Positions 1 through 64,000 of a stretch of DNA of 64,000 bases are shown piece after piece. Below the pieces are notes generated by a model, which saw only the letters and a program-made list of their open reading frames with translations, made no database searches and was not told where the DNA came from. A program made the position numbers and the translations under genes. The number at the start of each line of letters is the position of its first letter. Positions within the stretch are counted from its first letter, which is position 1. Origin of the DNA: Chloroflexota bacterium (GTDB lineage Bacteria > Chloroflexota > Anaerolineae > Anaerolineales > Villigracilaceae); NCBI GenBank assembly GCA_016191845.1, contig JACPVF010000012.1, positions 62,001-126,000 on the forward strand, in the 5' to 3' direction.

Positions 1-838
1 AATAGTCCACTTTGAGGATGACCTGGCCGAAGACGATCAGGATCGCGAACTGGGTGAAGAGCAGCAGGAAGATGGCCAGGAAGTGACCGAGCGCCACGTC
101 GATGCGGCGCGTGGACGTGGTCAGCAGGCGCTGCAGGGTGCGCGTCTTGCGCTCGGTGACGATGATCTGGGCAGCCGTCAATAGGCCTGCAATGGCGAAC
201 TGGAGGATCATGCCGGGGGCGGTGTGCGCCAGCGCCGCGCCCGAGTCGCTGACCTTGGCCACGGCGGGACTCTTCGTCTCGGTCACGGCGATGGGCGGGT
301 CGTTCCAGGCATCCAGAGTCTTCTCGAAGGCATAATGGAAGGGCATGCGCTCCGAGTCGATGCGCTCGATGATGGTGGCCGTGCGCACTGCGCCGTCCAG
401 ACGGCTGGTGATGCGCAGCAGCTCCGCCTCGACGCTGGTCCAGGCCGTGGAGCTGGTGTCGGCGATGACGATCAGCCGTAAGTCTGTGCGGTTCTTGAGC
501 ACGTCACGTCCGTACCCGTGCGGGACGATGATCGCGGCGGCCAGATCCCCGTTGGCCACCTGCTGCTCCAGGTCGGCGGGGGAGAGGAAGACGTTCTCGC
601 GCAGAGAGATCAGGTCCGATTCGGAGAACAGGTCGTGCAGCGAGTCGGTCACCCAGTGGTTATCCTGCGAGAGGTAACCCACGGGCAGGCGCGAGTCGGA
701 GTTCCCGCCGAAGCCGCCGAAGGCGTAGCCGAACAGGAAGGTGAACAGGATCGGCATGAGCAGCAGGAACATGAAGGTCTTGAAGTCCCGCATGAGCTGA
801 AGGAGGTCTTTGAAGGCAATGTCGAGGATGCGGATCAT
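1..838 (-). CDS. ABC-2 type exporter permease, second subunit (partial)
   Basis: Membrane subunit of an ABC exporter; the C-terminus lies beyond the window edge. The ATG at 838 opens a chain starting MIRILDIAFKDLLQLMRDFK, a short cytoplasmic helix followed by a first membrane segment (about residues 22-40), a large extracytoplasmic domain of about 170 residues, and a second hydrophobic segment just before the edge preceded by the TERKTRTLQRLLTT element typical of ABC-2 permeases. It begins 9 bases after the stop of the preceding permease, so the three genes between 3198 and 1 form one operon (ATPase, permease, permease), as in drug, lipid or Na+ efflux systems of the YhaP/DrrB/NatB type. Substrate cannot be read from sequence. 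Confidence 0.85.
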   Translation of the reverse strand, partial: MIRILDIAFKDLLQLMRDFKTFMFLLLMPILFTFLFGYAFGGFGGNSDSRLPVGYLSQDNHWVTDSLHDLFSESDLISLRENVFLSPADLEQQVANGDLAAAIIVPHGYGRDVLKNRTDLRLIVIADTSSTAWTSVEAELLRITSRLDGAVRTATIIERIDSERMPFHYAFEKTLDAWNDPPIAVTETKSPAVAKVSDSGAALAHTAPGMILQFAIAGLLTAAQIIVTERKTRTLQRLLTTSTRRIDVALGHFLAIFLLLFTQFAILIVFGQVILKVDY

Positions 839-847
839 GACCTGCTC

Positions 848-2155
848 CTATACGTAGCGCCGGTTGAAGCGCAGCACGCCGACGATGAAGAAGGCCGCGC
901 TCCAGGCCAGTGCGATCAGGACCGTGAACAGCACCGCGCCGAACGGCTCACCCTGCATGGCCTGCATCAGCCCGCGGATGGCCCAACCCTGCGGCACCAA
1001 CAGCGAAACCGTGTCGCCCATCGTTTTGGCGATGGCCGAATTCATGGCGAAGATCTTGATCATGCCCATCATGCCTGTCACGGTCAGCACGCCGCCGAAG
1101 ACCACGCCGCCCTGTTTGGTATCTTTCAGGAAGGAGTTGACGAACACGCCGAACGAGGATGCGGTCAGGATGATCCCCACCGCCGCCAGCGCCACCGCTC
1201 CAAGATCGCCCCATTGGATACCGAACATAAGGTGTGCAGCCAACAGCAAGACGGTCACCTGTACCAGCACGGTCAGGAAGACCGACAGCAGTTTGCCCGT
1301 CAGGATGGTGGCTTGGGAGGTGGGCGTGGTGAACAGGCGCGGCAGGGTGCGTTCTTCCTCTTCCTTGAGGATGCTTTGCGCCACGGACGTGCCCGTGTAG
1401 AAGGCGTAGAAGACCAGCATCCCGCCCATGATGGGGCCGATGATGGTGAGCAGGATGTTCTGTTTCTCCTCCGCCTGACTCTGCTTCGCGCTGACAGGTG
1501 TGCGCACGTCCAGCAGTTCGGCTTCCACGTCGTCGCTTTGGGCCAGCGATTCGTCCAGGTATTGCTGGACGAGGATGCCCGTCTGGGCGTAGTCTTCCGT
1601 CGAGGCGTCGTCGAGGAATACGTTGACCGCGATCTTGACGCCGCTCATGCCGTCCATGAAGCGTTCGAGGATCGAGCGCATGATGGCAGGACCAATCGTC
1701 AGCGTGGGATCCTGGTAGAACTCGATGACGGCCTTGCCCTTTTCGATGTCGGCGAATTGCTCGGAGAAATCGGGCGGGATGATCAGCGCCACCTGCGCCT
1801 GCTGGCTGTCCACTGCGGCGCGGGCCGAGACGGCGTCGGCGGCGAAGCGGACCTCGATCAGGTCGGCCATCTCATCACTTTGCAGGATGTTGACCACCAG
1901 GTCGCCCATCGTCTTGGCGGCGCGTCCGCCTGGGATGTTCTTCGGGTTGACCTGGAACTCGGGGCCGCCCTCGTCCAGGTTCGCGATAACGACGGCCGTC
2001 CTGGGCAGGTCGAAGCCGCCGTTCTGGGCGATGTTGCCGAACATCAGGTAGAACATGCCCGTCACCATGAGCGGCACGCCGAACATGAAGACCACCGCAA
2101 AGAAACTGCGGAAGGAACGGGTCATGTCTTTCAGTGCAATGTCGAAGGCTTTCAT
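848..2155 (-). CDS. ABC-2 type exporter permease, first subunit
   Basis: A 435-residue integral membrane protein paired with the ATPase at 2254-3198. One N-terminal membrane helix (about residues 18-40) is followed by a roughly 190-residue extracytoplasmic domain and then about five C-terminal membrane helices, the ABC-2 permease layout. The motif EEEERTLPRLFTTPTSQATI around residue 265 is the conserved cytoplasmic stretch before the second helix. Its N-terminus (MKAFDIALKDMTRSFRSFF) parallels that of the partial permease downstream, so the two are probably paralogues forming a heterodimer. Substrate unknown; efflux of a hydrophobic compound or lipid is the usual role for this architecture. 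Confidence 0.9.
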   Translation of the reverse strand: MKAFDIALKDMTRSFRSFFAVVFMFGVPLMVTGMFYLMFGNIAQNGGFDLPRTAVVIANLDEGGPEFQVNPKNIPGGRAAKTMGDLVVNILQSDEMADLIEVRFAADAVSARAAVDSQQAQVALIIPPDFSEQFADIEKGKAVIEFYQDPTLTIGPAIMRSILERFMDGMSGVKIAVNVFLDDASTEDYAQTGILVQQYLDESLAQSDDVEAELLDVRTPVSAKQSQAEEKQNILLTIIGPIMGGMLVFYAFYTGTSVAQSILKEEEERTLPRLFTTPTSQATILTGKLLSVFLTVLVQVTVLLLAAHLMFGIQWGDLGAVALAAVGIILTASSFGVFVNSFLKDTKQGGVVFGGVLTVTGMMGMIKIFAMNSAIAKTMGDTVSLLVPQGWAIRGLMQAMQGEPFGAVLFTVLIALAWSAAFFIVGVLRFNRRYV

Positions 2156-2166
2156 TCTTTATCCTA

Positions 2167-2253
2167 TGTCGTTGCGAGGGTGCGGAGCACCCGAAGCAAC
2201 CTCCTGATTATGAGGAGATTGCTTCGTCGCAAAGAACGCTCCTCGCAATGACA
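2167..2253. repeat. Imperfect palindromic repeat between ABC genes (REP/MITE-like)
   Basis: An 87-base imperfect inverted repeat fills the gap between the ATPase and first permease genes. Outer arms TGTCGTTGCGAGG (2167-2179) and CCTCGCAATGACA (2241-2253) pair with one mismatch; inner arms GAAGCAACCTCCT and AGGAGATTGCTTC pair with one mismatch around a short loop near 2210. It codes for nothing visible and has the form of a dispersed intergenic palindrome; only this copy is seen in the window. Confidence 0.6.
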
Positions 2254-3198
2254 TCAATCTCGTAACGCTCTTCCCGTCAGGTGCAGGAAGACGGCTTCCA
2301 GGTTGGGCTCGCGGATGTCGACCGAGGTGATGCGCATCGACTGGCGCGTGGCCGCTTCGAACAGATGGGGCAGGACCAGGTTGCTGTCAGCCACCAACAG
2401 GCTGATCTTCTCGTCCTCGACCGAGGCCTGCTCCACCCCTTCGACGCTTTGCCACGCTCCGAGGATTCTCTGCGGCTCGGCGTTGACCGTCAGGTCGATG
2501 CGGGTCTGCCCGCCAACCAGTTTGACCAACTCGTCGTGGGTCCCGTTGGCGATCATTTGGCCGTGATCCATGATGCCGATCTGGTCGGAGAGTTCCTGTG
2601 CCTCTTCCATGTAGTGTGTGGTGTAGAGGACGGTCATGCCCTGGTCTTTGAGCGCCACCACGCTGTCGAGGATGTTGCGCCGCGACTGCGGGTCGATGCC
2701 GACCGTAGGCTCGTCCATGTAGATGACTTTGGGTTTGTGCAGCAGCGCCACCCCGATGTTAACGCGGCGCTTCATCCCACCCGAATATTTGCCGACACGC
2801 TCGTTGGCGCGTTCACGCAGGCCGATGATATCCAGCACCTCGTCTACGCGTTTCTTGAGCGCGGATCCGCGCAGGCCGTACATTTTTCCCCAGAAGGACA
2901 GGTTCTCGCGCGCCGTCAGATCTTCATATAAAGCAATATCCTGCGGAACCACCCCCAGCGCGGACTTGACCCCGTTCCCGTCCGAACGGATGGAGTGACC
3001 CATAATGCGTGCGTCGCCATCATCGGGCCGCAACAAACAGGACAACATGGAAATAGTGGTGGTCTTGCCTGCCCCGTTTGGACCGAGCAGGCTAAAGATC
3101 TCTCCCTGTCCCACCTCGAAACTGACACCCTGCACCGCCCGATTCTCTCCAAAGGCCTTGTGCAGGCTCAAAACCTCGATCGCTGGCAAATTTTCCAT
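2254..3198 (-). CDS. ABC exporter ATP-binding protein
   Basis: A 314-residue nucleotide-binding subunit that powers the two ABC-2 permeases downstream. Walker A GPNGAGKTT lies near residue 39, the signature YSGGMKRRVNIG near residue 138, Walker B VIYMDEPTVGID near residue 159 and the switch histidine in TTHYMEEAQELSD. Residues beyond about 220 form the C-terminal extension seen in DrrA/NodI/CcmA-type ATPases. First gene of the three-gene operon. The start at 3198 is the first ATG after the terminator of the preceding acetyltransferase gene. Confidence 0.93.
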   Translation of the reverse strand: MENLPAIEVLSLHKAFGENRAVQGVSFEVGQGEIFSLLGPNGAGKTTTISMLSCLLRPDDGDARIMGHSIRSDGNGVKSALGVVPQDIALYEDLTARENLSFWGKMYGLRGSALKKRVDEVLDIIGLRERANERVGKYSGGMKRRVNIGVALLHKPKVIYMDEPTVGIDPQSRRNILDSVVALKDQGMTVLYTTHYMEEAQELSDQIGIMDHGQMIANGTHDELVKLVGGQTRIDLTVNAEPQRILGAWQSVEGVEQASVEDEKISLLVADSNLVLPHLFEAATRQSMRITSVDIREPNLEAVFLHLTGRALRD

Positions 3199-3269
3199 TC
3201 AACGCTCCGTATTAAGTGCTTTGTTACAATATTCACATTGTATACGGAAATGCGGGGAATGGGTTGTGT

Positions 3270-3307
3270 AAAAAAGACTTCCGAGGCCTTTAAGGCTTCG
3301 GAAGTCT
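3270..3307 (-). terminator. Rho-independent terminator of the GNAT gene
   Basis: Arms 3275-3290 and 3292-3307 form a stem of about 15 pairs with one G-T pair; on the minus strand it is followed at once by six T residues (3275-3270). It overlaps the last codons of the acetyltransferase gene and separates it from the ABC operon. Confidence 0.85.
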
Positions 3308-3790
3308 GTATCCATAATAATAGTGCCCAAATTCCACCCCGTCGAACTCCGCCACCCGTGGCAAATGTCCCCAGCGCTCGAAGCCGAACTTCTCCAGCAA
3401 CTTGATGCTGGCTTCGTTGCTGTCGATCAGAATGGCAAACAGTGTTTTGATCTGCAGGGTAGGGCATATCTCGATGGCCTGTCGCAACAGTTTCGAAGCG
3501 ACCCCCTTTCGGTGATGGTCGAAGTGGACGTAGTAGCTCACTTCCGCTGTGTGACGCAGTGCCATGCGCCCAGGCCGATAGGCGCTAAGGGTCAGATACC
3601 CGAGGATGGTGCCATCCTGTTCCGCCACCAGAATGGGATATCTGTCGGCAGGGTGTGCCTGAAACCAGGTTTTTCGCTCCTCCACTGATACAGGCGTGAG
3701 GTCCGCGGTCTTTTGGCCGACAGCAATGGCTTGATTGTAAATTTCGACCATCGCCCCAAGGTCTTCATTCTTTGCAATTCGAATGTTCAT
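3290..3790 (-). CDS. GNAT-family N-acetyltransferase (phosphinothricin acetyltransferase-like)
   Basis: A 166-residue acetyl-CoA-dependent N-acetyltransferase. The chain begins with the IRIAKNEDLGAMVEIYNQAI element found in PAT/MnaT (YncA) proteins, has the acetyl-CoA-binding stretch VHFDHHRKGVASKLLRQAIE (about residues 93-112, Q/RxxGxG/A type) and a C-terminal NEASIKLLEKFGFERWGHL element that in this family precedes the substrate loop. Relatives acetylate phosphinothricin, methionine sulfoximine or other amino acids; the actual substrate here is unknown. It is monocistronic, bracketed by hairpins at 3801-3837 and 3270-3307. Confidence 0.88.
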   Translation of the reverse strand: MNIRIAKNEDLGAMVEIYNQAIAVGQKTADLTPVSVEERKTWFQAHPADRYPILVAEQDGTILGYLTLSAYRPGRMALRHTAEVSYYVHFDHHRKGVASKLLRQAIEICPTLQIKTLFAILIDSNEASIKLLEKFGFERWGHLPRVAEFDGVEFGHYYYGYRLPKP

Positions 3791-3800
3791 TTTTTCCTAA

Positions 3801-3837
3801 AACGCTGATTCACGGTCACGGACCGTGAATCAGCGTT
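3801..3837 (-). terminator. Perfect 17-bp hairpin after the DUF1801-like gene
   Basis: Arms 3801-3817 and 3821-3837 are exact inverse complements with a 3-base loop. On the minus strand a short T-rich run follows, so it probably terminates the transcript of the gene at 3883-4347 and insulates the acetyltransferase gene. Confidence 0.75.
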
Positions 3838-3882
3838 GTGTAGACGATATTCCAGATTTGTGTTCCAGAATATGGATTACCT

Positions 3883-4347
3883 TCAGCTGACTGCTTTTTT
3901 TACGAGATCTCTGATTCTTGCCTCTTCGGCGGGGGTCAATGCCTTCAACGCAAAGGAAGTCGGCCACATGTTGCCATCGTCCAACTTCGCATCGGGTTGG
4001 AAGCCGAAGGTTGCATACCGTACCCCGAACTTGCCTGCTGCCTGAAAGAAGCAAATGATTTTTCCGTCTGCATTGGCATAAGCAGGCATTCCATACCAGG
4101 TCTTCGGCATGAGTTCCGGCGCGGCGGCTGTGATGACTTCGTGAATCCTCTTTGCCATGGGGCCATCCTGCCCCTTCATCTGTGCAATTGCCGCGAACAC
4201 GGCTTTTTCGCCTTCCTCCCTGTTCTTGTTTGCCCGAGCTTCCGCTTTTAACTCCTGGGTACGGGCCTTCATTGCGGCCTTTTCTGCGTCCGTAAATCCT
4301 TCACCAGACTTCTTGACGGTCTTTTTTGTATCGGTCTTGGGGCTCAT
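3883..4347 (-). CDS. DUF1801/YdhG-like small protein
   Basis: A 154-residue soluble protein. The first 60 residues are a charged Lys/Ala/Glu-rich helix; the rest (from about residue 65, [20 protein letters not shown]) matches the pattern of the DUF1801/YdhG-like fold, including [18 protein letters not shown] and [20 protein letters not shown]. Members are small alpha/beta proteins of uncertain function, some proposed to chaperone iron. It is transcribed divergently from the MarR gene at 4456, which suggests control by that regulator through the 108-base shared upstream region. Confidence 0.75.
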
Positions 4348-4390
4348 AAAATTCTCCTTATCTAATCGTGGCTCGTTTTGACACTTGCAC

Positions 4391-4425
4391 TGAAGTAAAT
4401 TTAATTATATAATAAAGATACTTCA
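4391..4425. promoter_or_regulatory. Candidate MarR operator in divergent promoter region
   Basis: The inverted repeat TGAAGTA (4391-4397) / TACTTCA (4419-4425) lies in the AT-rich gap between the divergent DUF1801-like and MarR genes. MarR proteins commonly repress their own divergent promoter through such sites; the assignment is inference. Confidence 0.4.
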
Positions 4426-4455
4426 AAATAAAGATAATGTCAAGGGCATATTTCT

Positions 4456-4923
4456 ATGACGAAATCCACAAAGACAGATTTGAAGAAACGGGCGTTGATG
4501 GCCGTAAGAGAGTATGGAATCCATTTGACGCTGTTTCGAAATGCCATGAGTGAATGGGCGGGACTCAATGTAACTGATATGGAATGTCTCAGGTTATTGT
4601 TCCTCAAAGGTGTCGCCACACCTTCTGAACTTGCCAGGCAGACAGGGCTTACTTCTGGCGCGACAACCGCCATGCTCGATCGCCTTGAAAAAGCTGGCTT
4701 GATTGAGCGCCGACCCAATCCTGAGGATCGCCGCGGGACCCTGATCGTCCCAGCGGAATCGAGTGCCGAAAGGGCCGCGTCATGGTTCGAATCGGCGAGA
4801 AAGGCGCAGGACGAGTTGGTCTCAAGTTATTCGGAAAGTGAGTTGGAGATCATTGCTGATGCCTTCGAAAGATTTACAAAACTATGGGATCAGGAACGTG
4901 AGAAGATACAAGAAGGTCGATAA
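4456..4923 (+). CDS. MarR-family transcriptional regulator
   Basis: A 155-residue winged-helix repressor, the only plus-strand gene in the 3.3-10.1 kb block. The DNA-binding core runs from about residue 36 to 105: NVTDMECLRLLFLKG, the helix-turn-helix TPSELARQTGLTSGATTAML, and the wing with RLEKAGLIERRPNPEDRRGT, the most conserved MarR motif. N- and C-terminal helices would form the dimer interface. Ligand unknown. It probably regulates itself and the divergent DUF1801-like gene. Confidence 0.9.
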   Translation: MTKSTKTDLKKRALMAVREYGIHLTLFRNAMSEWAGLNVTDMECLRLLFLKGVATPSELARQTGLTSGATTAMLDRLEKAGLIERRPNPEDRRGTLIVPAESSAERAASWFESARKAQDELVSSYSESELEIIADAFERFTKLWDQEREKIQEGR

Positions 4924-5067
4924 CGCATTTGGATTCCCCATTAACTCATCCGAGGCATGCAAAACGTGTGCGTACTAGCGGAACTCGTCGATGAATGGGC
5001 TGAGACATGTGATTGTAGCGGAATCAGCCCAAAGTCAATGACAAAGCCTAGATTATAGGAATTTCAT

Positions 5068-5589
5068 TTATGAAGCCGCTTGGGTTTGTTCGCCATCGCA
5101 GGCCATGTTTCGACGGATCCGCCCTGCCAGTTCGAGGCATTCGTTTTCAGGGATATCGAGGAACCCATTCTCAATCCCTAATGCCGCTAATTGTTGTTGC
5201 TTGAAGGGAGTGCCATGGGGCAGAGGGGCAATATGCCAATGAACATGACGATTACCTTGCTGGCTTCCCAACGAAAGAATATAGACACGCTCCGCTTCTA
5301 CAGTTCGTCTTACGGCTTCCGCAACTTGATATATGCCTCGTTGCAGGGCAAGATACTCCTCCATGGTGAAATCGCCCGTTACCTGCTCCTTATGCTCAAT
5401 GGGGGCAACCAGCACGTATCCATAGAGTGGGGGGTATTTGTTGAGAAAAGCTATAAACAAGTCATCACAATAAATAATGTAATTCCCATCGGTTCGCCCA
5501 TTAACCATTTCACAAATAAAGCATGGATGGTTTTGGATTCGATCTATATAGGCGTCTAGATCGAACGATTTACGATTATTCATAAGCAT
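5068..5589 (-). CDS. HIT-family nucleotide hydrolase/transferase
   Basis: A 173-residue histidine-triad protein. The catalytic triad motif HVHWHIAPLP is at residues 115-124 (His115, His117, His119; the last is expected to form the nucleotidyl-His intermediate). An N-terminal CFIC pair (Cys23, Cys26) may bind zinc as in many HIT proteins. The GYVLVAPIEHKEQ strand at 57-69 is the usual HIT core. It likely hydrolyses AMP-linked or dinucleoside polyphosphate substrates. The start is either ATG 5589 or ATG 5583; an AAGGTGG ribosome site lies just upstream of both. Confidence 0.9.
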   Translation of the reverse strand: MLMNNRKSFDLDAYIDRIQNHPCFICEMVNGRTDGNYIIYCDDLFIAFLNKYPPLYGYVLVAPIEHKEQVTGDFTMEEYLALQRGIYQVAEAVRRTVEAERVYILSLGSQQGNRHVHWHIAPLPHGTPFKQQQLAALGIENGFLDIPENECLELAGRIRRNMACDGEQTQAAS

Positions 5590-5651
5590 GTTCCACCTTT
5601 TTCAAGATAAGTTGTTGTATTTTTCATCAGGCAACCTGCGATTTGCGTAGA

Positions 5652-6536
5652 TTACATTCGGAATTTGGGCTCATACTGTACTTCAGGAAGCGCCACCACG
5701 CTTCGCCAGGCTTGTTCGAGATCATCGACAGACTTTGTCAGCTCCTGTGCTGTATTGCCTGGATGTGCCAGAATATGGTTAATCTGCCGAATGTACCCCA
5801 ATGGCAAAAGAGGAAATCCGGCGACCACTTCCATTACCCTTTTGTCTCGCAGAAAATATCTCTCATTCAACGCAAATAATGCCTGAGTCATATTAGAAGC
5901 CATGCGAGTCAGGCATCCTACAGTGTTGTAAACATCCGCTCGACTGGCGAAACCACGGGCGTGGAGGAGGGTAAACTCCGTTGCCCACAGTGAATCAGCG
6001 ATGATCTTTTGTTTCAACTTCGGAGGATATACCGCAACACTGCGTTTGAATTCAGCGATGAGCGACTCAGGATCGTAGAGCGGAATACAGATTTGGGTTT
6101 CGGCCAGATAGATCACGCTTTGGAAGCCGTAGGTGGGTTGCTGATCATAGTCATGATGTGAGATGCCCTGTTGAGCCTCGCTGATCGTTTGTTGAAGTTG
6201 TTCCACGTTGCGATATATGAAATCGACCTTGCCTTGTGGCGTGTGAATCCAGGCTCCCCCATTGACCCAGGCGCCCCACCCGTAAAACCCTGTGACAGTT
6301 GCTGTTCCATCCGCAGAAGTCTCTTCTGCGATGTGTCTGATATTGTCAATTGAGAATGGATTGGACGGGAAATAATATAGCCCAATATCAATATCAGATG
6401 CCTCGTGCTGAGTGCCGCTCGCGTAGGAACCACCCAGGACTATGGCAGACACGCCAGAGATCTTGCTGAGTCGGTCGACGAGATGTTCAAGCAATGAGCG
6501 CTTCTGTTTTGGGAGATTTGGTATGTTGTTGATCAT
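5652..6536 (-). CDS. Nucleotidyltransferase-domain protein
   Basis: A 294-residue protein with a polymerase-beta-like nucleotidyltransferase core near the N-terminus: GGSYASGTQHEASDIDIGLYY (GS-x10-DxD pattern, about residues 35-55), which supplies the metal-binding aspartates. The rest is mainly helical and may bind substrate. Related stand-alone proteins include aminoglycoside adenylyltransferase-like and DUF4037-type enzymes; the substrate is not identifiable. Single gene, weak GGA ribosome site before ATG 6536. Confidence 0.8.
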   Translation of the reverse strand: MINNIPNLPKQKRSLLEHLVDRLSKISGVSAIVLGGSYASGTQHEASDIDIGLYYFPSNPFSIDNIRHIAEETSADGTATVTGFYGWGAWVNGGAWIHTPQGKVDFIYRNVEQLQQTISEAQQGISHHDYDQQPTYGFQSVIYLAETQICIPLYDPESLIAEFKRSVAVYPPKLKQKIIADSLWATEFTLLHARGFASRADVYNTVGCLTRMASNMTQALFALNERYFLRDKRVMEVVAGFPLLPLGYIRQINHILAHPGNTAQELTKSVDDLEQAWRSVVALPEVQYEPKFRM

Positions 6537-6778
6537 TTTGAGATTCCAAATTTTTGTCTAGTGGGAGGATGTTACCTAATAAGCCACGTAAGTCTGTATA
6601 TTCCCTCTCAAATCCCTGCGTTAGAATAGGACGGCAGGGCTGGCCAGAAAGGGTTATGCCGTCAAAGCTGATTGGATTGTGCGCAAATCAGGTAAGTAAA
6701 CGCAATGAAAGGAACTTTTTTAGGTTATTGTCTCAGGCATTCTCAGATTCCTTAAATCTTGCTTGGACGGATCCAGTC
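6537..6778. other. Intergenic, no gene recognised
   Basis: A 242-base AT-rich gap between the nucleotidyltransferase and cupin genes. No convincing reading frame, strong hairpin or repeat was seen. Confidence 0.5.
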
Positions 6779-7123
6779 TTATTCCTGCCTGACTATATCG
6801 ACCGAAATCTCCACTGCCAGGACCGACCCTCGATTCTCGAGCCAGTGCGTGGTATTCCTGTCTTCGGGCCAACCCACTCCCGGCCCATAGTCTGTAGTGA
6901 CTCCGTCTCGGTGGTCAGTGATGATTCCTTCCAGTATATAGACAATGCCTGGTCTGTCTTTATGGTCATGAAGCGGGCCGAAGACGCCTCCAGGCTCGAT
7001 GGTCACCATACGCATTCGAAGTTGACGTCCTGCCATGCCCTCAATCTCAGGGCCAAGATCAACTGTTGCTAGTAACTGCACTGTAACACCCTTCGTTTCA
7101 GGAACTGTCTGTTCGTTGCTCAT
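6779..7123 (-). CDS. Small cupin-domain protein
   Basis: A 114-residue single cupin barrel. The two cupin motifs are recognisable: PGGVFGPLHDHKDRPGIVYILEG (motif 1, with two metal-ligand histidines and a downstream Glu) and GPGVGWPEDRNTTHWLENRG (motif 2, with its His). Such proteins bind a metal and act as isomerases, dioxygenases or sensors; the function here is unknown. The ATG at 7123 is preceded by GGAGAA at good spacing and is preferred over an upstream TTG. Confidence 0.82.
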   Translation of the reverse strand: MSNEQTVPETKGVTVQLLATVDLGPEIEGMAGRQLRMRMVTIEPGGVFGPLHDHKDRPGIVYILEGIITDHRDGVTTDYGPGVGWPEDRNTTHWLENRGSVLAVEISVDIVRQE

Positions 7124-7178
7124 CAAATTCTCCTTCCTTTACTTCTTAAGGTTCAATAGCTTCTTCTGGGAAAATGAC

Positions 7179-7538
7179 TCACTGCCGTAGAATCTTATCC
7201 ATTGTTTTTCCTTTGGCAAGTTCATCAATCAACTTGTCCAAATAGCGTATGTTTTGCATCAGCGGATCCTCGATTTCCTCCACGCGAACACCACACACTA
7301 CACCTTTGATAAACAAACGATTTGGATTCATGGCTGGTGCTTGCGCAAAAAAGGTTTCAAAATCATTTCCCTGCTCGATTTGTTGACGTAATCCCACCTG
7401 GCTATAGCCGGTCAGCCAGCAGATGGTTCGGTCAACTTCTTCTTTTGTGCGATTTTTGCGTTCTGCTTTTTGAACGTACAGCGGGTATACGCTTGAAAAC
7501 TTCATTGCGAAAATTCGGTTATTAGACTTGTTGTTCAT
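7179..7538 (-). CDS. DUF2200-like conserved protein
   Basis: A 119-residue protein starting [20 protein letters not shown]. Recognisable family stretches are [58 protein letters not shown] and [19 protein letters not shown], which cover essentially the whole length as in other DUF2200 members. Function unknown. The frame extends further upstream, but ATG 7538 has an exact GGAG ribosome site (TGAGGAGTC) and matches the family start. Confidence 0.8.
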
Positions 7539-7987
7539 TGCTAAAGACTCCTCATAACTTTTTGTTTCACAAGTAAACGTTTCTATTTGGTATTGTGGAC
7601 TCACCCGGAACGCGAGACTCGCTTGCAAAACGAAGATGTCATCACCAGGTCAATAAAATTATTGCACAGACTTTTTGTTTCGGCAATTACCTAAAATATG
7701 GTTTGCCGACGGATTGGAACACCCATATGCAATTCATGTATTTGAAAAAAATAGGAGGCGATTATCGTGGATTGCCGCAATCAATGTCATAATTAAAATT
7801 ATAAGCGCGCGACGTCTGGATTTATTATCCATTATTCTTCCGCCAACATCCTGCATCGATACAAATACGGATGGGATCGCCTAGAACAATCGGTGTTTTT
7901 TATCTTTGTTGACAGACATACCGATTTAAACACACAATAGACGACCCCATTTGATCGTCTATTGTTATCGTCAGAGCTCAAATGGAC
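7539..7987. other. AT-rich intergenic stretch
   Basis: About 450 bases without a convincing gene. It holds the ribosome site and probable promoter of the DUF2200-like gene on its left and a hairpin (7935-7964) after the DHFR-like gene on its right. Short frames exist on both strands (for example 7675-7884, 69 residues) but show no domain, no ribosome site and no sensible composition. A decayed gene is possible. Confidence 0.5.
7935..7964 (-). terminator. Hairpin after the DHFR-like gene
   Basis: Exact 10-base arms CAATAGACGA (7935-7944) and TCGTCTATTG (7955-7964), 24 bases past the stop codon of the minus-strand gene. The downstream T-run is weak, so this is only a probable terminator. Confidence 0.5.
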
Positions 7988-8557
7988 TTAAATAGGTTGA
8001 TAGCGCTGATACACCACACCAGTCGGTAACGAGGAGGATTCGACCAGCTTGAGGTTGAGGCGTTTCCCCTCAGGGAACAAGCGTTTACCACTGCCTAATA
8101 CAATAGGGTACACATGCAGCGCGAATTCATCGATTAGGTCATTTTCGATCAAAGCATGGATCAAGACGCTGCTTCCATCTATAACGATATTTTTGCCGGG
8201 CTGGTTTTTCAATTTGCGAATTTCCTCAATAACATTGCCGTTAATGATGTTTGAATCCCGCCAGCCATCGGCGGATTTCAAAGTAGAGGAAACAACATAT
8301 TTCTTGAAACCGGTGAAAGGGTCCTCAGCGGGATTAGGCTCGAATGCTTCAGCATGAGTTTGCCATGTCTTTCGCCCCAGCAACAAGGTGTCGGCCTCGG
8401 CGAAGATTGGACCGAAGTGTGCGCCAATGTCATCATGCCAATAGGGAAGTGTCCAGCCACCGTGGGGGAATCCACCATCAATATCTTCTGTCGGGCTGCC
8501 TGGCGCTTGAATGACACCATCTAAAGTGATGAACTCGTGAACGATTATTTTTCTCAT
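7988..8557 (-). CDS. Dihydrofolate reductase-like protein (RibD C-terminal family)
   Basis: A 189-residue protein with the RibD C-terminal/DHFR-like Rossmann fold: MRKIIVHEFITLDGVIQAPG at the N-terminus, LLLGRKTWQTHAEAF (about residues 59-73, the GRxTYE-like NADPH element), YVVSSTLKS, and IVIDGSSVLIHALIENDLID (second nucleotide-binding stretch, about residues 124-143), ending in VESSSLPTGVVYQRYQP. These stand-alone proteins probably use NAD(P)H, but the substrate is unknown and they usually do not replace FolA. Single gene, transcribed toward the 7935-7964 hairpin. Confidence 0.88.
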   Translation of the reverse strand: MRKIIVHEFITLDGVIQAPGSPTEDIDGGFPHGGWTLPYWHDDIGAHFGPIFAEADTLLLGRKTWQTHAEAFEPNPAEDPFTGFKKYVVSSTLKSADGWRDSNIINGNVIEEIRKLKNQPGKNIVIDGSSVLIHALIENDLIDEFALHVYPIVLGSGKRLFPEGKRLNLKLVESSSLPTGVVYQRYQPI

Positions 8558-8633
8558 GGTAGCTCCTTTTGATTATTAATTGATACATTCATCATATTCC
8601 CCTGTAGAAGTTTTGTCTTGGAAAAAAACGACA

Positions 8634-9311
8634 CTATGCCGATTTGTTAAACGGGATGAGTTGGGCGGGCGTTTGCCCGTAAAACCTGCGGAGGGAATTG
8701 GTGAGGTGCGCTTGGTCAAAATATCCAGCCTGGTAGGCGGCTTCAGGTATGGGTACCCCGCTTTGGATGAGAGATGAGGCATGGTGTGCCCGTTCGATCT
8801 GCTGAATAGATTTATACGTCAAGCCAGTCACGTATAGGAATCGCCTCTGCACAGATCGGAGAGACAGATCCTGTGTTCTGCCACGTAATGTATCATCCAC
8901 AACCTGATCGAAATCAAGTTGGCCTGCTTGTGTAAGCCGATTGATAAAAATGTCGACGTTTTCAAATGTAGGAAATTCCCATGTAGAGCCGAGAAAGTGA
9001 AATGAGTTTTTGATGTGCTCGCCAAGATGGATGGCATGGTCCACGAGCTTACTCTTGGGAAGCTGCGGCATGAAAACGCCATGCTTGAAAACAATGCCAA
9101 TAAATTCAGCATCTTCAGGAATGGGTGCAGAAGATGCATGCGTTTCAGGCCCACGCACGCTGAGAGTAATAGCATCTTTTTGCTTTGTTACCACCATTTC
9201 CCACTGACTGACTGCATTGGAGATAAATGAACCGCCGCCAATACTATAGGAACGCCAGACAGAATCTACCAGCGGCGAAGCAGATGGACGATACTCGAAG
9301 CTAAATTTCAT
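8634..9311 (-). CDS. AraC-family transcriptional regulator
   Basis: A 225-residue regulator with a short N-terminal sensing domain (about residues 1-140) and a C-terminal AraC double helix-turn-helix. DNA-binding segments are LSLRSVQRRFLYVTGLTYKS (about 152-171), with IERAHHASSLIQSGVPIPEAAYQAGYFDQAHLTNSLRRFYGQTPAQL closing the domain. The N-terminal part resembles the beta-sandwich of DUF6597-type AraC members. It may act on the DHFR-like gene next to it, but no binding site is evident. Confidence 0.85.
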   Translation of the reverse strand: MKFSFEYRPSASPLVDSVWRSYSIGGGSFISNAVSQWEMVVTKQKDAITLSVRGPETHASSAPIPEDAEFIGIVFKHGVFMPQLPKSKLVDHAIHLGEHIKNSFHFLGSTWEFPTFENVDIFINRLTQAGQLDFDQVVDDTLRGRTQDLSLRSVQRRFLYVTGLTYKSIQQIERAHHASSLIQSGVPIPEAAYQAGYFDQAHLTNSLRRFYGQTPAQLIPFNKSA

Positions 9312-9361
9312 AATACCGAATAAAGTAAACTCAATTGTAGCGTAATTTCCGCAAATTTGGC

Positions 9362-9415
9362 GGACAAGCCCCCAGCGAGCACACCTGTATCGAAGACTGG
9401 GATGCTGCTTGTTCC
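9362..9415. repeat. Imperfect 54-base palindrome upstream of AraC
   Basis: GGACAAGC (9362-9369) pairs with GCTTGTTCC (9407-9415) and CCCAG with CTGGG further in, leaving internal bulges and a loop of about 20 bases. It sits between the AraC gene and the attC-like site. It may be a leader hairpin or part of a recombination-site remnant; role unknown. Confidence 0.4.
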
Positions 9416-9424
9416 ATGAATGAA

Positions 9425-9452
9425 ACCTAACAAAGTACGCGCTTTGTTAGAT
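9425..9452 (-). repeat. attC-like hairpin after methyltransferase gene
   Basis: On the minus strand, 5 bases past the methyltransferase stop, lies ATCTAAC, a 14-base middle, then GTTAGGT. The two ends fit the integron R boxes RYYYAAC and GTTRRRY and the inner arms AACAAAG/CTTTGTT pair exactly. It is far shorter than a normal attC (usually about 55-140 bases), so it may simply be a terminator-like hairpin. Confidence 0.35.
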
Positions 9453-9457
9453 GTAAT

Positions 9458-10081
9458 CTAAACGGGCATGCGCTCTATACAAGCACAGGTTGCTGGAACG
9501 GGAGGAGCGACCCGACTCAGGAATTCCACTGTTTGAATTTCTTTGATTCGCCATCCCTTGTCCGCCGTAAAATACGTTTTTATTTCATCGATTGAAATTT
9601 GACGGGGGACATTAGGTACCGGGAATTCCACTGCAAACTCATGCAAATAATAGCAACCATAAGGCCTCAAGATTGAGGCAACTTCATCGATTAATTGCTC
9701 ACATTGGTCCTGATTAAACAAATGATAAAAACCTGAATCAAAGACTGCTCCAAATTTTTTGTTAAGTAGGGAAGGGCTGAGCGCATCTGCCACTTGAAAA
9801 TTTAATGATAGGGCAGTTCCATGAGGAAGTGCGGCAGCTTTGTCTTGGGCACTCTTGATGGCAGATTCGACAAAATCAATCCCAACAACTTGATGCCCCA
9901 GCTTCGCCAAATAGATGGCGAGGTCGCCAGAGCCGCAGCCGAGATCCAAAATGGGGTTTGAGGGGGGATACTTTTCAATAAGAGCAGCCATGGCGGGCTG
10001 AGGTGCACCAATATCCCAGGGCGCTGCATTTTGATAAACGGAACTGAAAAAATTAAGCGGATCGGAACCAAATCTACTCAC
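9458..10081 (-). CDS. Class I SAM-dependent methyltransferase
   Basis: A 207-residue methyltransferase. Motif I ILDLGCGSGDLAIYLAKLGH (about residues 43-62) binds S-adenosylmethionine, VVGIDFVESAIKSAQ is motif II, and FDSGFYHLFNQDQCEQLIDEV with LRPYGCYYLHEF are later core strands. The set resembles thiopurine- or UbiE-like small-molecule methyltransferases; the substrate is unknown. The start is GTG 10081 with GGAG at good spacing. It is flanked on both sides by sequences resembling integron recombination-site boxes (9425-9452 and 10109-10228). Confidence 0.88.
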   Translation of the reverse strand: MSRFGSDPLNFFSSVYQNAAPWDIGAPQPAMAALIEKYPPSNPILDLGCGSGDLAIYLAKLGHQVVGIDFVESAIKSAQDKAAALPHGTALSLNFQVADALSPSLLNKKFGAVFDSGFYHLFNQDQCEQLIDEVASILRPYGCYYLHEFAVEFPVPNVPRQISIDEIKTYFTADKGWRIKEIQTVEFLSRVAPPVPATCACIERMPV

Positions 10082-10108
10082 GATAAATCTCCGTATGATA
10101 TTTTTACT

Positions 10109-10228
10109 GCCTAACTGTTTTTATTATGATGTGTGTGCGGAGTGTGGACTCTGCTTGGGAGCAGAAAAATAGAAAGATGCTTGTAAATTGTGTAGACTTT
10201 CACATGTGGGGCATGTGCTTTGTTAGCC
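10109..10228 (-). repeat. Possible attC-like element upstream of methyltransferase gene
   Basis: On the minus strand the stretch opens with GGCTAACAAAGC (10228 inward) and closes with GTTAGGC (10115-10109), which fits the R-prime consensus GTTRRRY; the first box differs from RYYYAAC by one base. A small internal hairpin (CTGCT/AGCAG) lies in the middle. Overall fold-back complementarity beyond the boxes is weak. Confidence 0.3.
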
Positions 10229-10336
10229 CACTGCCCATTTTACCAATACTCTGCGGAATAAATTATTTCAGTATCCAGGTTGTGTAAGCCTGTGCAACTC
10301 AATCCTTGGGAGGTAATGAATATCCACGGCGGCGGG

Positions 10337-11731
10337 TTATTTCAAACGACGGGTCAACCACCCAATCCCCACCCATACCAGCCCACCGAGGATCATCGAC
10401 ACGAAGAATCGGGGCCATCCCTCCAGGGGAAGGAAGAGCAGAAGAATCGTCGTGCCCATCCCGCCCAGTGCGCCTGTGACGACCTTGTTCTTGAAGCTTA
10501 CCCCGGAGGTCATCCAAAAAGTGCTGAAGGCTCCCAGGAGGGCATTCCAGCCAACACGCTGAAGGATGTCCAAAGGCCCCAGGGTAGTGAGGGCAAAGCC
10601 ATGCGTATTGCCCAGGATGGTGCCCATGAACAGGCCTGTAATGATTCGATCCATCAGCGGCTTGTTTCGCCCGAGCCAGGCAGCCGAAGGCGGGCGGACG
10701 GGGCTGCGGGTGGTGTTCTCTGGGGCCTGTGCCACGATGCGGCTTGGAGCCTGGACGGCGGGGAAGGGTTCGGTGCGTAGGCGGGATTGTGCCTCGGCTA
10801 GCAATTCAGTCACAGGGCGCAGTTTGGGCCCGGGCAGGCGGGGCGTAATATGGGTCTTGACGAGTCCCATCAGGATCATGGTCAGGATCGCAATGACCAG
10901 CATCCCAAAGATGGGGGTCAGGAAAAGCAGGTCTCCGAGGGGGAGGGCCTTGGCAGCGGTTTTGACAGTATCGATCCATCGGAAGGTCAACAGCATCGAA
11001 AGCGGGATGGCCAGCACGAACAACGCAAACACCCCGTTGCCGAGGCGGTTGCCCCATTTACCGTAATGCTCCATGATCTCCATGGTGCGGCAATTGAAGG
11101 CCATGTACATCGTCAGCAAATTATGTGGACGGGTCCTGGCTGGGTCGGATTGCCGAACGGCCTGCAAGTGTTGTTGATGACGTCGCCACAAGATTCCCGT
11201 GTTGCGGGTGTCCACCAGTTCGACGTGATAGCCCGCACGGGGCCGATCTTCGCGCGCCCACAGGGGCAGGCTGCCCATGCCGAACTGCATCAACTTGAGG
11301 GTCAGGACCATGGGAAGATTGGAGGATGCATCCTCCCCATCTGGCAGGCTGCTCGAGGGCGGGAAGATCTGTGGTGCGCGTACAGGCTTCATGGTCGTTT
11401 CGACGACACGCCCGTTTTCCATGAGTGTGCGGATGCTGACCACGGGGCCGCCGAAAGAATTTTCGATGGCAGCAAAGGAAGATTGATCCAGACTGGTCCA
11501 CACCTCATCCACTTCGCCGTTCTGTGCCGCGTCGTTCAACAAGGCGAGATCGAGATTGGCCGTCAGGGGCATGGCCTCGGGCTTCTGGCTGGATAAACGG
11601 AACTCCGCCAGCCCGATTGGCATGAACCCGTTGGCCAGCAGGTCAGCGCGCAATTCCGGGCTGCGGTCGGCCCGTGCGGCAGCTTCTGGATCATGGGTGG
11701 CATCGCGGTACATCACTTCGGGCGTTTTCAT
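10337..11731 (-). CDS. Membrane protein of unknown function
   Basis: A 464-residue protein not assigned to a family. From ATG 11731 (ribosome site GAGGG six bases upstream), the first 190 or so residues are soluble, followed by two hydrophobic segments (around residues 212-233 and 254-280, with LGNGVFALFVLAIPLSMLL and LFLTPIFGMLVIAILTMILM), a Pro/Arg-rich cytoplasmic linker, and a C-terminal region of three to four Gly-rich hydrophobic segments after about residue 370 (for example FMGTILGNTHGFALTTLG and GALGGMGTTILLLFLPLEGW). It lies 117 bases behind the alpha-barrel membrane protein on the same strand, so joint expression is possible. Confidence 0.75.
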   Translation of the reverse strand: MKTPEVMYRDATHDPEAAARADRSPELRADLLANGFMPIGLAEFRLSSQKPEAMPLTANLDLALLNDAAQNGEVDEVWTSLDQSSFAAIENSFGGPVVSIRTLMENGRVVETTMKPVRAPQIFPPSSSLPDGEDASSNLPMVLTLKLMQFGMGSLPLWAREDRPRAGYHVELVDTRNTGILWRRHQQHLQAVRQSDPARTRPHNLLTMYMAFNCRTMEIMEHYGKWGNRLGNGVFALFVLAIPLSMLLTFRWIDTVKTAAKALPLGDLLFLTPIFGMLVIAILTMILMGLVKTHITPRLPGPKLRPVTELLAEAQSRLRTEPFPAVQAPSRIVAQAPENTTRSPVRPPSAAWLGRNKPLMDRIITGLFMGTILGNTHGFALTTLGPLDILQRVGWNALLGAFSTFWMTSGVSFKNKVVTGALGGMGTTILLLFLPLEGWPRFFVSMILGGLVWVGIGWLTRRLK

Positions 11732-11848
11732 GCATATCCCTCGCAGGAGGAGGATGGTTTGGCTGGTCGTGGCCAGCCAAAGAGTGACCATCAAAGTGTA
11801 ATTTATTTAGAGTGCTCTGTCATTCCTACTTTGTAACCATCTTTCCTC

Positions 11849-13375
11849 TTAAAAGCTCTTTTCATAGTCTCGCGGCAGAAGCTGCGCCAGGATAAGGGCC
11901 AATACCCCCAGGCCTGGATACTGGAAGAGAAAGGCCGCCACACCCGTCAGAATGAGTCCGCTCCAGGCCAGGAATTGGGCCTCGGGTGCTGGGAAACTTT
12001 CACCCTTCAGACGGTTTGCCTGTTCCCGTTTTATCGAGCGGAATGCCCACCCGAGCGAACCTGCTCCGAGCAGGGCGTAAGCTGCGACCCCTGCGTACAC
12101 CGCAAGAGGAAGCCGTCCCTGGCTGGGAACGACGGGCGCGAGGACGGGCTTGCGGGTTAATGTGAAGAGCAAAGCCGACTCTCCCAGATAGGGTGCATCC
12201 GACAGGTTCGAGAGCAGGCGCGGCGTGAGCAGTGCGCCGTCGGCCAGCGGCCACGAGACGACCAATGCTTCGGCGCTCAAGGAATGGGCCTGGTCGAGGT
12301 GGCCGTTGGCGCGTGCCGCCCCGACGCCAAAAGAGCTAGCCGCCGTTCCATAGCCTGCCAGCACGGGACCTGCGTCTACGTCCGCAAAGAACCAATCGGG
12401 GTATGAACTCTCCTTTGAAAACTCTCTGACACCGGCCACCCAGTAATCCTGCTGCCAATACAGGTCGTTGTAACGAACGTACCAGTTCCGTGCCGTGTCG
12501 GGCCATAGCTCGGGAGCCCAGATCAGCATGTAGGAGATGCCCACTCCGCGCGATGGGCCGATGCCGCGCCCGCTGGAAGGCTCGGCGACGTAGGCGGGCA
12601 GGCCTGTGGATGGGTCGAGACGGGTCTCCTTAAAGGCGCGCACGGCGCGTGCCAGCATGGCCGAGTGATCCGTGCCCAACACTTTGTCCGCCCGCTGAAT
12701 GGCGGCAATGGCAGGCAGGATGTCGATGGGGTAGCACTGACCGGGGTAATCGTCCAGCAGGCCGTAGGGAGAGGCGTCCAGTTCGGCTGCCAGGCTGTCC
12801 ACTTGCAGGCGCAAGGCTTCTTGATAACGGTCGTTTCCCGACAACTTTTGATAGCTGGTCAGGCCGCTGATGTACAGCATGCGATAGAAGATGTTTTCGG
12901 TGTAGAGATAATCCTCGCCCCAGTAGGCCTTGACCCAGGCTGCATGGTTGGGGTCAGCCACCAGGTCCGCTGCTGCTTCGATGGCGCCTCGGGCGTAGAC
13001 GGCAGGCGCCTCCCGCGAAAGGGATCGATCCTGCTCCCAGGCCTCCTGCAACGCTTCGGTGGCCCACAGGTAATATACCGATCCGAAGATCGGCCACTCG
13101 GTGCCTGAGATATCATATTGCGCTACCCCCGCTGCACTGTCTGCCGTTACACGCTCACGGGCCCAGGGTTCGTATCGGGCCGAGAGCGCCTTGTGCCAGC
13201 GATACGCAAAGCGTGGCATGTCCCCTGTCCGCAAGGCAGGGTCGCTCAAGTCATGCAATAGGAGGAAGAAGGGCAGGACGAAGAAGTACAGTCCCAGAAG
13301 GGCGACGATGCCCGCGTTTCCATATACAGAGATCGAGAGCAGGTCTTGCCAGCGGAGAGCAGATGATTTGTTCAT
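11849..13375 (-). CDS. Membrane-anchored protein with possible linalool dehydratase/isomerase-like barrel
   Basis: A 508-residue protein. A membrane helix spans about residues 17-40, a large domain rich in aromatic residues and helices spans about 60-410, and two more membrane helices lie near 420-440 and 470-495. Within the domain, ENIFYRMLYISGLTSYQKLS, LLDDYPGQCYPIDIL and LGTDHSAMLARAVRAFK followed by LDPSTGLPAYV recall, from memory, the spacing pattern of the (alpha/alpha)6 barrel of linalool dehydratase/isomerase (ENIMY, NYFVQC, HGTDYRAATRAW, LIDPERGAFYL). If so, only the second of the two active-site cysteines is kept. Activity is unproven; a non-terpene role is equally possible. Confidence 0.55.
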   Translation of the reverse strand: MNKSSALRWQDLLSISVYGNAGIVALLGLYFFVLPFFLLLHDLSDPALRTGDMPRFAYRWHKALSARYEPWARERVTADSAAGVAQYDISGTEWPIFGSVYYLWATEALQEAWEQDRSLSREAPAVYARGAIEAAADLVADPNHAAWVKAYWGEDYLYTENIFYRMLYISGLTSYQKLSGNDRYQEALRLQVDSLAAELDASPYGLLDDYPGQCYPIDILPAIAAIQRADKVLGTDHSAMLARAVRAFKETRLDPSTGLPAYVAEPSSGRGIGPSRGVGISYMLIWAPELWPDTARNWYVRYNDLYWQQDYWVAGVREFSKESSYPDWFFADVDAGPVLAGYGTAASSFGVGAARANGHLDQAHSLSAEALVVSWPLADGALLTPRLLSNLSDAPYLGESALLFTLTRKPVLAPVVPSQGRLPLAVYAGVAAYALLGAGSLGWAFRSIKREQANRLKGESFPAPEAQFLAWSGLILTGVAAFLFQYPGLGVLALILAQLLPRDYEKSF

Positions 13376-13509
13376 GGCATTTTCGTTGTCGATGATTGTA
13401 TCATCGCCCGTCTTCCGTTCCTTTTCATCCGTTCACATCTCTCCGCCCCATCTGCACAAATTCTGCACAAACGAAAAGTATCCTTCGAGAAAATTCAAAG
13501 GAGAACATC

Positions 13510-14835
13510 ATGAGCTTCTTTTCCAACCTGCTCAAGAACAAAACCACCCGTATCTGGGGCGTCGTCATGTTGGTACTGGTCCTCGGTCTGGCAGCCTGGA
13601 GACTCTTCGCCGTGCCCGCCTCTGCCAGCGCTACGTCCACGGCCAGCAACCAGGTGGAAGTCGTCTCGCTCGACGTGGCCGAGACGGTCGAAGCCTCGGG
13701 CTCGCTCGAAGCCCAGCCCTTCGCCAGCCTGAACTGGAAAACAGGCGGTACGGTCGAGGATGTGAACATCCAGCCAGGTGACCACGTCCAGGCGGGAGAT
13801 ATCCTCGCCGCCCTGCAGCCTGAGAGCACCACTGCCAGCATCGTCTCCGCCCAGGCCGACCTGGTCACCGCGCAGCAGAATCTTGATGACCTGCTGCACT
13901 CCAACACCGACTTCGCCCAGGTGGTCATCAACCTCAAGGACGCCCAGGAAGCCTACGATGACGCTGTCGATTACCTGGACTATTTGCAGAACGAGGACAA
14001 GATCCCCCAGACCTCGACCGAGGTGTATCTCAAGTCCACGCGCACGGGCTACAAATATCAATACAAGATCAAGAACTTCAAAGGTCCCGCCACGGAGGAC
14101 ATGCTGACCGAGGCCCAGAACGATCTGACGCTCAAGAAGGCCAAATTGGAAGACCTGCAGCGTGAATACGACCGCCTCAAGGACGGTCCCAATGCACAGG
14201 ATATCCTGGCTGCCCAGGCCAGAGTCGATGCCGCCCAGGCCACGGTCAACATGCTGCGCATCATTGCCCCGTTCGACGGTGTGATCCTCTCGGTCGATAG
14301 CCGCGTGGGCGATGTGGTCAGCGCCAACGAACTCTCCGTCAATCTTGCGAACCTGAACCACCTGTACGTCGAGACGCAGGTCGATGAGTCAGACGTGGCC
14401 AGGGTCAAGGTGGGCGCTTCCGCCGATGTCACGCTGGATGCCCTGCCCGATCAGACCTTCACAGGCCGGGTGACCGCTGTCAACCCCGTCGGGCAGACCG
14501 TGGGCGGGCTGGTTAAATATACCGTGCGCGTCGAGTTGGATCCCGTCAAGGATGCCTTCCTGCCGCTTGGGGCTACCGCCAATGTCACCATTCACGTCAG
14601 CGACTCGCAGGCCACACTGGCCGTGCCGATCGTCGCCATCCAAAACGACAGCCAGGGAGAATACGTCTGGCTCCTGCGCAACGGACAGACCACGCGCGTC
14701 GACGTGGTGGGTGGCGCGATCCTCGGCGACATGGTGGCTGTGACGGGCGACCTGCAGGCAGGTGACGTGTTGCAGGTGGTGCATCAGAGCAGCTTTAAGG
14801 CGCCCAATCCGTTCGCGGCAGGTGGCACCAAATGA
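13510..14835 (+). CDS. MacA/HlyD-like periplasmic adaptor of ABC exporter
   Basis: A 441-residue membrane-fusion-type protein. A single N-terminal membrane helix (about residues 14-33) is followed by a biotinyl-lipoyl-like half (KTGGTVEDVNIQPGDHVQAG, about 75-95), a coiled-coil hairpin (about 110-245), the second lipoyl half (IIAPFDGVILSVDSRVGDVV), and beta-barrel and membrane-proximal domains. It couples to the ATPase and FtsX-like permease that follow, as in MacAB-type exporters. In a cell without an outer membrane the adaptor would act at the cell surface. ATG 13510 is chosen because an AAAGGAG site lies just upstream and the helix follows directly. Confidence 0.9.
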   Translation: MSFFSNLLKNKTTRIWGVVMLVLVLGLAAWRLFAVPASASATSTASNQVEVVSLDVAETVEASGSLEAQPFASLNWKTGGTVEDVNIQPGDHVQAGDILAALQPESTTASIVSAQADLVTAQQNLDDLLHSNTDFAQVVINLKDAQEAYDDAVDYLDYLQNEDKIPQTSTEVYLKSTRTGYKYQYKIKNFKGPATEDMLTEAQNDLTLKKAKLEDLQREYDRLKDGPNAQDILAAQARVDAAQATVNMLRIIAPFDGVILSVDSRVGDVVSANELSVNLANLNHLYVETQVDESDVARVKVGASADVTLDALPDQTFTGRVTAVNPVGQTVGGLVKYTVRVELDPVKDAFLPLGATANVTIHVSDSQATLAVPIVAIQNDSQGEYVWLLRNGQTTRVDVVGGAILGDMVAVTGDLQAGDVLQVVHQSSFKAPNPFAAGGTK

Positions 14836-15548
14836 TCCACGCTGAAGGATTGACCAAGGTCTACCAGATGGGCGAAAGCGAGGTCCGCGCCCTGGACGGG
14901 GCCAGCTTCACCATCGAGAAGGGCGAGATGGTCGCCATCATGGGGCCTTCGGGCTCGGGCAAGAGCACGCTCATGTCGATCATCGGCTGCCTGGACGTGC
15001 CCAGCAGCGGACAATATTCGCTGGACGGCGTCTCGGTGGAAAGCCTCGATGAGAGCGGCCTGGCCGAGGTGCGCGGACGCAAGATCGGTTTTGTCTTTCA
15101 ACAGTTCAACCTGCTGGCGCGTACCAGCGCGCTTGATAACGTGATGCTGCCGTTGACCTACGCGGGCGTCTCGGGCAGGGAACGCGAGAAGCGCGCCCGA
15201 GCCGCCCTCGAGCGCGTGGGCCTGGGCGAACGAACGCATCATGCCCCGAATGAACTCTCGGGTGGACAGCAGCAGCGCGTGGCCATTGCGCGCGCCATCG
15301 TCAATGAACCGACCATCCTGCTGGCTGATGAGCCCACAGGCGCGCTGGACAGCAAGACGGGCGTGGAGATCATGGACCTGTTCCAGCGCCTGCACCGCGA
15401 GAACGGCCAGACCGTCATCCTGGTGATGCATGATGCGCATGTGGCGCGCCACACCGAGCGCATCATCCGCCTCTCGGATGGTCGTATCGTCTCCGACGAA
15501 TCCAACCCGAATCCCATCCAGGCGGGCGCGCCGCGCAATGATGATTAA
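14832..15548 (+). CDS. MacB/LolD-type ABC ATPase
   Basis: A 238-residue ATPase whose ATG overlaps the adaptor stop by four bases. Walker A is GPSGSGKSTLMSI (about residue 38), the Q-loop FQQFNLLART, signature NELSGGQQQRVAIARA (about 138-153), Walker [17 protein letters not shown] and the switch His in VMHDAHVARHTERII. The family (LolD/MacB/FtsE-like) drives mechanotransmission rather than pore transport: exporting peptides, macrolides or lipoproteins, or signalling to cell-wall enzymes. Confidence 0.95.
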   Translation: MIHAEGLTKVYQMGESEVRALDGASFTIEKGEMVAIMGPSGSGKSTLMSIIGCLDVPSSGQYSLDGVSVESLDESGLAEVRGRKIGFVFQQFNLLARTSALDNVMLPLTYAGVSGREREKRARAALERVGLGERTHHAPNELSGGQQQRVAIARAIVNEPTILLADEPTGALDSKTGVEIMDLFQRLHRENGQTVILVMHDAHVARHTERIIRLSDGRIVSDESNPNPIQAGAPRNDD

Positions 15549-15589
15549 TTCGTAGGGACGGGCGGCTGCTCGCCCTGAATCGAGGAACC

Positions 15590-16828
15590 ATGTTATTTTC
15601 AGAAAACATCCGTATTGCCCTGCGCGCCTTGCGCGCCAACAAGATGCGCTCAGTGCTGACCATTTTGGGCATTGTCATCGGCGTGGCGACTGTCGTGGCC
15701 CTGTTGGCCATTGGCAATGGCGCCACGGCCAGCATCACCAGCTCGATCCAGAGCGGCGGCTCGAACCTGTTGACCATTTCGCCTGGCCGCCAGCAGCAAA
15801 TGGGACCCATGGCGGGACAGTCCCGTCAGATTAGTCACATGTACTACTCCGATTATCAATTGCTCGAGCGTGGCTTGAAGACCAATATCACGGCCATCGT
15901 GCCCGTGTATCAGTCGTCTTACACCATCAAGTTCGGTGATGAAAGCTTCAATGCTAACATCGTCGGTGTGATGGAAGCTCACAAGGATGTGCGCTCCTTC
16001 ACCGTGGCCGAGGGCCGCTTTGTCAGCGACGGCGACAACAAGTCTCAGGCGCTGGTGGCTGTGTTAGGTGACACCGTGGCTCATGACCTGTTCGGCGATC
16101 TCTCGCCGCTGGGCAAGACCCTCTCCATTAACGGGATCAAGTTCCAGGTGGTGGGCGTGCTCGAATCCAAGGGCGCTTCGCTTGGCTCGCCCGATGACAA
16201 CGTCTTTGTCCCCATCGAGACGGGTTATAAAAAACTGTTTGGTGAGACTGCGTTGTATAACAACAAGAAGACCGTCAACAATATTTTGATCTCGGTCGAT
16301 GATACCAATGCGATGGACACGGTCTCAGCGCAGGCCACCTATCTGCTGCGCCGCGCTCATGAACTAAAGCCCAGCGAAGAAGCCGACTTCAATGTGATGA
16401 GCCAGGCCGATACACTTTCCACGCTCAACTCTGTCACTCAAACGCTGACCATCTTTCTGGGTGCCATCGCAGGCATCTCCCTGCTGGTGGGCGGCATCGG
16501 CATCATGAACATCATGCTGGTCTCGGTCACTGAGCGCACCAAGGAGATCGGCCTGCGCAAGGCCGTCGGCGCCACCAGAAATCAGATCCTGACCCAGTTC
16601 CTGATCGAGACCGTCACCCTGAGTGTGCTGGGCGGCATCATCGGCATCCTGCTGGGCGTGGGCATTGCCCTGGCATTCAGTGTCTCGGGCCTGATCAACT
16701 CGGTCATCACCGCCGACGCCATTTTGATGGCTTTCTTCTTTGCCCTGGCCATCGGTGTGTTCTTCGGCCTGTACCCCGCCATGCGTGCCGCATCGTTGCA
16801 CCCGATGGTGGCGCTGCGATATGAATAA
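15590..16828 (+). CDS. MacB/FtsX-type ABC permease
   Basis: A 412-residue permease with the MacB topology: helix 1 at about residues 20-42 (MRSVLTILGIVIGVATVVALLAIG), a 200-residue extracytoplasmic MacB_PCD domain, and three C-terminal helices from about residue 280 (FLGAIAGISLLVGGIGIMNIMLVSV, then TERTKEIGLRKAVGATRNQI, the conserved cytoplasmic loop). It forms the exporter with the two preceding genes. Substrate unknown. A strong hairpin (16832-16860) follows the stop. Confidence 0.94.
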   Translation: MLFSENIRIALRALRANKMRSVLTILGIVIGVATVVALLAIGNGATASITSSIQSGGSNLLTISPGRQQQMGPMAGQSRQISHMYYSDYQLLERGLKTNITAIVPVYQSSYTIKFGDESFNANIVGVMEAHKDVRSFTVAEGRFVSDGDNKSQALVAVLGDTVAHDLFGDLSPLGKTLSINGIKFQVVGVLESKGASLGSPDDNVFVPIETGYKKLFGETALYNNKKTVNNILISVDDTNAMDTVSAQATYLLRRAHELKPSEEADFNVMSQADTLSTLNSVTQTLTIFLGAIAGISLLVGGIGIMNIMLVSVTERTKEIGLRKAVGATRNQILTQFLIETVTLSVLGGIIGILLGVGIALAFSVSGLINSVITADAILMAFFFALAIGVFFGLYPAMRAASLHPMVALRYE

Positions 16829-16831
16829 TCT

Positions 16832-16860
16832 GTAAGGGCGACCCGTCGGGTCGCCCTTAC
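16832..16860 (+). terminator. Hairpin after the MacB-like gene
   Basis: Exact 13-base arms (16832-16844 and 16848-16860) with a 3-base loop, three bases after the permease stop. There is no T-run, so it may stabilise the exporter mRNA or cause rho-assisted termination before the regulator gene. Confidence 0.6.
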
Positions 16861-16866
16861 CATTGC

Positions 16867-16872
16867 TATAAT
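16867..16872 (+). promoter_or_regulatory. TATAAT -10 box directly before the response-regulator start
   Basis: A consensus TATAAT ends six bases before ATG 16879, so transcription would begin at or next to the start codon. No Shine-Dalgarno sequence is visible in this gap, and no good -35 box is seen. A leaderless transcript is the simplest reading. Confidence 0.5.
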
Positions 16873-16878
16873 ATCTCC

Positions 16879-17568
16879 ATGCCCAAGAAAATCCTGCTCG
16901 TAGACGATGAACCCGAGATCCTCGAGATCAGCCGCGATTACCTCAAAGCTGCGGGCTTCGATGTGGTCACCGCCCGGGATGGTGCGCTCGGCCTTTCGGC
17001 GGCCCGCCGCGAAAAGCCCGACCTGGTCGTCCTCGACTTGATGATGCCCGAGATGGACGGCCTCGATCTGTGCCGCGCCCTGCGTCGTGAAAGCAATGTG
17101 CCCATCATCATGCTCACCGCCCGTGTTGACGAGGCCGACAAGTTGGTGGGCCTTGAAATCGGCGCTGACGATTACATGACCAAGCCCTTTAGTCCGCGCG
17201 AGTTGGTGGCGCGTGTCAAGGTGGTGCTGCGCCGCGTCAGCGGTGACCCGGCGGCGGAAGTCATCCGCGTGGGAGAGGTCGCATTGGACCGCGCCCACTA
17301 CGAGGTCCAGATGGGGGAGCGGGCTGTGCAGCTCACGCCCACCGAATTCGAGATCATGGCCACGTTGATGAGTCAGCCTGGCCGCATCTTCTCGCGCACA
17401 CAACTGCTCAACGCCGTACACGGTGTGGCCTTCGAAAGTTACGAGCGCGCCATCGACTCTCACATTCGTAACTTGCGCCACAAGCTCGAGCCCAGTGAGT
17501 TGGTCGTCACGGTGCATGGCGTGGGCTACAAGTTTCACGCTGAGTCAAATCGAAGTGTCGAGGCCTAG
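16879..17568 (+). CDS. OmpR/PhoB-type response regulator
   Basis: A 229-residue regulator: receiver domain at residues 1-120 with acidic pocket DDEPE, phospho-acceptor Asp53 in VLDLMMPEMDG, switch Thr in MLTAR and Lys in DDYMTKPFSP; winged-helix DNA-binding domain from about 130, with LTPTEFEIMATLMSQPGRIFSR and HIRNLRHKLEPSE recognition elements. Its stop TAG is immediately followed by the ATG of the sensor kinase, so the pair is co-translated. Position behind the MacAB-like exporter suggests envelope-stress control of that exporter, as for BaeSR or CpxAR-like systems. Confidence 0.95.
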   Translation: MPKKILLVDDEPEILEISRDYLKAAGFDVVTARDGALGLSAARREKPDLVVLDLMMPEMDGLDLCRALRRESNVPIIMLTARVDEADKLVGLEIGADDYMTKPFSPRELVARVKVVLRRVSGDPAAEVIRVGEVALDRAHYEVQMGERAVQLTPTEFEIMATLMSQPGRIFSRTQLLNAVHGVAFESYERAIDSHIRNLRHKLEPSELVVTVHGVGYKFHAESNRSVEA

Positions 17569-18891
17569 ATGAAATCTTCCGTCCATGAGATTCGCGCCCG
17601 CCTGTTGATGCTTTTGATTCGAGCTTTTGTTATCGTGCTGACCCTGTCCTTTTTGCTCTTCATTAGCATCACGGGATACTTCCTGGCCTATTCTTCCTCC
17701 ACCCCCATCCCTCTGCCATTTGCCAACCTGCTTGAAGGATATTACGCGGGCCACGGCAGTTGGAATGGCGTGGATGTGATCTTTACCCAGATCAAGACGG
17801 ATGCACTTCAGCCCATTTTGCTGGACGCCGATCAGAACATTGTCCTCGACTATCGGCCTGGTTCCGTTTCGATGCCGAGTTCCCGCTATGAGCCCCAGCA
17901 CGATGACATTATCCTCAAGCTGACGGTGAATAACGAGCTGGTTGGGTATCTGGTCATCACTTCGTTCACGCTGGCCGAACGTTTCGGGCTGGCACGCGCC
18001 ATCCTGTTGCCTGTAGGCATTATTTCTTTGATTCTGGTCCTGTTCATGGTGATCGTGGCCATGTTGCTGATGCGGCGCTTTGTCAACCCGCTGGCTGATG
18101 TCATCTACGCGGCGCGCGCGGTGGCCGACGGAAAACTGGGCACGCGCCTTCCCACCGAGGGCCCGCAGGACCTGCGCAGTCTCTCTGAAAGCTTCAACGA
18201 GATGGCCTCCTCGCTTGAGCGCAGCGACCGTGAACGCCGCGACATGCTGGCCGATATTGCGCACGAACTGCGCACGCCGCTCTCCATCATCCGCGGACGG
18301 CTGGAAGGCATCGTAGATGGCATTTACACAGAGAACGGACCGCAGGTCTCGATGGCGCTCGACCAGACCTACGTGCTTGAGCGTCTGGTCGAGGACTTGC
18401 GTCTGCTGACGCTGGCCGAGTCGCGCCAGTTGCCCTTCGACAAACATCCCGTGGATCTTGGTCAACTGGTCGAGCGCACGCTGGAGGTCTTCTCGGCTGA
18501 AGCGCAGGAGAAGAATATTGTGCTGGCCTTCGCCGAGCGCAGCGGTGACCTGACCGTCAGTGTGGACCCGCAACGCTTTGAGCAGGTGCTTGGCAACCTG
18601 ATCGGCAACGCCATCCGCTACGTACCCGAGGGTGGACGGGTGTGGGTCACTGCCCACAGCACCGTAGACGGCCTTTCGCTGACGGTCAACGACAACGGCC
18701 CTGGCCTGCCTCCCGAAGACCTGCCCTTTATCTTCGACCGTTTCTGGCGCAAAGACAAATCCCGTGCGCGCGTTTCGGGTGGCACGGGATTGGGGCTGGC
18801 CATCGCCAAACAGCTCGTCGAGGCGCAGGGTGGACAAATCTCCGCGCGCAACCTGCCCCAAGGCGGATTGCAGATCGTTGTCGAATTGTAG
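17569..18891 (+). CDS. Sensor histidine kinase (HAMP-HisKA-HATPase)
   Basis: A 440-residue membrane kinase. Helix 1 is about residues 17-40, an extracytoplasmic sensor domain of about 100 residues follows, helix 2 is about 143-168, then HAMP (about 170-220), HisKA with His232 in ADIAHELRTPLS, and the ATPase domain with N box VLGNLIGNAIRYVP, G1 VNDNGPGLPPEDLP, F box IFDRFWRKDKSR and G2 GGTGLGLAIAKQLVE. It phosphorylates the adjacent regulator. The HELRTP and RVSGGTGLGL elements are of the BaeS class. Ligand unknown. Confidence 0.95.
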   Translation: MKSSVHEIRARLLMLLIRAFVIVLTLSFLLFISITGYFLAYSSSTPIPLPFANLLEGYYAGHGSWNGVDVIFTQIKTDALQPILLDADQNIVLDYRPGSVSMPSSRYEPQHDDIILKLTVNNELVGYLVITSFTLAERFGLARAILLPVGIISLILVLFMVIVAMLLMRRFVNPLADVIYAARAVADGKLGTRLPTEGPQDLRSLSESFNEMASSLERSDRERRDMLADIAHELRTPLSIIRGRLEGIVDGIYTENGPQVSMALDQTYVLERLVEDLRLLTLAESRQLPFDKHPVDLGQLVERTLEVFSAEAQEKNIVLAFAERSGDLTVSVDPQRFEQVLGNLIGNAIRYVPEGGRVWVTAHSTVDGLSLTVNDNGPGLPPEDLPFIFDRFWRKDKSRARVSGGTGLGLAIAKQLVEAQGGQISARNLPQGGLQIVVEL

Positions 18892-18895
18892 GTCT

Positions 18896-19654
18896 CTATC
18901 TCAAGAAGGAGAGTGAGCGGCGTCTCAGGTTGCGGAGCGCGTCGCGCAGGTCGATGAAGTCGGGCACATAGGTCATGACCGTCATTAGCGGGTGGCGGGC
19001 ATACGTGCGCACGATCTGCCAGACTTCCTTGGCGTATTCGTGCCAGGCCTCGGCCAGTGAGCTCTTTTCGAGTTTGATCACATGTCGCAATCCATCCAGG
19101 TCGATAATGCGGATCGGCTGGTGCTGGGTGCGGTAATGCATGTTGATCAGCGTTTCCACGCCGAAGCGTGAGGGACGCAGTTTCGAGAGGATCGGCATCA
19201 GGTCTGAGCGCCAGACAGCCCGTTCGCCCGAGAGCCAGTGCAGGGTGCCGAATACGTCGTCTGGATCGGTATCCAGCCTGGGGTAGCCGATGACCATGTC
19301 GGCCTGACCTGCATGGAGCGGGGAGAGAACCTGTGCGGCGTAGTTGCCATCCCAGTTGACCAGATCCGCATCGACGAAGAGCAGAATGTCGCCGCAAGCG
19401 GCGGCGGCGCCTTCGGCCATCGCGTATCCCTTGCCGCGATTGGGAGAGAGGTAGATCGCGCGGATCTGGCCTTCGCGCTCGAACTGGTGCAGGATATCGG
19501 CGGTACCGTCCTGTGAGCCATCATCCACGACAATGATCTCTTGCACGGCGGGTGTATCCAACAAGCCTGTAATCACGCCTGAAAGATATTTTTCTTCGTT
19601 GTATGCGCAGACAATTGCGGTGCAGGTTGGCTGAGCGGGGCGGGATGGGGTCAT
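18896..19654 (-). CDS. Family 2 glycosyltransferase
   Basis: A 252-residue GT-A enzyme without C-terminal membrane helices. TAIVCAYNEEKYLSGVI and EIIVVDDGSQDGTADIL bind the nucleotide, GKGYAMAEGAAAACGDILLFVDADL contains the DxD motif for the metal, and GERAVWRSDLM is the acceptor-side region. It resembles polyprenyl-phosphate sugar transferases. ATG 19654 has AGGAG at good spacing and is preferred over ATG 19672. Convergent with the sensor kinase gene, only a few bases apart. Confidence 0.88.
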   Translation of the reverse strand: MTPSRPAQPTCTAIVCAYNEEKYLSGVITGLLDTPAVQEIIVVDDGSQDGTADILHQFEREGQIRAIYLSPNRGKGYAMAEGAAAACGDILLFVDADLVNWDGNYAAQVLSPLHAGQADMVIGYPRLDTDPDDVFGTLHWLSGERAVWRSDLMPILSKLRPSRFGVETLINMHYRTQHQPIRIIDLDGLRHVIKLEKSSLAEAWHEYAKEVWQIVRTYARHPLMTVMTYVPDFIDLRDALRNLRRRSLSFLR

Positions 19655-19672
19655 CAGAGTTCTCCTGGTCAT

Positions 19673-19790
19673 GTTGAATTTTCAGGAATTGTATGTCCCC
19701 GGCTGTTTTCCTGCCTAACTGCTGGCTAACAACTGGCCATCGGTTGGCCAACAAACTTTGATGAAACTTCACTGTTTTTCTGCGGTGCTA
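19673..19790. other. Short intergenic region with palindromes
   Basis: The gap holds the perfect 10-base palindrome GTTGGCCAAC (19743-19752) and nearby GGCTAAC and GCCTAAC copies. It lies upstream of the glycosyltransferase gene and could be an operator; no regulator can be linked to it. Confidence 0.3.
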
Positions 19791-20108
19791 CTATCCATAA
19801 GCATAGATATTATTATGACCCGCCGCCATATGGATTTTTCCCTGGCCCTGAGAGCGGGCGTGGATGAGCGTTGAACTCGACGATGATGGGGACAACAACG
19901 ACAAAATCACCACCCCGAACAGCAAAAGTCCCAATAATTTGGAACGATTCGTTAGCAGCCACATCGGCCAGGAATCCAGACCCAGGTTGAGCATCAACAC
20001 AAGGGCGGGCACGGCCAGGGCGGCGATCAGGATGTTCATGATGCGCCTGGTATTCCGCGCGATGCGCTGTTTGTATGCCTTGTGATGAATGATTGGTGTC
20101 TGAGTCAT
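19791..20108 (-). CDS. Small membrane protein, unknown
   Basis: A 105-residue protein with a basic N-terminus, two hydrophobic segments (about residues 24-43 and 54-72, with ILIAALAVPALVLMLNLGL and LLGLLLFGVVILSLL) and a polar Ser/His-rich tail. The start has a strong GGAGG ribosome site, which supports a real gene. No family was recognised. It is divergent from the GT-C-like protein. Confidence 0.5.
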   Translation of the reverse strand: MTQTPIIHHKAYKQRIARNTRRIMNILIAALAVPALVLMLNLGLDSWPMWLLTNRSKLLGLLLFGVVILSLLSPSSSSSTLIHARSQGQGKIHMAAGHNNIYAYG

Positions 20109-20272
20109 GTTGCCTCCAAATTGGATGTTGGTTTTAGGTGTGAAAGCTGCCTGACTATTTGCAGGACGTGTCGCATGTGCAAAGTATATCCATAAACGGC
20201 ACTGCTTTGCAGGGTGCCAGGCAAAGGCCCTGTGATAGAATCTTTTCCTTGGAGTACTTCAACAAGCGAACA

Positions 20273-22291
20273 ATGAAAAAGCACCTGTCCATTCTTTCCA
20301 CACCGCTGCTGCTGTTGGGATTGAGCATCCTGGCTTTTGGTATCCAGGTTTTTTGGTTGGGATATTACCTGGATGACTGGGTCGTTCTCTATAACATTTT
20401 TCGTGGCGGATATGAACGGTTGGGTGCCTATTCGTTTGCTGTGAACCGTCCCTTTGGCGCTTGGCCCTGGTGGATGGGTTTCAAGTTGTTGGGATATTCC
20501 CCGCTGGGTTGGCAGATCTGGAGCATTTTCTGGCGTTGGTTGACCAGCGTTCTCCTTTGGCTGGGCTTTACGAGGATATGGACGGAGAAGAAGTTGCAAA
20601 TTGCCTTGGCGTCTGCCCTGTTCGTTGTGTATCCGATCTTTCTCCAGCAGACCAACAGCGTGACCTTCAGCGATCACTGGATTTGCTTTGCTCTATACGC
20701 TGCCTCCATCTTGTGTATGGTGCTCGCGATACAAAGCCGGCGTTTTTTCCTGCCTTTGACCGTCCTCGCTTTGATTCTTTCGGGTCTGGAGCTTTTTGCC
20801 CTGGAATATTTTGTCGGGCTGGAACTCCTCCGTTTCGTGCTGATCTGGTTCCTGCTGCGTGATATCCCTCAGACGAAAAAACGTTTTCTGGGTGCGCTTG
20901 GTCATAGCCTTCCTTATATTGCCTTGTTTGGCGGATTTCTTGTCTGGCGGCTTGCATTTATGCCGACCTCGGGTTCTGACCGTAATACTCCTGAAATAGC
21001 GACCGGTCTGTTGGCTGATCCGTTCCACACCGTGCCAGGTGCTGCGCTCCACGCCATTCAGGATATTGCGGAAGCATTTTTAGGGACCTGGTATAAAACC
21101 TACCAACCTTCCACGATCAGCATCTCTCCCATGTCCAATCTGGCAGGATGGGGGGTGGGGGTGCTGGCTTTTGGGCTTGCATGGATCTTTTTCTTGCGGC
21201 AGAGTCAAATGGAACCCGATGTCGAGCGCAATAGCAGGGAAAACGCGGTCTGGATGGCTTTCAGCTTTTCGGTGATGGTTGCCGGGTTCCTGCCAGCTTG
21301 GGCCATTGGTCAGTATCTTGTGACCACCGAACACTATGCGGATCGTTACGGGTTGGCGGCCATGTTCGGTGCCAGCCTGTTTTTGGTCAGCCTCTCGGAG
21401 TTTTTCCTGCGCCGCAAGCCTCAGATCATCCTGATATGCATTTTGATCGGTCTGGGCGTCGGATTCCACTTTCGACTGGCGAACAATTTCCGCTATTCCT
21501 GGGAGAAACAGACCCGCCTCGCCTGGCAGATGCGCTGGCGCATGCCGGGCCTACAGCCTCATACCGCTGTGTACGGGGATGGTGTGCTGTCACTTGGCTC
21601 GTGGGTGGATATTGCCTGGCTCAACTTCCTGTACAGCAAACCGAGCCCTTCCCTTTCTGTGAGTGAAGATTACTGGTATTACGATATCAATAAGTTCAAT
21701 GAGGACAGGATTCCACAGCCTGGACAGTCGCTTTCCGAAAAACGGCTTGAAAATATATCCTTTCAGGGGAGCACTTCGGATAGCGTTGTAATTCAGTTCA
21801 AAACCGTGGATCAGCAATGCCTATGGGTGGTCGACAACAGTGACGATATCAACCCCTATTTGAATTCTCGATTGAGAGTCGTGCTTCCGCTTTCCAACCC
21901 TGACCGTGTGGTCTTTGAAAATGCAGACAACACCGCGCACCTGCAGGCTATTTTTTCACCCGAGCCGCCTCATGACTGGTGTTATTACTTCGAAAAAGCC
22001 GACCTGGCAGTACAACAAAAGCAATGGGCCACTGTGCAGCAGTTATGGGTTGAAGTGGAAAGCAAAAAATTGAGCACCATTGTAGCGGCGGAATATCTGC
22101 CCTTTATTTACGGCACTGCGGCTGGTGGCGATTTTCAGACGGCGCTGGCGATCAGCGAAAGGGCAAAGATGATTAACCGAAAGATGGATGTGCCCGTCTG
22201 TAAGCTCTGGGAACAAATCCTCCTGAGTCAGCCTTTGGCAGGCGACACTGCTTTGCAGAAAGAGGTGCGCGATCGCCTCGGGTGTAATTAG
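20273..22291 (+). CDS. Polytopic GT-C-like membrane protein
   Basis: A 672-residue protein with about ten membrane helices in the first 440 residues and a soluble C-terminal region. An early extracytoplasmic loop carries YYLDDWVVLYN with an acidic pair after helix 1, the placement expected for GT-C glycosyltransferases that use lipid-linked sugars. The last 150 residues (KADLAVQQKQWATVQQLWVEVE onward) have an all-helical, TPR-like pattern. A role in cell-surface glycan assembly is likely by fold but unproven. ATG 20273 is chosen because the signal-like first helix starts right there; the open frame before it has no helix. Confidence 0.7.
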   Translation: MKKHLSILSTPLLLLGLSILAFGIQVFWLGYYLDDWVVLYNIFRGGYERLGAYSFAVNRPFGAWPWWMGFKLLGYSPLGWQIWSIFWRWLTSVLLWLGFTRIWTEKKLQIALASALFVVYPIFLQQTNSVTFSDHWICFALYAASILCMVLAIQSRRFFLPLTVLALILSGLELFALEYFVGLELLRFVLIWFLLRDIPQTKKRFLGALGHSLPYIALFGGFLVWRLAFMPTSGSDRNTPEIATGLLADPFHTVPGAALHAIQDIAEAFLGTWYKTYQPSTISISPMSNLAGWGVGVLAFGLAWIFFLRQSQMEPDVERNSRENAVWMAFSFSVMVAGFLPAWAIGQYLVTTEHYADRYGLAAMFGASLFLVSLSEFFLRRKPQIILICILIGLGVGFHFRLANNFRYSWEKQTRLAWQMRWRMPGLQPHTAVYGDGVLSLGSWVDIAWLNFLYSKPSPSLSVSEDYWYYDINKFNEDRIPQPGQSLSEKRLENISFQGSTSDSVVIQFKTVDQQCLWVVDNSDDINPYLNSRLRVVLPLSNPDRVVFENADNTAHLQAIFSPEPPHDWCYYFEKADLAVQQKQWATVQQLWVEVESKKLSTIVAAEYLPFIYGTAAGGDFQTALAISERAKMINRKMDVPVCKLWEQILLSQPLAGDTALQKEVRDRLGCN

Positions 22292-22502
22292 CTGCCCGTG
22301 GCCTGCCACTCCAAAACCGAAGAGCGTGAGAGCCGCCTCATCCTGTGCACCAAAATATTCAGCGAGGTTGTAGAAGACCGTAAAAAAACGCCAATCAGAG
22401 CGCATATTGCCGATATTTATTTTCTGTCGTCTGGGAGAGGGTGGCCATGAGAATACCCCTAAATGTTTTGCAGGCCTGTTTCCTTGTTCAGTTGCTGAAT
22501 AC

Positions 22503-22886
22503 CTATCGCGGCAGATATTCACGCATCTGCTTATACAGCGGGGTGAGCGTGTCGATCTCGCATGTTCCATCGGAAAAGCTGTAGGTCGTCTCGAAGTCTT
22601 CGTAGCTGCGCGCCCGCCAGAGACGGCCATCTGGATCAATGACCAATGAGTGGCCCACACCGCCGCGAAATATGCGCGACCCATCTGTTCCGTCATACAT
22701 CGTGCAGGTCCAGGGGCGCTCTGCTGGATGGGCGGCCATATAACTTTCGATTTCGCGGACCATTTTTTCGAAGATCTGAATACGGTCGCTTGCAGGCGCT
22801 TTGAGAGTCTCGGCGATCGCGCGACTCAGCATAGCGTCAGCTGGCGAAGTAAGGATTCCTGATCGGGGGGTAGTATTCTCTGTCAT
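22503..22886 (-). CDS. Conserved hypothetical protein
   Basis: A 127-residue soluble protein starting MTENTTPRSG after AGGAAAA. It has no recognised domain. The centre is rich in aromatic and glycine residues (WTCTMYDGTDGSRIFRGGVG and SLVIDPDGRLWRARSYEDFE), a beta-rich pattern compatible with a small barrel, and the N-terminal half is helical. Neighbours give no clear clue. Confidence 0.6.
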   Translation of the reverse strand: MTENTTPRSGILTSPADAMLSRAIAETLKAPASDRIQIFEKMVREIESYMAAHPAERPWTCTMYDGTDGSRIFRGGVGHSLVIDPDGRLWRARSYEDFETTYSFSDGTCEIDTLTPLYKQMREYLPR

Positions 22887-23058
22887 TTGTTTTCCTGTGC
22901 AGTATGCGCTTTCAATCAGAACGAATCGGATTATGATTCCGCCGGCCAAGGCAATCTCTATGCTTTGCCAGACAACGGTTTTCTACAACTCTTCCTGTTT
23001 GCATATGGACAATTATAAAGTGCTTCCAGCATGTCCGGACATGCACATTCTGACAGAC

Positions 23059-23093
23059 AAAGAAGCCCGTCTCAACGTGAGACGGGCTTCTTT
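23059..23093 (-). terminator. Terminator of the 2-oxoacid oxidoreductase operon
   Basis: Arms 23059-23074 and 23078-23093 pair exactly over 16 bases around a 3-base loop, starting 12 bases after the gamma-subunit stop; the minus-strand side continues into a T-rich run. Confidence 0.8.
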
Positions 23094-23104
23094 GCGTATC
23101 CCTT

Positions 23105-23665
23105 TTACGCAGGCACTTTGTCGAGTTCCTTTTGCGCATGCTCGTAGCCGCGACGCAAGGCCTCGAAATTCTTGGGGAGCAAATGTTTGTGGCGGGCAGG
23201 CAGGTGCCCTTCGAGGGCTTTCTCCACGTCCTTGATCGATAGTTCGGTTAGCGAGGAGAGCAGCGCACCCACGGCCACCATGTTGGTCAGCTTCTTGTCG
23301 CCAATTTCCTCGGCGATCTCGTTGCAGGGCACAAGGATGGTGTGGATGTCCGCGCGTTTTGCGCCGCGATCCACCATGGACTGGTTGACGATCAGCGTGC
23401 CGCCCGTGGCGAGCATCTGCTCGTATTTGTCGAAGGACGGCAGGTTGAGGGCCACCGCCAGCAGCGGATGTTGTACCAGCGGCGAGCCAATCTCCTCGTC
23501 CGCGATGACGACGGTGCAGTTGGCCGTCCCGCCGCGCATTTCGGGCCCATAGGAAGGAATCCACGTGACGGCTTTGCCTGTGTCCATGGCGGCGTAGGCC
23601 ACGACCTGGCCTGCAAACAGCACACCCTGTCCACCGAAGCCCGCGATAATGATCTCTTTTTGCAT
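23105..23665 (-). CDS. 2-oxoacid:ferredoxin oxidoreductase, gamma subunit
   Basis: A 186-residue subunit of a CoA-acylating 2-oxoacid oxidoreductase. It begins MQKEIIIAGFGGQGVLFAGQ, the conserved glycine-rich start of gamma domains, and contains YGPEMRGGTANCTVVIADEEI. Start ATG 23665 has GGAG eight bases upstream and agrees with the family start. Last gene of the operon ferredoxin-alpha-beta-gamma, which converts a 2-oxoacid and CoA to acyl-CoA and CO2 with reduced ferredoxin. Confidence 0.93.
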   Translation of the reverse strand: MQKEIIIAGFGGQGVLFAGQVVAYAAMDTGKAVTWIPSYGPEMRGGTANCTVVIADEEIGSPLVQHPLLAVALNLPSFDKYEQMLATGGTLIVNQSMVDRGAKRADIHTILVPCNEIAEEIGDKKLTNMVAVGALLSSLTELSIKDVEKALEGHLPARHKHLLPKNFEALRRGYEHAQKELDKVPA

Positions 23666-23742
23666 AGGTTCACTCCGTTCACAGTACACCGGGAGCCAGA
23701 TATCGGGTTTCATCCCGATTTCCATTCCCGATTCCCGCGATC

Positions 23743-24513
23743 CTAAATCTTCACCTGTTTGATCGCCTCGCTGACCTTGTAATCGCCCAGCGGATAGGCG
23801 GGGACCATGTGCTCTTCCACGAACTTGAGCGAGTTGACGGGAGTCATGCCCCAGTTGGTCGGGCAGGTGGAGAGTAACTCCACCATCGAGAAGCCCAATC
23901 CACGCACCTGGGTCTCGAAGGCCATGCGGATGGCCTTCTTCGCCAGACGGATGTTCTTCGGGTCGTGCAATGAGCGGCGCACGCAGTAGCCCACGCCGTC
24001 CAGCGTCGAGATCATCTCCGACATGCGGATCGGGTAGCCCTGGCTTTCCACATCGCGGCCGTTGGGCGAGGAAGTGGTCTTCATGCCAGGCAGGGTGGTG
24101 GGGGCCATCTGTCCGCCTGTCATGCCGAAGTTGGCATTGTTGATGAAGATGACCGTGATGTTCTCGCCGCGCGCCGCCGCATGGACGATCTCGCCCATGC
24201 CGATCGAGGCCAGGTCGCCATCACCCTGATAGGTGAAGACCACACGGTCAGGCAGCACACGCTTGACGCCCGTCGCCATGGCGGGTGCGCGACCGTGTGG
24301 AGCCTCCACGAAATCGGTATCGAAATAATTGTAGGCGAAGACCGCGCAGCCTACGGGCGCCACGCCGATGGTACGGTTGGTCACGCCCATCTCTTCCAGC
24401 ACTTCCGCCACCAGGCGGTGTGCCACGCCATGCGTGCAGCCCGGACAGTAGTGGGTGGGGGTGTCGGTAAAGGATTCAGGTCGTTCGTAAACCAAAGATT
24501 CAGGAGCAGCCAT
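23743..24513 (-). CDS. 2-oxoacid:ferredoxin oxidoreductase, beta (TPP) subunit
   Basis: A 256-residue catalytic subunit binding thiamine pyrophosphate. The TPP motif [20 protein letters not shown] followed by [19 protein letters not shown] (about residues 96-140) is intact, and HYCPGCTHG near residue 23 is the conserved start of beta subunits. The GMTGGQMSPTT-type segment is seen in Kor and Vor enzymes. ATG 24513 follows GAGGTGAAA and is preferred over the GTG two codons earlier. Substrate could be 2-oxoglutarate or a branched-chain 2-oxoacid; this is not decided by sequence. Confidence 0.93.
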
Positions 24514-24521
24514 TTTCACCT

Positions 24522-25634
24522 CTATTTGACTTCAGCCATGCGGGCCAGCCAGCTATTGATCGGGTCGGCATGGACCGACAGGTTTGCGCCGTTCATGCGC
24601 TGGACCTCGTGCAGGATCTCATCAGGGAATGGGACCATGCCGCCGGGGCGTCCGTGGAATTCCACGGGGACGCGTCCGCGGACGGCCAGCCGCACGTCGC
24701 TGAGCATCTGTCCCATGTTCATTTCGACCACCAGGAAGGCTTTGGCCTGACCTGTGAGCTGGTCGATGACTTCATAGGGGAACGGGCTGACAGTGATCGG
24801 GCGCAGCAGACCGACCTTGATGCCCTGAGCGCGCGCCGCGCGGACAGCGGAGAGGGACACACGTCCTGCTGTGCCGAAGCCCACCACCACGATCTCAGCG
24901 TCATCGAGGAAATACTCCTTGTAGCGCACCTCGTTGGCTTGCACTTCCTTCCAACGATTGGCCAGGCGCAGGTTGGCCACTTCTTCCGCCGCGGGCTCAA
25001 TATAAATGGAAGAGAGGATGCGGCGTTCGCGGTTGAGTGCGCCGTTGGTGGCCCAATCCCAGTTGCGTTCGACGATGGGTTTCATCTCAGGCATTTCGGC
25101 GGGTTCCATCATCTGGCCCACCGAGCCATCGAGGATCATCATGGAGATCATGCGATACTTCTCGGCCAGGTCAAACGACAGCCCCATCATGTCGATGGCT
25201 TCCTGCACCGAGGCGGGTGCCAGCACGATGCGCGGATAGTCGCCATGTCCGCCGCCGTGGACGGCCTGGTTATAGTCGGCCTGCGAGGGGGCGATATTGC
25301 CCAACCCGGGGCCGCCGCGCATCACGTTGACCAACACCGCGGGCACTTCGGTCCCTGCGATGTAAGAGAGGCCTTCCATCATCAGGCTCACGCCTGGGCT
25401 GGAGGAGGTGGACATCACGCGCACCCCTGCGCAGGCGGCACCGTAGACCATGTTGATTGCGCCCAGTTCGCTCTCGGCCTGCACGAAAGCACGGCCCAGT
25501 TCGGGCATGCGGCGCGACAGATATTCGAGGATCTCGGTCTGCGGGGTGATCGGGTAACCGAAGTAAGCCTGCAACCCCGCGCGGACGGCGGCTTCGGCGA
25601 TGGCTTCATTGCCTTTCCAAAGTTCTTTTGCCAT
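24522..25634 (-). CDS. 2-oxoacid:ferredoxin oxidoreductase, alpha subunit
   Basis: A 370-residue subunit. [33 protein letters not shown] opens the pyrimidine-binding domain, [19 protein letters not shown] and [20 protein letters not shown] are hallmark stretches, and [32 protein letters not shown] is the C-terminal domain II. The architecture matches VorB/KorA (alpha separate from gamma). ATG 25634 has AGGAG upstream. Confidence 0.93.
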
Positions 25635-25710
25635 TATGTGTTTTCTCCTGTAAGGCACGGCGAAGGGATGAGCGGACGGCTGAACCGTCTGCCGTGCCCA
25701 TACAACTGGG

Positions 25711-25953
25711 TCATCCTGCGGTGGGCACAGCTTTCGTTACTTCCCGATAAACGGTAATTGCGGCATCGGGACAGACCAGGGCACAAATAGCACACCCCGT
25801 GCATCCGTCTTTGAACGTGTGCGCGGGGTGGTAGCCCTTCGGGGTAAGGCGGGACATGTCCAGTTCCATTACCTCCTGCGGACATGCGCTGATGCAAAGT
25901 TCGCATCCTTTACAATAGAGATCGCTTACTTCGATCCAACCTTTCGCGGGCAT
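25711..25953 (-). CDS. 2-oxoacid oxidoreductase delta subunit (2[4Fe-4S] ferredoxin)
   Basis: An 80-residue ferredoxin-like subunit. Two cluster motifs, CKGCELCISACPQEV (about residues 14-28) and CTGCAICALVCPDAAI (about 51-66), give eight cysteines for two [4Fe-4S] clusters that pass electrons from the TPP site to external ferredoxin. First gene of the four-gene operon; AAGGAG before ATG 25953. The presence of this separate delta subunit places the enzyme in the VOR/KOR branch, typical of anaerobic metabolism. Confidence 0.95.
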   Translation of the reverse strand: MPAKGWIEVSDLYCKGCELCISACPQEVMELDMSRLTPKGYHPAHTFKDGCTGCAICALVCPDAAITVYREVTKAVPTAG

Positions 25954-26123
25954 TCATTTCTCCTTATATGAGAAGTTGGACAAGAATAGGCGGCATTCGT
26001 CGCCACCCTGATTATGTCCCTTTGTGAATGTCCCTGCCAGTGTAATGCGTCATACACACCGACGCCGAAGGTCATTGCTTTTTATGTATTCCAATGATGG
26101 ATATCACGGCAGACGTATCTGGA

Positions 26124-27152
26124 TCAAGTCTGCGGGCTGTTCGCGTAGATCCCTTCGCGGTATTCTCTGGGTGTGACGCCTGACCATTTCTTGAAGGCCT
26201 TGCGAAAGACGCTGGGCTCGGAGAATCCCAGCAGGTAGGTGATCTGTTCGACAGAATAATTCTCGCGCAAATATTTTTGCGCCAATCGTTGACGGACCTC
26301 ACGCAGCAGGTCGCTGAAGACCACTCCTTCCTCTTCCAGCCGTTTCTGAAGGGTGCGCACGCTGACGGCCATTTCGCGTGCCACCTTTTCGATGGACAGC
26401 GACTCGTCGTCCAGCCGCGAGAGGATGATGCGCGTTACGGCGCGGGTATGCTCGTCCTTGCGCTGCATCTCGTCGAGCAGGGTCTGTGCATATTGCTCGA
26501 AATGCGCCAAAAGGTCGGGGTTGGCCATCCGCACGGGGGTGTTGACAATGCCCCAATCCAGCGTCATCGAGTTTTCCTTCTGGCCGAACTTGACGGGACA
26601 GCCGAAGACGCGGTCATACTCGGCGGTCGATTCAGGCTGGGGGTAGGCGAAAGTCACTTCCAGTGGACACAGGTGCACACCCGTCAACATGCGCATCATG
26701 CGCACGCTGCTTGACAGCGTGGACTCGTAGCAGTGCCTTGTCATCTTTGGCGCGTGTGGCGGGGTGAAGACCACCACGTGGATCTTGTTGAAGCGCAGGT
26801 CGGCCCTGGCCTCGATCATGTTTCCGATGATGCGCGAGTATTTGCCCGATTTCTCGAAGGCCTCCCCCAGGTTCTTGCAATTCATCATCACATAGCCCAA
26901 AATGGACCAGCTGCCCGCTTCGGCAAACTCGCCCATGTGCAGGCCGAGATACGGGTCGTGGATGTACTCCGCGGCTCCATCCTGGATGTGCAGGTAGGTG
27001 TCCACGGGGATGCGCGCGTCGGGTGATTGGACCGACTGTGAGTCCACGCCGATGGAATGCAGGAAGGCATCCACGTCTACTTTTAAGGAGGAGAGGTAAA
27101 GGAACAACTGTGATAGGACAGTCACGGAGACGCTGATGGGTTCGGGGGCCAT
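26124..27152 (-). CDS. AraC-family regulator with N-terminal AraC-binding-like domain
   Basis: A regulator of about 340 residues. Residues 15-210 resemble the ligand domain of OruR/ArgR-like AraC proteins (FLYLSSLKVDVDAFLHSIGV, DPYLGLHMGEFAEAGSWSIL, VTFAYPQPESTAEYDRVFGCPVKF). The C-terminal AraC domain contains LSIEKVAREMAVSVRTLQKRLEEEG (first helix-turn-helix) and YSVEQITYLLGFSEPSVFRKAFKKWSGVTPREYRE (second). Start is ATG 27152 or the in-frame ATG 27170; neither has a clear ribosome site. Target genes are unknown; the divergent membrane-protein gene is the nearest candidate. Confidence 0.88.
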   Translation of the reverse strand: MAPEPISVSVTVLSQLFLYLSSLKVDVDAFLHSIGVDSQSVQSPDARIPVDTYLHIQDGAAEYIHDPYLGLHMGEFAEAGSWSILGYVMMNCKNLGEAFEKSGKYSRIIGNMIEARADLRFNKIHVVVFTPPHAPKMTRHCYESTLSSSVRMMRMLTGVHLCPLEVTFAYPQPESTAEYDRVFGCPVKFGQKENSMTLDWGIVNTPVRMANPDLLAHFEQYAQTLLDEMQRKDEHTRAVTRIILSRLDDESLSIEKVAREMAVSVRTLQKRLEEEGVVFSDLLREVRQRLAQKYLRENYSVEQITYLLGFSEPSVFRKAFKKWSGVTPREYREGIYANSPQT

Positions 27153-27257
27153 GCAATAATCATACCCCATTTGCGCGAAAAGGCACAAAGTGTGCAGGAA
27201 AAATCATAGCCGTTTTGGGGCCTTGGGGCTATCATCAAAATGACCGAAGGTATGCAT

Positions 27258-27632
27258 ATGGAACTCTCAAAAATTTTCCTCCCTGTAATTCTTTTTGTAT
27301 TGACCCTGGGTTTTGGCTTGTGGTTGAGCCTTTCTGGTAAACCATACAGCGGATGGCCGTTCAACATCCACAAATTGCTGGCGTTGGGGGCGGTGATCCT
27401 GGCGGGATTGCAGGTTTACAGTTTGATGAGTGGCCCGTCCCCACAAGGATGGCTGTTTGTCTTGATTGTCGTGGCGACCCTTTGCACGGTAACATTATTT
27501 GCCAGCGGCGCATTCCTGAGTATTGGAAACTGGAATGCCCAGATGTTGTTGAATATTCACCGAATTGCCATCGCCATGGCGATCATTTGTGTGGCAGCGG
27601 TCATTACTCTGTTGAGCAGGAAAGTACTCTAA
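27258..27632 (+). CDS. Small four-helix membrane protein
   Basis: A 124-residue protein composed almost entirely of four hydrophobic segments (about residues 5-25, 38-56, 64-86 and 98-118) with a conserved-looking His in IHKLLALGA and IHRIAIAM, spaced like haem-ligand or ion-binding histidines. No family was recognised. GAAGG lies upstream of ATG 27258; in-frame ATGs also occur at 27240 and 27252. It starts a plus-strand cluster running to 29664. Confidence 0.6.
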   Translation: MELSKIFLPVILFVLTLGFGLWLSLSGKPYSGWPFNIHKLLALGAVILAGLQVYSLMSGPSPQGWLFVLIVVATLCTVTLFASGAFLSIGNWNAQMLLNIHRIAIAMAIICVAAVITLLSRKVL

Positions 27633-27651
27633 AAGGAAAGAACAATAAATT

Positions 27652-28344
27652 ATGGAATCCCCCGCCCTGGACCCACGTTGGAAAGTGCTCTACAGAGTCG
27701 CCGCAGTGGCAGCCCTTGTTTCGGAACTCACGATCCTGCTCGGACTGGTCACTTATTTCATCTGGCCGTATGCGCCTGGAAATCAAAGCACGGAGAGCAT
27801 TTTCCTGCTTTTGCAGACGAATATCCTGGGCGGGCTGATCTCGTTGGACCTCTTCCTCCTGCTGAGCAACCTGTTCGGTGTGATGCTCTTTCTGGGTCTG
27901 TACGCTTCGCTCAGATCGGTCAATGAGTCCTACGCATTGATCGCTCTGGTGATGGGATTGATCGCCATTATCCTGCTTGTGCCTGCCAGGCCAATTATTG
28001 AATTGCTTTCTCTCAGCAGGTTGTATGTCAGTGCCACCACCGAGGCGGCCCGAAGCCAGTACCTGGCAGCGGGGGATGCGTTGTTGGCGCTCTTTGACGG
28101 CATGGGCTGGTTCATGAACACACTGCTGGGTGCGCTTTCCTTGCTGACCAGTTCCCTGCTCATGCTGCGCAGTAGGCTGTTCACAAAATCCACGGCTTAT
28201 GTGGGTATTGTCACCAACCTTGCAGTTTGCGGTTTTTTCATCCCTGTGCTGGGAAAACTATTGCTGTTTCTATCTTTGCCTGGTTACATCATTTGGTATT
28301 TCCAATTGGCCAGGAAGTTTTTTCAAATGGCACGCAGTGCCTGA
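27652..28344 (+). CDS. DUF4386-like membrane protein
   Basis: A 230-residue protein with six hydrophobic segments in the pattern of DUF4386 proteins: two N-terminal helices, a loop with ALRSVNESYALIALVMGLIA, and C-terminal helices ending in LPGYIIWYFQLARKFF. Function unknown. It is followed 12 bases later by the flavodoxin-like gene, so the cluster is probably one transcript. Confidence 0.65.
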   Translation: MESPALDPRWKVLYRVAAVAALVSELTILLGLVTYFIWPYAPGNQSTESIFLLLQTNILGGLISLDLFLLLSNLFGVMLFLGLYASLRSVNESYALIALVMGLIAIILLVPARPIIELLSLSRLYVSATTEAARSQYLAAGDALLALFDGMGWFMNTLLGALSLLTSSLLMLRSRLFTKSTAYVGIVTNLAVCGFFIPVLGKLLLFLSLPGYIIWYFQLARKFFQMARSA

Positions 28345-28356
28345 AAAGGAAGAAGT

Positions 28357-28878
28357 ATGTCGAACAAGATCCTGGTTACGTATGCCACCTGTACGGGCTC
28401 CACTGTCGGGGTGGCGGAGGCCATCGGCAGGACCCTTTCGGAGGGCGGCGCGCAGGTGGATGTGTTGCCCATGCGCGAGGTGACAGACCTCTCGTCCTAT
28501 GGGGCGGTGGTGGCGGGCAGTGCCATCCAGGACAAACGCTGGCTGCCTGAGGCGATGCAATTTATCCGGGCACATCGCACGGAATTGACCCACAAGCCGT
28601 TCGCGTCTTTCCTGGTCTGCATGACACTGGCCATGCGCAACGGCGAGACGTACCGTCCGTTCGTGGCCGAGTTCATGGCTCCCGTGCGGGCGTTGGTGCG
28701 CCCCGTCAGTGAGGGATCCTTCGCGGGGGTGCTGGACATCTCCAAGGTCCCGACCCTCAGAAACCGTTTGATGTTCCGCCTGAGTGTGCTCTTCGGGGTC
28801 TGGACCGAGGGCGACCACCGCGACTGGAACGCCATCCGCGCCTGGGCCGAGGGACTGCGCCCGCTGTTGGCGCGCTAG
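28357..28878 (+). CDS. Flavodoxin-like protein (HemG-type)
   Basis: A 173-residue FMN-binding protein. The phosphate loop is TYATCTGSTVGVAEAIG (about residues 8-24), followed by VDVLPMREVTDLSSYGAVVAGSAIQDKRWLPEA, typical of menaquinone-dependent protoporphyrinogen oxidase-like flavodoxins, and LVCMTLAM in the second FMN loop region. It may carry electrons for, or modify, the membrane proteins beside it. No haem genes are near. Confidence 0.85.
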   Translation: MSNKILVTYATCTGSTVGVAEAIGRTLSEGGAQVDVLPMREVTDLSSYGAVVAGSAIQDKRWLPEAMQFIRAHRTELTHKPFASFLVCMTLAMRNGETYRPFVAEFMAPVRALVRPVSEGSFAGVLDISKVPTLRNRLMFRLSVLFGVWTEGDHRDWNAIRAWAEGLRPLLAR

Positions 28879-28887
28879 GAGCCGACG

Positions 28888-29664
28888 ATGAAGTCTGCCC
28901 TGCGCCCCTTCACGCTCACGTGGCTGATTACCCTTCTGCTGACGGCTCTCTCGCTGGCGGGACTCCTGTTCCCATCTGCGATCTACCCCAGCGCGGACTT
29001 GCGCCGCGCCTTCCTCGCCAATGACGTGGTCAACCTGCTGATCGGTCTGCCTGTGCTGGTCGTGTCCATGCTCTCGGCACGGCGCGGCGGTTGGATCGGG
29101 CAACTCTTCTGGCTGGGCGCATTGCTTTACGTGGTCTATAACGCGATTGCTTATGCGGTGGCGCTTTTCCCGTCGTGGATTTTCCTGCTGCAGGCCGTCT
29201 TGCTAATCTTAAGCCTGACGACTTTGGCCGGTGTATTCACCAGCCTGGATTTTCCCGACATCCAGCGCCGACTGGCAGGACGCGTCCCCGAACGGTTGGC
29301 GGCGGGGGTACTGGTGGGCTTGGGGACGTTGTTCTTTTTGCGGAGTATCGGTCAGGTGGCGGGCGGATCTGCACCACTTTCCCCTGAGTTTGCCGTGGCA
29401 GTAGCTGACCTGCTGGTCACACCCGTTTGGGTTCTCGGCGGGGTCTTGATGTGGCGGCGTCAGGCGGCTGGATATGCCCTCGGGGCGGGGTTGCTCTTTC
29501 AGGCCAGCCTGTTGTTCATCGGGTTGTTGGTTTTCTTTTTATTGCAGCCGCTTCTGCTGGGCGAGCCTTTTCCCGTGGTGGACTTCGTGGTGATCTTTGG
29601 GATGGGCTTGGTCTGCTTTATTCCCTTTGGATGGTTCGTGCGCGGCATGTTGCGCAGCCGATAA
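28888..29664 (+). CDS. Polytopic membrane protein, unknown
   Basis: A 258-residue protein with about seven hydrophobic segments spanning nearly the whole length. No family was recognised. It begins nine bases after the flavodoxin-like gene and ends at a bidirectional terminator, so it closes the 27258-29664 cluster. Confidence 0.65.
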   Translation: MKSALRPFTLTWLITLLLTALSLAGLLFPSAIYPSADLRRAFLANDVVNLLIGLPVLVVSMLSARRGGWIGQLFWLGALLYVVYNAIAYAVALFPSWIFLLQAVLLILSLTTLAGVFTSLDFPDIQRRLAGRVPERLAAGVLVGLGTLFFLRSIGQVAGGSAPLSPEFAVAVADLLVTPVWVLGGVLMWRRQAAGYALGAGLLFQASLLFIGLLVFFLLQPLLLGEPFPVVDFVVIFGMGLVCFIPFGWFVRGMLRSR

Positions 29665-29665
29665 A

Positions 29666-29698
29666 AAAACTGGCATTGCACGATGCAATGCCAGTTTT
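29666..29698. terminator. Bidirectional terminator between convergent genes
   Basis: Arms 29666-29680 and 29684-29698 pair exactly; runs of T follow on both strands (seven on the minus side, four on the plus side). It ends the plus-strand membrane-protein cluster and the minus-strand phosphorylase/cupin operon. Confidence 0.88.
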
Positions 29699-29717
29699 CA
29701 TCTCAGGAGTGGGGGAT

Positions 29718-30140
29718 TTACTCGTACCCTTCGCGCTGGGCGATCTCGACGACGAGCCTGCGCTGATCGTCGGTCAATCGGGCGTATTCCGAGTTCTCGC
29801 GAGCCGTGTTGCGGTTCTCCACGAGCAGGATGCTGGCATCCTTCGATAACAGCACGCTGTGCCAGGCATTTTGCTTGACGTTGTATAGCTTGCCAGGCTC
29901 CATTGGCTGCGGGTGGACGCCGTCCAGCGTGGAGCCGTTGCCGCCCATCAGCAGGGTGGCGCGTCCGTTCAGCAGCACGAAGACTTCGTCGGTTTCGACG
30001 TGGCGCTCCATCTGCTCGATGCGGTCGGGCTGGAGTTCGTCGATGTAGCGGAGAATGGCCACGCGCCAATCGTTGAAGTCGATCAACGGTTTGTAGCCGA
30101 TGCCGTCGAAGAATTGAATATCGAGCATGTTCTTATCCAT
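29718..30140 (-). CDS. Cupin-like protein ending the phosphorylase operon
   Basis: A 140-residue protein with a cupin-like core: RHVETDEVFVLLNGRATLLMG (motif 1 with His and Glu) and MEPGKLYNVKQNAWHSVLLSKDASILLVEN (motif 2 with His). It starts six bases after the GH94 stop with a GAGG site. Similar small cupins accompany sugar catabolic operons and may be sugar isomerases or sensors; a sugar-related role is inferred from position only. Confidence 0.75.
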   Translation of the reverse strand: MDKNMLDIQFFDGIGYKPLIDFNDWRVAILRYIDELQPDRIEQMERHVETDEVFVLLNGRATLLMGGNGSTLDGVHPQPMEPGKLYNVKQNAWHSVLLSKDASILLVENRNTARENSEYARLTDDQRRLVVEIAQREGYE

Positions 30141-30146
30141 GTTGCC

Positions 30147-32546
30147 TCATTTTCCCAGCCAGGCTTCGACCTGGTGTTCGCCCGCAGACAGGTCGGCGGG
30201 GATCAAGTTCCCTTGAACGGCGACCCCGTCCACGGTCAGTTTGACAACGCCCTGGCAGACGTGCTCAGGGTTGTGGATGGCGATGCGCAGCGTCCGACCT
30301 CGGAACTGGCGCGTCGCCGAGAAGCCATCCCACGCGGACGGGATGCACGGGTCGAGTCGCAGGCCGTCGGCTTCGGGGCGGATTCCCAGGATGTACTGCG
30401 TCGCGCTGAAATAGCTCCACGCGGCGGCGCCTGTCAGCCAGGCGGTGCGGGTGTTGCCCGCACGCGGCGAGTAGGTCGAGTAGGTGGTCTGGGCCTGCAC
30501 ATACGGTTCGCACTGACGAATCTCCGCCTTGGTGTTATAGGCGGCAGGCATGGACGCGCGCAGGTATTCGTAGGCGCGGTCGCCGTGGCCGAGCATGCAC
30601 TCGGCCATGATGCCCCATCCTTGCGTGTGATTGAAGATGCCCGCGTTTTCCTTGATGCCCGGGTTGAAGACCACGGCGCGCATCACATCGACGGGAGTTT
30701 TTACGAAGGGTGGGGCGGAGAGCATCAGGCCGTAGGGCGTGGCCAGCTGCCTGTGGACCGTCTCCATGCTGCGCTCAGCCTGCTCGGATGTGGCCGCATT
30801 GCTCAGCACCGACCAGACCTGCGTGTTGAGGTAGACCTGTCCTTCGGTGTAATCCTTCGTGCCGTACACCGTGCCATCCTCGCCGATGGCCCAGATGAAC
30901 CAGTCACCGTCCCAGGCGATGGCCTGAATGGCGGCATCCAGCTTCTCGCGATGAGCGAGCGCCCAGTCCGCTTCGGCGGGCTGACCCAGTTTCTGCGCCA
31001 CCTCGGCGTAGATCGTCAGCCCAAGCCGCACCTGAAACGCGACGAACAGGCTTTCGCCGTAGTAACCGAGTCGCAGGCAATCGTTCCAGTCGGCGGAGAG
31101 GCCGCAGGGCAGGCCATGCTTGCCCATGCGTTCCAGGTTGAATTCCAGGGCGCGGCGCAGGTGACCGAAGACGGTCGCTTCGCCGCAATCGGCGTAGGGC
31201 AGGATCTTGTTGTAGAAGTCGAAGTCGCCCGTCTCGCTCACGTAGGCGGGCACGGCGTTGAAGAACCATAGGCAGTCGTCGGAGCGGTATTCTTCGTCGG
31301 CGGGCGCGGGCTCCTGTCCAGGTTTGTGCTCGAAGGGTTTGATGACGGGGATCGCGCCGCCGTTGGCAAGCTGACCCGTCAGCATCAGTTCAAGGCGCTG
31401 ACGAGCCTCCTCAGGGATGGCGCCCAGCACGCCGAGGATGTCCTGCACCGAGTCGCGGAAGCCGAGGCCGTCACGTTCGCCGTTGTAGACCAGGCTGGCG
31501 GCGCGCGACCAGGCAAAGGTGATCAGGCAGTTGTACAGGCCCCACACGTTGAGCGTGTGATTAAGTTCCTCGTCGGGCGTGTTCACGGTGAGGCTGCCGA
31601 GTTTGGCGTGCCAGTTGTCTTTGAGTTTTTGCAGTTCGACGTCAGCGCGAGCCAGCGAACCGAATGCGGCAAAGGTCCGCTTGCCGACCGTGCGCGCATC
31701 GCCGATGCCGAGCAGGATCAACACCTCGCGGCTTTCTCCAGGCTGAAGGCTGAGATTCGCTTGCAGGGTGCCGCAGGCGTTGTCGCCGTAGGCTTTGCTG
31801 TCGGTGCAGTGACCAAGCTCAACGGTCAGCGGGTTGTGGTAGCTGCGGTACGGTCCGAGGAAGGCATCGCGGCTGGTGTCGAATCCCGCGATGTCCGCGC
31901 CGACCAACCCCATCCACGTGATCATCGCCAAATCCTGTTCGCGGACGGCGTCGCCGTCGGGCGTGAGGTTATCGTGAATGGCGACGCGCAGCAGGTTGTC
32001 GTCGGTCAGTTCGCCGCGCACGATGAAGAGCGAGTATTGCAGGTTAACCTGGTCCTGCTGGGTGTTCCACTGGTTGGTGAACTCGCAGAACGAGAAGACC
32101 GAAATCTCGCGCGGACGGTCGCTTTCGTTGGTGACTTTCAGCCGCCAGTATTCGAAGTTCTGTCCGAGCGGCACGAAGTAGGTCGCCTCACTGGCGATGT
32201 CCGCGTAGCGCGAGCTGATGACCGTGTAGGCCGTCCCGTGCCGACAGGTGGTCTGGTACTGGTCGAGCGGCTTGCCCACAGGCTGCCACGAAGCCGACCA
32301 GTAGTCGCCGCTGGCGTTGTCGCGCAGGTAGAAGTAACGGCCAGGCTGGTCGAGCGGCACATTGTTGAAGCGCAGGCGCAGGAAGCGTCCGCGCGCGCCC
32401 GATTGGTAGAAGCCGTAGCCGCCCGCGTTGTTGGTGATGATCGCGCCATATTCCGTCGAGCCGAGGTAGTTGCTCCACGACTGCGGCGTGTCGGGACGGG
32501 TGATGACGTACTCTTTGGCATTGTCGTCGAAATGACCGTATTGCAT
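30147..32546 (-). CDS. GH94 disaccharide phosphorylase (chitobiose-phosphorylase-like)
   Basis: A 799-residue inverting phosphorylase. N-terminal beta-sandwich MQYGHFDDNAKEYVITRPDT and GGYGFYQSGARGRFLRLRFN; (alpha/alpha)6 barrel from about residue 310 with RDGLGFRDSVQDILG and the catalytic segment LSADWNDCLRLGYYGE, whose Asp in the ADWND motif is the expected general acid; RSDDCLWFF and ENAGIFNHTQGWGIMAE shape the phosphate and sugar sites. Length and the N-terminal DYWSASWQPVGKPLDQYQ stretch resemble N,N-diacetylchitobiose phosphorylase more than cellobiose phosphorylase, but specificity is uncertain. ATG 32546 overlaps the preceding stop (TGATG), so it is translationally coupled. Confidence 0.9.
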   Translation of the reverse strand: MQYGHFDDNAKEYVITRPDTPQSWSNYLGSTEYGAIITNNAGGYGFYQSGARGRFLRLRFNNVPLDQPGRYFYLRDNASGDYWSASWQPVGKPLDQYQTTCRHGTAYTVISSRYADIASEATYFVPLGQNFEYWRLKVTNESDRPREISVFSFCEFTNQWNTQQDQVNLQYSLFIVRGELTDDNLLRVAIHDNLTPDGDAVREQDLAMITWMGLVGADIAGFDTSRDAFLGPYRSYHNPLTVELGHCTDSKAYGDNACGTLQANLSLQPGESREVLILLGIGDARTVGKRTFAAFGSLARADVELQKLKDNWHAKLGSLTVNTPDEELNHTLNVWGLYNCLITFAWSRAASLVYNGERDGLGFRDSVQDILGVLGAIPEEARQRLELMLTGQLANGGAIPVIKPFEHKPGQEPAPADEEYRSDDCLWFFNAVPAYVSETGDFDFYNKILPYADCGEATVFGHLRRALEFNLERMGKHGLPCGLSADWNDCLRLGYYGESLFVAFQVRLGLTIYAEVAQKLGQPAEADWALAHREKLDAAIQAIAWDGDWFIWAIGEDGTVYGTKDYTEGQVYLNTQVWSVLSNAATSEQAERSMETVHRQLATPYGLMLSAPPFVKTPVDVMRAVVFNPGIKENAGIFNHTQGWGIMAECMLGHGDRAYEYLRASMPAAYNTKAEIRQCEPYVQAQTTYSTYSPRAGNTRTAWLTGAAAWSYFSATQYILGIRPEADGLRLDPCIPSAWDGFSATRQFRGRTLRIAIHNPEHVCQGVVKLTVDGVAVQGNLIPADLSAGEHQVEAWLGK

Positions 32547-35023
32547 CACGACACCTTGACCGTCACGTGGACTTCCTTCGTCCCTTCAGCGGGCAGCGGG
32601 ATGACGTTCCCCGCCACAGGCTGGCCCTCGACCTCGAGCTGGACTCCATTGCCCGAGCCTATGCGCTCGACCTTGATGAAGTAGCGCACCCCGCGATAGA
32701 CACGCTCCGCGCTGAAGCCGCTCCACGCCGACGGGATGACAGGTGCGACGCACAAGCCGTCGTAAGTGGGGCGGATGCCGAGGATCCACTGCGAGATGGC
32801 CACGTAGTTCCAGGCCGCGGTGCCCGAAAGCCAGGAGTTTTTGGCCTCACCATGAGTGGGTGCGTCCTTGCCTGCGATCATTTGCGCATAAACATACGGC
32901 TCGCAGCGATGCACTTCGCTCAAGTCCTCGCGCGCTGAGGGGTTGATGCGCAGGTAATAATCGTACGCCTGGTCGCCGTGCCCGAGCTTGGTCTCAGCCA
33001 CCATGATCCACGGGTTGGTGTGGCAGAAGATGCCCGCGTTCTCTTTATAGCCCTGCGGGTAGGACGAGATCTCGCCCAGGTGCAGGTGATAACGGGTGAA
33101 GGCGGGTTGCAACAGCACGATGCCATGCGGCGTGGCCAAATGCTCCTCGACCGAGTGCAGCGCCTTCTCGGCGCGGCCATCCGCCAGGCCTAGGTCGGCC
33201 ATCACGCAGATGCCCTGCGGCTCGATGAAGATCTGGCCTTCCTCGTTCTCCTTTGAGCCCAGTACATGACCGAAATCATCGTACGCACGGCGGAACCATT
33301 CCCCATCCCAGCCGTGCTGCCAGATGACGGCTTCCATCTCGGCGGCTTTTTCGAGGTAGAAGGCGGATGTAAACGGTCCGAGGTCCTTGTGGCTTTCTGC
33401 GCCGAACTTTTCGCTCAATTCCGCCATCTCCTTCGCGGAAAGCACGAACAGCCCCGCGATGAAAACGCTCTCCGCCACCGTGCCGTCCTTGCTGGTGGTG
33501 GTCTGGAAGGACTGACCAGGCGTATCGGAGAAGCAGTTCAAGTTGAGGCAGTCGTTCCAGTCCGCGCGGCCGATCAGCGGCAGGCCGTGCGGACCGAGCC
33601 GCTCGAGCGTGTACTGGATGCAACGTTGCAAATGTTCATAGAGCGGCGTCTCGCTGCCGGGCTGATTGTCGTATGGGACGGCCTCTTCGAGGACGCTCCA
33701 GTCGCCTGTTTCCTTGACGTAGGCCGCCACCGCCAACACCAGCCAGTGCGGGTCATCGTTGAAGCCCGAACCAACATCGTTGTTGCCGCGCTTGGTCAGT
33801 GGTTGGTATTGATGATAAGCGCCGCCCGTTGGAAGCTGAGTGGCGGCCAGGTCCAGGATGCGTTCGCGGGCGCGCTCGGGGATGAGGTGCACGAAACCGA
33901 GCAGGTCCTGGTTCGAGTCACGGAAGCCCATGCCGCGCCCGATGCCGCTCTCAAAGTACGAAGCCGAGCGGCTCATGTTGAACGTGATCATGGTCTGGTA
34001 GGCGTTCCAGATATTGACCATGCGGTCGGTGTGGACGTCGGGGGTCTTGACCGTCAGCTTGCCCAGCAGATTATCCCAATATTTGCGCAGTTCGCCGAAG
34101 GCCGCGTCCACCTCGCTGGCTTGGAGGTAGCGCTGGATGATCGGCAGCACGGTTTGGCGATTGACATTCTGTGAATCGGGCGGGTCGAACTTGGCATCCT
34201 TCGGGTTCTCGTGATAACCCAGCACAAAGAGGATGCGTTTCTGCTCCCCGGGTTTCAACTGAACCTTGACATGATGCGACCCAATCGGCTGCCAGCCATG
34301 CGCCTCTGAATTGGACGATTGGCCTGATTCCACCACCTGGGGCGAATCCCAGCCCCGGTATGGACCGAGGAAAGCATCGCGGCTGGTGTCATGGCCCGCC
34401 AACGGCTCGGAGCAGGCGAAGAAGGCGAAATGGTCGCGGCGTTCGCGGTATTCCGTCTTGTGGATGATGGTCCCCAGATCCTGCCAGATTTCCACCTGTC
34501 CGATGGAATAATTACGCTGGAAATTGGTGGCGTCGTCGTTGGCATCCCACAGGGCAAACTCGACCGCTGAGAACACAGACAGGTCCGCCGTTTGGGCGCC
34601 GTGGTTGGTGAGGGTCAGGTCCCAGACTTCGAGGTTGGTGCCGATGGGCACGAAATAACGCGTCTCGGCCCCGATCCCATTCAACTTGGATTTGATGACG
34701 GTGTAGCCCATGCCATGATGACACTTGTACGAATCCAGCGGACGACGGGTGGGCATCCAGGTGGGGGACCAGAACGTGGGTTGCTCGGCGGTATTGTCAC
34801 GCAGGTAGATGTAACGTCCGCCCATGTCGAGCGGGGCGTTGTTGTAGCGAAAACGGGTCAACCGTCGCAGGCGGGCGTCCTTGTAGAAGGAGTATCCGCC
34901 CGCCGTGTTGGAGATCAGGCCGAAGTAGTTCTCGCTGCCGAGATAGTTGATCCAGGGCAGGGGAGTGTCGGGCCGCGTGATCACATACTCGCGGTTGACG
35001 TCGTCGAAATAACCGTAACGCAT
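32546..35023 (-). CDS. GH94 cellobiose phosphorylase
   Basis: An 825-residue GH94 enzyme. MRYGYFDDVNREYVITRPDT, PWINYLGSENYFGLISNTAG, GGYSFYKDARLRRLTRFRYN and PLDMGGRYIYLRDN are close to the N-terminus of characterised cellobiose phosphorylases. RGMGFRDSNQDLLGFVHLIP and IGRADWNDCLNLNCFSD hold the barrel active site with the catalytic Asp. It converts cellobiose and phosphate into glucose 1-phosphate and glucose in the cytoplasm. ATG 35023 follows GGAG. It precedes a second, more divergent GH94 gene in the same operon. Confidence 0.92.
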   Translation of the reverse strand: MRYGYFDDVNREYVITRPDTPLPWINYLGSENYFGLISNTAGGYSFYKDARLRRLTRFRYNNAPLDMGGRYIYLRDNTAEQPTFWSPTWMPTRRPLDSYKCHHGMGYTVIKSKLNGIGAETRYFVPIGTNLEVWDLTLTNHGAQTADLSVFSAVEFALWDANDDATNFQRNYSIGQVEIWQDLGTIIHKTEYRERRDHFAFFACSEPLAGHDTSRDAFLGPYRGWDSPQVVESGQSSNSEAHGWQPIGSHHVKVQLKPGEQKRILFVLGYHENPKDAKFDPPDSQNVNRQTVLPIIQRYLQASEVDAAFGELRKYWDNLLGKLTVKTPDVHTDRMVNIWNAYQTMITFNMSRSASYFESGIGRGMGFRDSNQDLLGFVHLIPERARERILDLAATQLPTGGAYHQYQPLTKRGNNDVGSGFNDDPHWLVLAVAAYVKETGDWSVLEEAVPYDNQPGSETPLYEHLQRCIQYTLERLGPHGLPLIGRADWNDCLNLNCFSDTPGQSFQTTTSKDGTVAESVFIAGLFVLSAKEMAELSEKFGAESHKDLGPFTSAFYLEKAAEMEAVIWQHGWDGEWFRRAYDDFGHVLGSKENEEGQIFIEPQGICVMADLGLADGRAEKALHSVEEHLATPHGIVLLQPAFTRYHLHLGEISSYPQGYKENAGIFCHTNPWIMVAETKLGHGDQAYDYYLRINPSAREDLSEVHRCEPYVYAQMIAGKDAPTHGEAKNSWLSGTAAWNYVAISQWILGIRPTYDGLCVAPVIPSAWSGFSAERVYRGVRYFIKVERIGSGNGVQLEVEGQPVAGNVIPLPAEGTKEVHVTVKVS

Positions 35024-35107
35024 AATCAAAACTCCTATTCGCGAAGCAATGGAAACGCCCCCCTTGTTTCCATTGCTCAGGTTCGAAAACTATGTGGTTC
35101 GCGCTGC

Positions 35108-37408
35108 TTACATGCTGCGGACTTGAGCAAGCATTCCCGCCACCAGATCTTCGGGGTGCATGGGCATGGCGTCCTTCTGCCACATCAGGATGCTGACCAG
35201 CGGCATGTCGCCAACCATGTCCATGATGTCCATGCCAATGGAGCCATCGGTGCCGTACCGCTCGTTCTTGCCTTCCTCTTCGCCGCCGCTGAACATCTTG
35301 CGGGTCTGTTCCTCCATCATGGCGTACATTGGGCCGAAGACGACCTTGCCGCGTGGATCGCTCATCCACTCACGGACGGTGGATTCCATGTCGAGGATGC
35401 AGGGCAGGTTAAGGGTCGATTCGAGAGTGACCGTCAGCGTGTGGCGGATGTCGGCCGCGGAGGCGGCGATCAGGATGTCAAAGTCGCCGTCCTCGGTGAT
35501 CCACTGCTTGTATTCGGGGTGATAGTACGCAAAGGCGCGGAAGTCGAGCTGGATCGTGACGGTCCTGGTCTCGCCTGGTTCGAGCGCCACCTTGGCGAAG
35601 CCCTTCAATTCCTTCTCAGGGCGTACCAGCGCGGACTTCTGGTCGTGGACGTAGACCTGCACGATCTCCTTGCCTGCGACTTTGCCCGTGTTGGTCACGT
35701 CGACCGTGACCGTCAGCCCGTCCACGTCTTTGAACCTGGTGGCCGAGATGCTCGGGTTGCCGTACTTGAAGGTGGTATAGCTCAGGCCAAAGCCGAAGGG
35801 GAATTGCACAGGCATCTGCTTGGCATCGTAGTAGCGATAGCCGATGAACAGGCCTTCGCCGTAGCGGACCTCGCCCGCGCCGCCCGGCCAGTTGAGGTAG
35901 GCGGGCGTGTCGGCGAGTTTCATCGGGAAGGTCTCGGCCAGCTTGCCGCACGGGTTGACCTTGCCGAACAGCACATCGGCGATGGACACGCCGCCCGCCT
36001 GGCCCATCATCCAGCCTTCGAGCACGGCGGCCACGCCATCGATCCACTCGCTCATTGCCACAGGTGCGCCGTTGTTCAGCACCACCACAGTGTTGGGCTG
36101 GACCCTGGACACGGACTTGATCAGCGCGATCTGCTGGTCGGTCAAGTCGAGGTCGACGCGGTCATAACCTTCAGATTCCTTGAAGGTGGGCAGGGCGATG
36201 TGCAGCACGGCCACGTCCGCCGATTTGGCCAGGGTCACGGCCTGGTCGATCAGATCCTGGCGGAAGGAGTTGTCGGTGGGGTAACCTTCCGCGTAGGTGA
36301 CTTCGGCATTTCCCGCCTGCGCTTTGAATTCGGTGAAGGGCATGGCCACTTTGGTCGGGTTGATGTGCGAGCTGCCGCCGCCCTGGAAGTGGGCCGCTTC
36401 GGCCGAGCGGCCGATCACGGCGATATGTTGTTGTCCCTGGAGCGGGAGCAAGCCGTTGTTCTTGAGCAGCACCATGCCCTCGTTGGCGATCTGATGCGCC
36501 AGCTCGTGATGCGCATCCACGTCGAAGGTGCCCGTCTTGGGCGTCTGCTTGGCCTTGAAGACGATGCCCAGGATGCGGCGCACGGATTCGTTGAGGACGG
36601 CTTCATCCAGCTCGCCCGAGCGGACAGCGTCCACCACGGCCTGCACGCGGCGTGCCTGCGGACCAGGCATTTCCCAGTCGAGACCAGCCTTGAGCGCTGC
36701 CACACGGTCGCGCACCGCGCCCCAGTCGGAGACGACCAGACCCTCGAAGCCCCATTCTTCCTTGAGGATCTCGGTCAGCAGGTAGTGGTGCTGTGAAGCG
36801 AGGGTGCCGTTGAGTTTGTTGTACGAGCACATCACGGTCCACGGTTTGGCCTGTTTGACGGCTTTCTCGAAGGCGGGCAGGTAGATCTCGCGCAGGGTGC
36901 GCTCGTCGACCTCGGAGCTCATCGTGAAGCGCTGGAATTCCTGGTTGTTGGCGGCATAGTGCTTGAGGGAGGTACCCACGCCCTTGCTCTGCACGCCGTT
37001 GATGAAGCTGGCGGCCAGTTCCCCCGCGAGGTACGGGTCCTCGGAGAAGTATTCGAAGTTGCGGCCGCACAGCGGGGAGCGCTTCATGTTCGCGCCCGGG
37101 CCGAGCAGCACGTCGACGTTGAGGGAGATGCATTCTTCGGCCAGCGCTTCGCCCATTTTGTAGATCAGGCCCACGTCCCAGGTGGAGGCGGTGCAGGATG
37201 CGGTGGGGAAGCAGGTGGCGGGCAGGCTGTCGATGGCCATCGAGTTGACATTGGGCACGCGGCGCACACCGTGCGGGCCATCGGACACGGTCATTTCAGG
37301 AACGCCGAGGCGCTCGATGGGCGTGGTGGTCCACGCGCTGGCGCCCGTGCACAGGGCGGCCTTTTCTTCGAGCGTCATCTGGGCGATGATGGATTGAATA
37401 TCGGTCAT
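35108..37408 (-). CDS. GH3 beta-glucosidase, cytoplasmic
   Basis: A 766-residue glycosidase without signal peptide. GH3 N-terminal barrel: TVSDGPHGVRRV, VLLGPGANMKRSPLCGRNFE (substrate loop), SLKHYAANNQE (KH and N) and the nucleophile Asp in GLVVSDWGAV. The C-terminal sandwich has NGLLPLQGQQHIAVIG and GGGSSHINP, followed by an FN3-like domain (TVTVDVTNTGKVAGKEIVQVYV). An extra tail of about 70 residues is rich in Met and acidic residues, as in some anaerobe GH3 enzymes. ATG 37408 has GGAGC upstream. Likely removes terminal beta-glucose from imported oligosaccharides. Confidence 0.92.
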   Translation of the reverse strand: MTDIQSIIAQMTLEEKAALCTGASAWTTTPIERLGVPEMTVSDGPHGVRRVPNVNSMAIDSLPATCFPTASCTASTWDVGLIYKMGEALAEECISLNVDVLLGPGANMKRSPLCGRNFEYFSEDPYLAGELAASFINGVQSKGVGTSLKHYAANNQEFQRFTMSSEVDERTLREIYLPAFEKAVKQAKPWTVMCSYNKLNGTLASQHHYLLTEILKEEWGFEGLVVSDWGAVRDRVAALKAGLDWEMPGPQARRVQAVVDAVRSGELDEAVLNESVRRILGIVFKAKQTPKTGTFDVDAHHELAHQIANEGMVLLKNNGLLPLQGQQHIAVIGRSAEAAHFQGGGSSHINPTKVAMPFTEFKAQAGNAEVTYAEGYPTDNSFRQDLIDQAVTLAKSADVAVLHIALPTFKESEGYDRVDLDLTDQQIALIKSVSRVQPNTVVVLNNGAPVAMSEWIDGVAAVLEGWMMGQAGGVSIADVLFGKVNPCGKLAETFPMKLADTPAYLNWPGGAGEVRYGEGLFIGYRYYDAKQMPVQFPFGFGLSYTTFKYGNPSISATRFKDVDGLTVTVDVTNTGKVAGKEIVQVYVHDQKSALVRPEKELKGFAKVALEPGETRTVTIQLDFRAFAYYHPEYKQWITEDGDFDILIAASAADIRHTLTVTLESTLNLPCILDMESTVREWMSDPRGKVVFGPMYAMMEEQTRKMFSGGEEEGKNERYGTDGSIGMDIMDMVGDMPLVSILMWQKDAMPMHPEDLVAGMLAQVRSM

Positions 37409-37434
37409 GGAAGTGCTCCTGGATCTTGGATGGA

Positions 37435-39912
37435 TCACGCGAACGATTCGTACAGACTCTGGACCTTGAGCGCCGACTGCACCTGGGCGGCGGACCAACC
37501 TTCGGGCAGGGGAGCGCTGACGCGGACGGTGCGCCCTGCAGGCAGGTCGAAGTAGTTGTCGCTGAAGACGACATCCGCATCATCCAGCGAGAGCTCGACG
37601 AAGCGGGCCAGGCTGCGAGCTGTGATGTCCACCAGCAGGGTCTGACCTTCGACGTTGACCTGAGTCTTCAGGCCAGGTTTGCGCAGTTCGATGTGTTTGT
37701 TCGCCACGAACGGCGTGACACTGGTCGCGGCCAGTTGACCGTCGCGCCACATCTCAGCCGCGAACACGACATTGCGCTGGTTGTCGGCGGAAACCTGGGT
37801 CGAGAAGTCGTGTGTGCTGACCAATGTGTCGGCCAGCGCCTCCGCGCGGATGAACTGTTCGCCCTTTTGCAGGGCCTTGCCATCCAGCGTCTCCAGCCGC
37901 CAGCGGATTTCAACATCGACAGGCTCGACCAGGTCACTGGTGACGTGGATCTTCATCGTCTTGCCGTAGTCCGCCACCGAGAGCAGCAGTGGGGCATAGA
38001 AACGTTTGGCCGCATAGTGGAGCGCCTTCCAGCGTCCGAAGTAATCGAGACTGGCCCACGAAGCCACGGGCCAGCAGTCATTGAGCTGCCAGATGAGCGT
38101 GCCGCTGACGCGGTTGCGGTTGCGCCGCCAATGTTCCACGCCGTAGCGGATTCCCTCGGCCTGCAGGATCAGGCTCAGGTACACCAGCGACGGGAAATGC
38201 CTGGGCATGCGGAAGGTATCCGTCATCTGCGCGATCATCAGACCGTTGCCCGATCCGCTGCGCTGGTGATGCTCCATGATGTAGGAGGTCATGTTCCAGT
38301 CGGCGGGGTCGGCGTAGGTGGCGATGGTCTTGAGCGGCGGCAGCGCCTGGAAGCCAAACTCGCTCATGAAGCGCGGGAACTGCGTGCGGTAGGCCGTGAA
38401 CGGCTTGCGCCCGTGCCACACGTCCCAGTAGTGACAGTCGCCCTGGACCTGGTTGTTGGCGCCCTCGAAGGGGGTGTTCGCCGAGGCCGAGCTGGGCCAG
38501 TAGGGATGATCGGGATCTTCGATTTCGAGCAATTCGGGCAGCATGTGATGGAACATGCGGTCATAGCCATCTTTGAGACGCTGGTTGAGCGGATCCTCGG
38601 GCTTGTTCCAGCCCCAGTCGCACCAGCCCTGTTCCATCTCGTTGTTGCCGCACCAGATGGCCAGCGCTGCGTGATGACGCAGGCGGCGGATGTTCTCGAC
38701 CGCTTCGATGCGCACGTTCTCGAAGAAGTCCGCGTCGGCGGGATAGATGCCGCAGGCGAACATGAAGTCCTGCCAGACCAGCAGGCCCAGGCGGTCGCAC
38801 AGGTCGTAGAACATGTCTTCGGGGTAGTAGCCGCCGCCCCAGACGCGCAGCATGTTCATGTTGGCGTCCACGGCGCTCTGGAGCAGGCCTTCCAGCATCG
38901 ACTCGGTGATGCGCGTTGGCAGCGAGTCGGTCGGGATCCAGTCTGCGCCCTTGGCGAACAACCGCACGCCATTGACGTAGAACGCAAATTCCTTGCCCCA
39001 CTGGTCAAGTTCCTGGCTGAGTTCCACTGTGCGCAGGCCGATCTTGTAGGTTCTGCGATCGAGAATGTCCTTCCCATCCTTCAACACGACCTCAACCTCA
39101 TACAACGGCTGATCGCCGTAGCCGTTCGGCCACCACAGTTGCGGATTGGGGATCTGGACCGAGAGATTCGCAAAGGAGGGGTCGCCGTCGATCAAGGTAA
39201 GCAGGCTTTCTTCGGACTGGAACGTTTCGCCCCCGGGGCTGGTGACCTTCAAAACAGCCTGGACCCCGTCCCAGCCATCTGTTTCGACGGTGATATCTGC
39301 GCTGACGGTAGCCGACATCTCGTCGAGTTCTTGCCGCACGTGGACATCCTCGAAGCGGACGGCGTAGCCCTCCAGCCGAATGTCCTTCCACACGCCGATG
39401 GGCGGCAGCTTGGGACCCCAGTCCCAACCCCAGTGACAGGGCGCCTTGCGCAGGTGCGGTCCGCCGGGGATGTCGCCACCGCCCGGAAGCGGCAGCTGTG
39501 CTTGTTTGGCGGTGATGAAGCGCACGGGCGAACCGAAGTAGATGCGGATCTCGTTCTCGCCTGTGTGCAACAGGTCTTTCACGTCCCATTCCCAGCAGCG
39601 GAACATGTTATCGGCATGGCCGAGGAATTCGCCGTTGAGGTAAACGTCGGCCAGGGTGTCGAGCCCGTCGCAGACGAGGGTGACATTCTCCTGGGCCAGC
39701 AGGTCCTTGTCCACGTTGAAGGAACGGTGGTACTCCCAGTCCGTTTCGGCCACCCACATCACCTTGAGCTCATTGTCGGCCACGAACGGGTCGGGGATGC
39801 GGCCCAGGGCCAGCAGATCGGTGTGGACACCGCCCGGGACCTGGGCGGGCAGCCAGTCCTGTGCGCCTGCCTGACGGAATTGCCAGGCGCCTGTCAGAGA
39901 TTGTTTTTGCAT
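37435..39912 (-). CDS. GH2 beta-mannosidase
   Basis: An 825-residue enzyme of the GH2 mannosidase branch. Sandwich domain MQKQSLTGAWQFRQAGAQDW, PCHWGWDWGPKLPPIGVWKD (highly conserved in beta-mannosidases), VRLFAKGADWIPTDSLPTRI, LRVWGGGYYPEDMFYDLCD, acid/base Glu in IWCGNNEMEQGW and nucleophile Glu in FMSEFGFQALPP. No signal peptide, so it acts in the cytoplasm on short beta-mannosides brought in by the Opp-type transporter upstream. First enzyme gene after the terminator at 39941-39976; it may need its own promoter. Confidence 0.95.
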   Translation of the reverse strand: MQKQSLTGAWQFRQAGAQDWLPAQVPGGVHTDLLALGRIPDPFVADNELKVMWVAETDWEYHRSFNVDKDLLAQENVTLVCDGLDTLADVYLNGEFLGHADNMFRCWEWDVKDLLHTGENEIRIYFGSPVRFITAKQAQLPLPGGGDIPGGPHLRKAPCHWGWDWGPKLPPIGVWKDIRLEGYAVRFEDVHVRQELDEMSATVSADITVETDGWDGVQAVLKVTSPGGETFQSEESLLTLIDGDPSFANLSVQIPNPQLWWPNGYGDQPLYEVEVVLKDGKDILDRRTYKIGLRTVELSQELDQWGKEFAFYVNGVRLFAKGADWIPTDSLPTRITESMLEGLLQSAVDANMNMLRVWGGGYYPEDMFYDLCDRLGLLVWQDFMFACGIYPADADFFENVRIEAVENIRRLRHHAALAIWCGNNEMEQGWCDWGWNKPEDPLNQRLKDGYDRMFHHMLPELLEIEDPDHPYWPSSASANTPFEGANNQVQGDCHYWDVWHGRKPFTAYRTQFPRFMSEFGFQALPPLKTIATYADPADWNMTSYIMEHHQRSGSGNGLMIAQMTDTFRMPRHFPSLVYLSLILQAEGIRYGVEHWRRNRNRVSGTLIWQLNDCWPVASWASLDYFGRWKALHYAAKRFYAPLLLSVADYGKTMKIHVTSDLVEPVDVEIRWRLETLDGKALQKGEQFIRAEALADTLVSTHDFSTQVSADNQRNVVFAAEMWRDGQLAATSVTPFVANKHIELRKPGLKTQVNVEGQTLLVDITARSLARFVELSLDDADVVFSDNYFDLPAGRTVRVSAPLPEGWSAAQVQSALKVQSLYESFA

Positions 39913-39940
39913 TGGTTATCCTTGCGAATTTGAGTTTTGG

Positions 39941-39976
39941 AAAAAATTCTCCCGCCGCCATGCATGGCGGCGGGAG
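39941..39976 (-). terminator. Terminator after the Opp transporter operon
   Basis: A perfect 28-base palindrome (39949-39976) followed on the minus strand by a run of six T residues (39946-39941). It lies 30 bases after the OppF stop and upstream of the GH2 gene. Confidence 0.88.
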
Positions 39977-40005
39977 GGCCGCCTTGAGCGGATGTTTATG
40001 AATTT

Positions 40006-40807
<802 letters not shown>

Positions 40808-40818
<11 letters not shown>

Positions 40819-41833
40819 TTTGGGAAGCCTCCCGGGCGTAAGCCTCTCTCAATTCATTTTCCGATAAGATGCAACGGTACGTGCGGCCGTTGCCCGCATC
40901 GCGCAGCGGGACGGAGGTCACGCGGCACTCGGGCTTGGCCAGCTTGCAGCGTTCGGCAAATCGGCAGCCCATGGGCGGTTTCTTGAGGTTGGGCGGCACG
41001 CCGGGGATGGCTGTCAGCTTGACATCGCGCAGACCCTTTTCAGGCACGATGATCGAGCCCATTAGGCCCTTCGAGTAGGGGTGGAGCGGATCGAACACGG
41101 CTTCCTGTGCGGCGGCCTTTTCCACGATCTGCCCGGCGTACATGACCATGATGTCATCGGTCACGTTGTACAAGAGCGGGAGTTCGTGAGTGATAAAGAT
41201 CATCGAGCTGATGAAGCCTGCTTCCATCAATTGCTTCAACATCTTGATGACCATTTTCTGAGAAGTGACGTCCAGAGCGGAGGAGGGCTCGTCGGCGATC
41301 AGTACCTTCGGCAGGAGCAGCACCGACACGGCGATGACCGTGCGCTGTTTCATACCGCCCGAAAGTTCGACGGGGTACTTTTCCAGCACCTCGGCGGGCA
41401 GGCCTACGGTCTCAAACAACTTTCTGGCACGATCATAAATGTCCTTCTTGGTGACGTACATGTCGTGTTCTTGAATGACGTCTTCAATGAAGTGGATGAT
41501 CTTTTGCGTGGGGTTGAGCGCATTCATCGCGGCCTGGGGGATGTAGGCGATCTCGCGTCCCAGGATGGATTTGCGCACATCGTCGGGATTCATCCCGGAG
41601 ATATTGCGCCCGTCGATGATGATGTCACCGCTCATGTAGTGCAGTGGGGGGAAGTAATATCCCATCAGGCTGAGCGCCAGCGTGGACTTGCCGCAGCCCG
41701 ATTCGCCCGCGATGCCCAAAGACCGCCCTTCCTCAACCTTGAGCGAGACATGGTCGACGGCGTATACGTCCTCGCGGAAGCGGGTGACGTATTTCGTCGT
41801 CAGTTCATGTACCTCTAACATGGTGTTTGCCAT
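40808..41833 (-). CDS. Opp/Dpp-type ABC ATPase (OppD-like)
   Basis: A 341-residue ATPase: Walker [17 protein letters not shown], signature [20 protein letters not shown], Walker [17 protein letters not shown] and switch His in [15 protein letters not shown]. The C-terminal oligo_HPY region has four cysteines ([17 protein letters not shown] and a later RCI), the pattern reported to hold an iron-sulfur cluster in some Dpp/Opp ATPases. It pairs with the short OppF-like ATPase. Confidence 0.93.
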
Positions 41834-41843
41834 TGGGTATCTC

Positions 41844-43094
41844 CTAGTCTCTCAGGGCGGGATTGAATACCTGATCGAGGCCTGTGTTCATCAGGTTCAT
41901 CGAGAAGGTGATCAGGGCGATGGTCATAAGCACGGGGAAGTAGGCCCACCAGCGTCCCTGGATATGAGCCTGGTAGATCATGGCCCAGTTCATCATCAAT
42001 CCCAGGGTGGGGGTCTCCGTTGTCTTGGGGCCCAGCCCCAGGATCGACAGGCTCGCCTCCGCCAGGATGCCCGAGGAGATCTGCAGGATCAACGCCATGA
42101 TGACGTACGAGGCGATATAGGGCAGGATGTCAGTGAGGATGATGTGGACGATGGAGTGCCCGGACAGTTTGGACAGGTTGACGTGGTCGCGGTTGCGCAG
42201 GGAGATCACTTGCGCGCGTACCGCCCTGGCCGTCCAGGGCCAGGCCGTCAGGCCGATCACTGTCGCCACCAGGAAGGGTCCTCGTTGTTCCTGGCCGACG
42301 CTGTAGGAGATCAGGATCAGCAACACGAAACTGGGGATAACGATGAAGAGGTTGGTGACGAAGTTGATGATGTCATCCACCATGCCGCCCACATAGCCAG
42401 CCAGCAGGCCGAGGGTCAGGCCGATCAGGGTGGCGACCAGGCCAGCCACGAGGCCAATCTGCAGGGAGGTGCGGGTGGCAGCGACCAATTCGGTCAGCAC
42501 GTCGCGTCCGAAGTTGTCGGTCCCGAACGGCAGGAAGCGGACGCTTGCTACTTCGCTGACATTTACATAATCGGCCTGGTTGATCGCGTTCGACTCTTCG
42601 AGCGTGCCTGTTTCGGCGTTCTTTTGGGCGATGATCGCCCCTTCAGTGGATAGAATACCCTTAAGGGAGGTATCCAGCCGTTGGTAATAGCGCTGCTTGG
42701 CGAAGGTCATCCCCTGGATCTTCTTGTTAGGGTCGTAATTTTGAGCCCATTGTTCCAGGAGTTTTTCGGTGTTATTGATATCGATCTCGGATTCAGGAAT
42801 CCCATCCGCCACGAGCCAGTCCCGGATATCCGCCCGCTCCTGATCGCCTAATTTGGCGGCCACGCGTTTGGCGGCGGCGTCGGGCAGGTTCAGGGTGTAT
42901 TTGGGAGAGCCGAGGCTGTCATAGGCGCTTACGTAGATACCGGGCGGGAAAAAGGTGCCCTGTCCAATGATCCCCAGCGGAGAATCGGTGATAAAGATCG
43001 GGTAAACGATCACGATCAATACGATCGCCGCAAAAATGGAAAAGCCGACGACGAATTTCGGAGAGCGGAATATCTGTTGAAGGGTATGTTTCAT
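41844..43094 (-). CDS. Opp/Dpp-type ABC permease (OppC-like) with large insert
   Basis: A 416-residue permease, about 110 longer than usual OppC/DppC. After helix 1 (about residues 14-35) there is an extracytoplasmic segment of about 150 residues, instead of the usual 40-50, before the conserved [17 protein letters not shown] element near residue 190. The rest is normal: five helices and the EAA loop in [26 protein letters not shown]. The insert is charged and helical ([20 protein letters not shown] and DYDP-like repeats) and could contact the binding protein or substrate. Confidence 0.92.
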
Positions 43095-43106
43095 GACAAT
43101 ACTCTC

Positions 43107-44111
43107 CTAGTCGGCCTGCGCCGCTTTGATACGCGGGTCGATGATGCCATAGAGGATTTCGAGCAGGAAGTTCGCGGTCAACACCATCACGGTGATGATC
43201 AGCGTGGAGGCCGAGATCAGCGGGTAATCCTGTCCCATGACGCCGTTCAAGAGTGTAGTGCCGAGGCCGGGATAGCTGAAGATGATCTCCGCCACCAACG
43301 CGCCGCCCACCATGGTGCCGATGGAGAGCGCCAGGCCGGTGATCTGCGGGAGCATCGCATTACGGAACACATACCCAATGATTTTGCGGTCTTTGATGCC
43401 CATGAAGCGGCTGTATTTCACATAGTCCGCATTGAGTTCATAAATAGCCATGGAGCGCATGCCGATGGCCTGGCCGCCGATGGCAATCAGCACGATCGAC
43501 CAGAACGGCAGCTGATAATGGGTGATCACCGACCAGATGAAGGGCCAGGTGAAACTGGGAAGCAGGTCGAACCCGTAGCCGCCCGAGGTTGGGAACCATT
43601 TTAGGTTGACTGCAAAGACCACCAGTAGGATGACGGCCATGCCGAATTGGGGAAGATTGCTGATGAAAATGCTGACGGGCATCAGGATCTTGTCGAAGCT
43701 GCCTTTGAGATAGGCGGCCAGTGCGCCGAGCGTGTTCCCGATCAACCAGCCGACGATGATGGCCGGGAACTGAAGCGCAATCGTCCAACCGATGGAGGCT
43801 TTGAGCACTTCTGAGACAGGTCGGGGATATTGGCTGAAAGAGAGACCAAAGTCGCCATGGACAACATTCCTCATATATAGGAAGAATTGTTCGAGCATGG
43901 GCTTGTTGGTCCCAAAAAGATCAGCATATTGCTGATAGATCGCCTGGACGCCGGAGGCATTACTCATACCTTGGGCCAGCCTCGATACGATGGCTGCCAC
44001 CGGGTCGCCCGGCATCAGACGTGGCAGGATAAAGTTCAGCAGGAATGCAAAAACGAAAGTGATTAAGAACCACCCCAATTTGTTAAGGAAATATTTCCAA
44101 TATCCTTTCAC
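43107..44111 (-). CDS. Opp/Dpp-type ABC permease (OppB-like)
   Basis: A 334-residue permease. [20 protein letters not shown] opens helix 1, [19 protein letters not shown] is the conserved OppB motif, and [26 protein letters not shown] holds the EAA loop. The frame is open back to 44165, but GTG 44111 is preceded by GAGGTG at good spacing, while the ATG at 44144 lies inside a strong hairpin (44136-44172) and has no ribosome site. Confidence 0.9.
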
Positions 44112-44135
44112 GCGGCACCTCACGTTTAGATAATG

Positions 44136-44172
44136 GACAGCCATGTCCCGGGATTGGCGGAACATGGCTGTC
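44136..44172 (-). promoter_or_regulatory. Stem-loop between binding-protein and permease genes (Opp module)
   Basis: Arms 44136-44146 and 44162-44172 (GACAGCCATGT/ACATGGCTGTC) are exact complements, without a T-run after them. A stem-loop at the 3 prime end of a binding-protein gene commonly protects that mRNA segment and lowers expression of the downstream permeases. Confidence 0.65.
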
Positions 44173-44188
44173 TTCCTACGGCTTACCT

Positions 44189-46087
<1,899 letters not shown>

Positions 46088-46121
46088 CTTCTTTCTCCTA
46101 ATTATGGTTTGATATTCAGTC

Positions 46122-46152
46122 GGAAACCAACCATTTGCGAGGGTGGGTTTCC
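46122..46152 (-). promoter_or_regulatory. Stem-loop in the 5 prime leader of the binding-protein gene
   Basis: GGAAACCAACC (46122-46132) and GGTGGGTTTCC (46142-46152) pair over 11 bases with one mismatch, 35 bases before the start codon on the minus strand. It may stabilise the leader or terminate read-through from the LacI gene. Confidence 0.4.
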
Positions 46153-46269
46153 TGGGAGTCCAGAGACCATATGAGGGGCCCGGACTTCTGTCTCATCGCT
46201 TACTATTAGTATATCCAATCTGCTGAAAAAAGCACCTCCTTCCACATTAAGATTTTTTGATGCTGCATA

Positions 46270-47310
46270 TTAACCGCTGATCAGGTCTTTTCTGATTGCA
46301 CCACACGAATCTCGGATGATGAGTTGGGTATCCATGATGACGTGGCGCGGCGGGTGGATGCCGTTCTCGATCAAGTCCATCAGCAGTTCAACGGCGCGGA
46401 CGCCAAATTGAACCACGGGTTGGCGGATGGTGGTAAGCGGGGGATCATTTGTCGCGGCGAGGGGGACATCGTCGAAGCCGATGAAGGCGATATCGCTGGG
46501 GATGCTCAGGCCCGCCTCGCGTACGGCGCGGATTGCACCGATAGCCATCAGGTCGGAAGCGACAAAGACAGCCTCAGGCCGGGCAGGCAACAGACGCTGC
46601 ATGGCGTAGTATCCGCCCGATTCGGTAAAGTCACCCTCGACCACCAATGCTTCATCTAATCTGACGCCGCGGTCATTCAGGGCCTTCGTGAAACCGGCAT
46701 GGCGGTCAAGCCCCACGGCGCTCAGATTGGGACCGGTGATCGTGGCGATGCGCCGATAGCCAAGGCGAATCAGGTGGACTGCTGCGTTATAAGCTCCGCT
46801 GACATTATCCACATCCACGAAGGTGACGTTGTCGAAGTGTTGGGGACGGCCGAGCACCACCTGTGGGATGTCGGCATCCATCAAGTGGCCGATGATCTGC
46901 TGGTCGCCATGATGACCCGATTGGACCAATACCCCGTCCAACAGGCCTTTGCGGGTGACGCGGGTGAAGATCTTTTTCTCATCTTCCTTGCTACTCACCA
47001 GGAACAATGCCAGAGTGTAGTTGTGCTCATTGCACGCCTGGGCAATGCCCTTGGTCAGGTGGGGAAAGTAAGGATCGGTGAAAAATTGAAAAACGCTTTG
47101 GGGGAGGACCAGGCCGAGGGTCCAGGAACGTTGAGAGGCCAGAGTGCGGGCGGCGGCATTGGGGTGGTAGCCCGTCTGCTGAATCACATCCAGAACGCGG
47201 CGGCGGACGTCTTCACTGACGTTGGGGAGGTCGTTCACCACCCGCGAAACGGTGGATCGGGACACTCCAGCCTGCTCTGCAATGTCTTCCAAGGTCAGAT
47301 TGGACACCAT
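46270..47310 (-). CDS. LacI-family regulator of the manno/gluco-oligosaccharide module
   Basis: A 346-residue repressor. The N-terminal helix-turn-helix is LTLEDIAEQAGVSRSTVSRV with hinge YHPNAAARTLASQRS; the sugar-binding core includes LGLVLPQSVFQFFTDPYFPH, GLLDGVLVQSGHHGDQQ, FVASDLMAIGAIRAVREAG and IAFIGFDDVPLA. The start ATG 47310 has AGGAG; the open frame continues upstream without a family match. It is divergent from the GH130 gene and upstream of the Opp transporter. Two GGGAGCGCTCCC-like sites in the divergent region (47325-47338 and 47419-47432) are its likely operators. Confidence 0.93.
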   Translation of the reverse strand: MVSNLTLEDIAEQAGVSRSTVSRVVNDLPNVSEDVRRRVLDVIQQTGYHPNAAARTLASQRSWTLGLVLPQSVFQFFTDPYFPHLTKGIAQACNEHNYTLALFLVSSKEDEKKIFTRVTRKGLLDGVLVQSGHHGDQQIIGHLMDADIPQVVLGRPQHFDNVTFVDVDNVSGAYNAAVHLIRLGYRRIATITGPNLSAVGLDRHAGFTKALNDRGVRLDEALVVEGDFTESGGYYAMQRLLPARPEAVFVASDLMAIGAIRAVREAGLSIPSDIAFIGFDDVPLAATNDPPLTTIRQPVVQFGVRAVELLMDLIENGIHPPRHVIMDTQLIIRDSCGAIRKDLISG

Positions 47311-47324
47311 GACTCCTGTCAGAT

Positions 47325-47338
47325 TGGTAGCGCTCCCA
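47325..47338. promoter_or_regulatory. LacI operator, proximal to the regulator gene
   Basis: TGGTAGCGCTCCCA, a near-palindrome centred on CG as is typical for LacI-family sites, 14 bases before the regulator start codon. It shares the half-site GGGAGC with the second site at 47419-47432 and probably serves autoregulation. Confidence 0.65.
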
Positions 47339-47386
47339 TCTTCTCTCACAAATTCTTCACAAAAATCCACGTTTTGTTTAGATTTT

Positions 47387-47416
47387 TTGTTCAAAAACTG
47401 TGACGTATGGTATGAT
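47387..47416 (+). promoter_or_regulatory. Promoter of the GH130 gene
   Basis: A -35-like TTGTTC (47387-47392) and -10 TATGAT (47411-47416) with an 18-base spacer. The predicted start of transcription falls inside the operator at 47419-47432. Confidence 0.5.
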
Positions 47417-47418
47417 TG

Positions 47419-47432
47419 TGGGAGCGCTCTCA
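47419..47432. promoter_or_regulatory. LacI operator at the GH130 promoter
   Basis: TGGGAGCGCTCTCA, palindromic at 12 of 14 positions, overlapping the predicted transcription start of the GH130 gene. It lies 94 bases (about nine helical turns) from the proximal operator, a spacing that would allow looping. Confidence 0.7.
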
Positions 47433-47545
47433 TGGTTCATTATAGGATGCTTACCGGTAATAGTCAACAGGATTAATGTCACTTTAACGGCAAGTGATCC
47501 CAAGTTATCATTTGCTTGTCTATCCCTTTTGCCCTGGAGGTATCC

Positions 47546-48517
47546 ATGATCTACCCTGCTCTCCCAAATATTCCTTGGGAGGACCGTCCATCTGGCCACT
47601 CGGACGTGGTCTGGCGCTATAGCCAGAACCCGATCATCCCCCGTGACCTGATTCCCTCGTCCAACAGCATTTTCAACAGCGCCGTCGTGCCTTTCAAAGG
47701 GAAATTCGCTGGCGTTTTTCGGTGCGACAATAAGAAGCGCGAGATGAATATTCACCGTGGCTTCAGCGATGACGGCCTCAACTGGAAACTGGACAACGAC
47801 CCGATCAACTGGGAATACTCCGATCCCGAACTCAGTCACTTCCAGTATCGCTATGACCCGCGCGTAGTGTGGATCGAGGATCGCTACTATGTGAGCTGGT
47901 GCAACGGCTACCACGGTCCGACCATTGGCATCGGCTACACGTTTGACTTCGAAAAATTCACCTTCCTGGAGAACGCGCTGCTGCCCTTCAATCGTAACGG
48001 CGTGCTGTTCCCACGCAAGATTAACGGCAAGTACATGATGTTCAGCCGCCCCAGCGACAACGGCCACACGCCCTTTGGCGACATCTATATGAGCCAAAGT
48101 CCCGATATGATCCACTGGGGGCAGCACCGCTTTGTGATGGGTGTCAAAGGCGGCTGGCAGAGTACCAAGATTGGTGCGGGGCCCGTCCCGATCGAGACAC
48201 CCGAAGGCTGGCTGCTCTTTTACCACGGCGTGCTGACCTCCTGTAACGGATTCGTCTACAGCTTCGGCGCGACTCTGCTCGATTTGGACCAGCCTTGGAA
48301 GGTGATCGCCCGCGGTGAGCCGTACCTGCTCTCCCCGCAGACCCTGTACGAGTGCGTAGGCGACGTCCCGAACGTAGCCTTCCCCTGTGCGACCCTGTAC
48401 GACGAACCCACAGGTCGCATAGCCATTTACTATGGCGGCGCGGATACGGTCACGGCCCTGGCCTTTGCCAAGGTGGATGAGGTGTTGGACTTCGTCAAAT
48501 CCACTTCGGAGATCTAA
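47546..48517 (+). CDS. GH130 beta-mannoside phosphorylase
   Basis: A 323-residue five-bladed propeller enzyme. [51 protein letters not shown] and GWLLFYHG are family elements; Asp104 in YDPRV sits at the position and number recalled for the single catalytic Asp of characterised GH130 phosphorylases. The length fits the GH130_2 group (mannooligosaccharide or mannosyl-GlcNAc phosphorylases), shorter than mannosyl-glucose phosphorylases. It releases mannose 1-phosphate from beta-mannosides. ATG 47546 follows GGAGGT. Confidence 0.92.
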
Positions 48518-48580
48518 ACGGGGTGGGTGAGGGTGGACCCAAAATCCGCCGCTTTCCTCGATTGCATGAAGATTAAATGA

Positions 48581-48610
48581 AATGAGCCCGCTCCCAAGAG
48601 CGGGCTCATT
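48581..48610 (+). terminator. Terminator of the GH130 gene
   Basis: Arms 48581-48593 and 48598-48610 pair exactly over 13 bases (AATGAGCCCGCTC type), followed by a short T-rich run. Confidence 0.75.
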
Positions 48611-48675
48611 GTTTATAGCGGACTCTCCAGGGCATGATATTTGTAACTATTTTGGCGCGAATCCGATTTTGCTTG

Positions 48676-48704
48676 TTGACATGTGAAAAAATATATGCAA
48701 TAAT
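48676..48704 (+). promoter_or_regulatory. Promoter of the second LacI gene
   Basis: A perfect -35 TTGACA (48676-48681), 17-base spacer and -10-like AATAAT (48699-48704). The start of transcription would fall at the beginning of the operator repeats. Confidence 0.65.
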
Positions 48705-48710
48705 ACTCTC

Positions 48711-48753
48711 ATCGGTAACGATACCGATATTGATACCGATAACGATACCGAAT
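48711..48753. promoter_or_regulatory. Operator array: palindrome plus 12-base-spaced GATACCGA repeats
   Basis: CGGTAACGATACCG (48713-48726) is a LacI-type near-palindrome. The half-site GATACCGA is then repeated at 48720, 48732 and 48744, exactly 12 bases apart. It overlaps the leader of the LacI gene and matches the perfect operator upstream of the ABC transporter (49833-49846), so it probably gives autoregulation. Confidence 0.7.
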
Positions 48754-48772
48754 CAACTGACGGAAATTCGAT

Positions 48773-49789
48773 ATGCCGCCCAAGAAACGCTCCGTAACCA
48801 TACAAGACGTCGCCAAGGCATCCGGCGTGTCCGTGTCCACCGTGTCACGTGTGTTGAATGGCAAGGTGGATGTGGCGGACGAAACGCAGGCGCGCATCGT
48901 GGGCGTGATTGCTAAACTTGGGTACACGTCCAATCTGGCAGCCCGTAGCATGCGTAGCCACAAGAAGAATTTGATTGGCCTGGTCGTGCCTGATATCGGT
49001 TTTCCGTATTCGATCGAAATCATGAAGGGCATTAACCAGGCGATCGCTGAATCGACCTACGATTTGTTGGTTTACACCACGGGGGATGTGCAAAAGAGTG
49101 AAGCGGCTTCCCACGAACAACATTATGTATCCCTATTGAATAATTCGCTGACCGACGGCGTCATCATCGTGGCATCGGCGGCTTCGGACTTCATCACCAA
49201 TGCTCCGATCGTGGCCGTGGACCCGCATGCACTCAAGCCGAATTACCCGTCGGTGCAGGGCACCAACTATCACGGCGCGTTGGACATCATGGACTATTTG
49301 CTGGGTTTGGGACATCGCCACATTGGATTTATCTGCGGACGCCCGGAGATCAACAGCGCGGGACGGCGTCTGCAAGGCTACCGCGATGCCCTGACCCGCG
49401 CTGGGGTGGAGGTGGATGAGAGTCTGATTGTGCCTGGCGATTTCACCACCCCCGGGGGGAGGGAGCGTGGTTTGCAGTTGCTCTCACTGGCCAATCCACC
49501 GACTGCCATTTTTGCTGCCAACGACCAATCAGCCATTGGTGTATTCCAGGCTGCTGAGGAGCGCGGCTTGCGGGTTCCACAGGATCTGTCGATTGTAGGG
49601 TTCGACAATATCACGGAAGCCAAATACCTGGGGTTGACCACCATTGACCAGCGCCTGGCCGAGATGGGTTATGTGGCGGTGCAAATGCTCCTCAAGCTAA
49701 TCAAGAATGAGCCGATCGATGCGCTCGTTCATAAAATGCCGACCCAATTGCTGGTGCGCAGTTCCTGTGGCGCACCGTCACGGCCATAA
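48773..49789 (+). CDS. LacI-family regulator of the MalEFG-like module
   Basis: A 338-residue repressor with helix-turn-helix VTIQDVAKASGVSVSTVSRVLNG at residues 8-30, hinge YTSNLAARSMRSHKKN, and a periplasmic-binding-like core (LIGLVVPDIGFPYSIEIMKG, IFAANDQSAIGVFQAAEERG, LSIVGFDNITEAKYLGLTTI). It lies directly upstream of a sugar ABC transporter; CGGTAACG-type operators occur at its own promoter and at that of the transporter. The inducer is probably an oligosaccharide released by the downstream GH3 substrate. Confidence 0.94.
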   Translation: MPPKKRSVTIQDVAKASGVSVSTVSRVLNGKVDVADETQARIVGVIAKLGYTSNLAARSMRSHKKNLIGLVVPDIGFPYSIEIMKGINQAIAESTYDLLVYTTGDVQKSEAASHEQHYVSLLNNSLTDGVIIVASAASDFITNAPIVAVDPHALKPNYPSVQGTNYHGALDIMDYLLGLGHRHIGFICGRPEINSAGRRLQGYRDALTRAGVEVDESLIVPGDFTTPGGRERGLQLLSLANPPTAIFAANDQSAIGVFQAAEERGLRVPQDLSIVGFDNITEAKYLGLTTIDQRLAEMGYVAVQMLLKLIKNEPIDALVHKMPTQLLVRSSCGAPSRP

Positions 49790-49832
49790 AGAACCTTGAA
49801 GGCATGTTGTTGTCTTCTTTTTTTCTGCCTTC

Positions 49833-49846
49833 CGGTAACGTTACCG
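49833..49846. promoter_or_regulatory. Perfect LacI operator upstream of the sugar ABC operon
   Basis: CGGTAACGTTACCG is a perfect 14-base palindrome. It shares the half-site CGGTAACG with the array in front of the LacI gene and lies about 160 bases before the binding-protein gene. Confidence 0.8.
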
Positions 49847-49853
49847 AGTTTTG

Positions 49854-49932
49854 AAAGGAGGTGATTTGCGTTTACAGTGAAAAAAGAAAGGCAGGCCTTC
49901 TCTTCGCCCTGACAGACAAAAGGAAGACCTGC
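49854..49932 (+). promoter_or_regulatory. Structured leader with an isolated Shine-Dalgarno sequence
   Basis: AAAGGAGGTGAT (49854-49865) is a full-length Shine-Dalgarno match but is not followed by a known gene; the next TTG opens only four codons, and GTG 49877 opens eleven (to 49912). A stem-loop formed by GCAGG (from 49891) and ACCTGC (to 49932) follows. It could be a leader peptide/attenuator or an mRNA stabiliser for the binding-protein gene. Confidence 0.4.
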
Positions 49933-50004
49933 ACAATCGTGCGGAGACCTCTCCACACAAGAGCAGTATACCCGATTCAAAATTAATCTTGAAGGAGAAG
50001 AAAC

Positions 50005-51483
50005 ATGCGCAAGTCAGTGTTGTACGTTTTGAGCCTGCTGGTGGTTGCCAGCATGCTTTTAGTCGCCTGCGGTACCACTCCCGCGGCCCCTGCTGCTACG
50101 GAAGCCCCTGCGGCCACCGATGCCCCCGCTGTGACTGAGGCTCCCGCTGCCACCGATGCCCCCGCAGCCGAACTCGAAGGCACCCTGAACGTGTGGTCCT
50201 TCACTAATGAGATTCGTACCATGGCCATCGCCTTCCAGGGCAAGCACCCCAAGGTGAAGGTCGTGTATACCATGATCCCTATGACCAACGGTGAATACCA
50301 GACCAAGGTCAAGGCCGCCTCTGGCACCGCTGATTCCCCCGATGTGGTGGCTCTCGAAGCTGCCTTCGTCAAGGAATGGGTCGAATCCGATCTGCTGATG
50401 GACCTGAACGACCTGGTCCCGTTGACCGAACAGCTCAAGACCTACCCGGCCGTCGTGCAGGTGGGTACCTATGATGGTGTGACCAAGGCCTTCTCCTATC
50501 AGGCCACCCCGGGCGCTTTCTTCTATCGCCGCTCCATCGCGAAGGAATGCCTCGGCACCGACGATCCCCAACAGGTCCAGGCCATGGTTGCGGACATGGA
50601 CAAGTTCGTCGAGACCGCTGCCAAGATCAAGGCCTGCGGCACGGGCGATTACTACACCGTCGGCACTGGCGCTGAACTGTTCACCCCGTACCTCGCCAAT
50701 CGCGCCCAGCCGTGGGTCGTGGATGGCAAGCTCGTCATCGACCCGAAGATCGTGGAATATGTCCACTTCGCCAAGATGATGCGTGACAACGGCTACGAGT
50801 CGGGCGCTACGCAGTGGACCGAAGGTTGGTTCGCGGGCATGAACGACACCCTGAAGGATGCCAACGGCACCCCGAAGAAGGTCTTCAGCTACTTCCTGCC
50901 CACCTGGGGTCTGCCCTACGTGCTGAGCCCCAACTCCACGCCCAAAGATGGCGGCACGAGCACCGCTGGTGACTGGGCCATGGTCAACGGCCCGATGTCC
51001 TATCAGTGGGGCGGTACCTGGGTTGGCGTCCTCGAAGGCAGCCCGAACTCTGAACTCGCGAAGGAATTCGTTAAGTTCGTGGCGCTCGATGAAGAGAACC
51101 TGACCAACTGGGCGACTGGCGTGTACACCAACGAGTACCTCAAGGCCATCGACCCGACCACGCCTGATGACCAGGCGCAGGCCGCAGGCGACTTCGTCTC
51201 CAGCCAACTCGTGGTCGAGAAGATCACCAGCAGCTTCGACAATTCGACTTTGTCTGAATTCCTCGGTGGCGAGAACTCTTATGGCGCGTTTGCTGCCGCC
51301 GCTCCGAGCGTCGACGGCTCCTTCCTCACCGGCTCTGATGATGCCATTCAACGCGCGTTGAACGATCCGCTGGCTGCTTACCTGAGCGGCACCATGACCG
51401 AAGCTGAAATGTGGGCTGCCTGGTTGGATGCGGTTCGCAATGAATTCCCCGACCTGATCATCCCCGAACCCCCTGTGAAGTAA
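50005..51483 (+). CDS. Family 1-type sugar-binding lipoprotein (MalE-like)
   Basis: A 492-residue lipoprotein. Signal MRKSVLYVLSLLVVASMLLVACG with lipobox LVAC (Cys22), an Ala/Pro/Thr linker to about residue 55, then a MalE-type fold (LNVWSFTNEIRTMAIAFQGK, DSPDVVALEAAFVKEWVESD, KAFSYQATPGAFFYRRSIAK, VFSYFLPTWGLPYV, LEGSPNSELAKEFVKFVA). It delivers an oligosaccharide to the two permeases downstream. The exact sugar is not known; the GH3 enzyme at the end of the cluster suggests a beta-glucoside or xyloside. Confidence 0.94.
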   Translation: MRKSVLYVLSLLVVASMLLVACGTTPAAPAATEAPAATDAPAVTEAPAATDAPAAELEGTLNVWSFTNEIRTMAIAFQGKHPKVKVVYTMIPMTNGEYQTKVKAASGTADSPDVVALEAAFVKEWVESDLLMDLNDLVPLTEQLKTYPAVVQVGTYDGVTKAFSYQATPGAFFYRRSIAKECLGTDDPQQVQAMVADMDKFVETAAKIKACGTGDYYTVGTGAELFTPYLANRAQPWVVDGKLVIDPKIVEYVHFAKMMRDNGYESGATQWTEGWFAGMNDTLKDANGTPKKVFSYFLPTWGLPYVLSPNSTPKDGGTSTAGDWAMVNGPMSYQWGGTWVGVLEGSPNSELAKEFVKFVALDEENLTNWATGVYTNEYLKAIDPTTPDDQAQAAGDFVSSQLVVEKITSSFDNSTLSEFLGGENSYGAFAAAAPSVDGSFLTGSDDAIQRALNDPLAAYLSGTMTEAEMWAAWLDAVRNEFPDLIIPEPPVK

Positions 51484-51493
51484 TCTCCTGAAT

Positions 51494-51526
51494 GATTGGG
51501 ACGGCGCATCGCGCGCCGTCCCAATC
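51494..51526 (+). promoter_or_regulatory. Stem-loop between binding-protein and permease genes (MalEFG-like module)
   Basis: Perfect 14-base arms (51494-51507 and 51513-51526) around a 5-base loop, 11 bases past the stop, with no T-run. Likely an mRNA-stabilising processing site. Confidence 0.7.
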
Positions 51527-51573
51527 CCATGGGGTTCCGTCCTCGATTTCATTTCCACCTTATCGGAGGCACC

Positions 51574-52530
51574 ATGAATTTTGCTAAATTCAAGAAGGCA
51601 TCCACAGGGTATTTCTTCCTTGCGCCGTTCATCATTGGATTCCTGGTCTTTGGCCTGTACCCGGTCGTCAATACTCTCACGCTGAGTTTCACGGATGCCA
51701 CGTTGATGTCGGGCAAGAGTCACTTTATTGGGCTCGGGAACTTCCAGCGTCTGTTCGCTGATGAAGTGTTTATGCGGGCTGTGGGGAATACCTGGCTGCT
51801 CTGGATCCTGAACTTCCTGCCCCAGATCGGCATTGCATTGCTATTATCTGTGATGTTCACGAACGTCCGCCTCAAGATCAAGGCGGTGGGGGTGTGGCGG
51901 GCCTTGTTCTTCCTGCCCAACTTGTTGATGCCTGCTGCCGTGGCGGCCTTATTCAATGCATTATTTGCTTATTACGGTCCGGTCAATCAACTGATGGTGA
52001 GGGCAGGATTCCTGAGCGAGGCCATGCGTTTTTTGGAGTCGGTGGGAGTGACGCGCGGATTGGTGATTTTCATCCAATGGTGGACCTGGTTCGGTCAGAC
52101 CATCATCATCGTCATGGCGGGCATGACCTCGATCCCGATCCAGTTATATGAAGCCGCCATGGTGGACGGAGCCAACGGCTGGCAAATGTTCCGCCGGATT
52201 ACTCTTCCACTCCTGCGGCCCATCCTGATCTACGTCTTCGTTACATCGTTGGTGGGCGGCATGCAGATGTTCGACATCCCCTTCCTGCTGACGGACGGGC
52301 GTGGCTCGCCGCAAAGTTCCATCCAGACCAACAACATCCTGATGTACATGAAATTCGCCAGCAGCAAGGGGCACATCGGTGCGGCCTCCTCAGTGGGTGT
52401 ACTGATCTTCATTATGACCAGTCTGTGTGCCCTGGGCATCTTCTACTTCCTGCGTGACCGCGATGGAGTGGAAAAGAAGCCCGCGAAGAAATCGACCTTG
52501 GTCAAGAATATGGAAAAGGCGTTGCTGTAA
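51574..52530 (+). CDS. Sugar ABC permease (MalF-like)
   Basis: A 318-residue permease with six helices. GYFFLAPFIIGFLVFGLYPV is helix 1, and the EAA loop is EAAMVDGANGWQMFRRITLPLLRP near residue 190. ATG 51574 follows GGAGG and the frame before it has no helix. Pairs with the next gene, whose ATG overlaps the stop (TAATG). No ATPase gene is present in the operon, so a shared MsmX/UgpC-type ATPase encoded elsewhere is expected. Confidence 0.94.
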   Translation: MNFAKFKKASTGYFFLAPFIIGFLVFGLYPVVNTLTLSFTDATLMSGKSHFIGLGNFQRLFADEVFMRAVGNTWLLWILNFLPQIGIALLLSVMFTNVRLKIKAVGVWRALFFLPNLLMPAAVAALFNALFAYYGPVNQLMVRAGFLSEAMRFLESVGVTRGLVIFIQWWTWFGQTIIIVMAGMTSIPIQLYEAAMVDGANGWQMFRRITLPLLRPILIYVFVTSLVGGMQMFDIPFLLTDGRGSPQSSIQTNNILMYMKFASSKGHIGAASSVGVLIFIMTSLCALGIFYFLRDRDGVEKKPAKKSTLVKNMEKALL

Positions 52531-53372
52531 TGACATCTTATAAACTAAGCACCTACGTCCTGCGCGTTTTTTCGTACCTTCTGTTGTTCTTCCTGCTGAT
52601 CCTGATCATCGTCCCGATCTGGATCCTGATCGTGAACTCCACCCGTTCCACCACCGAGATCCAGCAAGGCATCAGTTTGCTTCCCAGTTCGCACCTGATC
52701 GAGAACTATCGTTTGCTGCTCAGCAAGGGATTGAACCTGCCGCGTGGATTTGGCAACAGTATTTTCCTGGCGGTCGCCTCGACGGTGGTTACAGTATATT
52801 TCTCGCTGCTGACCGCCTACGGTCTGGTGGTCTATGATTTTCCCGGCAGGAAGTTGTTCTCCAACTTCGTCATCGTGCTGGTGATGATCCCCATGCAGTT
52901 GTCCATCGTTGGTTTCTATCGCTTCATGTCCATGATGGGACTGACAGACAACTATGCGGCCTTGATCCTGCCACTGGTGGCCAATGCAGGCGCGGTCTTC
53001 TTTGGGAAGCAATACCTTGAGTCGATGCTGATTCAGGACCTGATCGATGCGGCCCGCATAGACGGCGCCAGTGAATTGGGCATCTTCCATATGATCATCA
53101 TGCCGTTGGCGGTGCCAGGTGCGGCCACCATGGGCATCTTCGCTTTCGTGGCTTCCTGGAATAACTTCTTCAACGCCTTCATCATAATCACCTCCATCGA
53201 GAAATATACGCTCCCGATGCTGGTGCAGACCCTGCGTGGTGATGTGTATCGCACGGAATATGGCGCAATCTACCTTGGCCTGGCGGCCACCATCGTGCCA
53301 ATTATCATCATCTACGCCATTTTCTCTCGTTATATTGTGAGTGGCATTGCCATGGGGGCCGTCAAGGAATAA
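52530..53372 (+). CDS. Sugar ABC permease (MalG-like)
   Basis: A 280-residue permease with six helices. YLLLFFLLILIIVPIWILIV is helix 1; the EAA loop is DAARIDGASELGIFHMIIMPLAVPG, a near-perfect match to the binding-protein-dependent permease consensus. It completes the MalF/MalG pair. Its start overlaps the previous stop by one base. Confidence 0.95.
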   Translation: MTSYKLSTYVLRVFSYLLLFFLLILIIVPIWILIVNSTRSTTEIQQGISLLPSSHLIENYRLLLSKGLNLPRGFGNSIFLAVASTVVTVYFSLLTAYGLVVYDFPGRKLFSNFVIVLVMIPMQLSIVGFYRFMSMMGLTDNYAALILPLVANAGAVFFGKQYLESMLIQDLIDAARIDGASELGIFHMIIMPLAVPGAATMGIFAFVASWNNFFNAFIIITSIEKYTLPMLVQTLRGDVYRTEYGAIYLGLAATIVPIIIIYAIFSRYIVSGIAMGAVKE

Positions 53373-53435
53373 CACCAGACGGCCATCACCTCATATCCAT
53401 CATCGATTGTCCGTTCTTACAGGACGACTTGCTTT

Positions 53436-53455
53436 ATGTTGCTTGAAGGCAACAT
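53436..53455 (+). promoter_or_regulatory. Small hairpin before the GH3 gene
   Basis: ATGTTGC/GCAACAT arms of seven bases with a six-base loop, 32 bases before the GH3 start in the 114-base gap. It is too weak for a terminator and may set the ratio of permease to enzyme expression. Confidence 0.35.
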
Positions 53456-53486
53456 GAATAGCTGAAATCATTGAACTGAGGATTGC

Positions 53487-55805
53487 ATGATATCGACTCA
53501 AAAAACGTTGGGCACCTTGCTTGCGCAGATGACCCTGGACGAGAAACTGGCCCAGATCGGTTCGTATTGGATGTATGAATTGCAGACGGGTGGCGAATTG
53601 GATTTGGACAAGGTGCGAACGAGGCTTGGTCAGGGCATCGGGCAGATCACGCGTGTGGCGGGTGCGTCCACGTTCGACCCTGTCTCGGCGGCGAAGGTGG
53701 GGAATCAGATCCAGAAATTTTTGCTGGAACAGACCCGCTTGAAGATACCTGCCATCTTGCATGAGGAGAGCTGCTCAGGCGCGATGATTCTGGGGGGCAG
53801 CAGCTATCCACAGATGATCGGCCTGGCCAGCACCTTCCAGCCTGAATTGGCTGAGGCCATGACGCTAGCCATCCGCAAGCAGTTACTGGCTATTGGCGCG
53901 CGACAGGCGCTGGCTCCCGTGCTGGACGTCTCACGGGATCCACGCTGGGGCCGCACCGAAGAAACCTTTGGCGAGGACCCGACCTTGGTCAGCCACTTTG
54001 GCATGGCCTACGTCCGCGGCATGCAGGGCGCGGACCTGGCCCAGGGCGTGATGGCCACGGGCAAACATTTCATTGGTCACAGTCTCTCACAGGGCGGACA
54101 AAATTGCGCACCTGTCCATATCGGTAAACGCGAGTTATACGACACCTTCCTGGCTCCGTTCCAGGCCGCTATCCGCGATGCGGGGTTGGCGACCATGATG
54201 AACTCCTATCCTGAACTGGATGGGGAGGTGGTGGCTGTTTCCCGCCGCATCCTGACCGACCTTCTGCGTGGTGAGCTTGGCTTCGACGGCCTGGTTGTTT
54301 CGGATTACGATGCCGTGGTCATGATCCACAGTTATCACAATGCAGCTCCCGATCTCGCCACGGCGGGACGGCTGGCCTTACAGGCGGGCATCGATGTGGA
54401 ATTGCCCACCACGGTTTGTTACGGCGACGCGCTCAAAGCTGCGCTCGACGCGGGCGATCTGGACATGGAAACCGTCGATACGGCAGTTTCCCGCCATCTG
54501 CAAAAGAAATTCGAGTTGGGTCTGTTCGAGAATCCCTATGTGGACGAAGGCCGTGTGATCGAAGTCTTCGAGACTTCAGAACAGCGCGCCCTGGCACGAG
54601 AGATCGCTCGTAAGAGTATGGTCCTGCTCAAGAACGACGGACTGCTCCCGCTCAAAAAGGATCTTCGTACCCTGGCGGTCATCGGCCCCAACGCGGACAA
54701 CAACCGCAGCCTGCTCGGTGATTACTCCTATGCGGCTACCAAGGAACTGGTCAGTTTCCAGGCCCCGCCTGATTCTTCGTTCATCGATATCGATGAACAG
54801 GATTTGGCGGAATATGACGTGAAGATTGTCAGCCCGTTGAAGGGCATCCAGGTGGCGGTGACCCCTGATACCAAAGTGCTATATGCCAAAGGCTGCGACA
54901 ACCTCTCCGCTGACACGAGCGGATTCGATGAAGCCGTCCGTGTGGCAAACCAAGCCGACGCGGTGATCCTTGTGCTGGGTGACCGCTCAGGCCTAACCCC
55001 GAACTGTACCTCAGGCGAAACGCGGGACAGTGCCGACCTCCGTTTGCCTGGTGTGCAGGAAGAACTGGCCAAGGCCGTCCTTGCGACGGGCAAACCCGTG
55101 GTGGCGGTGCTGGTCAACGGGCGTCCGTATGCCCTCCCATGGCTGGACGAGCGTGCGAACGCCATCCTCGAAGCCTGGCTGCCAGGCGAGGAGGGCGGTG
55201 CGGCAGTAGCTGATATCCTGTTCGGCGATGTCAACCCGGGCGGAAAGCTTCCTGTGACCTTCCCGCGCAGCGTCGGCCAATTGCCGATCTTCTACAATCA
55301 CAAGCCCTCAGGCATGAAGTCGAACTGGTATATCGATTACGTGTCCGAAAAGGCCACGCCGCTGTATCCCTTCGGGCATGGGTTGAGTTACACCAGCTTC
55401 GAGTACAGCGACCTGTCGATTGAGCGGAATCAGGCTACGGCGGGGGAGGGGGTGGATATCGCGCTGACGGTCACCAACGCGGGCGATGTCTGTGGCGATG
55501 AGGTGGTTCAGCTCTACATCCGCGACGAGTATGCCAGCGCCCCGCGCCCGATGAAGGAATTGAAAGGGTATGCGCGTCTGACGCTTGAGCCGCGCCAATC
55601 CAAAACTGTGACCTTCCACCTGCCCGTCGACCAATTGGCCTTTTACGACGCGGACCTCAATCTCGTGCTCGAACCTGGACGCATCTTTGTCATGCTCGGC
55701 AGTTCGAGCGACGATATCCGCCTGCGCGGCGAGTTCGAGATCGTCGGTGCGGCCAAGATGCTGATCAAGGAGCGCGTGTTCGTCTGCCCTGTGACGATAT
55801 CGTAG
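53487..55805 (+). CDS. GH3 beta-glucosidase/xylosidase
   Basis: A 772-residue cytoplasmic GH3 enzyme without signal peptide. APVLDVSRDPRWGRTEETFGEDP, GKHFIGHSLSQGGQN (KH motif) and the nucleophile Asp in GLVVSDYDAVVMIHSYH form the first domain; LKNDGLLPLKKDLRTLAVIG opens the second, and an FN3-like domain (IALTVTNAGDVCGDEVVQLYI) closes the chain. The DPRWGRTEETFGEDP form is common in bacterial beta-glucosidases and beta-xylosidases with broad specificity. It is distinct from the GH3 enzyme at 35108-37408. Confidence 0.93.
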   Translation: MISTQKTLGTLLAQMTLDEKLAQIGSYWMYELQTGGELDLDKVRTRLGQGIGQITRVAGASTFDPVSAAKVGNQIQKFLLEQTRLKIPAILHEESCSGAMILGGSSYPQMIGLASTFQPELAEAMTLAIRKQLLAIGARQALAPVLDVSRDPRWGRTEETFGEDPTLVSHFGMAYVRGMQGADLAQGVMATGKHFIGHSLSQGGQNCAPVHIGKRELYDTFLAPFQAAIRDAGLATMMNSYPELDGEVVAVSRRILTDLLRGELGFDGLVVSDYDAVVMIHSYHNAAPDLATAGRLALQAGIDVELPTTVCYGDALKAALDAGDLDMETVDTAVSRHLQKKFELGLFENPYVDEGRVIEVFETSEQRALAREIARKSMVLLKNDGLLPLKKDLRTLAVIGPNADNNRSLLGDYSYAATKELVSFQAPPDSSFIDIDEQDLAEYDVKIVSPLKGIQVAVTPDTKVLYAKGCDNLSADTSGFDEAVRVANQADAVILVLGDRSGLTPNCTSGETRDSADLRLPGVQEELAKAVLATGKPVVAVLVNGRPYALPWLDERANAILEAWLPGEEGGAAVADILFGDVNPGGKLPVTFPRSVGQLPIFYNHKPSGMKSNWYIDYVSEKATPLYPFGHGLSYTSFEYSDLSIERNQATAGEGVDIALTVTNAGDVCGDEVVQLYIRDEYASAPRPMKELKGYARLTLEPRQSKTVTFHLPVDQLAFYDADLNLVLEPGRIFVMLGSSSDDIRLRGEFEIVGAAKMLIKERVFVCPVTIS

Positions 55806-55858
55806 TGATTTTGGGTTTTCTTCTCCTATCCCCTTGGACAAGGGTGGAGAATGATACT

Positions 55859-55897
55859 CCCTCCTGACCTTTGGATTTGGGTTAGGAGGGTTATTTT
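55859..55897 (+). terminator. Terminator of the MalEFG-like/GH3 operon
   Basis: CCTCCTGACC (from 55860) pairs with GGTTAGGAGG (to 55889) with one G-T pair, followed by a T-rich run at 55891-55899. Confidence 0.8.
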
Positions 55898-55941
55898 TTG
55901 CGGTGTAGGGCAGGGAAACTGAACTTTGTGAAAATTCGCTC

Positions 55942-55969
55942 TTGTATTTTTTGGGAATCTCCTTATAAT
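55942..55969 (+). promoter_or_regulatory. Promoter of the ROK-xylose operon
   Basis: -35-like TTGTAT (55942-55947), 16-base spacer and perfect -10 TATAAT (55964-55969), immediately upstream of the inverted repeat at 55978-56002. Confidence 0.7.
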
Positions 55970-55977
55970 ACGAATAG

Positions 55978-56002
55978 TTAGTTTATATAACCATTAAACT
56001 AA
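55978..56002. promoter_or_regulatory. ROK/XylR-type operator
   Basis: TTAGTTTA (55978-55985) and TAAACTAA (55995-56002) form a perfect inverted repeat with a 9-base spacer. This has the form of XylR operators of Bacillus and relatives. It covers the predicted transcription start, so the ROK protein probably represses the whole operon. Confidence 0.8.
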
Positions 56003-56015
56003 ATAGGCAGATCTT

Positions 56016-57227
56016 ATGTTCACTGGCGACCAGGAAAAGGTACGAAAAGTCAACAGATCCCTCATTCTCAATACCTTGCGGCTTCACGCGCCTGTTTCGC
56101 GTGCCCAAGTGGCAAATATTACAGGTTTGACCCGCGGTACCGTATCGAATATTGTCAATTCGTTGATAGAAGAAGGGCTGGTTTTCGAGGACCAGCTGCA
56201 GGACTCGAAGGTTGGGCGACCGTCCATTTTGCTGAGACTGCGACCTGACGGCGGGGCAGTCATCGGGGTGGAAATCGGGGTGGATTTCATCTCTGTACTT
56301 CTGACGAATTTTGTCGCCGAGCCCTTGTGGGAAACCCGCGTCAAAACCTCCCCGTCCCAATCCCAAACCGACATCATCCACCAGGCGGAGACCTACATCG
56401 AGCAGGCGCTCGATATCGCGAAGGCGCAAACCTTACGGCCTCTGGGAATCGGCGTGGGGCTGCCGGGCCTGGTCAATGTGCGACAGGGAAACCTGATCAT
56501 GGCCCCGAACCTGCATTGGACGAACGTGCCCCTGCGCCTGATGTGGAATCAACGTTTCCATCTTCCTATTTATATCGACAATGAAGCGAATTTATCCACG
56601 CTGGGGGAATACTACTTTGGAGTGGCCCGTAATACCGACAATTTCATCTATCTTTCCTCTGGCATCGGCCTGGGCGGCGGCGTAATGATCGATGGAAGAT
56701 TGTTTCGCGGCGCGAATGGGTATGGGGGGGAGATCGGGCATATCCAGCGCGACTCGCAAGGTGAGCAATGCGCCTGCGGGAGGATCGGCTGTTGGGAGAC
56801 CCTGGTCGGCCCGCGCGCCGTGCTCCGCCGCGTGAGGAATGAACTGAACGTCAAGCAAGACACGCAACTGTTAGAGGCCTGTTCGGGCGACCTGGACAAT
56901 CTCACCTTTGAATTGATCGTTCAGTTTGCCTTGGACGGGAATGCCATCTGCCGCCAGGCGATGGAAGATGTCGCCGTAAACCTGGGCGTGGGAATTGCGG
57001 ACCTGGTCAATATTTTCAACCCGCAAATGATCGTCATCGGTGGCGCTTTCATTGCGGGAAAAGATATTCTGTACTCGATCATCGAAAAGACGATCCTTTC
57101 CAATGCGCTGCAGCCGTCGGTCGAGAATTTACAGATCAAGTTCTCCGAACGGACTGCCGAAGCTTGTGTGCTGGGCGCGGTGGCGGTTGTGTTGGATGAC
57201 ATTTTGCGCGAACTGGCAATCAATTAA
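56016..57227 (+). CDS. ROK-family repressor (XylR-like)
   Basis: A 403-residue regulator: N-terminal winged helix (residues 10-75) with VRKVNRSLILNTLRLHAPVSRAQVANITGLTRGTVSNIV, then a ROK/glucokinase-like domain (GAVIGVEIGVDFISVLLTNF, LGIGVGLPGLV, GGGVMIDGRLFRGANGYGGEIGHI) including the zinc motif CACGRIGCWE. It would sense xylose or another sugar. First gene of the operon with the xylose-type ABC transporter and xylose isomerase; its operator overlaps the promoter. Confidence 0.94.
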   Translation: MFTGDQEKVRKVNRSLILNTLRLHAPVSRAQVANITGLTRGTVSNIVNSLIEEGLVFEDQLQDSKVGRPSILLRLRPDGGAVIGVEIGVDFISVLLTNFVAEPLWETRVKTSPSQSQTDIIHQAETYIEQALDIAKAQTLRPLGIGVGLPGLVNVRQGNLIMAPNLHWTNVPLRLMWNQRFHLPIYIDNEANLSTLGEYYFGVARNTDNFIYLSSGIGLGGGVMIDGRLFRGANGYGGEIGHIQRDSQGEQCACGRIGCWETLVGPRAVLRRVRNELNVKQDTQLLEACSGDLDNLTFELIVQFALDGNAICRQAMEDVAVNLGVGIADLVNIFNPQMIVIGGAFIAGKDILYSIIEKTILSNALQPSVENLQIKFSERTAEACVLGAVAVVLDDILRELAIN

Positions 57228-57229
57228 AA

Positions 57230-57245
57230 ATCACGCCTGCGTGAT
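57230..57245 (+). promoter_or_regulatory. Small hairpin after the ROK gene
   Basis: ATCACGC (57230-57236) and GCGTGAT (57239-57245) fold into a tight stem just past the stop codon. No T-run follows. It may partly separate the regulator from the highly expressed binding-protein gene. Confidence 0.4.
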
Positions 57246-57336
57246 CTACATTCCACCTTTGGAGGTCCCCGATCCCGATACCAACCCTTCCCTTCCTGAA
57301 TATGAAGTCGTCAAATTCTAAAAAAGGAGCCTGAAA

Positions 57337-59493
57337 ATGAAATCGAAACGTGTTTTGATGGCCATCTTCTCTTTGATGATCATCGCTTCCATGGCGCTCA
57401 CTGCCTGCAGTGGCGCCGCCCAGTCCTCTGGCGGAAAGGTCAAGATCGGTCTGTCCTTCTCCGACTTTGCGACCGAGCGCTGGAAAAACGAAGAAGTTCT
57501 GATGCGCAAGCTTCTCGAAGAGAAGGGCTACGAGGTCATTTCCGCGGAAGCCAATCATGATGTCAAGCTGCAGAACGACCAGATCGACAACATGGTCAGC
57601 CAGGGTGTCAAAGGCCTGATCGTGGTCGCTGAAGACGGCGACGCTGTGGTCACCTCCGTGGACAAGGCTGCGGATGCGGGCGTGAAGGTCATCGCTTATG
57701 ACCGCCTGATCAAGACCTCCAAGATCGCTGCCTATCTGTCCTTCGACAACGTCGAGGTAGGCCGCCAACAGGCCCTTGGTGTCATGAAAGCTATTGATGC
57801 AGATAACTGGGATGTCAACGCGAACGGTCCCGCGCGCGTTGTTCAGCTTGCCGGCTCGCCCACTGACAACAATGCTACCTTATTCACCAAGGGCCAGACT
57901 GAAATCTTACAACCATACGTCGACTCTGGCAAGATTGAAATCGTTGCCCAGCAAGGCATCGACAACTGGGATGCTGCCAACGCCCTCAAGGTGATGGAAA
58001 ACATCCTGACCGCCCAGAACAACGACATCGATGCCGTGGTCGCTTCCAATGACGGCACCGCTCTCGGTGCGCTCCAGGCGATGAAGGCTCAAGGCCTGGC
58101 TGGCAAAGTACCGATCTCTGGCCAGGATGCCACTGCCGACGGCAGCAACAGCATCGTCAAGGGTGAACTGACTGTCTCGATCCTCAAGGACATTCGCAAC
58201 CTGTCCCCGCTAGCCGTGGACGTGATGGACAAACTCATCAAGGGTCAGCCCGTGGATGGCATGAAGAACTTCACGCTGGCCGAACTGACCGTGGATAACA
58301 CCAAGAAGGGTGAGGTCCCGTGCGTGTTCCTCCAGGTCCAGCAGGTCAACAAAGACAATGTGTATGACCTCGTTGTGAAGAGTGGCTTCCAGCCCTACGA
58401 CGATGTCTATCGCGACATCCCTGAAGACCAGCGCCCTCCAAAACCCGGTGAAGCTGCCGCTCCTGCGGCCCCGGCTGAAAAAGTCAAGATCGGTCTGTCC
58501 TTCTCTGACTTTGCGACCGAGCGCTGGAAAAACGAAGAAGTTCTGATGCGCAAGCTTCTCGAGGGGATGGGTTACGAGGTCATTTCCGCGGAAGCCAACC
58601 ATGACGTCAAGCTGCAGAACGACCAGATCGACAACATGGTCACTCAAGGCGTCAAGGGCTTGATCGTTATTGCCGAAGATGGCGATGCCGTGGTCACTTC
58701 TGTGGACAAGGCCGCGGATGCGGGCGTGAAGGTCATCGCCTACGACCGCCTGATCAAGACCTCCAAGATCGCTGCCTATCTGTCCTTCGACAACGTCGAG
58801 GTAGGCCGCCAACAGGCTTTGGGCGTCATGAAGGCTTTGGGTGTCGATGATGGCAAGTGGACCAAAGACAATCCCGCCAAGGTCGTCATGCTCGGCGGTT
58901 CTCCCACCGACAACAACGCCACCCTGTTCCGCAAGGGACAGATGGAAATCGTCCAGCCGTACGTTGATCAGGGCATTGTGAAGATCGTTGCCGACCAGTG
59001 GGTCGACAATTGGGATGCCGCCAACGCCCTCAAGATCATGGAAAACATCCTGACCGCTCAGGGCAATAAGATCGACGCCGTGGTCGCTTCCAATGACGGC
59101 ACCGCCCTCGGTGCGCTCCAGGCGATGAAGGCTCAGGGTCTGGCTGGCAGTGTGCCGATCTCTGGCCAGGATGCCACTGCCGACGGCAGCAACAGCATCG
59201 TCAAGGGTGAACTGACTGTCTCGATCCTCAAGGACATCCGCAACCTCTCCCCGCTGGCAGTAGATGTTATGGACAAGCTCATCAAGGGTGAGGCCGTGGA
59301 TGGCATGAAGAATTTCACCCTCGCTGAACTCACGGTTGACGACACCAAGCAAGGTGAAGTGCCCTGTGTCTTCCTGAAGGTCGAGCAGGTCAACAAGGAT
59401 AACGTGTACGACCTGGTCGTGAAAAGCGGCTTCCAGAGCTACGACGATGTCTATCGCGATATCCCCGAAGGCCAGCGCCCGCCCAAACCCTAA
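57337..59493 (+). CDS. Tandem-duplicated xylose-type binding lipoprotein (double XylF)
   Basis: A 718-residue lipoprotein, about twice the normal XylF length. Signal peptide with lipobox ALTAC (Cys24), then two complete type I periplasmic-binding domains at residues 35-370 and 383-718, each beginning VKIGLSFSDFATERWKNEEV and ending RDIPE-x-QRPPKP, joined by the 12-residue linker GEAAAPAAPAEK. The two copies are 336 residues each, align without gaps and differ at about 40 positions (about 88% identity by eye). Ligand-contact regions (FSDFATERW, SNDGTALGA, SGQDATADG) are kept in both; the densest differences lie near residues 153-175. It feeds XylGH. Confidence 0.93.
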   Translation: MKSKRVLMAIFSLMIIASMALTACSGAAQSSGGKVKIGLSFSDFATERWKNEEVLMRKLLEEKGYEVISAEANHDVKLQNDQIDNMVSQGVKGLIVVAEDGDAVVTSVDKAADAGVKVIAYDRLIKTSKIAAYLSFDNVEVGRQQALGVMKAIDADNWDVNANGPARVVQLAGSPTDNNATLFTKGQTEILQPYVDSGKIEIVAQQGIDNWDAANALKVMENILTAQNNDIDAVVASNDGTALGALQAMKAQGLAGKVPISGQDATADGSNSIVKGELTVSILKDIRNLSPLAVDVMDKLIKGQPVDGMKNFTLAELTVDNTKKGEVPCVFLQVQQVNKDNVYDLVVKSGFQPYDDVYRDIPEDQRPPKPGEAAAPAAPAEKVKIGLSFSDFATERWKNEEVLMRKLLEGMGYEVISAEANHDVKLQNDQIDNMVTQGVKGLIVIAEDGDAVVTSVDKAADAGVKVIAYDRLIKTSKIAAYLSFDNVEVGRQQALGVMKALGVDDGKWTKDNPAKVVMLGGSPTDNNATLFRKGQMEIVQPYVDQGIVKIVADQWVDNWDAANALKIMENILTAQGNKIDAVVASNDGTALGALQAMKAQGLAGSVPISGQDATADGSNSIVKGELTVSILKDIRNLSPLAVDVMDKLIKGEAVDGMKNFTLAELTVDDTKQGEVPCVFLKVEQVNKDNVYDLVVKSGFQSYDDVYRDIPEGQRPPKP
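57439..58446 (+). repeat. Direct repeat, copy 1 of the XylF domain
   Basis: A 1008-base unit coding for residues 35-370, repeated at 58483-59490 with an exact offset of 1044 bases and no indel. DNA similarity is high, with long identical runs, which points to a fairly recent duplication or ongoing conversion. Confidence 0.92.
58483..59490 (+). repeat. Direct repeat, copy 2 of the XylF domain
   Basis: Second 1008-base unit coding for residues 383-718. It is separated from the first by 36 bases coding for an Ala/Pro linker. Changes concentrate in a segment near 58832-58900 (protein ALGVDDGKWTKDNPAKVVMLGG in place of copy 1). Confidence 0.92.
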
Positions 59494-59514
59494 TTGATTT
59501 TCTGTCACACATAT

Positions 59515-59543
59515 CCCCGGTCTCCAATACTTGGAGACCGGGG
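59515..59543 (+). promoter_or_regulatory. Stem-loop between XylF-like and XylG genes
   Basis: Perfect 12-base arms CCCCGGTCTCCA (59515-59526) and TGGAGACCGGGG (59532-59543), 21 bases after the stop, with no T-run. The third such element at a binding-protein gene end in this window. Confidence 0.72.
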
Positions 59544-59637
59544 TGCTCAATGAGCAGAACATTTTCGCACAAAACTTGTATAAAAGGAAATTGCCGACAT
59601 TTCAAGCCCTGCTTTGGATGAAGCAAAGGAGATAATA

Positions 59638-61191
59638 GTGGAAAACGATATTATCCTCGAATTCAAGAACGTGACGAAGAGATTTCCCGGGGTGGTGGCA
59701 TTGAATGATGTTTCCTTCAAGATTCGTCGCGGCGAAATCCACGGCATTTGCGGGGAAAATGGCGCAGGTAAATCCACGTTGATGAAGATCCTTTCGGGTG
59801 TTTATCCCAAAAACACCTATGAAGGCAGCGTGCTCTATAATGGTGAGGAGTTAATGTTGGGGGAACAGGCTATTCAAGAGGCGGGGAGCAAAGGCATTGC
59901 AATCGTCTACCAGGAGCTTACCCTCGTCCCCACCATGTCAGTAGGTGAGAACGTTTACCTGGGGCGAGAGCCGTTGGAGCGTGGCGCAATCGATTGGAAT
60001 AAGTTATATGCAGACACGCGGGGGATCCTTGAAAAGTATCAGCTGGATGTCCCGCCGCAGGCCATGGTCAAAAGCCTCGGGGTCGGGAAGATGCAAATGG
60101 TCGAGATCGCCAAGGCTCTCTCGGAGGATGCAAAGGTTCTGATCCTGGACGAACCAACCAGCGCCCTCAGTGAAGCTGAGATCGACAAGTTGATGGACAT
60201 CCTGAAGTCTCTCAAGAATAATGGCATTACCTGCATTTACATCACCCATAAACTGGAGGAACTCTTCCGTATCACCGATAAGATTACGGTTATGCGGGAC
60301 GGCAAGGAGATCGTCACCAAGCCGACCGTGGAGTTCACCCAGGAGAGTCTGGTCAGTTACATGGTGGGGCGGGAAATGAAGGAGCGCTTCCCCAAGGCGA
60401 AACGCTCACCAGGTGAAGTTATTTTCAAGGTTGAAAACCTGAAGGCGCTTGACCCCAATGATGCAAGCCGCGGCATCTTGAATGGTGTCAGCTTCGAGGT
60501 CCGCAAGGGTGAGATCTTGGGGATCGCCGGTCTGATGGGCGCCGGGCGAACCGAGCTGGTGATGACCCTGTTCGGTGAATATGCCAGGATCGTGGACGGA
60601 AAAATTACGTTGAATGGCAAGGATATAAGACCCACCAGTGCCCGTCAGGCGATCAACGCAGGCCTGAGCCTGGTGCCCGAAGATCGCAAGGGTATGGGTT
60701 TGATCTTGATCCAATCCATTTTGAAGAATATTTCGCTGCCCAATCTCGATCAATTCTCGGGATTCTTCCGCATCGATGCCGACGCAGAATTGAAGGCCAG
60801 CCTGATCCAGTCGAAAAGCCTGACGATCAAGGCGCCCAGCCTCGAGTCGACGGTCGAGACCCTTTCGGGCGGGAACCAGCAGAAAGTGGTCATATCAAAG
60901 TGGCTGCTCTCGAAGCCGTCCGTGTTGATCATGGATGATCCTACCCGCGGCATCGATGTCGGGGCCAAGTACGAGATTTACAAACTAATGAATGAACTGG
61001 CGGAGAACGGCGTTGCCATCATTATGATCTCCAGCGACCTCGAGGAGGTGCTGGGCATGAGTGACCGGGTCATGGTGATGTGCCGTGGACATTCGACCGA
61101 AACCCTGCCCGTCGCCGAGGCAACTGTGGAGCGCGTGATGACGCTCGCCACAGGTGTTTCATCTGATGAAAAATTGATGAAGGCAAATTGA
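59638..61191 (+). CDS. xylG: Xylose-type ABC transporter ATPase
   Basis: A 517-residue protein with two fused nucleotide-binding domains, as in XylG/RbsA/MglA. Domain 1: GICGENGAGKSTLMKILSG and LILDEPTSALSEAE, Walker B. Domain 2 has the degenerate P-loop IAGLMGAGRTELVMTLFG typical of the second half, signature LSGGNQQKVVISKWLL and Walker B MDDPTRGIDVGAK, where Asp replaces the usual catalytic Glu. The start is GTG 59638, preceded by AAAGGAG; an upstream ATG in frame lacks a ribosome site. Confidence 0.95.
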   Translation: MENDIILEFKNVTKRFPGVVALNDVSFKIRRGEIHGICGENGAGKSTLMKILSGVYPKNTYEGSVLYNGEELMLGEQAIQEAGSKGIAIVYQELTLVPTMSVGENVYLGREPLERGAIDWNKLYADTRGILEKYQLDVPPQAMVKSLGVGKMQMVEIAKALSEDAKVLILDEPTSALSEAEIDKLMDILKSLKNNGITCIYITHKLEELFRITDKITVMRDGKEIVTKPTVEFTQESLVSYMVGREMKERFPKAKRSPGEVIFKVENLKALDPNDASRGILNGVSFEVRKGEILGIAGLMGAGRTELVMTLFGEYARIVDGKITLNGKDIRPTSARQAINAGLSLVPEDRKGMGLILIQSILKNISLPNLDQFSGFFRIDADAELKASLIQSKSLTIKAPSLESTVETLSGGNQQKVVISKWLLSKPSVLIMDDPTRGIDVGAKYEIYKLMNELAENGVAIIMISSDLEEVLGMSDRVMVMCRGHSTETLPVAEATVERVMTLATGVSSDEKLMKAN

Positions 61192-61200
61192 GGTAATTCC

Positions 61201-62403
61201 ATGGATACCACCAACCAAACACTCAAAAAAGAAGGCTTTCTCTCTGAACTGTATGGAGTTTTGCGACTCAATATACAGACGTATACGATCCTGTTGGCGT
61301 TGATAGGCATCTGGGGAATCTTCTTTTTCACCACGGGGGGGACCTATCTGGCGTCACAGAATGTGTCCAACCTTTTCCGCCAGATGTCGGTGACGGCATT
61401 TCTGGCGGCGGGCATGGTGCTGGTGATCGTGATCGGCGGCATCGACCTGTCTGTGGGCAAACTGGCGGGTTTCGTTTCTGTCGTGGCGGCGTATTTCCAG
61501 GCCCACATCTGGTTCGAATATCTGCCCGACCAACCGCTGTTGGCTGCCGCGCTGACCGTGGTTGTCAGCCTCCTGGTCGGCGCGTTATTTGGTGCGCTCC
61601 AGGGATATATCATTGCGTACCTGCGGGTGCCGTCGTTCATCGTCACCCTGGGCGGTCAATGGCTGCTCAACGGGTTGATTCTGCTGGTCACGGCTGGAAA
61701 GACCATCCCGGCGAACCAGCCCTGGTTTTCGGATATCGCCCAGGGATATGTCCCAGCTACATGGGGATGGGTTCTGGGGCTCGTGGCCATCGCCTTCCTG
61801 TTCTGGAGTATGTTCAACAGCCGTCAGAGCAAGCGGAAACATGGTTTTGCGCTGCGAAACATCTACATCGACCTGTTGGCCACTGGTTTTGCTGCGTTGA
61901 TCATCCTGATCTATGTCTATAACGTCAATAGCTACAAGGGAATTCAAAACCCGGTCTTGCTGTTGGCTGCGACCGCCATGATCATGATCTACCTCGCGAA
62001 CAACACCCGTTTCGGACGGTATGCGTACGCGATCGGTGGGAATCGCGAGGCGGCCCGTCTCTCGGGGATCAACATCCCCTGGATGACGTTCAGCATCTTC
62101 GTCCTGATGGGATTCCTCTCTGGTGTGGGTGGCATCGTACTCGCCTCTTACGTGGGCTATGGGACGATCGCAGCAGGAGCGGGGTACGAATTGGATGCCA
62201 TTGCCAGTTGTATTCTCGGCGGCACATCCACCCTCGGCGGCATTGGTACGATCCAGGGTGCGATGATCGGCGCCCTGATCATTGCCAGTTTGTCCACGGG
62301 CTTGCAAATGATGAACGTGGCCCCGGCCTGGCAATATGTTTTGAAAGCAATTGTGTTGGTCCTGGCAGTATTGGCCGACGTATACTTCAAGAAAAAAGGT
62401 TAA
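61201..62403 (+). CDS. xylH: Xylose-type ABC transporter permease
   Basis: A 400-residue permease of the XylH/RbsC class with about ten helices. Conserved elements: [59 protein letters not shown] and [21 protein letters not shown]. It is nine bases downstream of xylG and works with it and the tandem binding protein to import a pentose. Confidence 0.95.
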
Positions 62404-62407
62404 TGAA

Positions 62408-63577
62408 ATGAGCAAAACTTACGAACCCAAACCTGAGCACAAATTCACTTTCGGTCTGTGGACCGTGGGCAACAAGGGACGGGATCCGTTTGGTGATCCC
62501 GTCCGTGAGACGAAGACTCCTGCCGAGTTGGTCTATCTGCTGGGCGAGGTCGGTGCGTATGGCGTCAACTTCCATGACAACGACCTGATCCCCATCGACG
62601 CCACGCCTGCCGAGGCGGAAGCCATCAAGAAGGATTTCCGCAAGGCGCTGGACGATACGGGTCTGGTCGTGCCAATGGCGACCACCAACCTGTTCGGTGA
62701 TCCCATCTTCAAGGATGGCGCTTTCACCAGCAACGATCCGAAGGTCCGCGCGTACGCGCTGCAAAAGACCATGAAGGCCATCGACCTGGGGGTGGAATTC
62801 GGCGCGAAGACCTACGTCTTCTGGGGCGGACGTGAAGGCACCGAAACGGATTCATCCAAGAGCGCCGTCGACGCCATTAAACGCAATCGTGAGGCCATGA
62901 ACTTCCTGTGCGAGTATGCGCTCGACAACAAATACGATCTGAAGTTCGCGCTCGAGGCCAAGCCCAACGAACCGCGTGGCGACATCTACAACCCGACCAC
63001 GGGTCACATGCTGGCTTTCATTGCCGCCCTCGACCATCCCGAGATGGTCGGTGTCAATCCCGAGGTGGCGCACGAGCACATGGCGGGCATCAACTTCATG
63101 CACGGCGTGGCCCAGGCTTGGGAAGCAGGCAAGCTCTTCCACATTGACCTGAACGACCAGTATCCTGGCCGCTATGATCAGGATCTGCGCTTCGGTTCAC
63201 GCGATCTCAAGGCTGCTTTCTACCTGGTCAAGTTCCTGGAAGATGTAAAATACGATGGTTCACGCCACTTCGACGCGCACGCTTACCGCACCGAGGACTT
63301 CGAGGGCGTGAAGGATTTCGCCCGCGGCTGCATGCGCACCTACCTGATCCTCAAGGAAAAGGCTGCCCAGTTCAACGCGGATGCGGAGATTCAATCCATT
63401 CTGGCCGAGATCAACGCGGACGATGGCTCGATGAGTGGTTTCTTCGGCAAGTACTCCGCCGAGAAGGCCAAAGCCCTCAAGGCCCAGCCCTTCGACCGCG
63501 CAGTGATCAGTGCCCGTGGCCTGAAGTATGAACGCCTCGATCAGTTGACCGTCGACCTGCTGTTGGGTACCCGCTAG
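62408..63577 (+). CDS. xylA: Xylose isomerase
   Basis: A 389-residue isomerase converting D-xylose to D-xylulose. The short form, similar in length to Thermus and Streptomyces enzymes. Active-site elements: [10 protein letters not shown] (catalytic His and Asp), [23 protein letters not shown] (metal Glu and Lys), [13 protein letters not shown] (metal Glu and His), HIDLNDQ and [14 protein letters not shown] 62408 lies four bases after the xylH stop; AAAGGT at the end of xylH serves as ribosome site. The operon lets the cell take up and enter xylose into the pentose pathway; no xylulokinase is seen before the window ends. Confidence 0.97.
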
Positions 63578-63582
63578 TCTCG

Positions 63583-63622
63583 ATGCGGCGCGCTCCATCA
63601 GACGGGCGCGCCGCATTTTTTA
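63583..63622 (+). terminator. Terminator of the xylose operon
   Basis: ATGCGGCGCGC (63583-63593) pairs with GCGCGCCGCAT (63606-63616), followed by T residues to 63621. It ends the ROK-xylFGH-xylA transcript. Confidence 0.85.
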
Positions 63623-63640
63623 GAATAGCCGAGGATATCT

Positions 63641-64000
63641 ATGAAAACGATCCAATATCAAGGTCTGGACTGTGTTGCTTTGGAGAATGCCTCCCTGAGC
63701 CTGCTGATCACACAATCGGTGGGACCGCGTGTCTTGTCGCTTCGATACAAAGGCGGCGAAAACCTGTTCGCGGAGTTGCCCAACTTCGTCTCGGAACGCC
63801 CCGATGGGAAGTTGTTCCATTTCCGCGGCGGACATCGTTTGTGGCATTCACCCGAGGCGATGCCACGCACCTACGCCCTCGACGATGATCCCGTGGAGAT
63901 CATCCCAGCCGAGGGCGGCCTGCTGGTCAGGCAAAAAGCGGATGCGGAGACGGGCATCGAAAAGTCGCTTCACATCTCGCTGGTGGGGGATCAGCCGCGG
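63641..64000 (+). CDS. Aldose-epimerase-like / DUF4380-like protein (partial)
   Basis: The first 120 residues of a protein cut by the window end. MKTIQYQGLDCVALENASLS followed by LLITQSVGPRVLSLRYKGG and FRGGHRLWHSPEAMP recalls galactose mutarotase-like superfamily members, especially DUF4380 proteins. These bind carbohydrates; some act as epimerases. It may support the sugar modules upstream, although the terminator at 63583-63622 separates it from the xylose operon. Confidence 0.7.
   Translation, partial: MKTIQYQGLDCVALENASLSLLITQSVGPRVLSLRYKGGENLFAELPNFVSERPDGKLFHFRGGHRLWHSPEAMPRTYALDDDPVEIIPAEGGLLVRQKADAETGIEKSLHISLVGDQPR

Follow-up and report, generated by a model that had tools for sequence, protein, structure and literature searches.

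In the window (the whole 64,000-nucleotide stretch of Chloroflexota DNA analyzed here), a set of forward-strand genes occurs in the order ROK-family regulator (56016–57227, assigned by family search), binding protein (57337–59493), hairpin (59515–59543), CUT2 sugar-importer ATPase (59614–61191), CUT2 permease (61201–62403), and xylose isomerase (62402–63577). The ATPase is XylG/GguA-like with two nucleotide-binding domains, and the permease is GguB-like (Pfam and NCBIfam models). Each of the two falls short of the curated cut-off of the model that matches it best, while the isomerase, searched as the ORF at 62351–63574, scores above the cut-off of TIGR02631. The operon encodes a single translocator, made up of one ATPase and one permease. 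Farther upstream (50005–55805), ORFs read by eye suggest a binding lipoprotein of the CUT1 type, a pair of permeases, and an enzyme similar to beta-glucosidases.

The binding-protein gene is an open ORF encoding a tandem XylF-like substrate-binding lipoprotein of 718 amino acids with two Pfam Peripla_BP_4 stretches. Lipid anchoring is predicted at Cys24 of a lipobox read by eye (LTAC, residues 21–24, 57397–57408), and this cysteine is invariant across 11 aligned tandem proteins. Alignment of the two halves and Pfam matches delimit binding domain A (residues 35–370, 57439–58446) and binding domain B (residues 383–718, 58483–59490), joined by a 12-residue Ala/Pro/Glu-rich linker (residues 371–382, 58447–58482; GEAAAPAAPAEK). 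The domains, of 336 residues each, align without a gap and are identical at 296 of 336 positions (88.1%), leaving 40 amino acid differences. The original prediction of one lipobox, two gap-free 336-residue XylF-like domains, and a 12-residue Ala/Pro linker was borne out by the ORF and the alignment, its estimate by eye of about 40 differences proved exact (40/336), and its description of a membrane-tethered tandem sugar binder is supported as a prediction. Scored separately against Peripla_BP_4 (PF13407, gathering score 35.1), domains A and B reached 196.4 and 190.7 bits; the window's genome holds 11 matches to this model (E ≤ 1e-10) in 10 ORFs, and only the 57337–59493 frame holds two. AlphaFold2 (11 tandem proteins) returned two mostly confident domains with a low-confidence linker (pLDDT <50 at residues 373–380) and a pTM of 0.51, and the relative placement of the two domains is hence taken as undefined in the model.

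At the DNA level, the two copies differ at 155 of 1,008 bases (84.6% identical), with 82 silent and 40 amino acid-changing codon differences (dN 0.082, dS 0.59). Purifying selection acts between the copies (dN/dS ~0.14). Two pairs of 300-nt repeats, 91% and 80% identical, share one constant spacing of 1,044 nt, which excludes chance as the source of the repeat.

The full tandem protein passed the NCBIfam xylF model (TIGR02634, 589.9 against a cut-off of 389.55), but only because the scores of its two domains sum: singly, they scored 306.6 and 295.8, both below the cut-off. The label "XylF" therefore calls for caution, and we call the protein XylF-like. Among up to five candidates scored per genome, none of the 396 genomes of the window's class exceeded the TIGR02634 cut-off, while an E. 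coli control did. Against the ChvE model, both domains together scored 432.5, below both its cut-off (460) and the XylF score. Foldseek ranked E. coli XylF (3m9w, 42% identity) first, and 3m9w was also the best sequence match. Eight residues of E. coli XylF are reported to hydrogen-bond xylose (R16, D90, R91, D135, N137, N196, D222, and K242; PMC8753852), and these are identical in domains A and B (8/8) and in all 81 of 81 homologous domains. As the domains fall singly below the xylF cut-off, the assignment of xylose draws on context and on these contact residues, which suggest xylose, or a sugar much like it, as the ligand that is imported for the neighboring isomerase.

A scan of genome contigs recovered 77 homologous loci, 12 of which carry two XylF-like domains in one frame (L064–L073, L077, and L082, the last truncated by the end of its contig and counted on what is left of its first domain; the L064 sequence includes a run of N, and pairwise figures for its first domain against the window protein were left out). 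Isolates and a complete genome are represented (Leptolinea tardivitalis, Levilinea saccharolytica, and, as the complete genome, Leptolinea sp. HRD-7), and the linkers of the 12 tandem proteins span 10–21 residues, in frame. A 685-amino acid open frame (L108/L049) was rejected as a further tandem, with a Pfam binding domain in its second half only. ATPase and permease genes lie downstream of the binding protein in 13 of 13 tandem loci examined. Of the 61 genomes made up by the window's and those near it, 27 gave a match of some kind. The six others with close homologs (G001, G041, G033, G035, G011, and G051; best matches 73%–91% identical) all have the single-domain form, including G001, which belongs to the same genus as the window's genome, while more distant two-match frames occur in G043 (752 amino acids) and G052 (663 amino acids). 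A fixed, conserved tandem is ruled out by these six single-domain genomes, and a duplication private to this species is ruled out by the other tandem loci and by the domain tree described below. The choice that the original prediction set up, between a conserved tandem and an artefact, fails, since G001 is single, tandems occur in other relatives, and switches between the two states are repeated.

Across the window's class, matches occurred in 56 of 396 genomes. In at least 13 of the 56 (the window's included), a single frame held more than one match, a lower bound counted by eye from up to five candidates scored per genome. Among the matches listed, no two shared a frame in Spirochaetota, the phylum of L121 (76/296 genomes matched, up to seven candidates per genome), or in Acidobacteriota, the phylum of L125 (19/199 genomes matched, all listed candidates considered). 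The difference between at least 13/56 in the class and 0/95 in the other phyla was significant (Fisher's exact test, P = 9e-7, relatedness ignored). Spirochaetota genomes also contain about 20 pairs of adjacent, unfused xylF-model genes, ~1.2–1.5 kb apart (e.g., G701:C62, G642:C1, and G711:C13). Larger arrays were found among distant, XylF/ChvE-like homologs: L151 (G206:C21, frame 3340–7695) encodes 1,452 residues with four domains and L152 (G400:C244, minus strand) encodes 1,094 residues with three, each near ATPase and permease genes. The ATPase frames beside L151 and L152 are only 286 and 257 amino acids long, approximately the length of one nucleotide-binding domain.

The history of domain number was examined with a tree of 81 distinct domains (after dropping 21 duplicates and fragments) and a translocator tree of concatenated ATPase and permease sequences from 57 operons (13 tandem; short search, SH-aLRT support only). 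The latter covers 57 of 70 loci, and the 13 dropped, none of them scored tandem, lacked both full-length partners. In the domain tree, the two halves of the same protein pair as sisters for both Leptolinea, Levilinea, L064, L065, L066, and L070. By comparison, domain B of the window falls together with L069_b and the two L064 domains (95/98), as L072_b does with L073_b (90/93), so that the duplication appears older than gene divergence in these cases. The single or tandem state is labile and changes often: it requires 12 changes on the domain tree (starred branches force 7 of them) and 10 on the translocator tree (9 forced), although single-domain metagenome loci may hide collapsed tandems, and the number of switches may therefore be overstated. 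On the translocator tree, the tandem label is only marginally clustered (shuffled mean 12.0 changes, 40/500 shuffles as low). Moreover, the binding protein nearest to the window's, at L069:6001-12280, is accompanied by an ATPase and permease that are 69% and 61% identical to those of the window and group with L082 and L131; with binding protein and translocator in different clades, binding-protein genes may move between operons.

Such marginal clustering fits what would be expected if the second domain were dispensable. It could then be a by-product of recombination, kept or lost without consequence, as the nearly random distribution of states on the translocator tree and the single-domain form in same-genus G001 would suggest. 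We nonetheless regard neutral turnover of this kind as unlikely, given the purifying selection between the copies, the in-frame linkers of 10–21 residues in 12 proteins, the existence of proteins with three and four intact domains, and a tandem shared by the window gene and L069 that appears older than their divergence.

Gene conversion accounts in part for the near-identity of domains A and B. When both domains of the window protein were compared with both of L069, 53 informative bases linked domains within a genome, 34 linked matching domains between genomes, and 5 linked them crosswise (53, 33, and 5 in a wider alignment). These sites were clustered, with 20 switches against 40.6 expected and none of 20,000 shuffles as low. 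For example, domain positions 1–120 contain 29 within-genome and 3 between-domain sites, against 2 and 21 at positions 121–168. The Leptolinea pair is almost wholly homogenized (71 within, 2 matching, 0 crosswise), and L072/L073 are intermediate (38, 33, and 14).

The differences between domains A and B are concentrated in a tract at residues 153–209 of domain A (57793–57963) and 501–557 of domain B (58837–59007), where 171 bases hold 24 of the 40 amino acid and 64 of the 155 base differences (dS 1.55), compared with 30 base differences in 354 bases and 61 in 483 in the flanks. The original prediction had located the most divergent segment near residues 153–175; differences are indeed concentrated there, but the stretch is longer. 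Over positions 165–215, domain B matches members of its own clade no better than it matches distant homologs (best 0.79), while the flanks of its tract are closest to domain A (0.87–0.92). Site comparison identified four linked positions in the tract, A172, T184, Q205, and G207 in domain A and G520, R532, D553, and W555 in domain B, the latter set as in E. coli XylF (G130, R142, D163, and W165). Over the 81 domains, the R and W combination occurs in 66 and T and G in 15, with Q (14 domains) or K (1 domain) at the D position. All 15 T/G domains belong to the window's 16-domain clade, of which domain B of the window is the sole R/W member. Domain B accordingly either kept the general XylF set (R/W/G/D) or regained it.

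Concentration of 24 of 40 differences in one tract with four linked substitutions could indicate that domains A and B bind different sugars, in the manner of the GlnPQ importer, as the original prediction had considered. This is improbable, and different ligands are not favored, given that the eight reported xylose-bonding residues are the same in A, in B, and in all 81 domains, and that the operon encodes a single translocator. A functional or affinity difference toward the same sugar is possible; the four linked residues lie outside the eight reported contacts, and hence we offer an affinity difference only as a proposal. The idea that R142 (R532 in domain B) touches the sugar, based on the contacts of ribose-binding protein, was set aside, as this residue is absent from the contacts listed in PMC8753852; it is treated here as a linked residue.

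The hairpin between the binding-protein and ATPase genes has a 13-bp perfect stem without a T run, and the 136-nt region holding it folds at z = −4.17. In Clostridia, stem-loops 3′ of binding-protein genes are reported to raise binding-protein transcripts over those of the translocator (PMC9045158). Of 57 operons, 18 have a perfect stem of at least 9 bp in the 130 nt that follow the binding-protein gene; among 57 control windows placed within the ATPase gene, none has one. Such stems were equally common in tandem (4/13) and single (14/44) operons (Fisher's exact test, P = 1), so that neither an association with the tandem state nor a tie between domain number and expression control was seen.

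Taken together, we consider it probable that the protein is a tethered two-site binding protein, in which both XylF-type domains on one lipid anchor feed a single CUT2 xylose-type importer. The anchor would display two complete domains joined by a short, flexible linker. Each of them would load a xylose-type sugar, and the two would alternate at the one translocator (59614–61191 and 61201–62403), where docking of both is presumed. Unequal crossing-over is a plausible route by which second domains would be added and removed, while gene conversion would keep domains A and B alike. The tract at 153–209/501–557 would have escaped conversion or been imported, leaving A with the T/G/A/Q set of its clade and B with the general R/W/G/D set. 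The outcome would be a doubling of binding sites per anchored molecule, possibly with one and the same sugar bound at two affinities or released at two rates.

A division of labor, in which one domain works with the permease while the other acts in sensing or at the surface, has some precedent in the activation of receptors by xylose-binding proteins (XylFII-LytS, cited in PMC9601137), but it is very improbable here, where none of the five typed operon proteins is a sensor kinase and both domains are full-length and nearly identical. Although the window's genome is spread over 18 contigs, an assembly duplication, which the original prediction had named as a source of error, or a two-strain chimera is scarcely credible, since the copies differ at 15% of bases and one-frame tandems with similar linkers occur in independent genomes, including the complete genome of Leptolinea sp. 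HRD-7 and those of L. tardivitalis and L. saccharolytica.

The interpretation of a tethered two-site protein can be set beside a second multidomain binding protein in the same genome, outside the window (G000:C4:265950-268268, equivalent to L155:9951-12269). This 772-residue predicted lipoprotein combines a ChvE-type (CUT2) and a GlcS-like (CUT1) domain. The GlcS model matched with E = 6e-39 (same frame read from L004), the scores of both domains are under curated cut-offs, and Pfam detected the first domain only. The ORFs that follow resemble two CUT1-type permeases and then a CUT2-type ATPase and permease. This gene order recurs in G001, G008, and G025, with all four partner genes typed in G001 and three in G008 (where the ATPase is 265 amino acids long). 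A counterpart in G035 (L159:8321-10495, G035:C26) has two ChvE-type domains, and no CUT1 permease was found among its adjoining ORFs of at least 200 amino acids. In these five operons, with the fused protein or its counterpart, the binding domains thus match the translocators present. One fused chain may serve two importer classes; if so, a single anchored molecule would serve two translocators.

The fused CUT2-CUT1 protein strengthens a modular reading, which we extend tentatively to the window's Chloroflexota group. Binding domains would be carried like a string of beads, one to four per lipid anchor, with recombination changing their number quickly, gene conversion homogenizing them, and selected tracts escaping to give two affinities; the CUT2-CUT1 fusion, with both importer classes encoded in its operon, would add one anchored molecule that serves two translocators. 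This broader picture is conceivable rather than likely.

The tandem sugar-binding protein, with its predicted tether, is real, and it appears to be an undescribed rigging of a common sugar importer. Among literature titles and the openings of abstracts, in a collection that covers few subscription papers and so gives weak evidence of absence, we found no description of a tandem XylF or a tandem sugar-binding lipoprotein. What a transporter gains from additional binding sites appears to have been studied chiefly in importers whose binding domains are fused to the permease, such as GlnPQ and OpuA. Since the number of binding domains varies from one to four among related operons whose partner genes are alike in kind, these operons offer a natural and testable comparison of site number. 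Chloroflexota cells are not known to have an outer membrane, and tandem binders suggest how such cells could keep a larger number of capture sites at their membrane. Short-read assemblies may collapse near-identical tandem domains, which would keep the form hidden.

Compared with known systems, the protein shares with E. coli XylF (3m9w, 3m9x, and 3ma0) the fold, the eight reported xylose contacts, and the same kind of partner genes, and the operon contains the CUT2 ATPase, permease, and xylose catabolism of a XylF-type operon. Unlike XylF, which has one domain, it carries two on one predicted lipid anchor, each scoring under the curated TIGR02634 cut-off. The importer also resembles ChvE-GguAB, in that its permease is best matched by GguB and its ATPase by XylG/GguA models, but the binding protein scores higher as XylF and remains below the ChvE cut-off even with both domains. 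The binding folds of the window protein and GlnPQ presumably belong to different binding-protein clusters. In GlnPQ of Lactococcus lactis, the binding domains, labelled F-IV, likewise occur as two per chain on a short linker (14 residues there and 12 here), and binding by the tandem domains is reported to be about as tight as by the single ones (PMC8025302). The analogy drawn with GlnPQ in the original prediction consequently fits in linker length but not in attachment, as the GlnPQ domains are joined to the transmembrane domain, whereas the tandem protein is encoded by an ORF separate from that of the permease (61201–62403). Moreover, the two domains of GlnPQ prefer different amino acids (PMC8025302), whereas those of the window protein are nearly identical.
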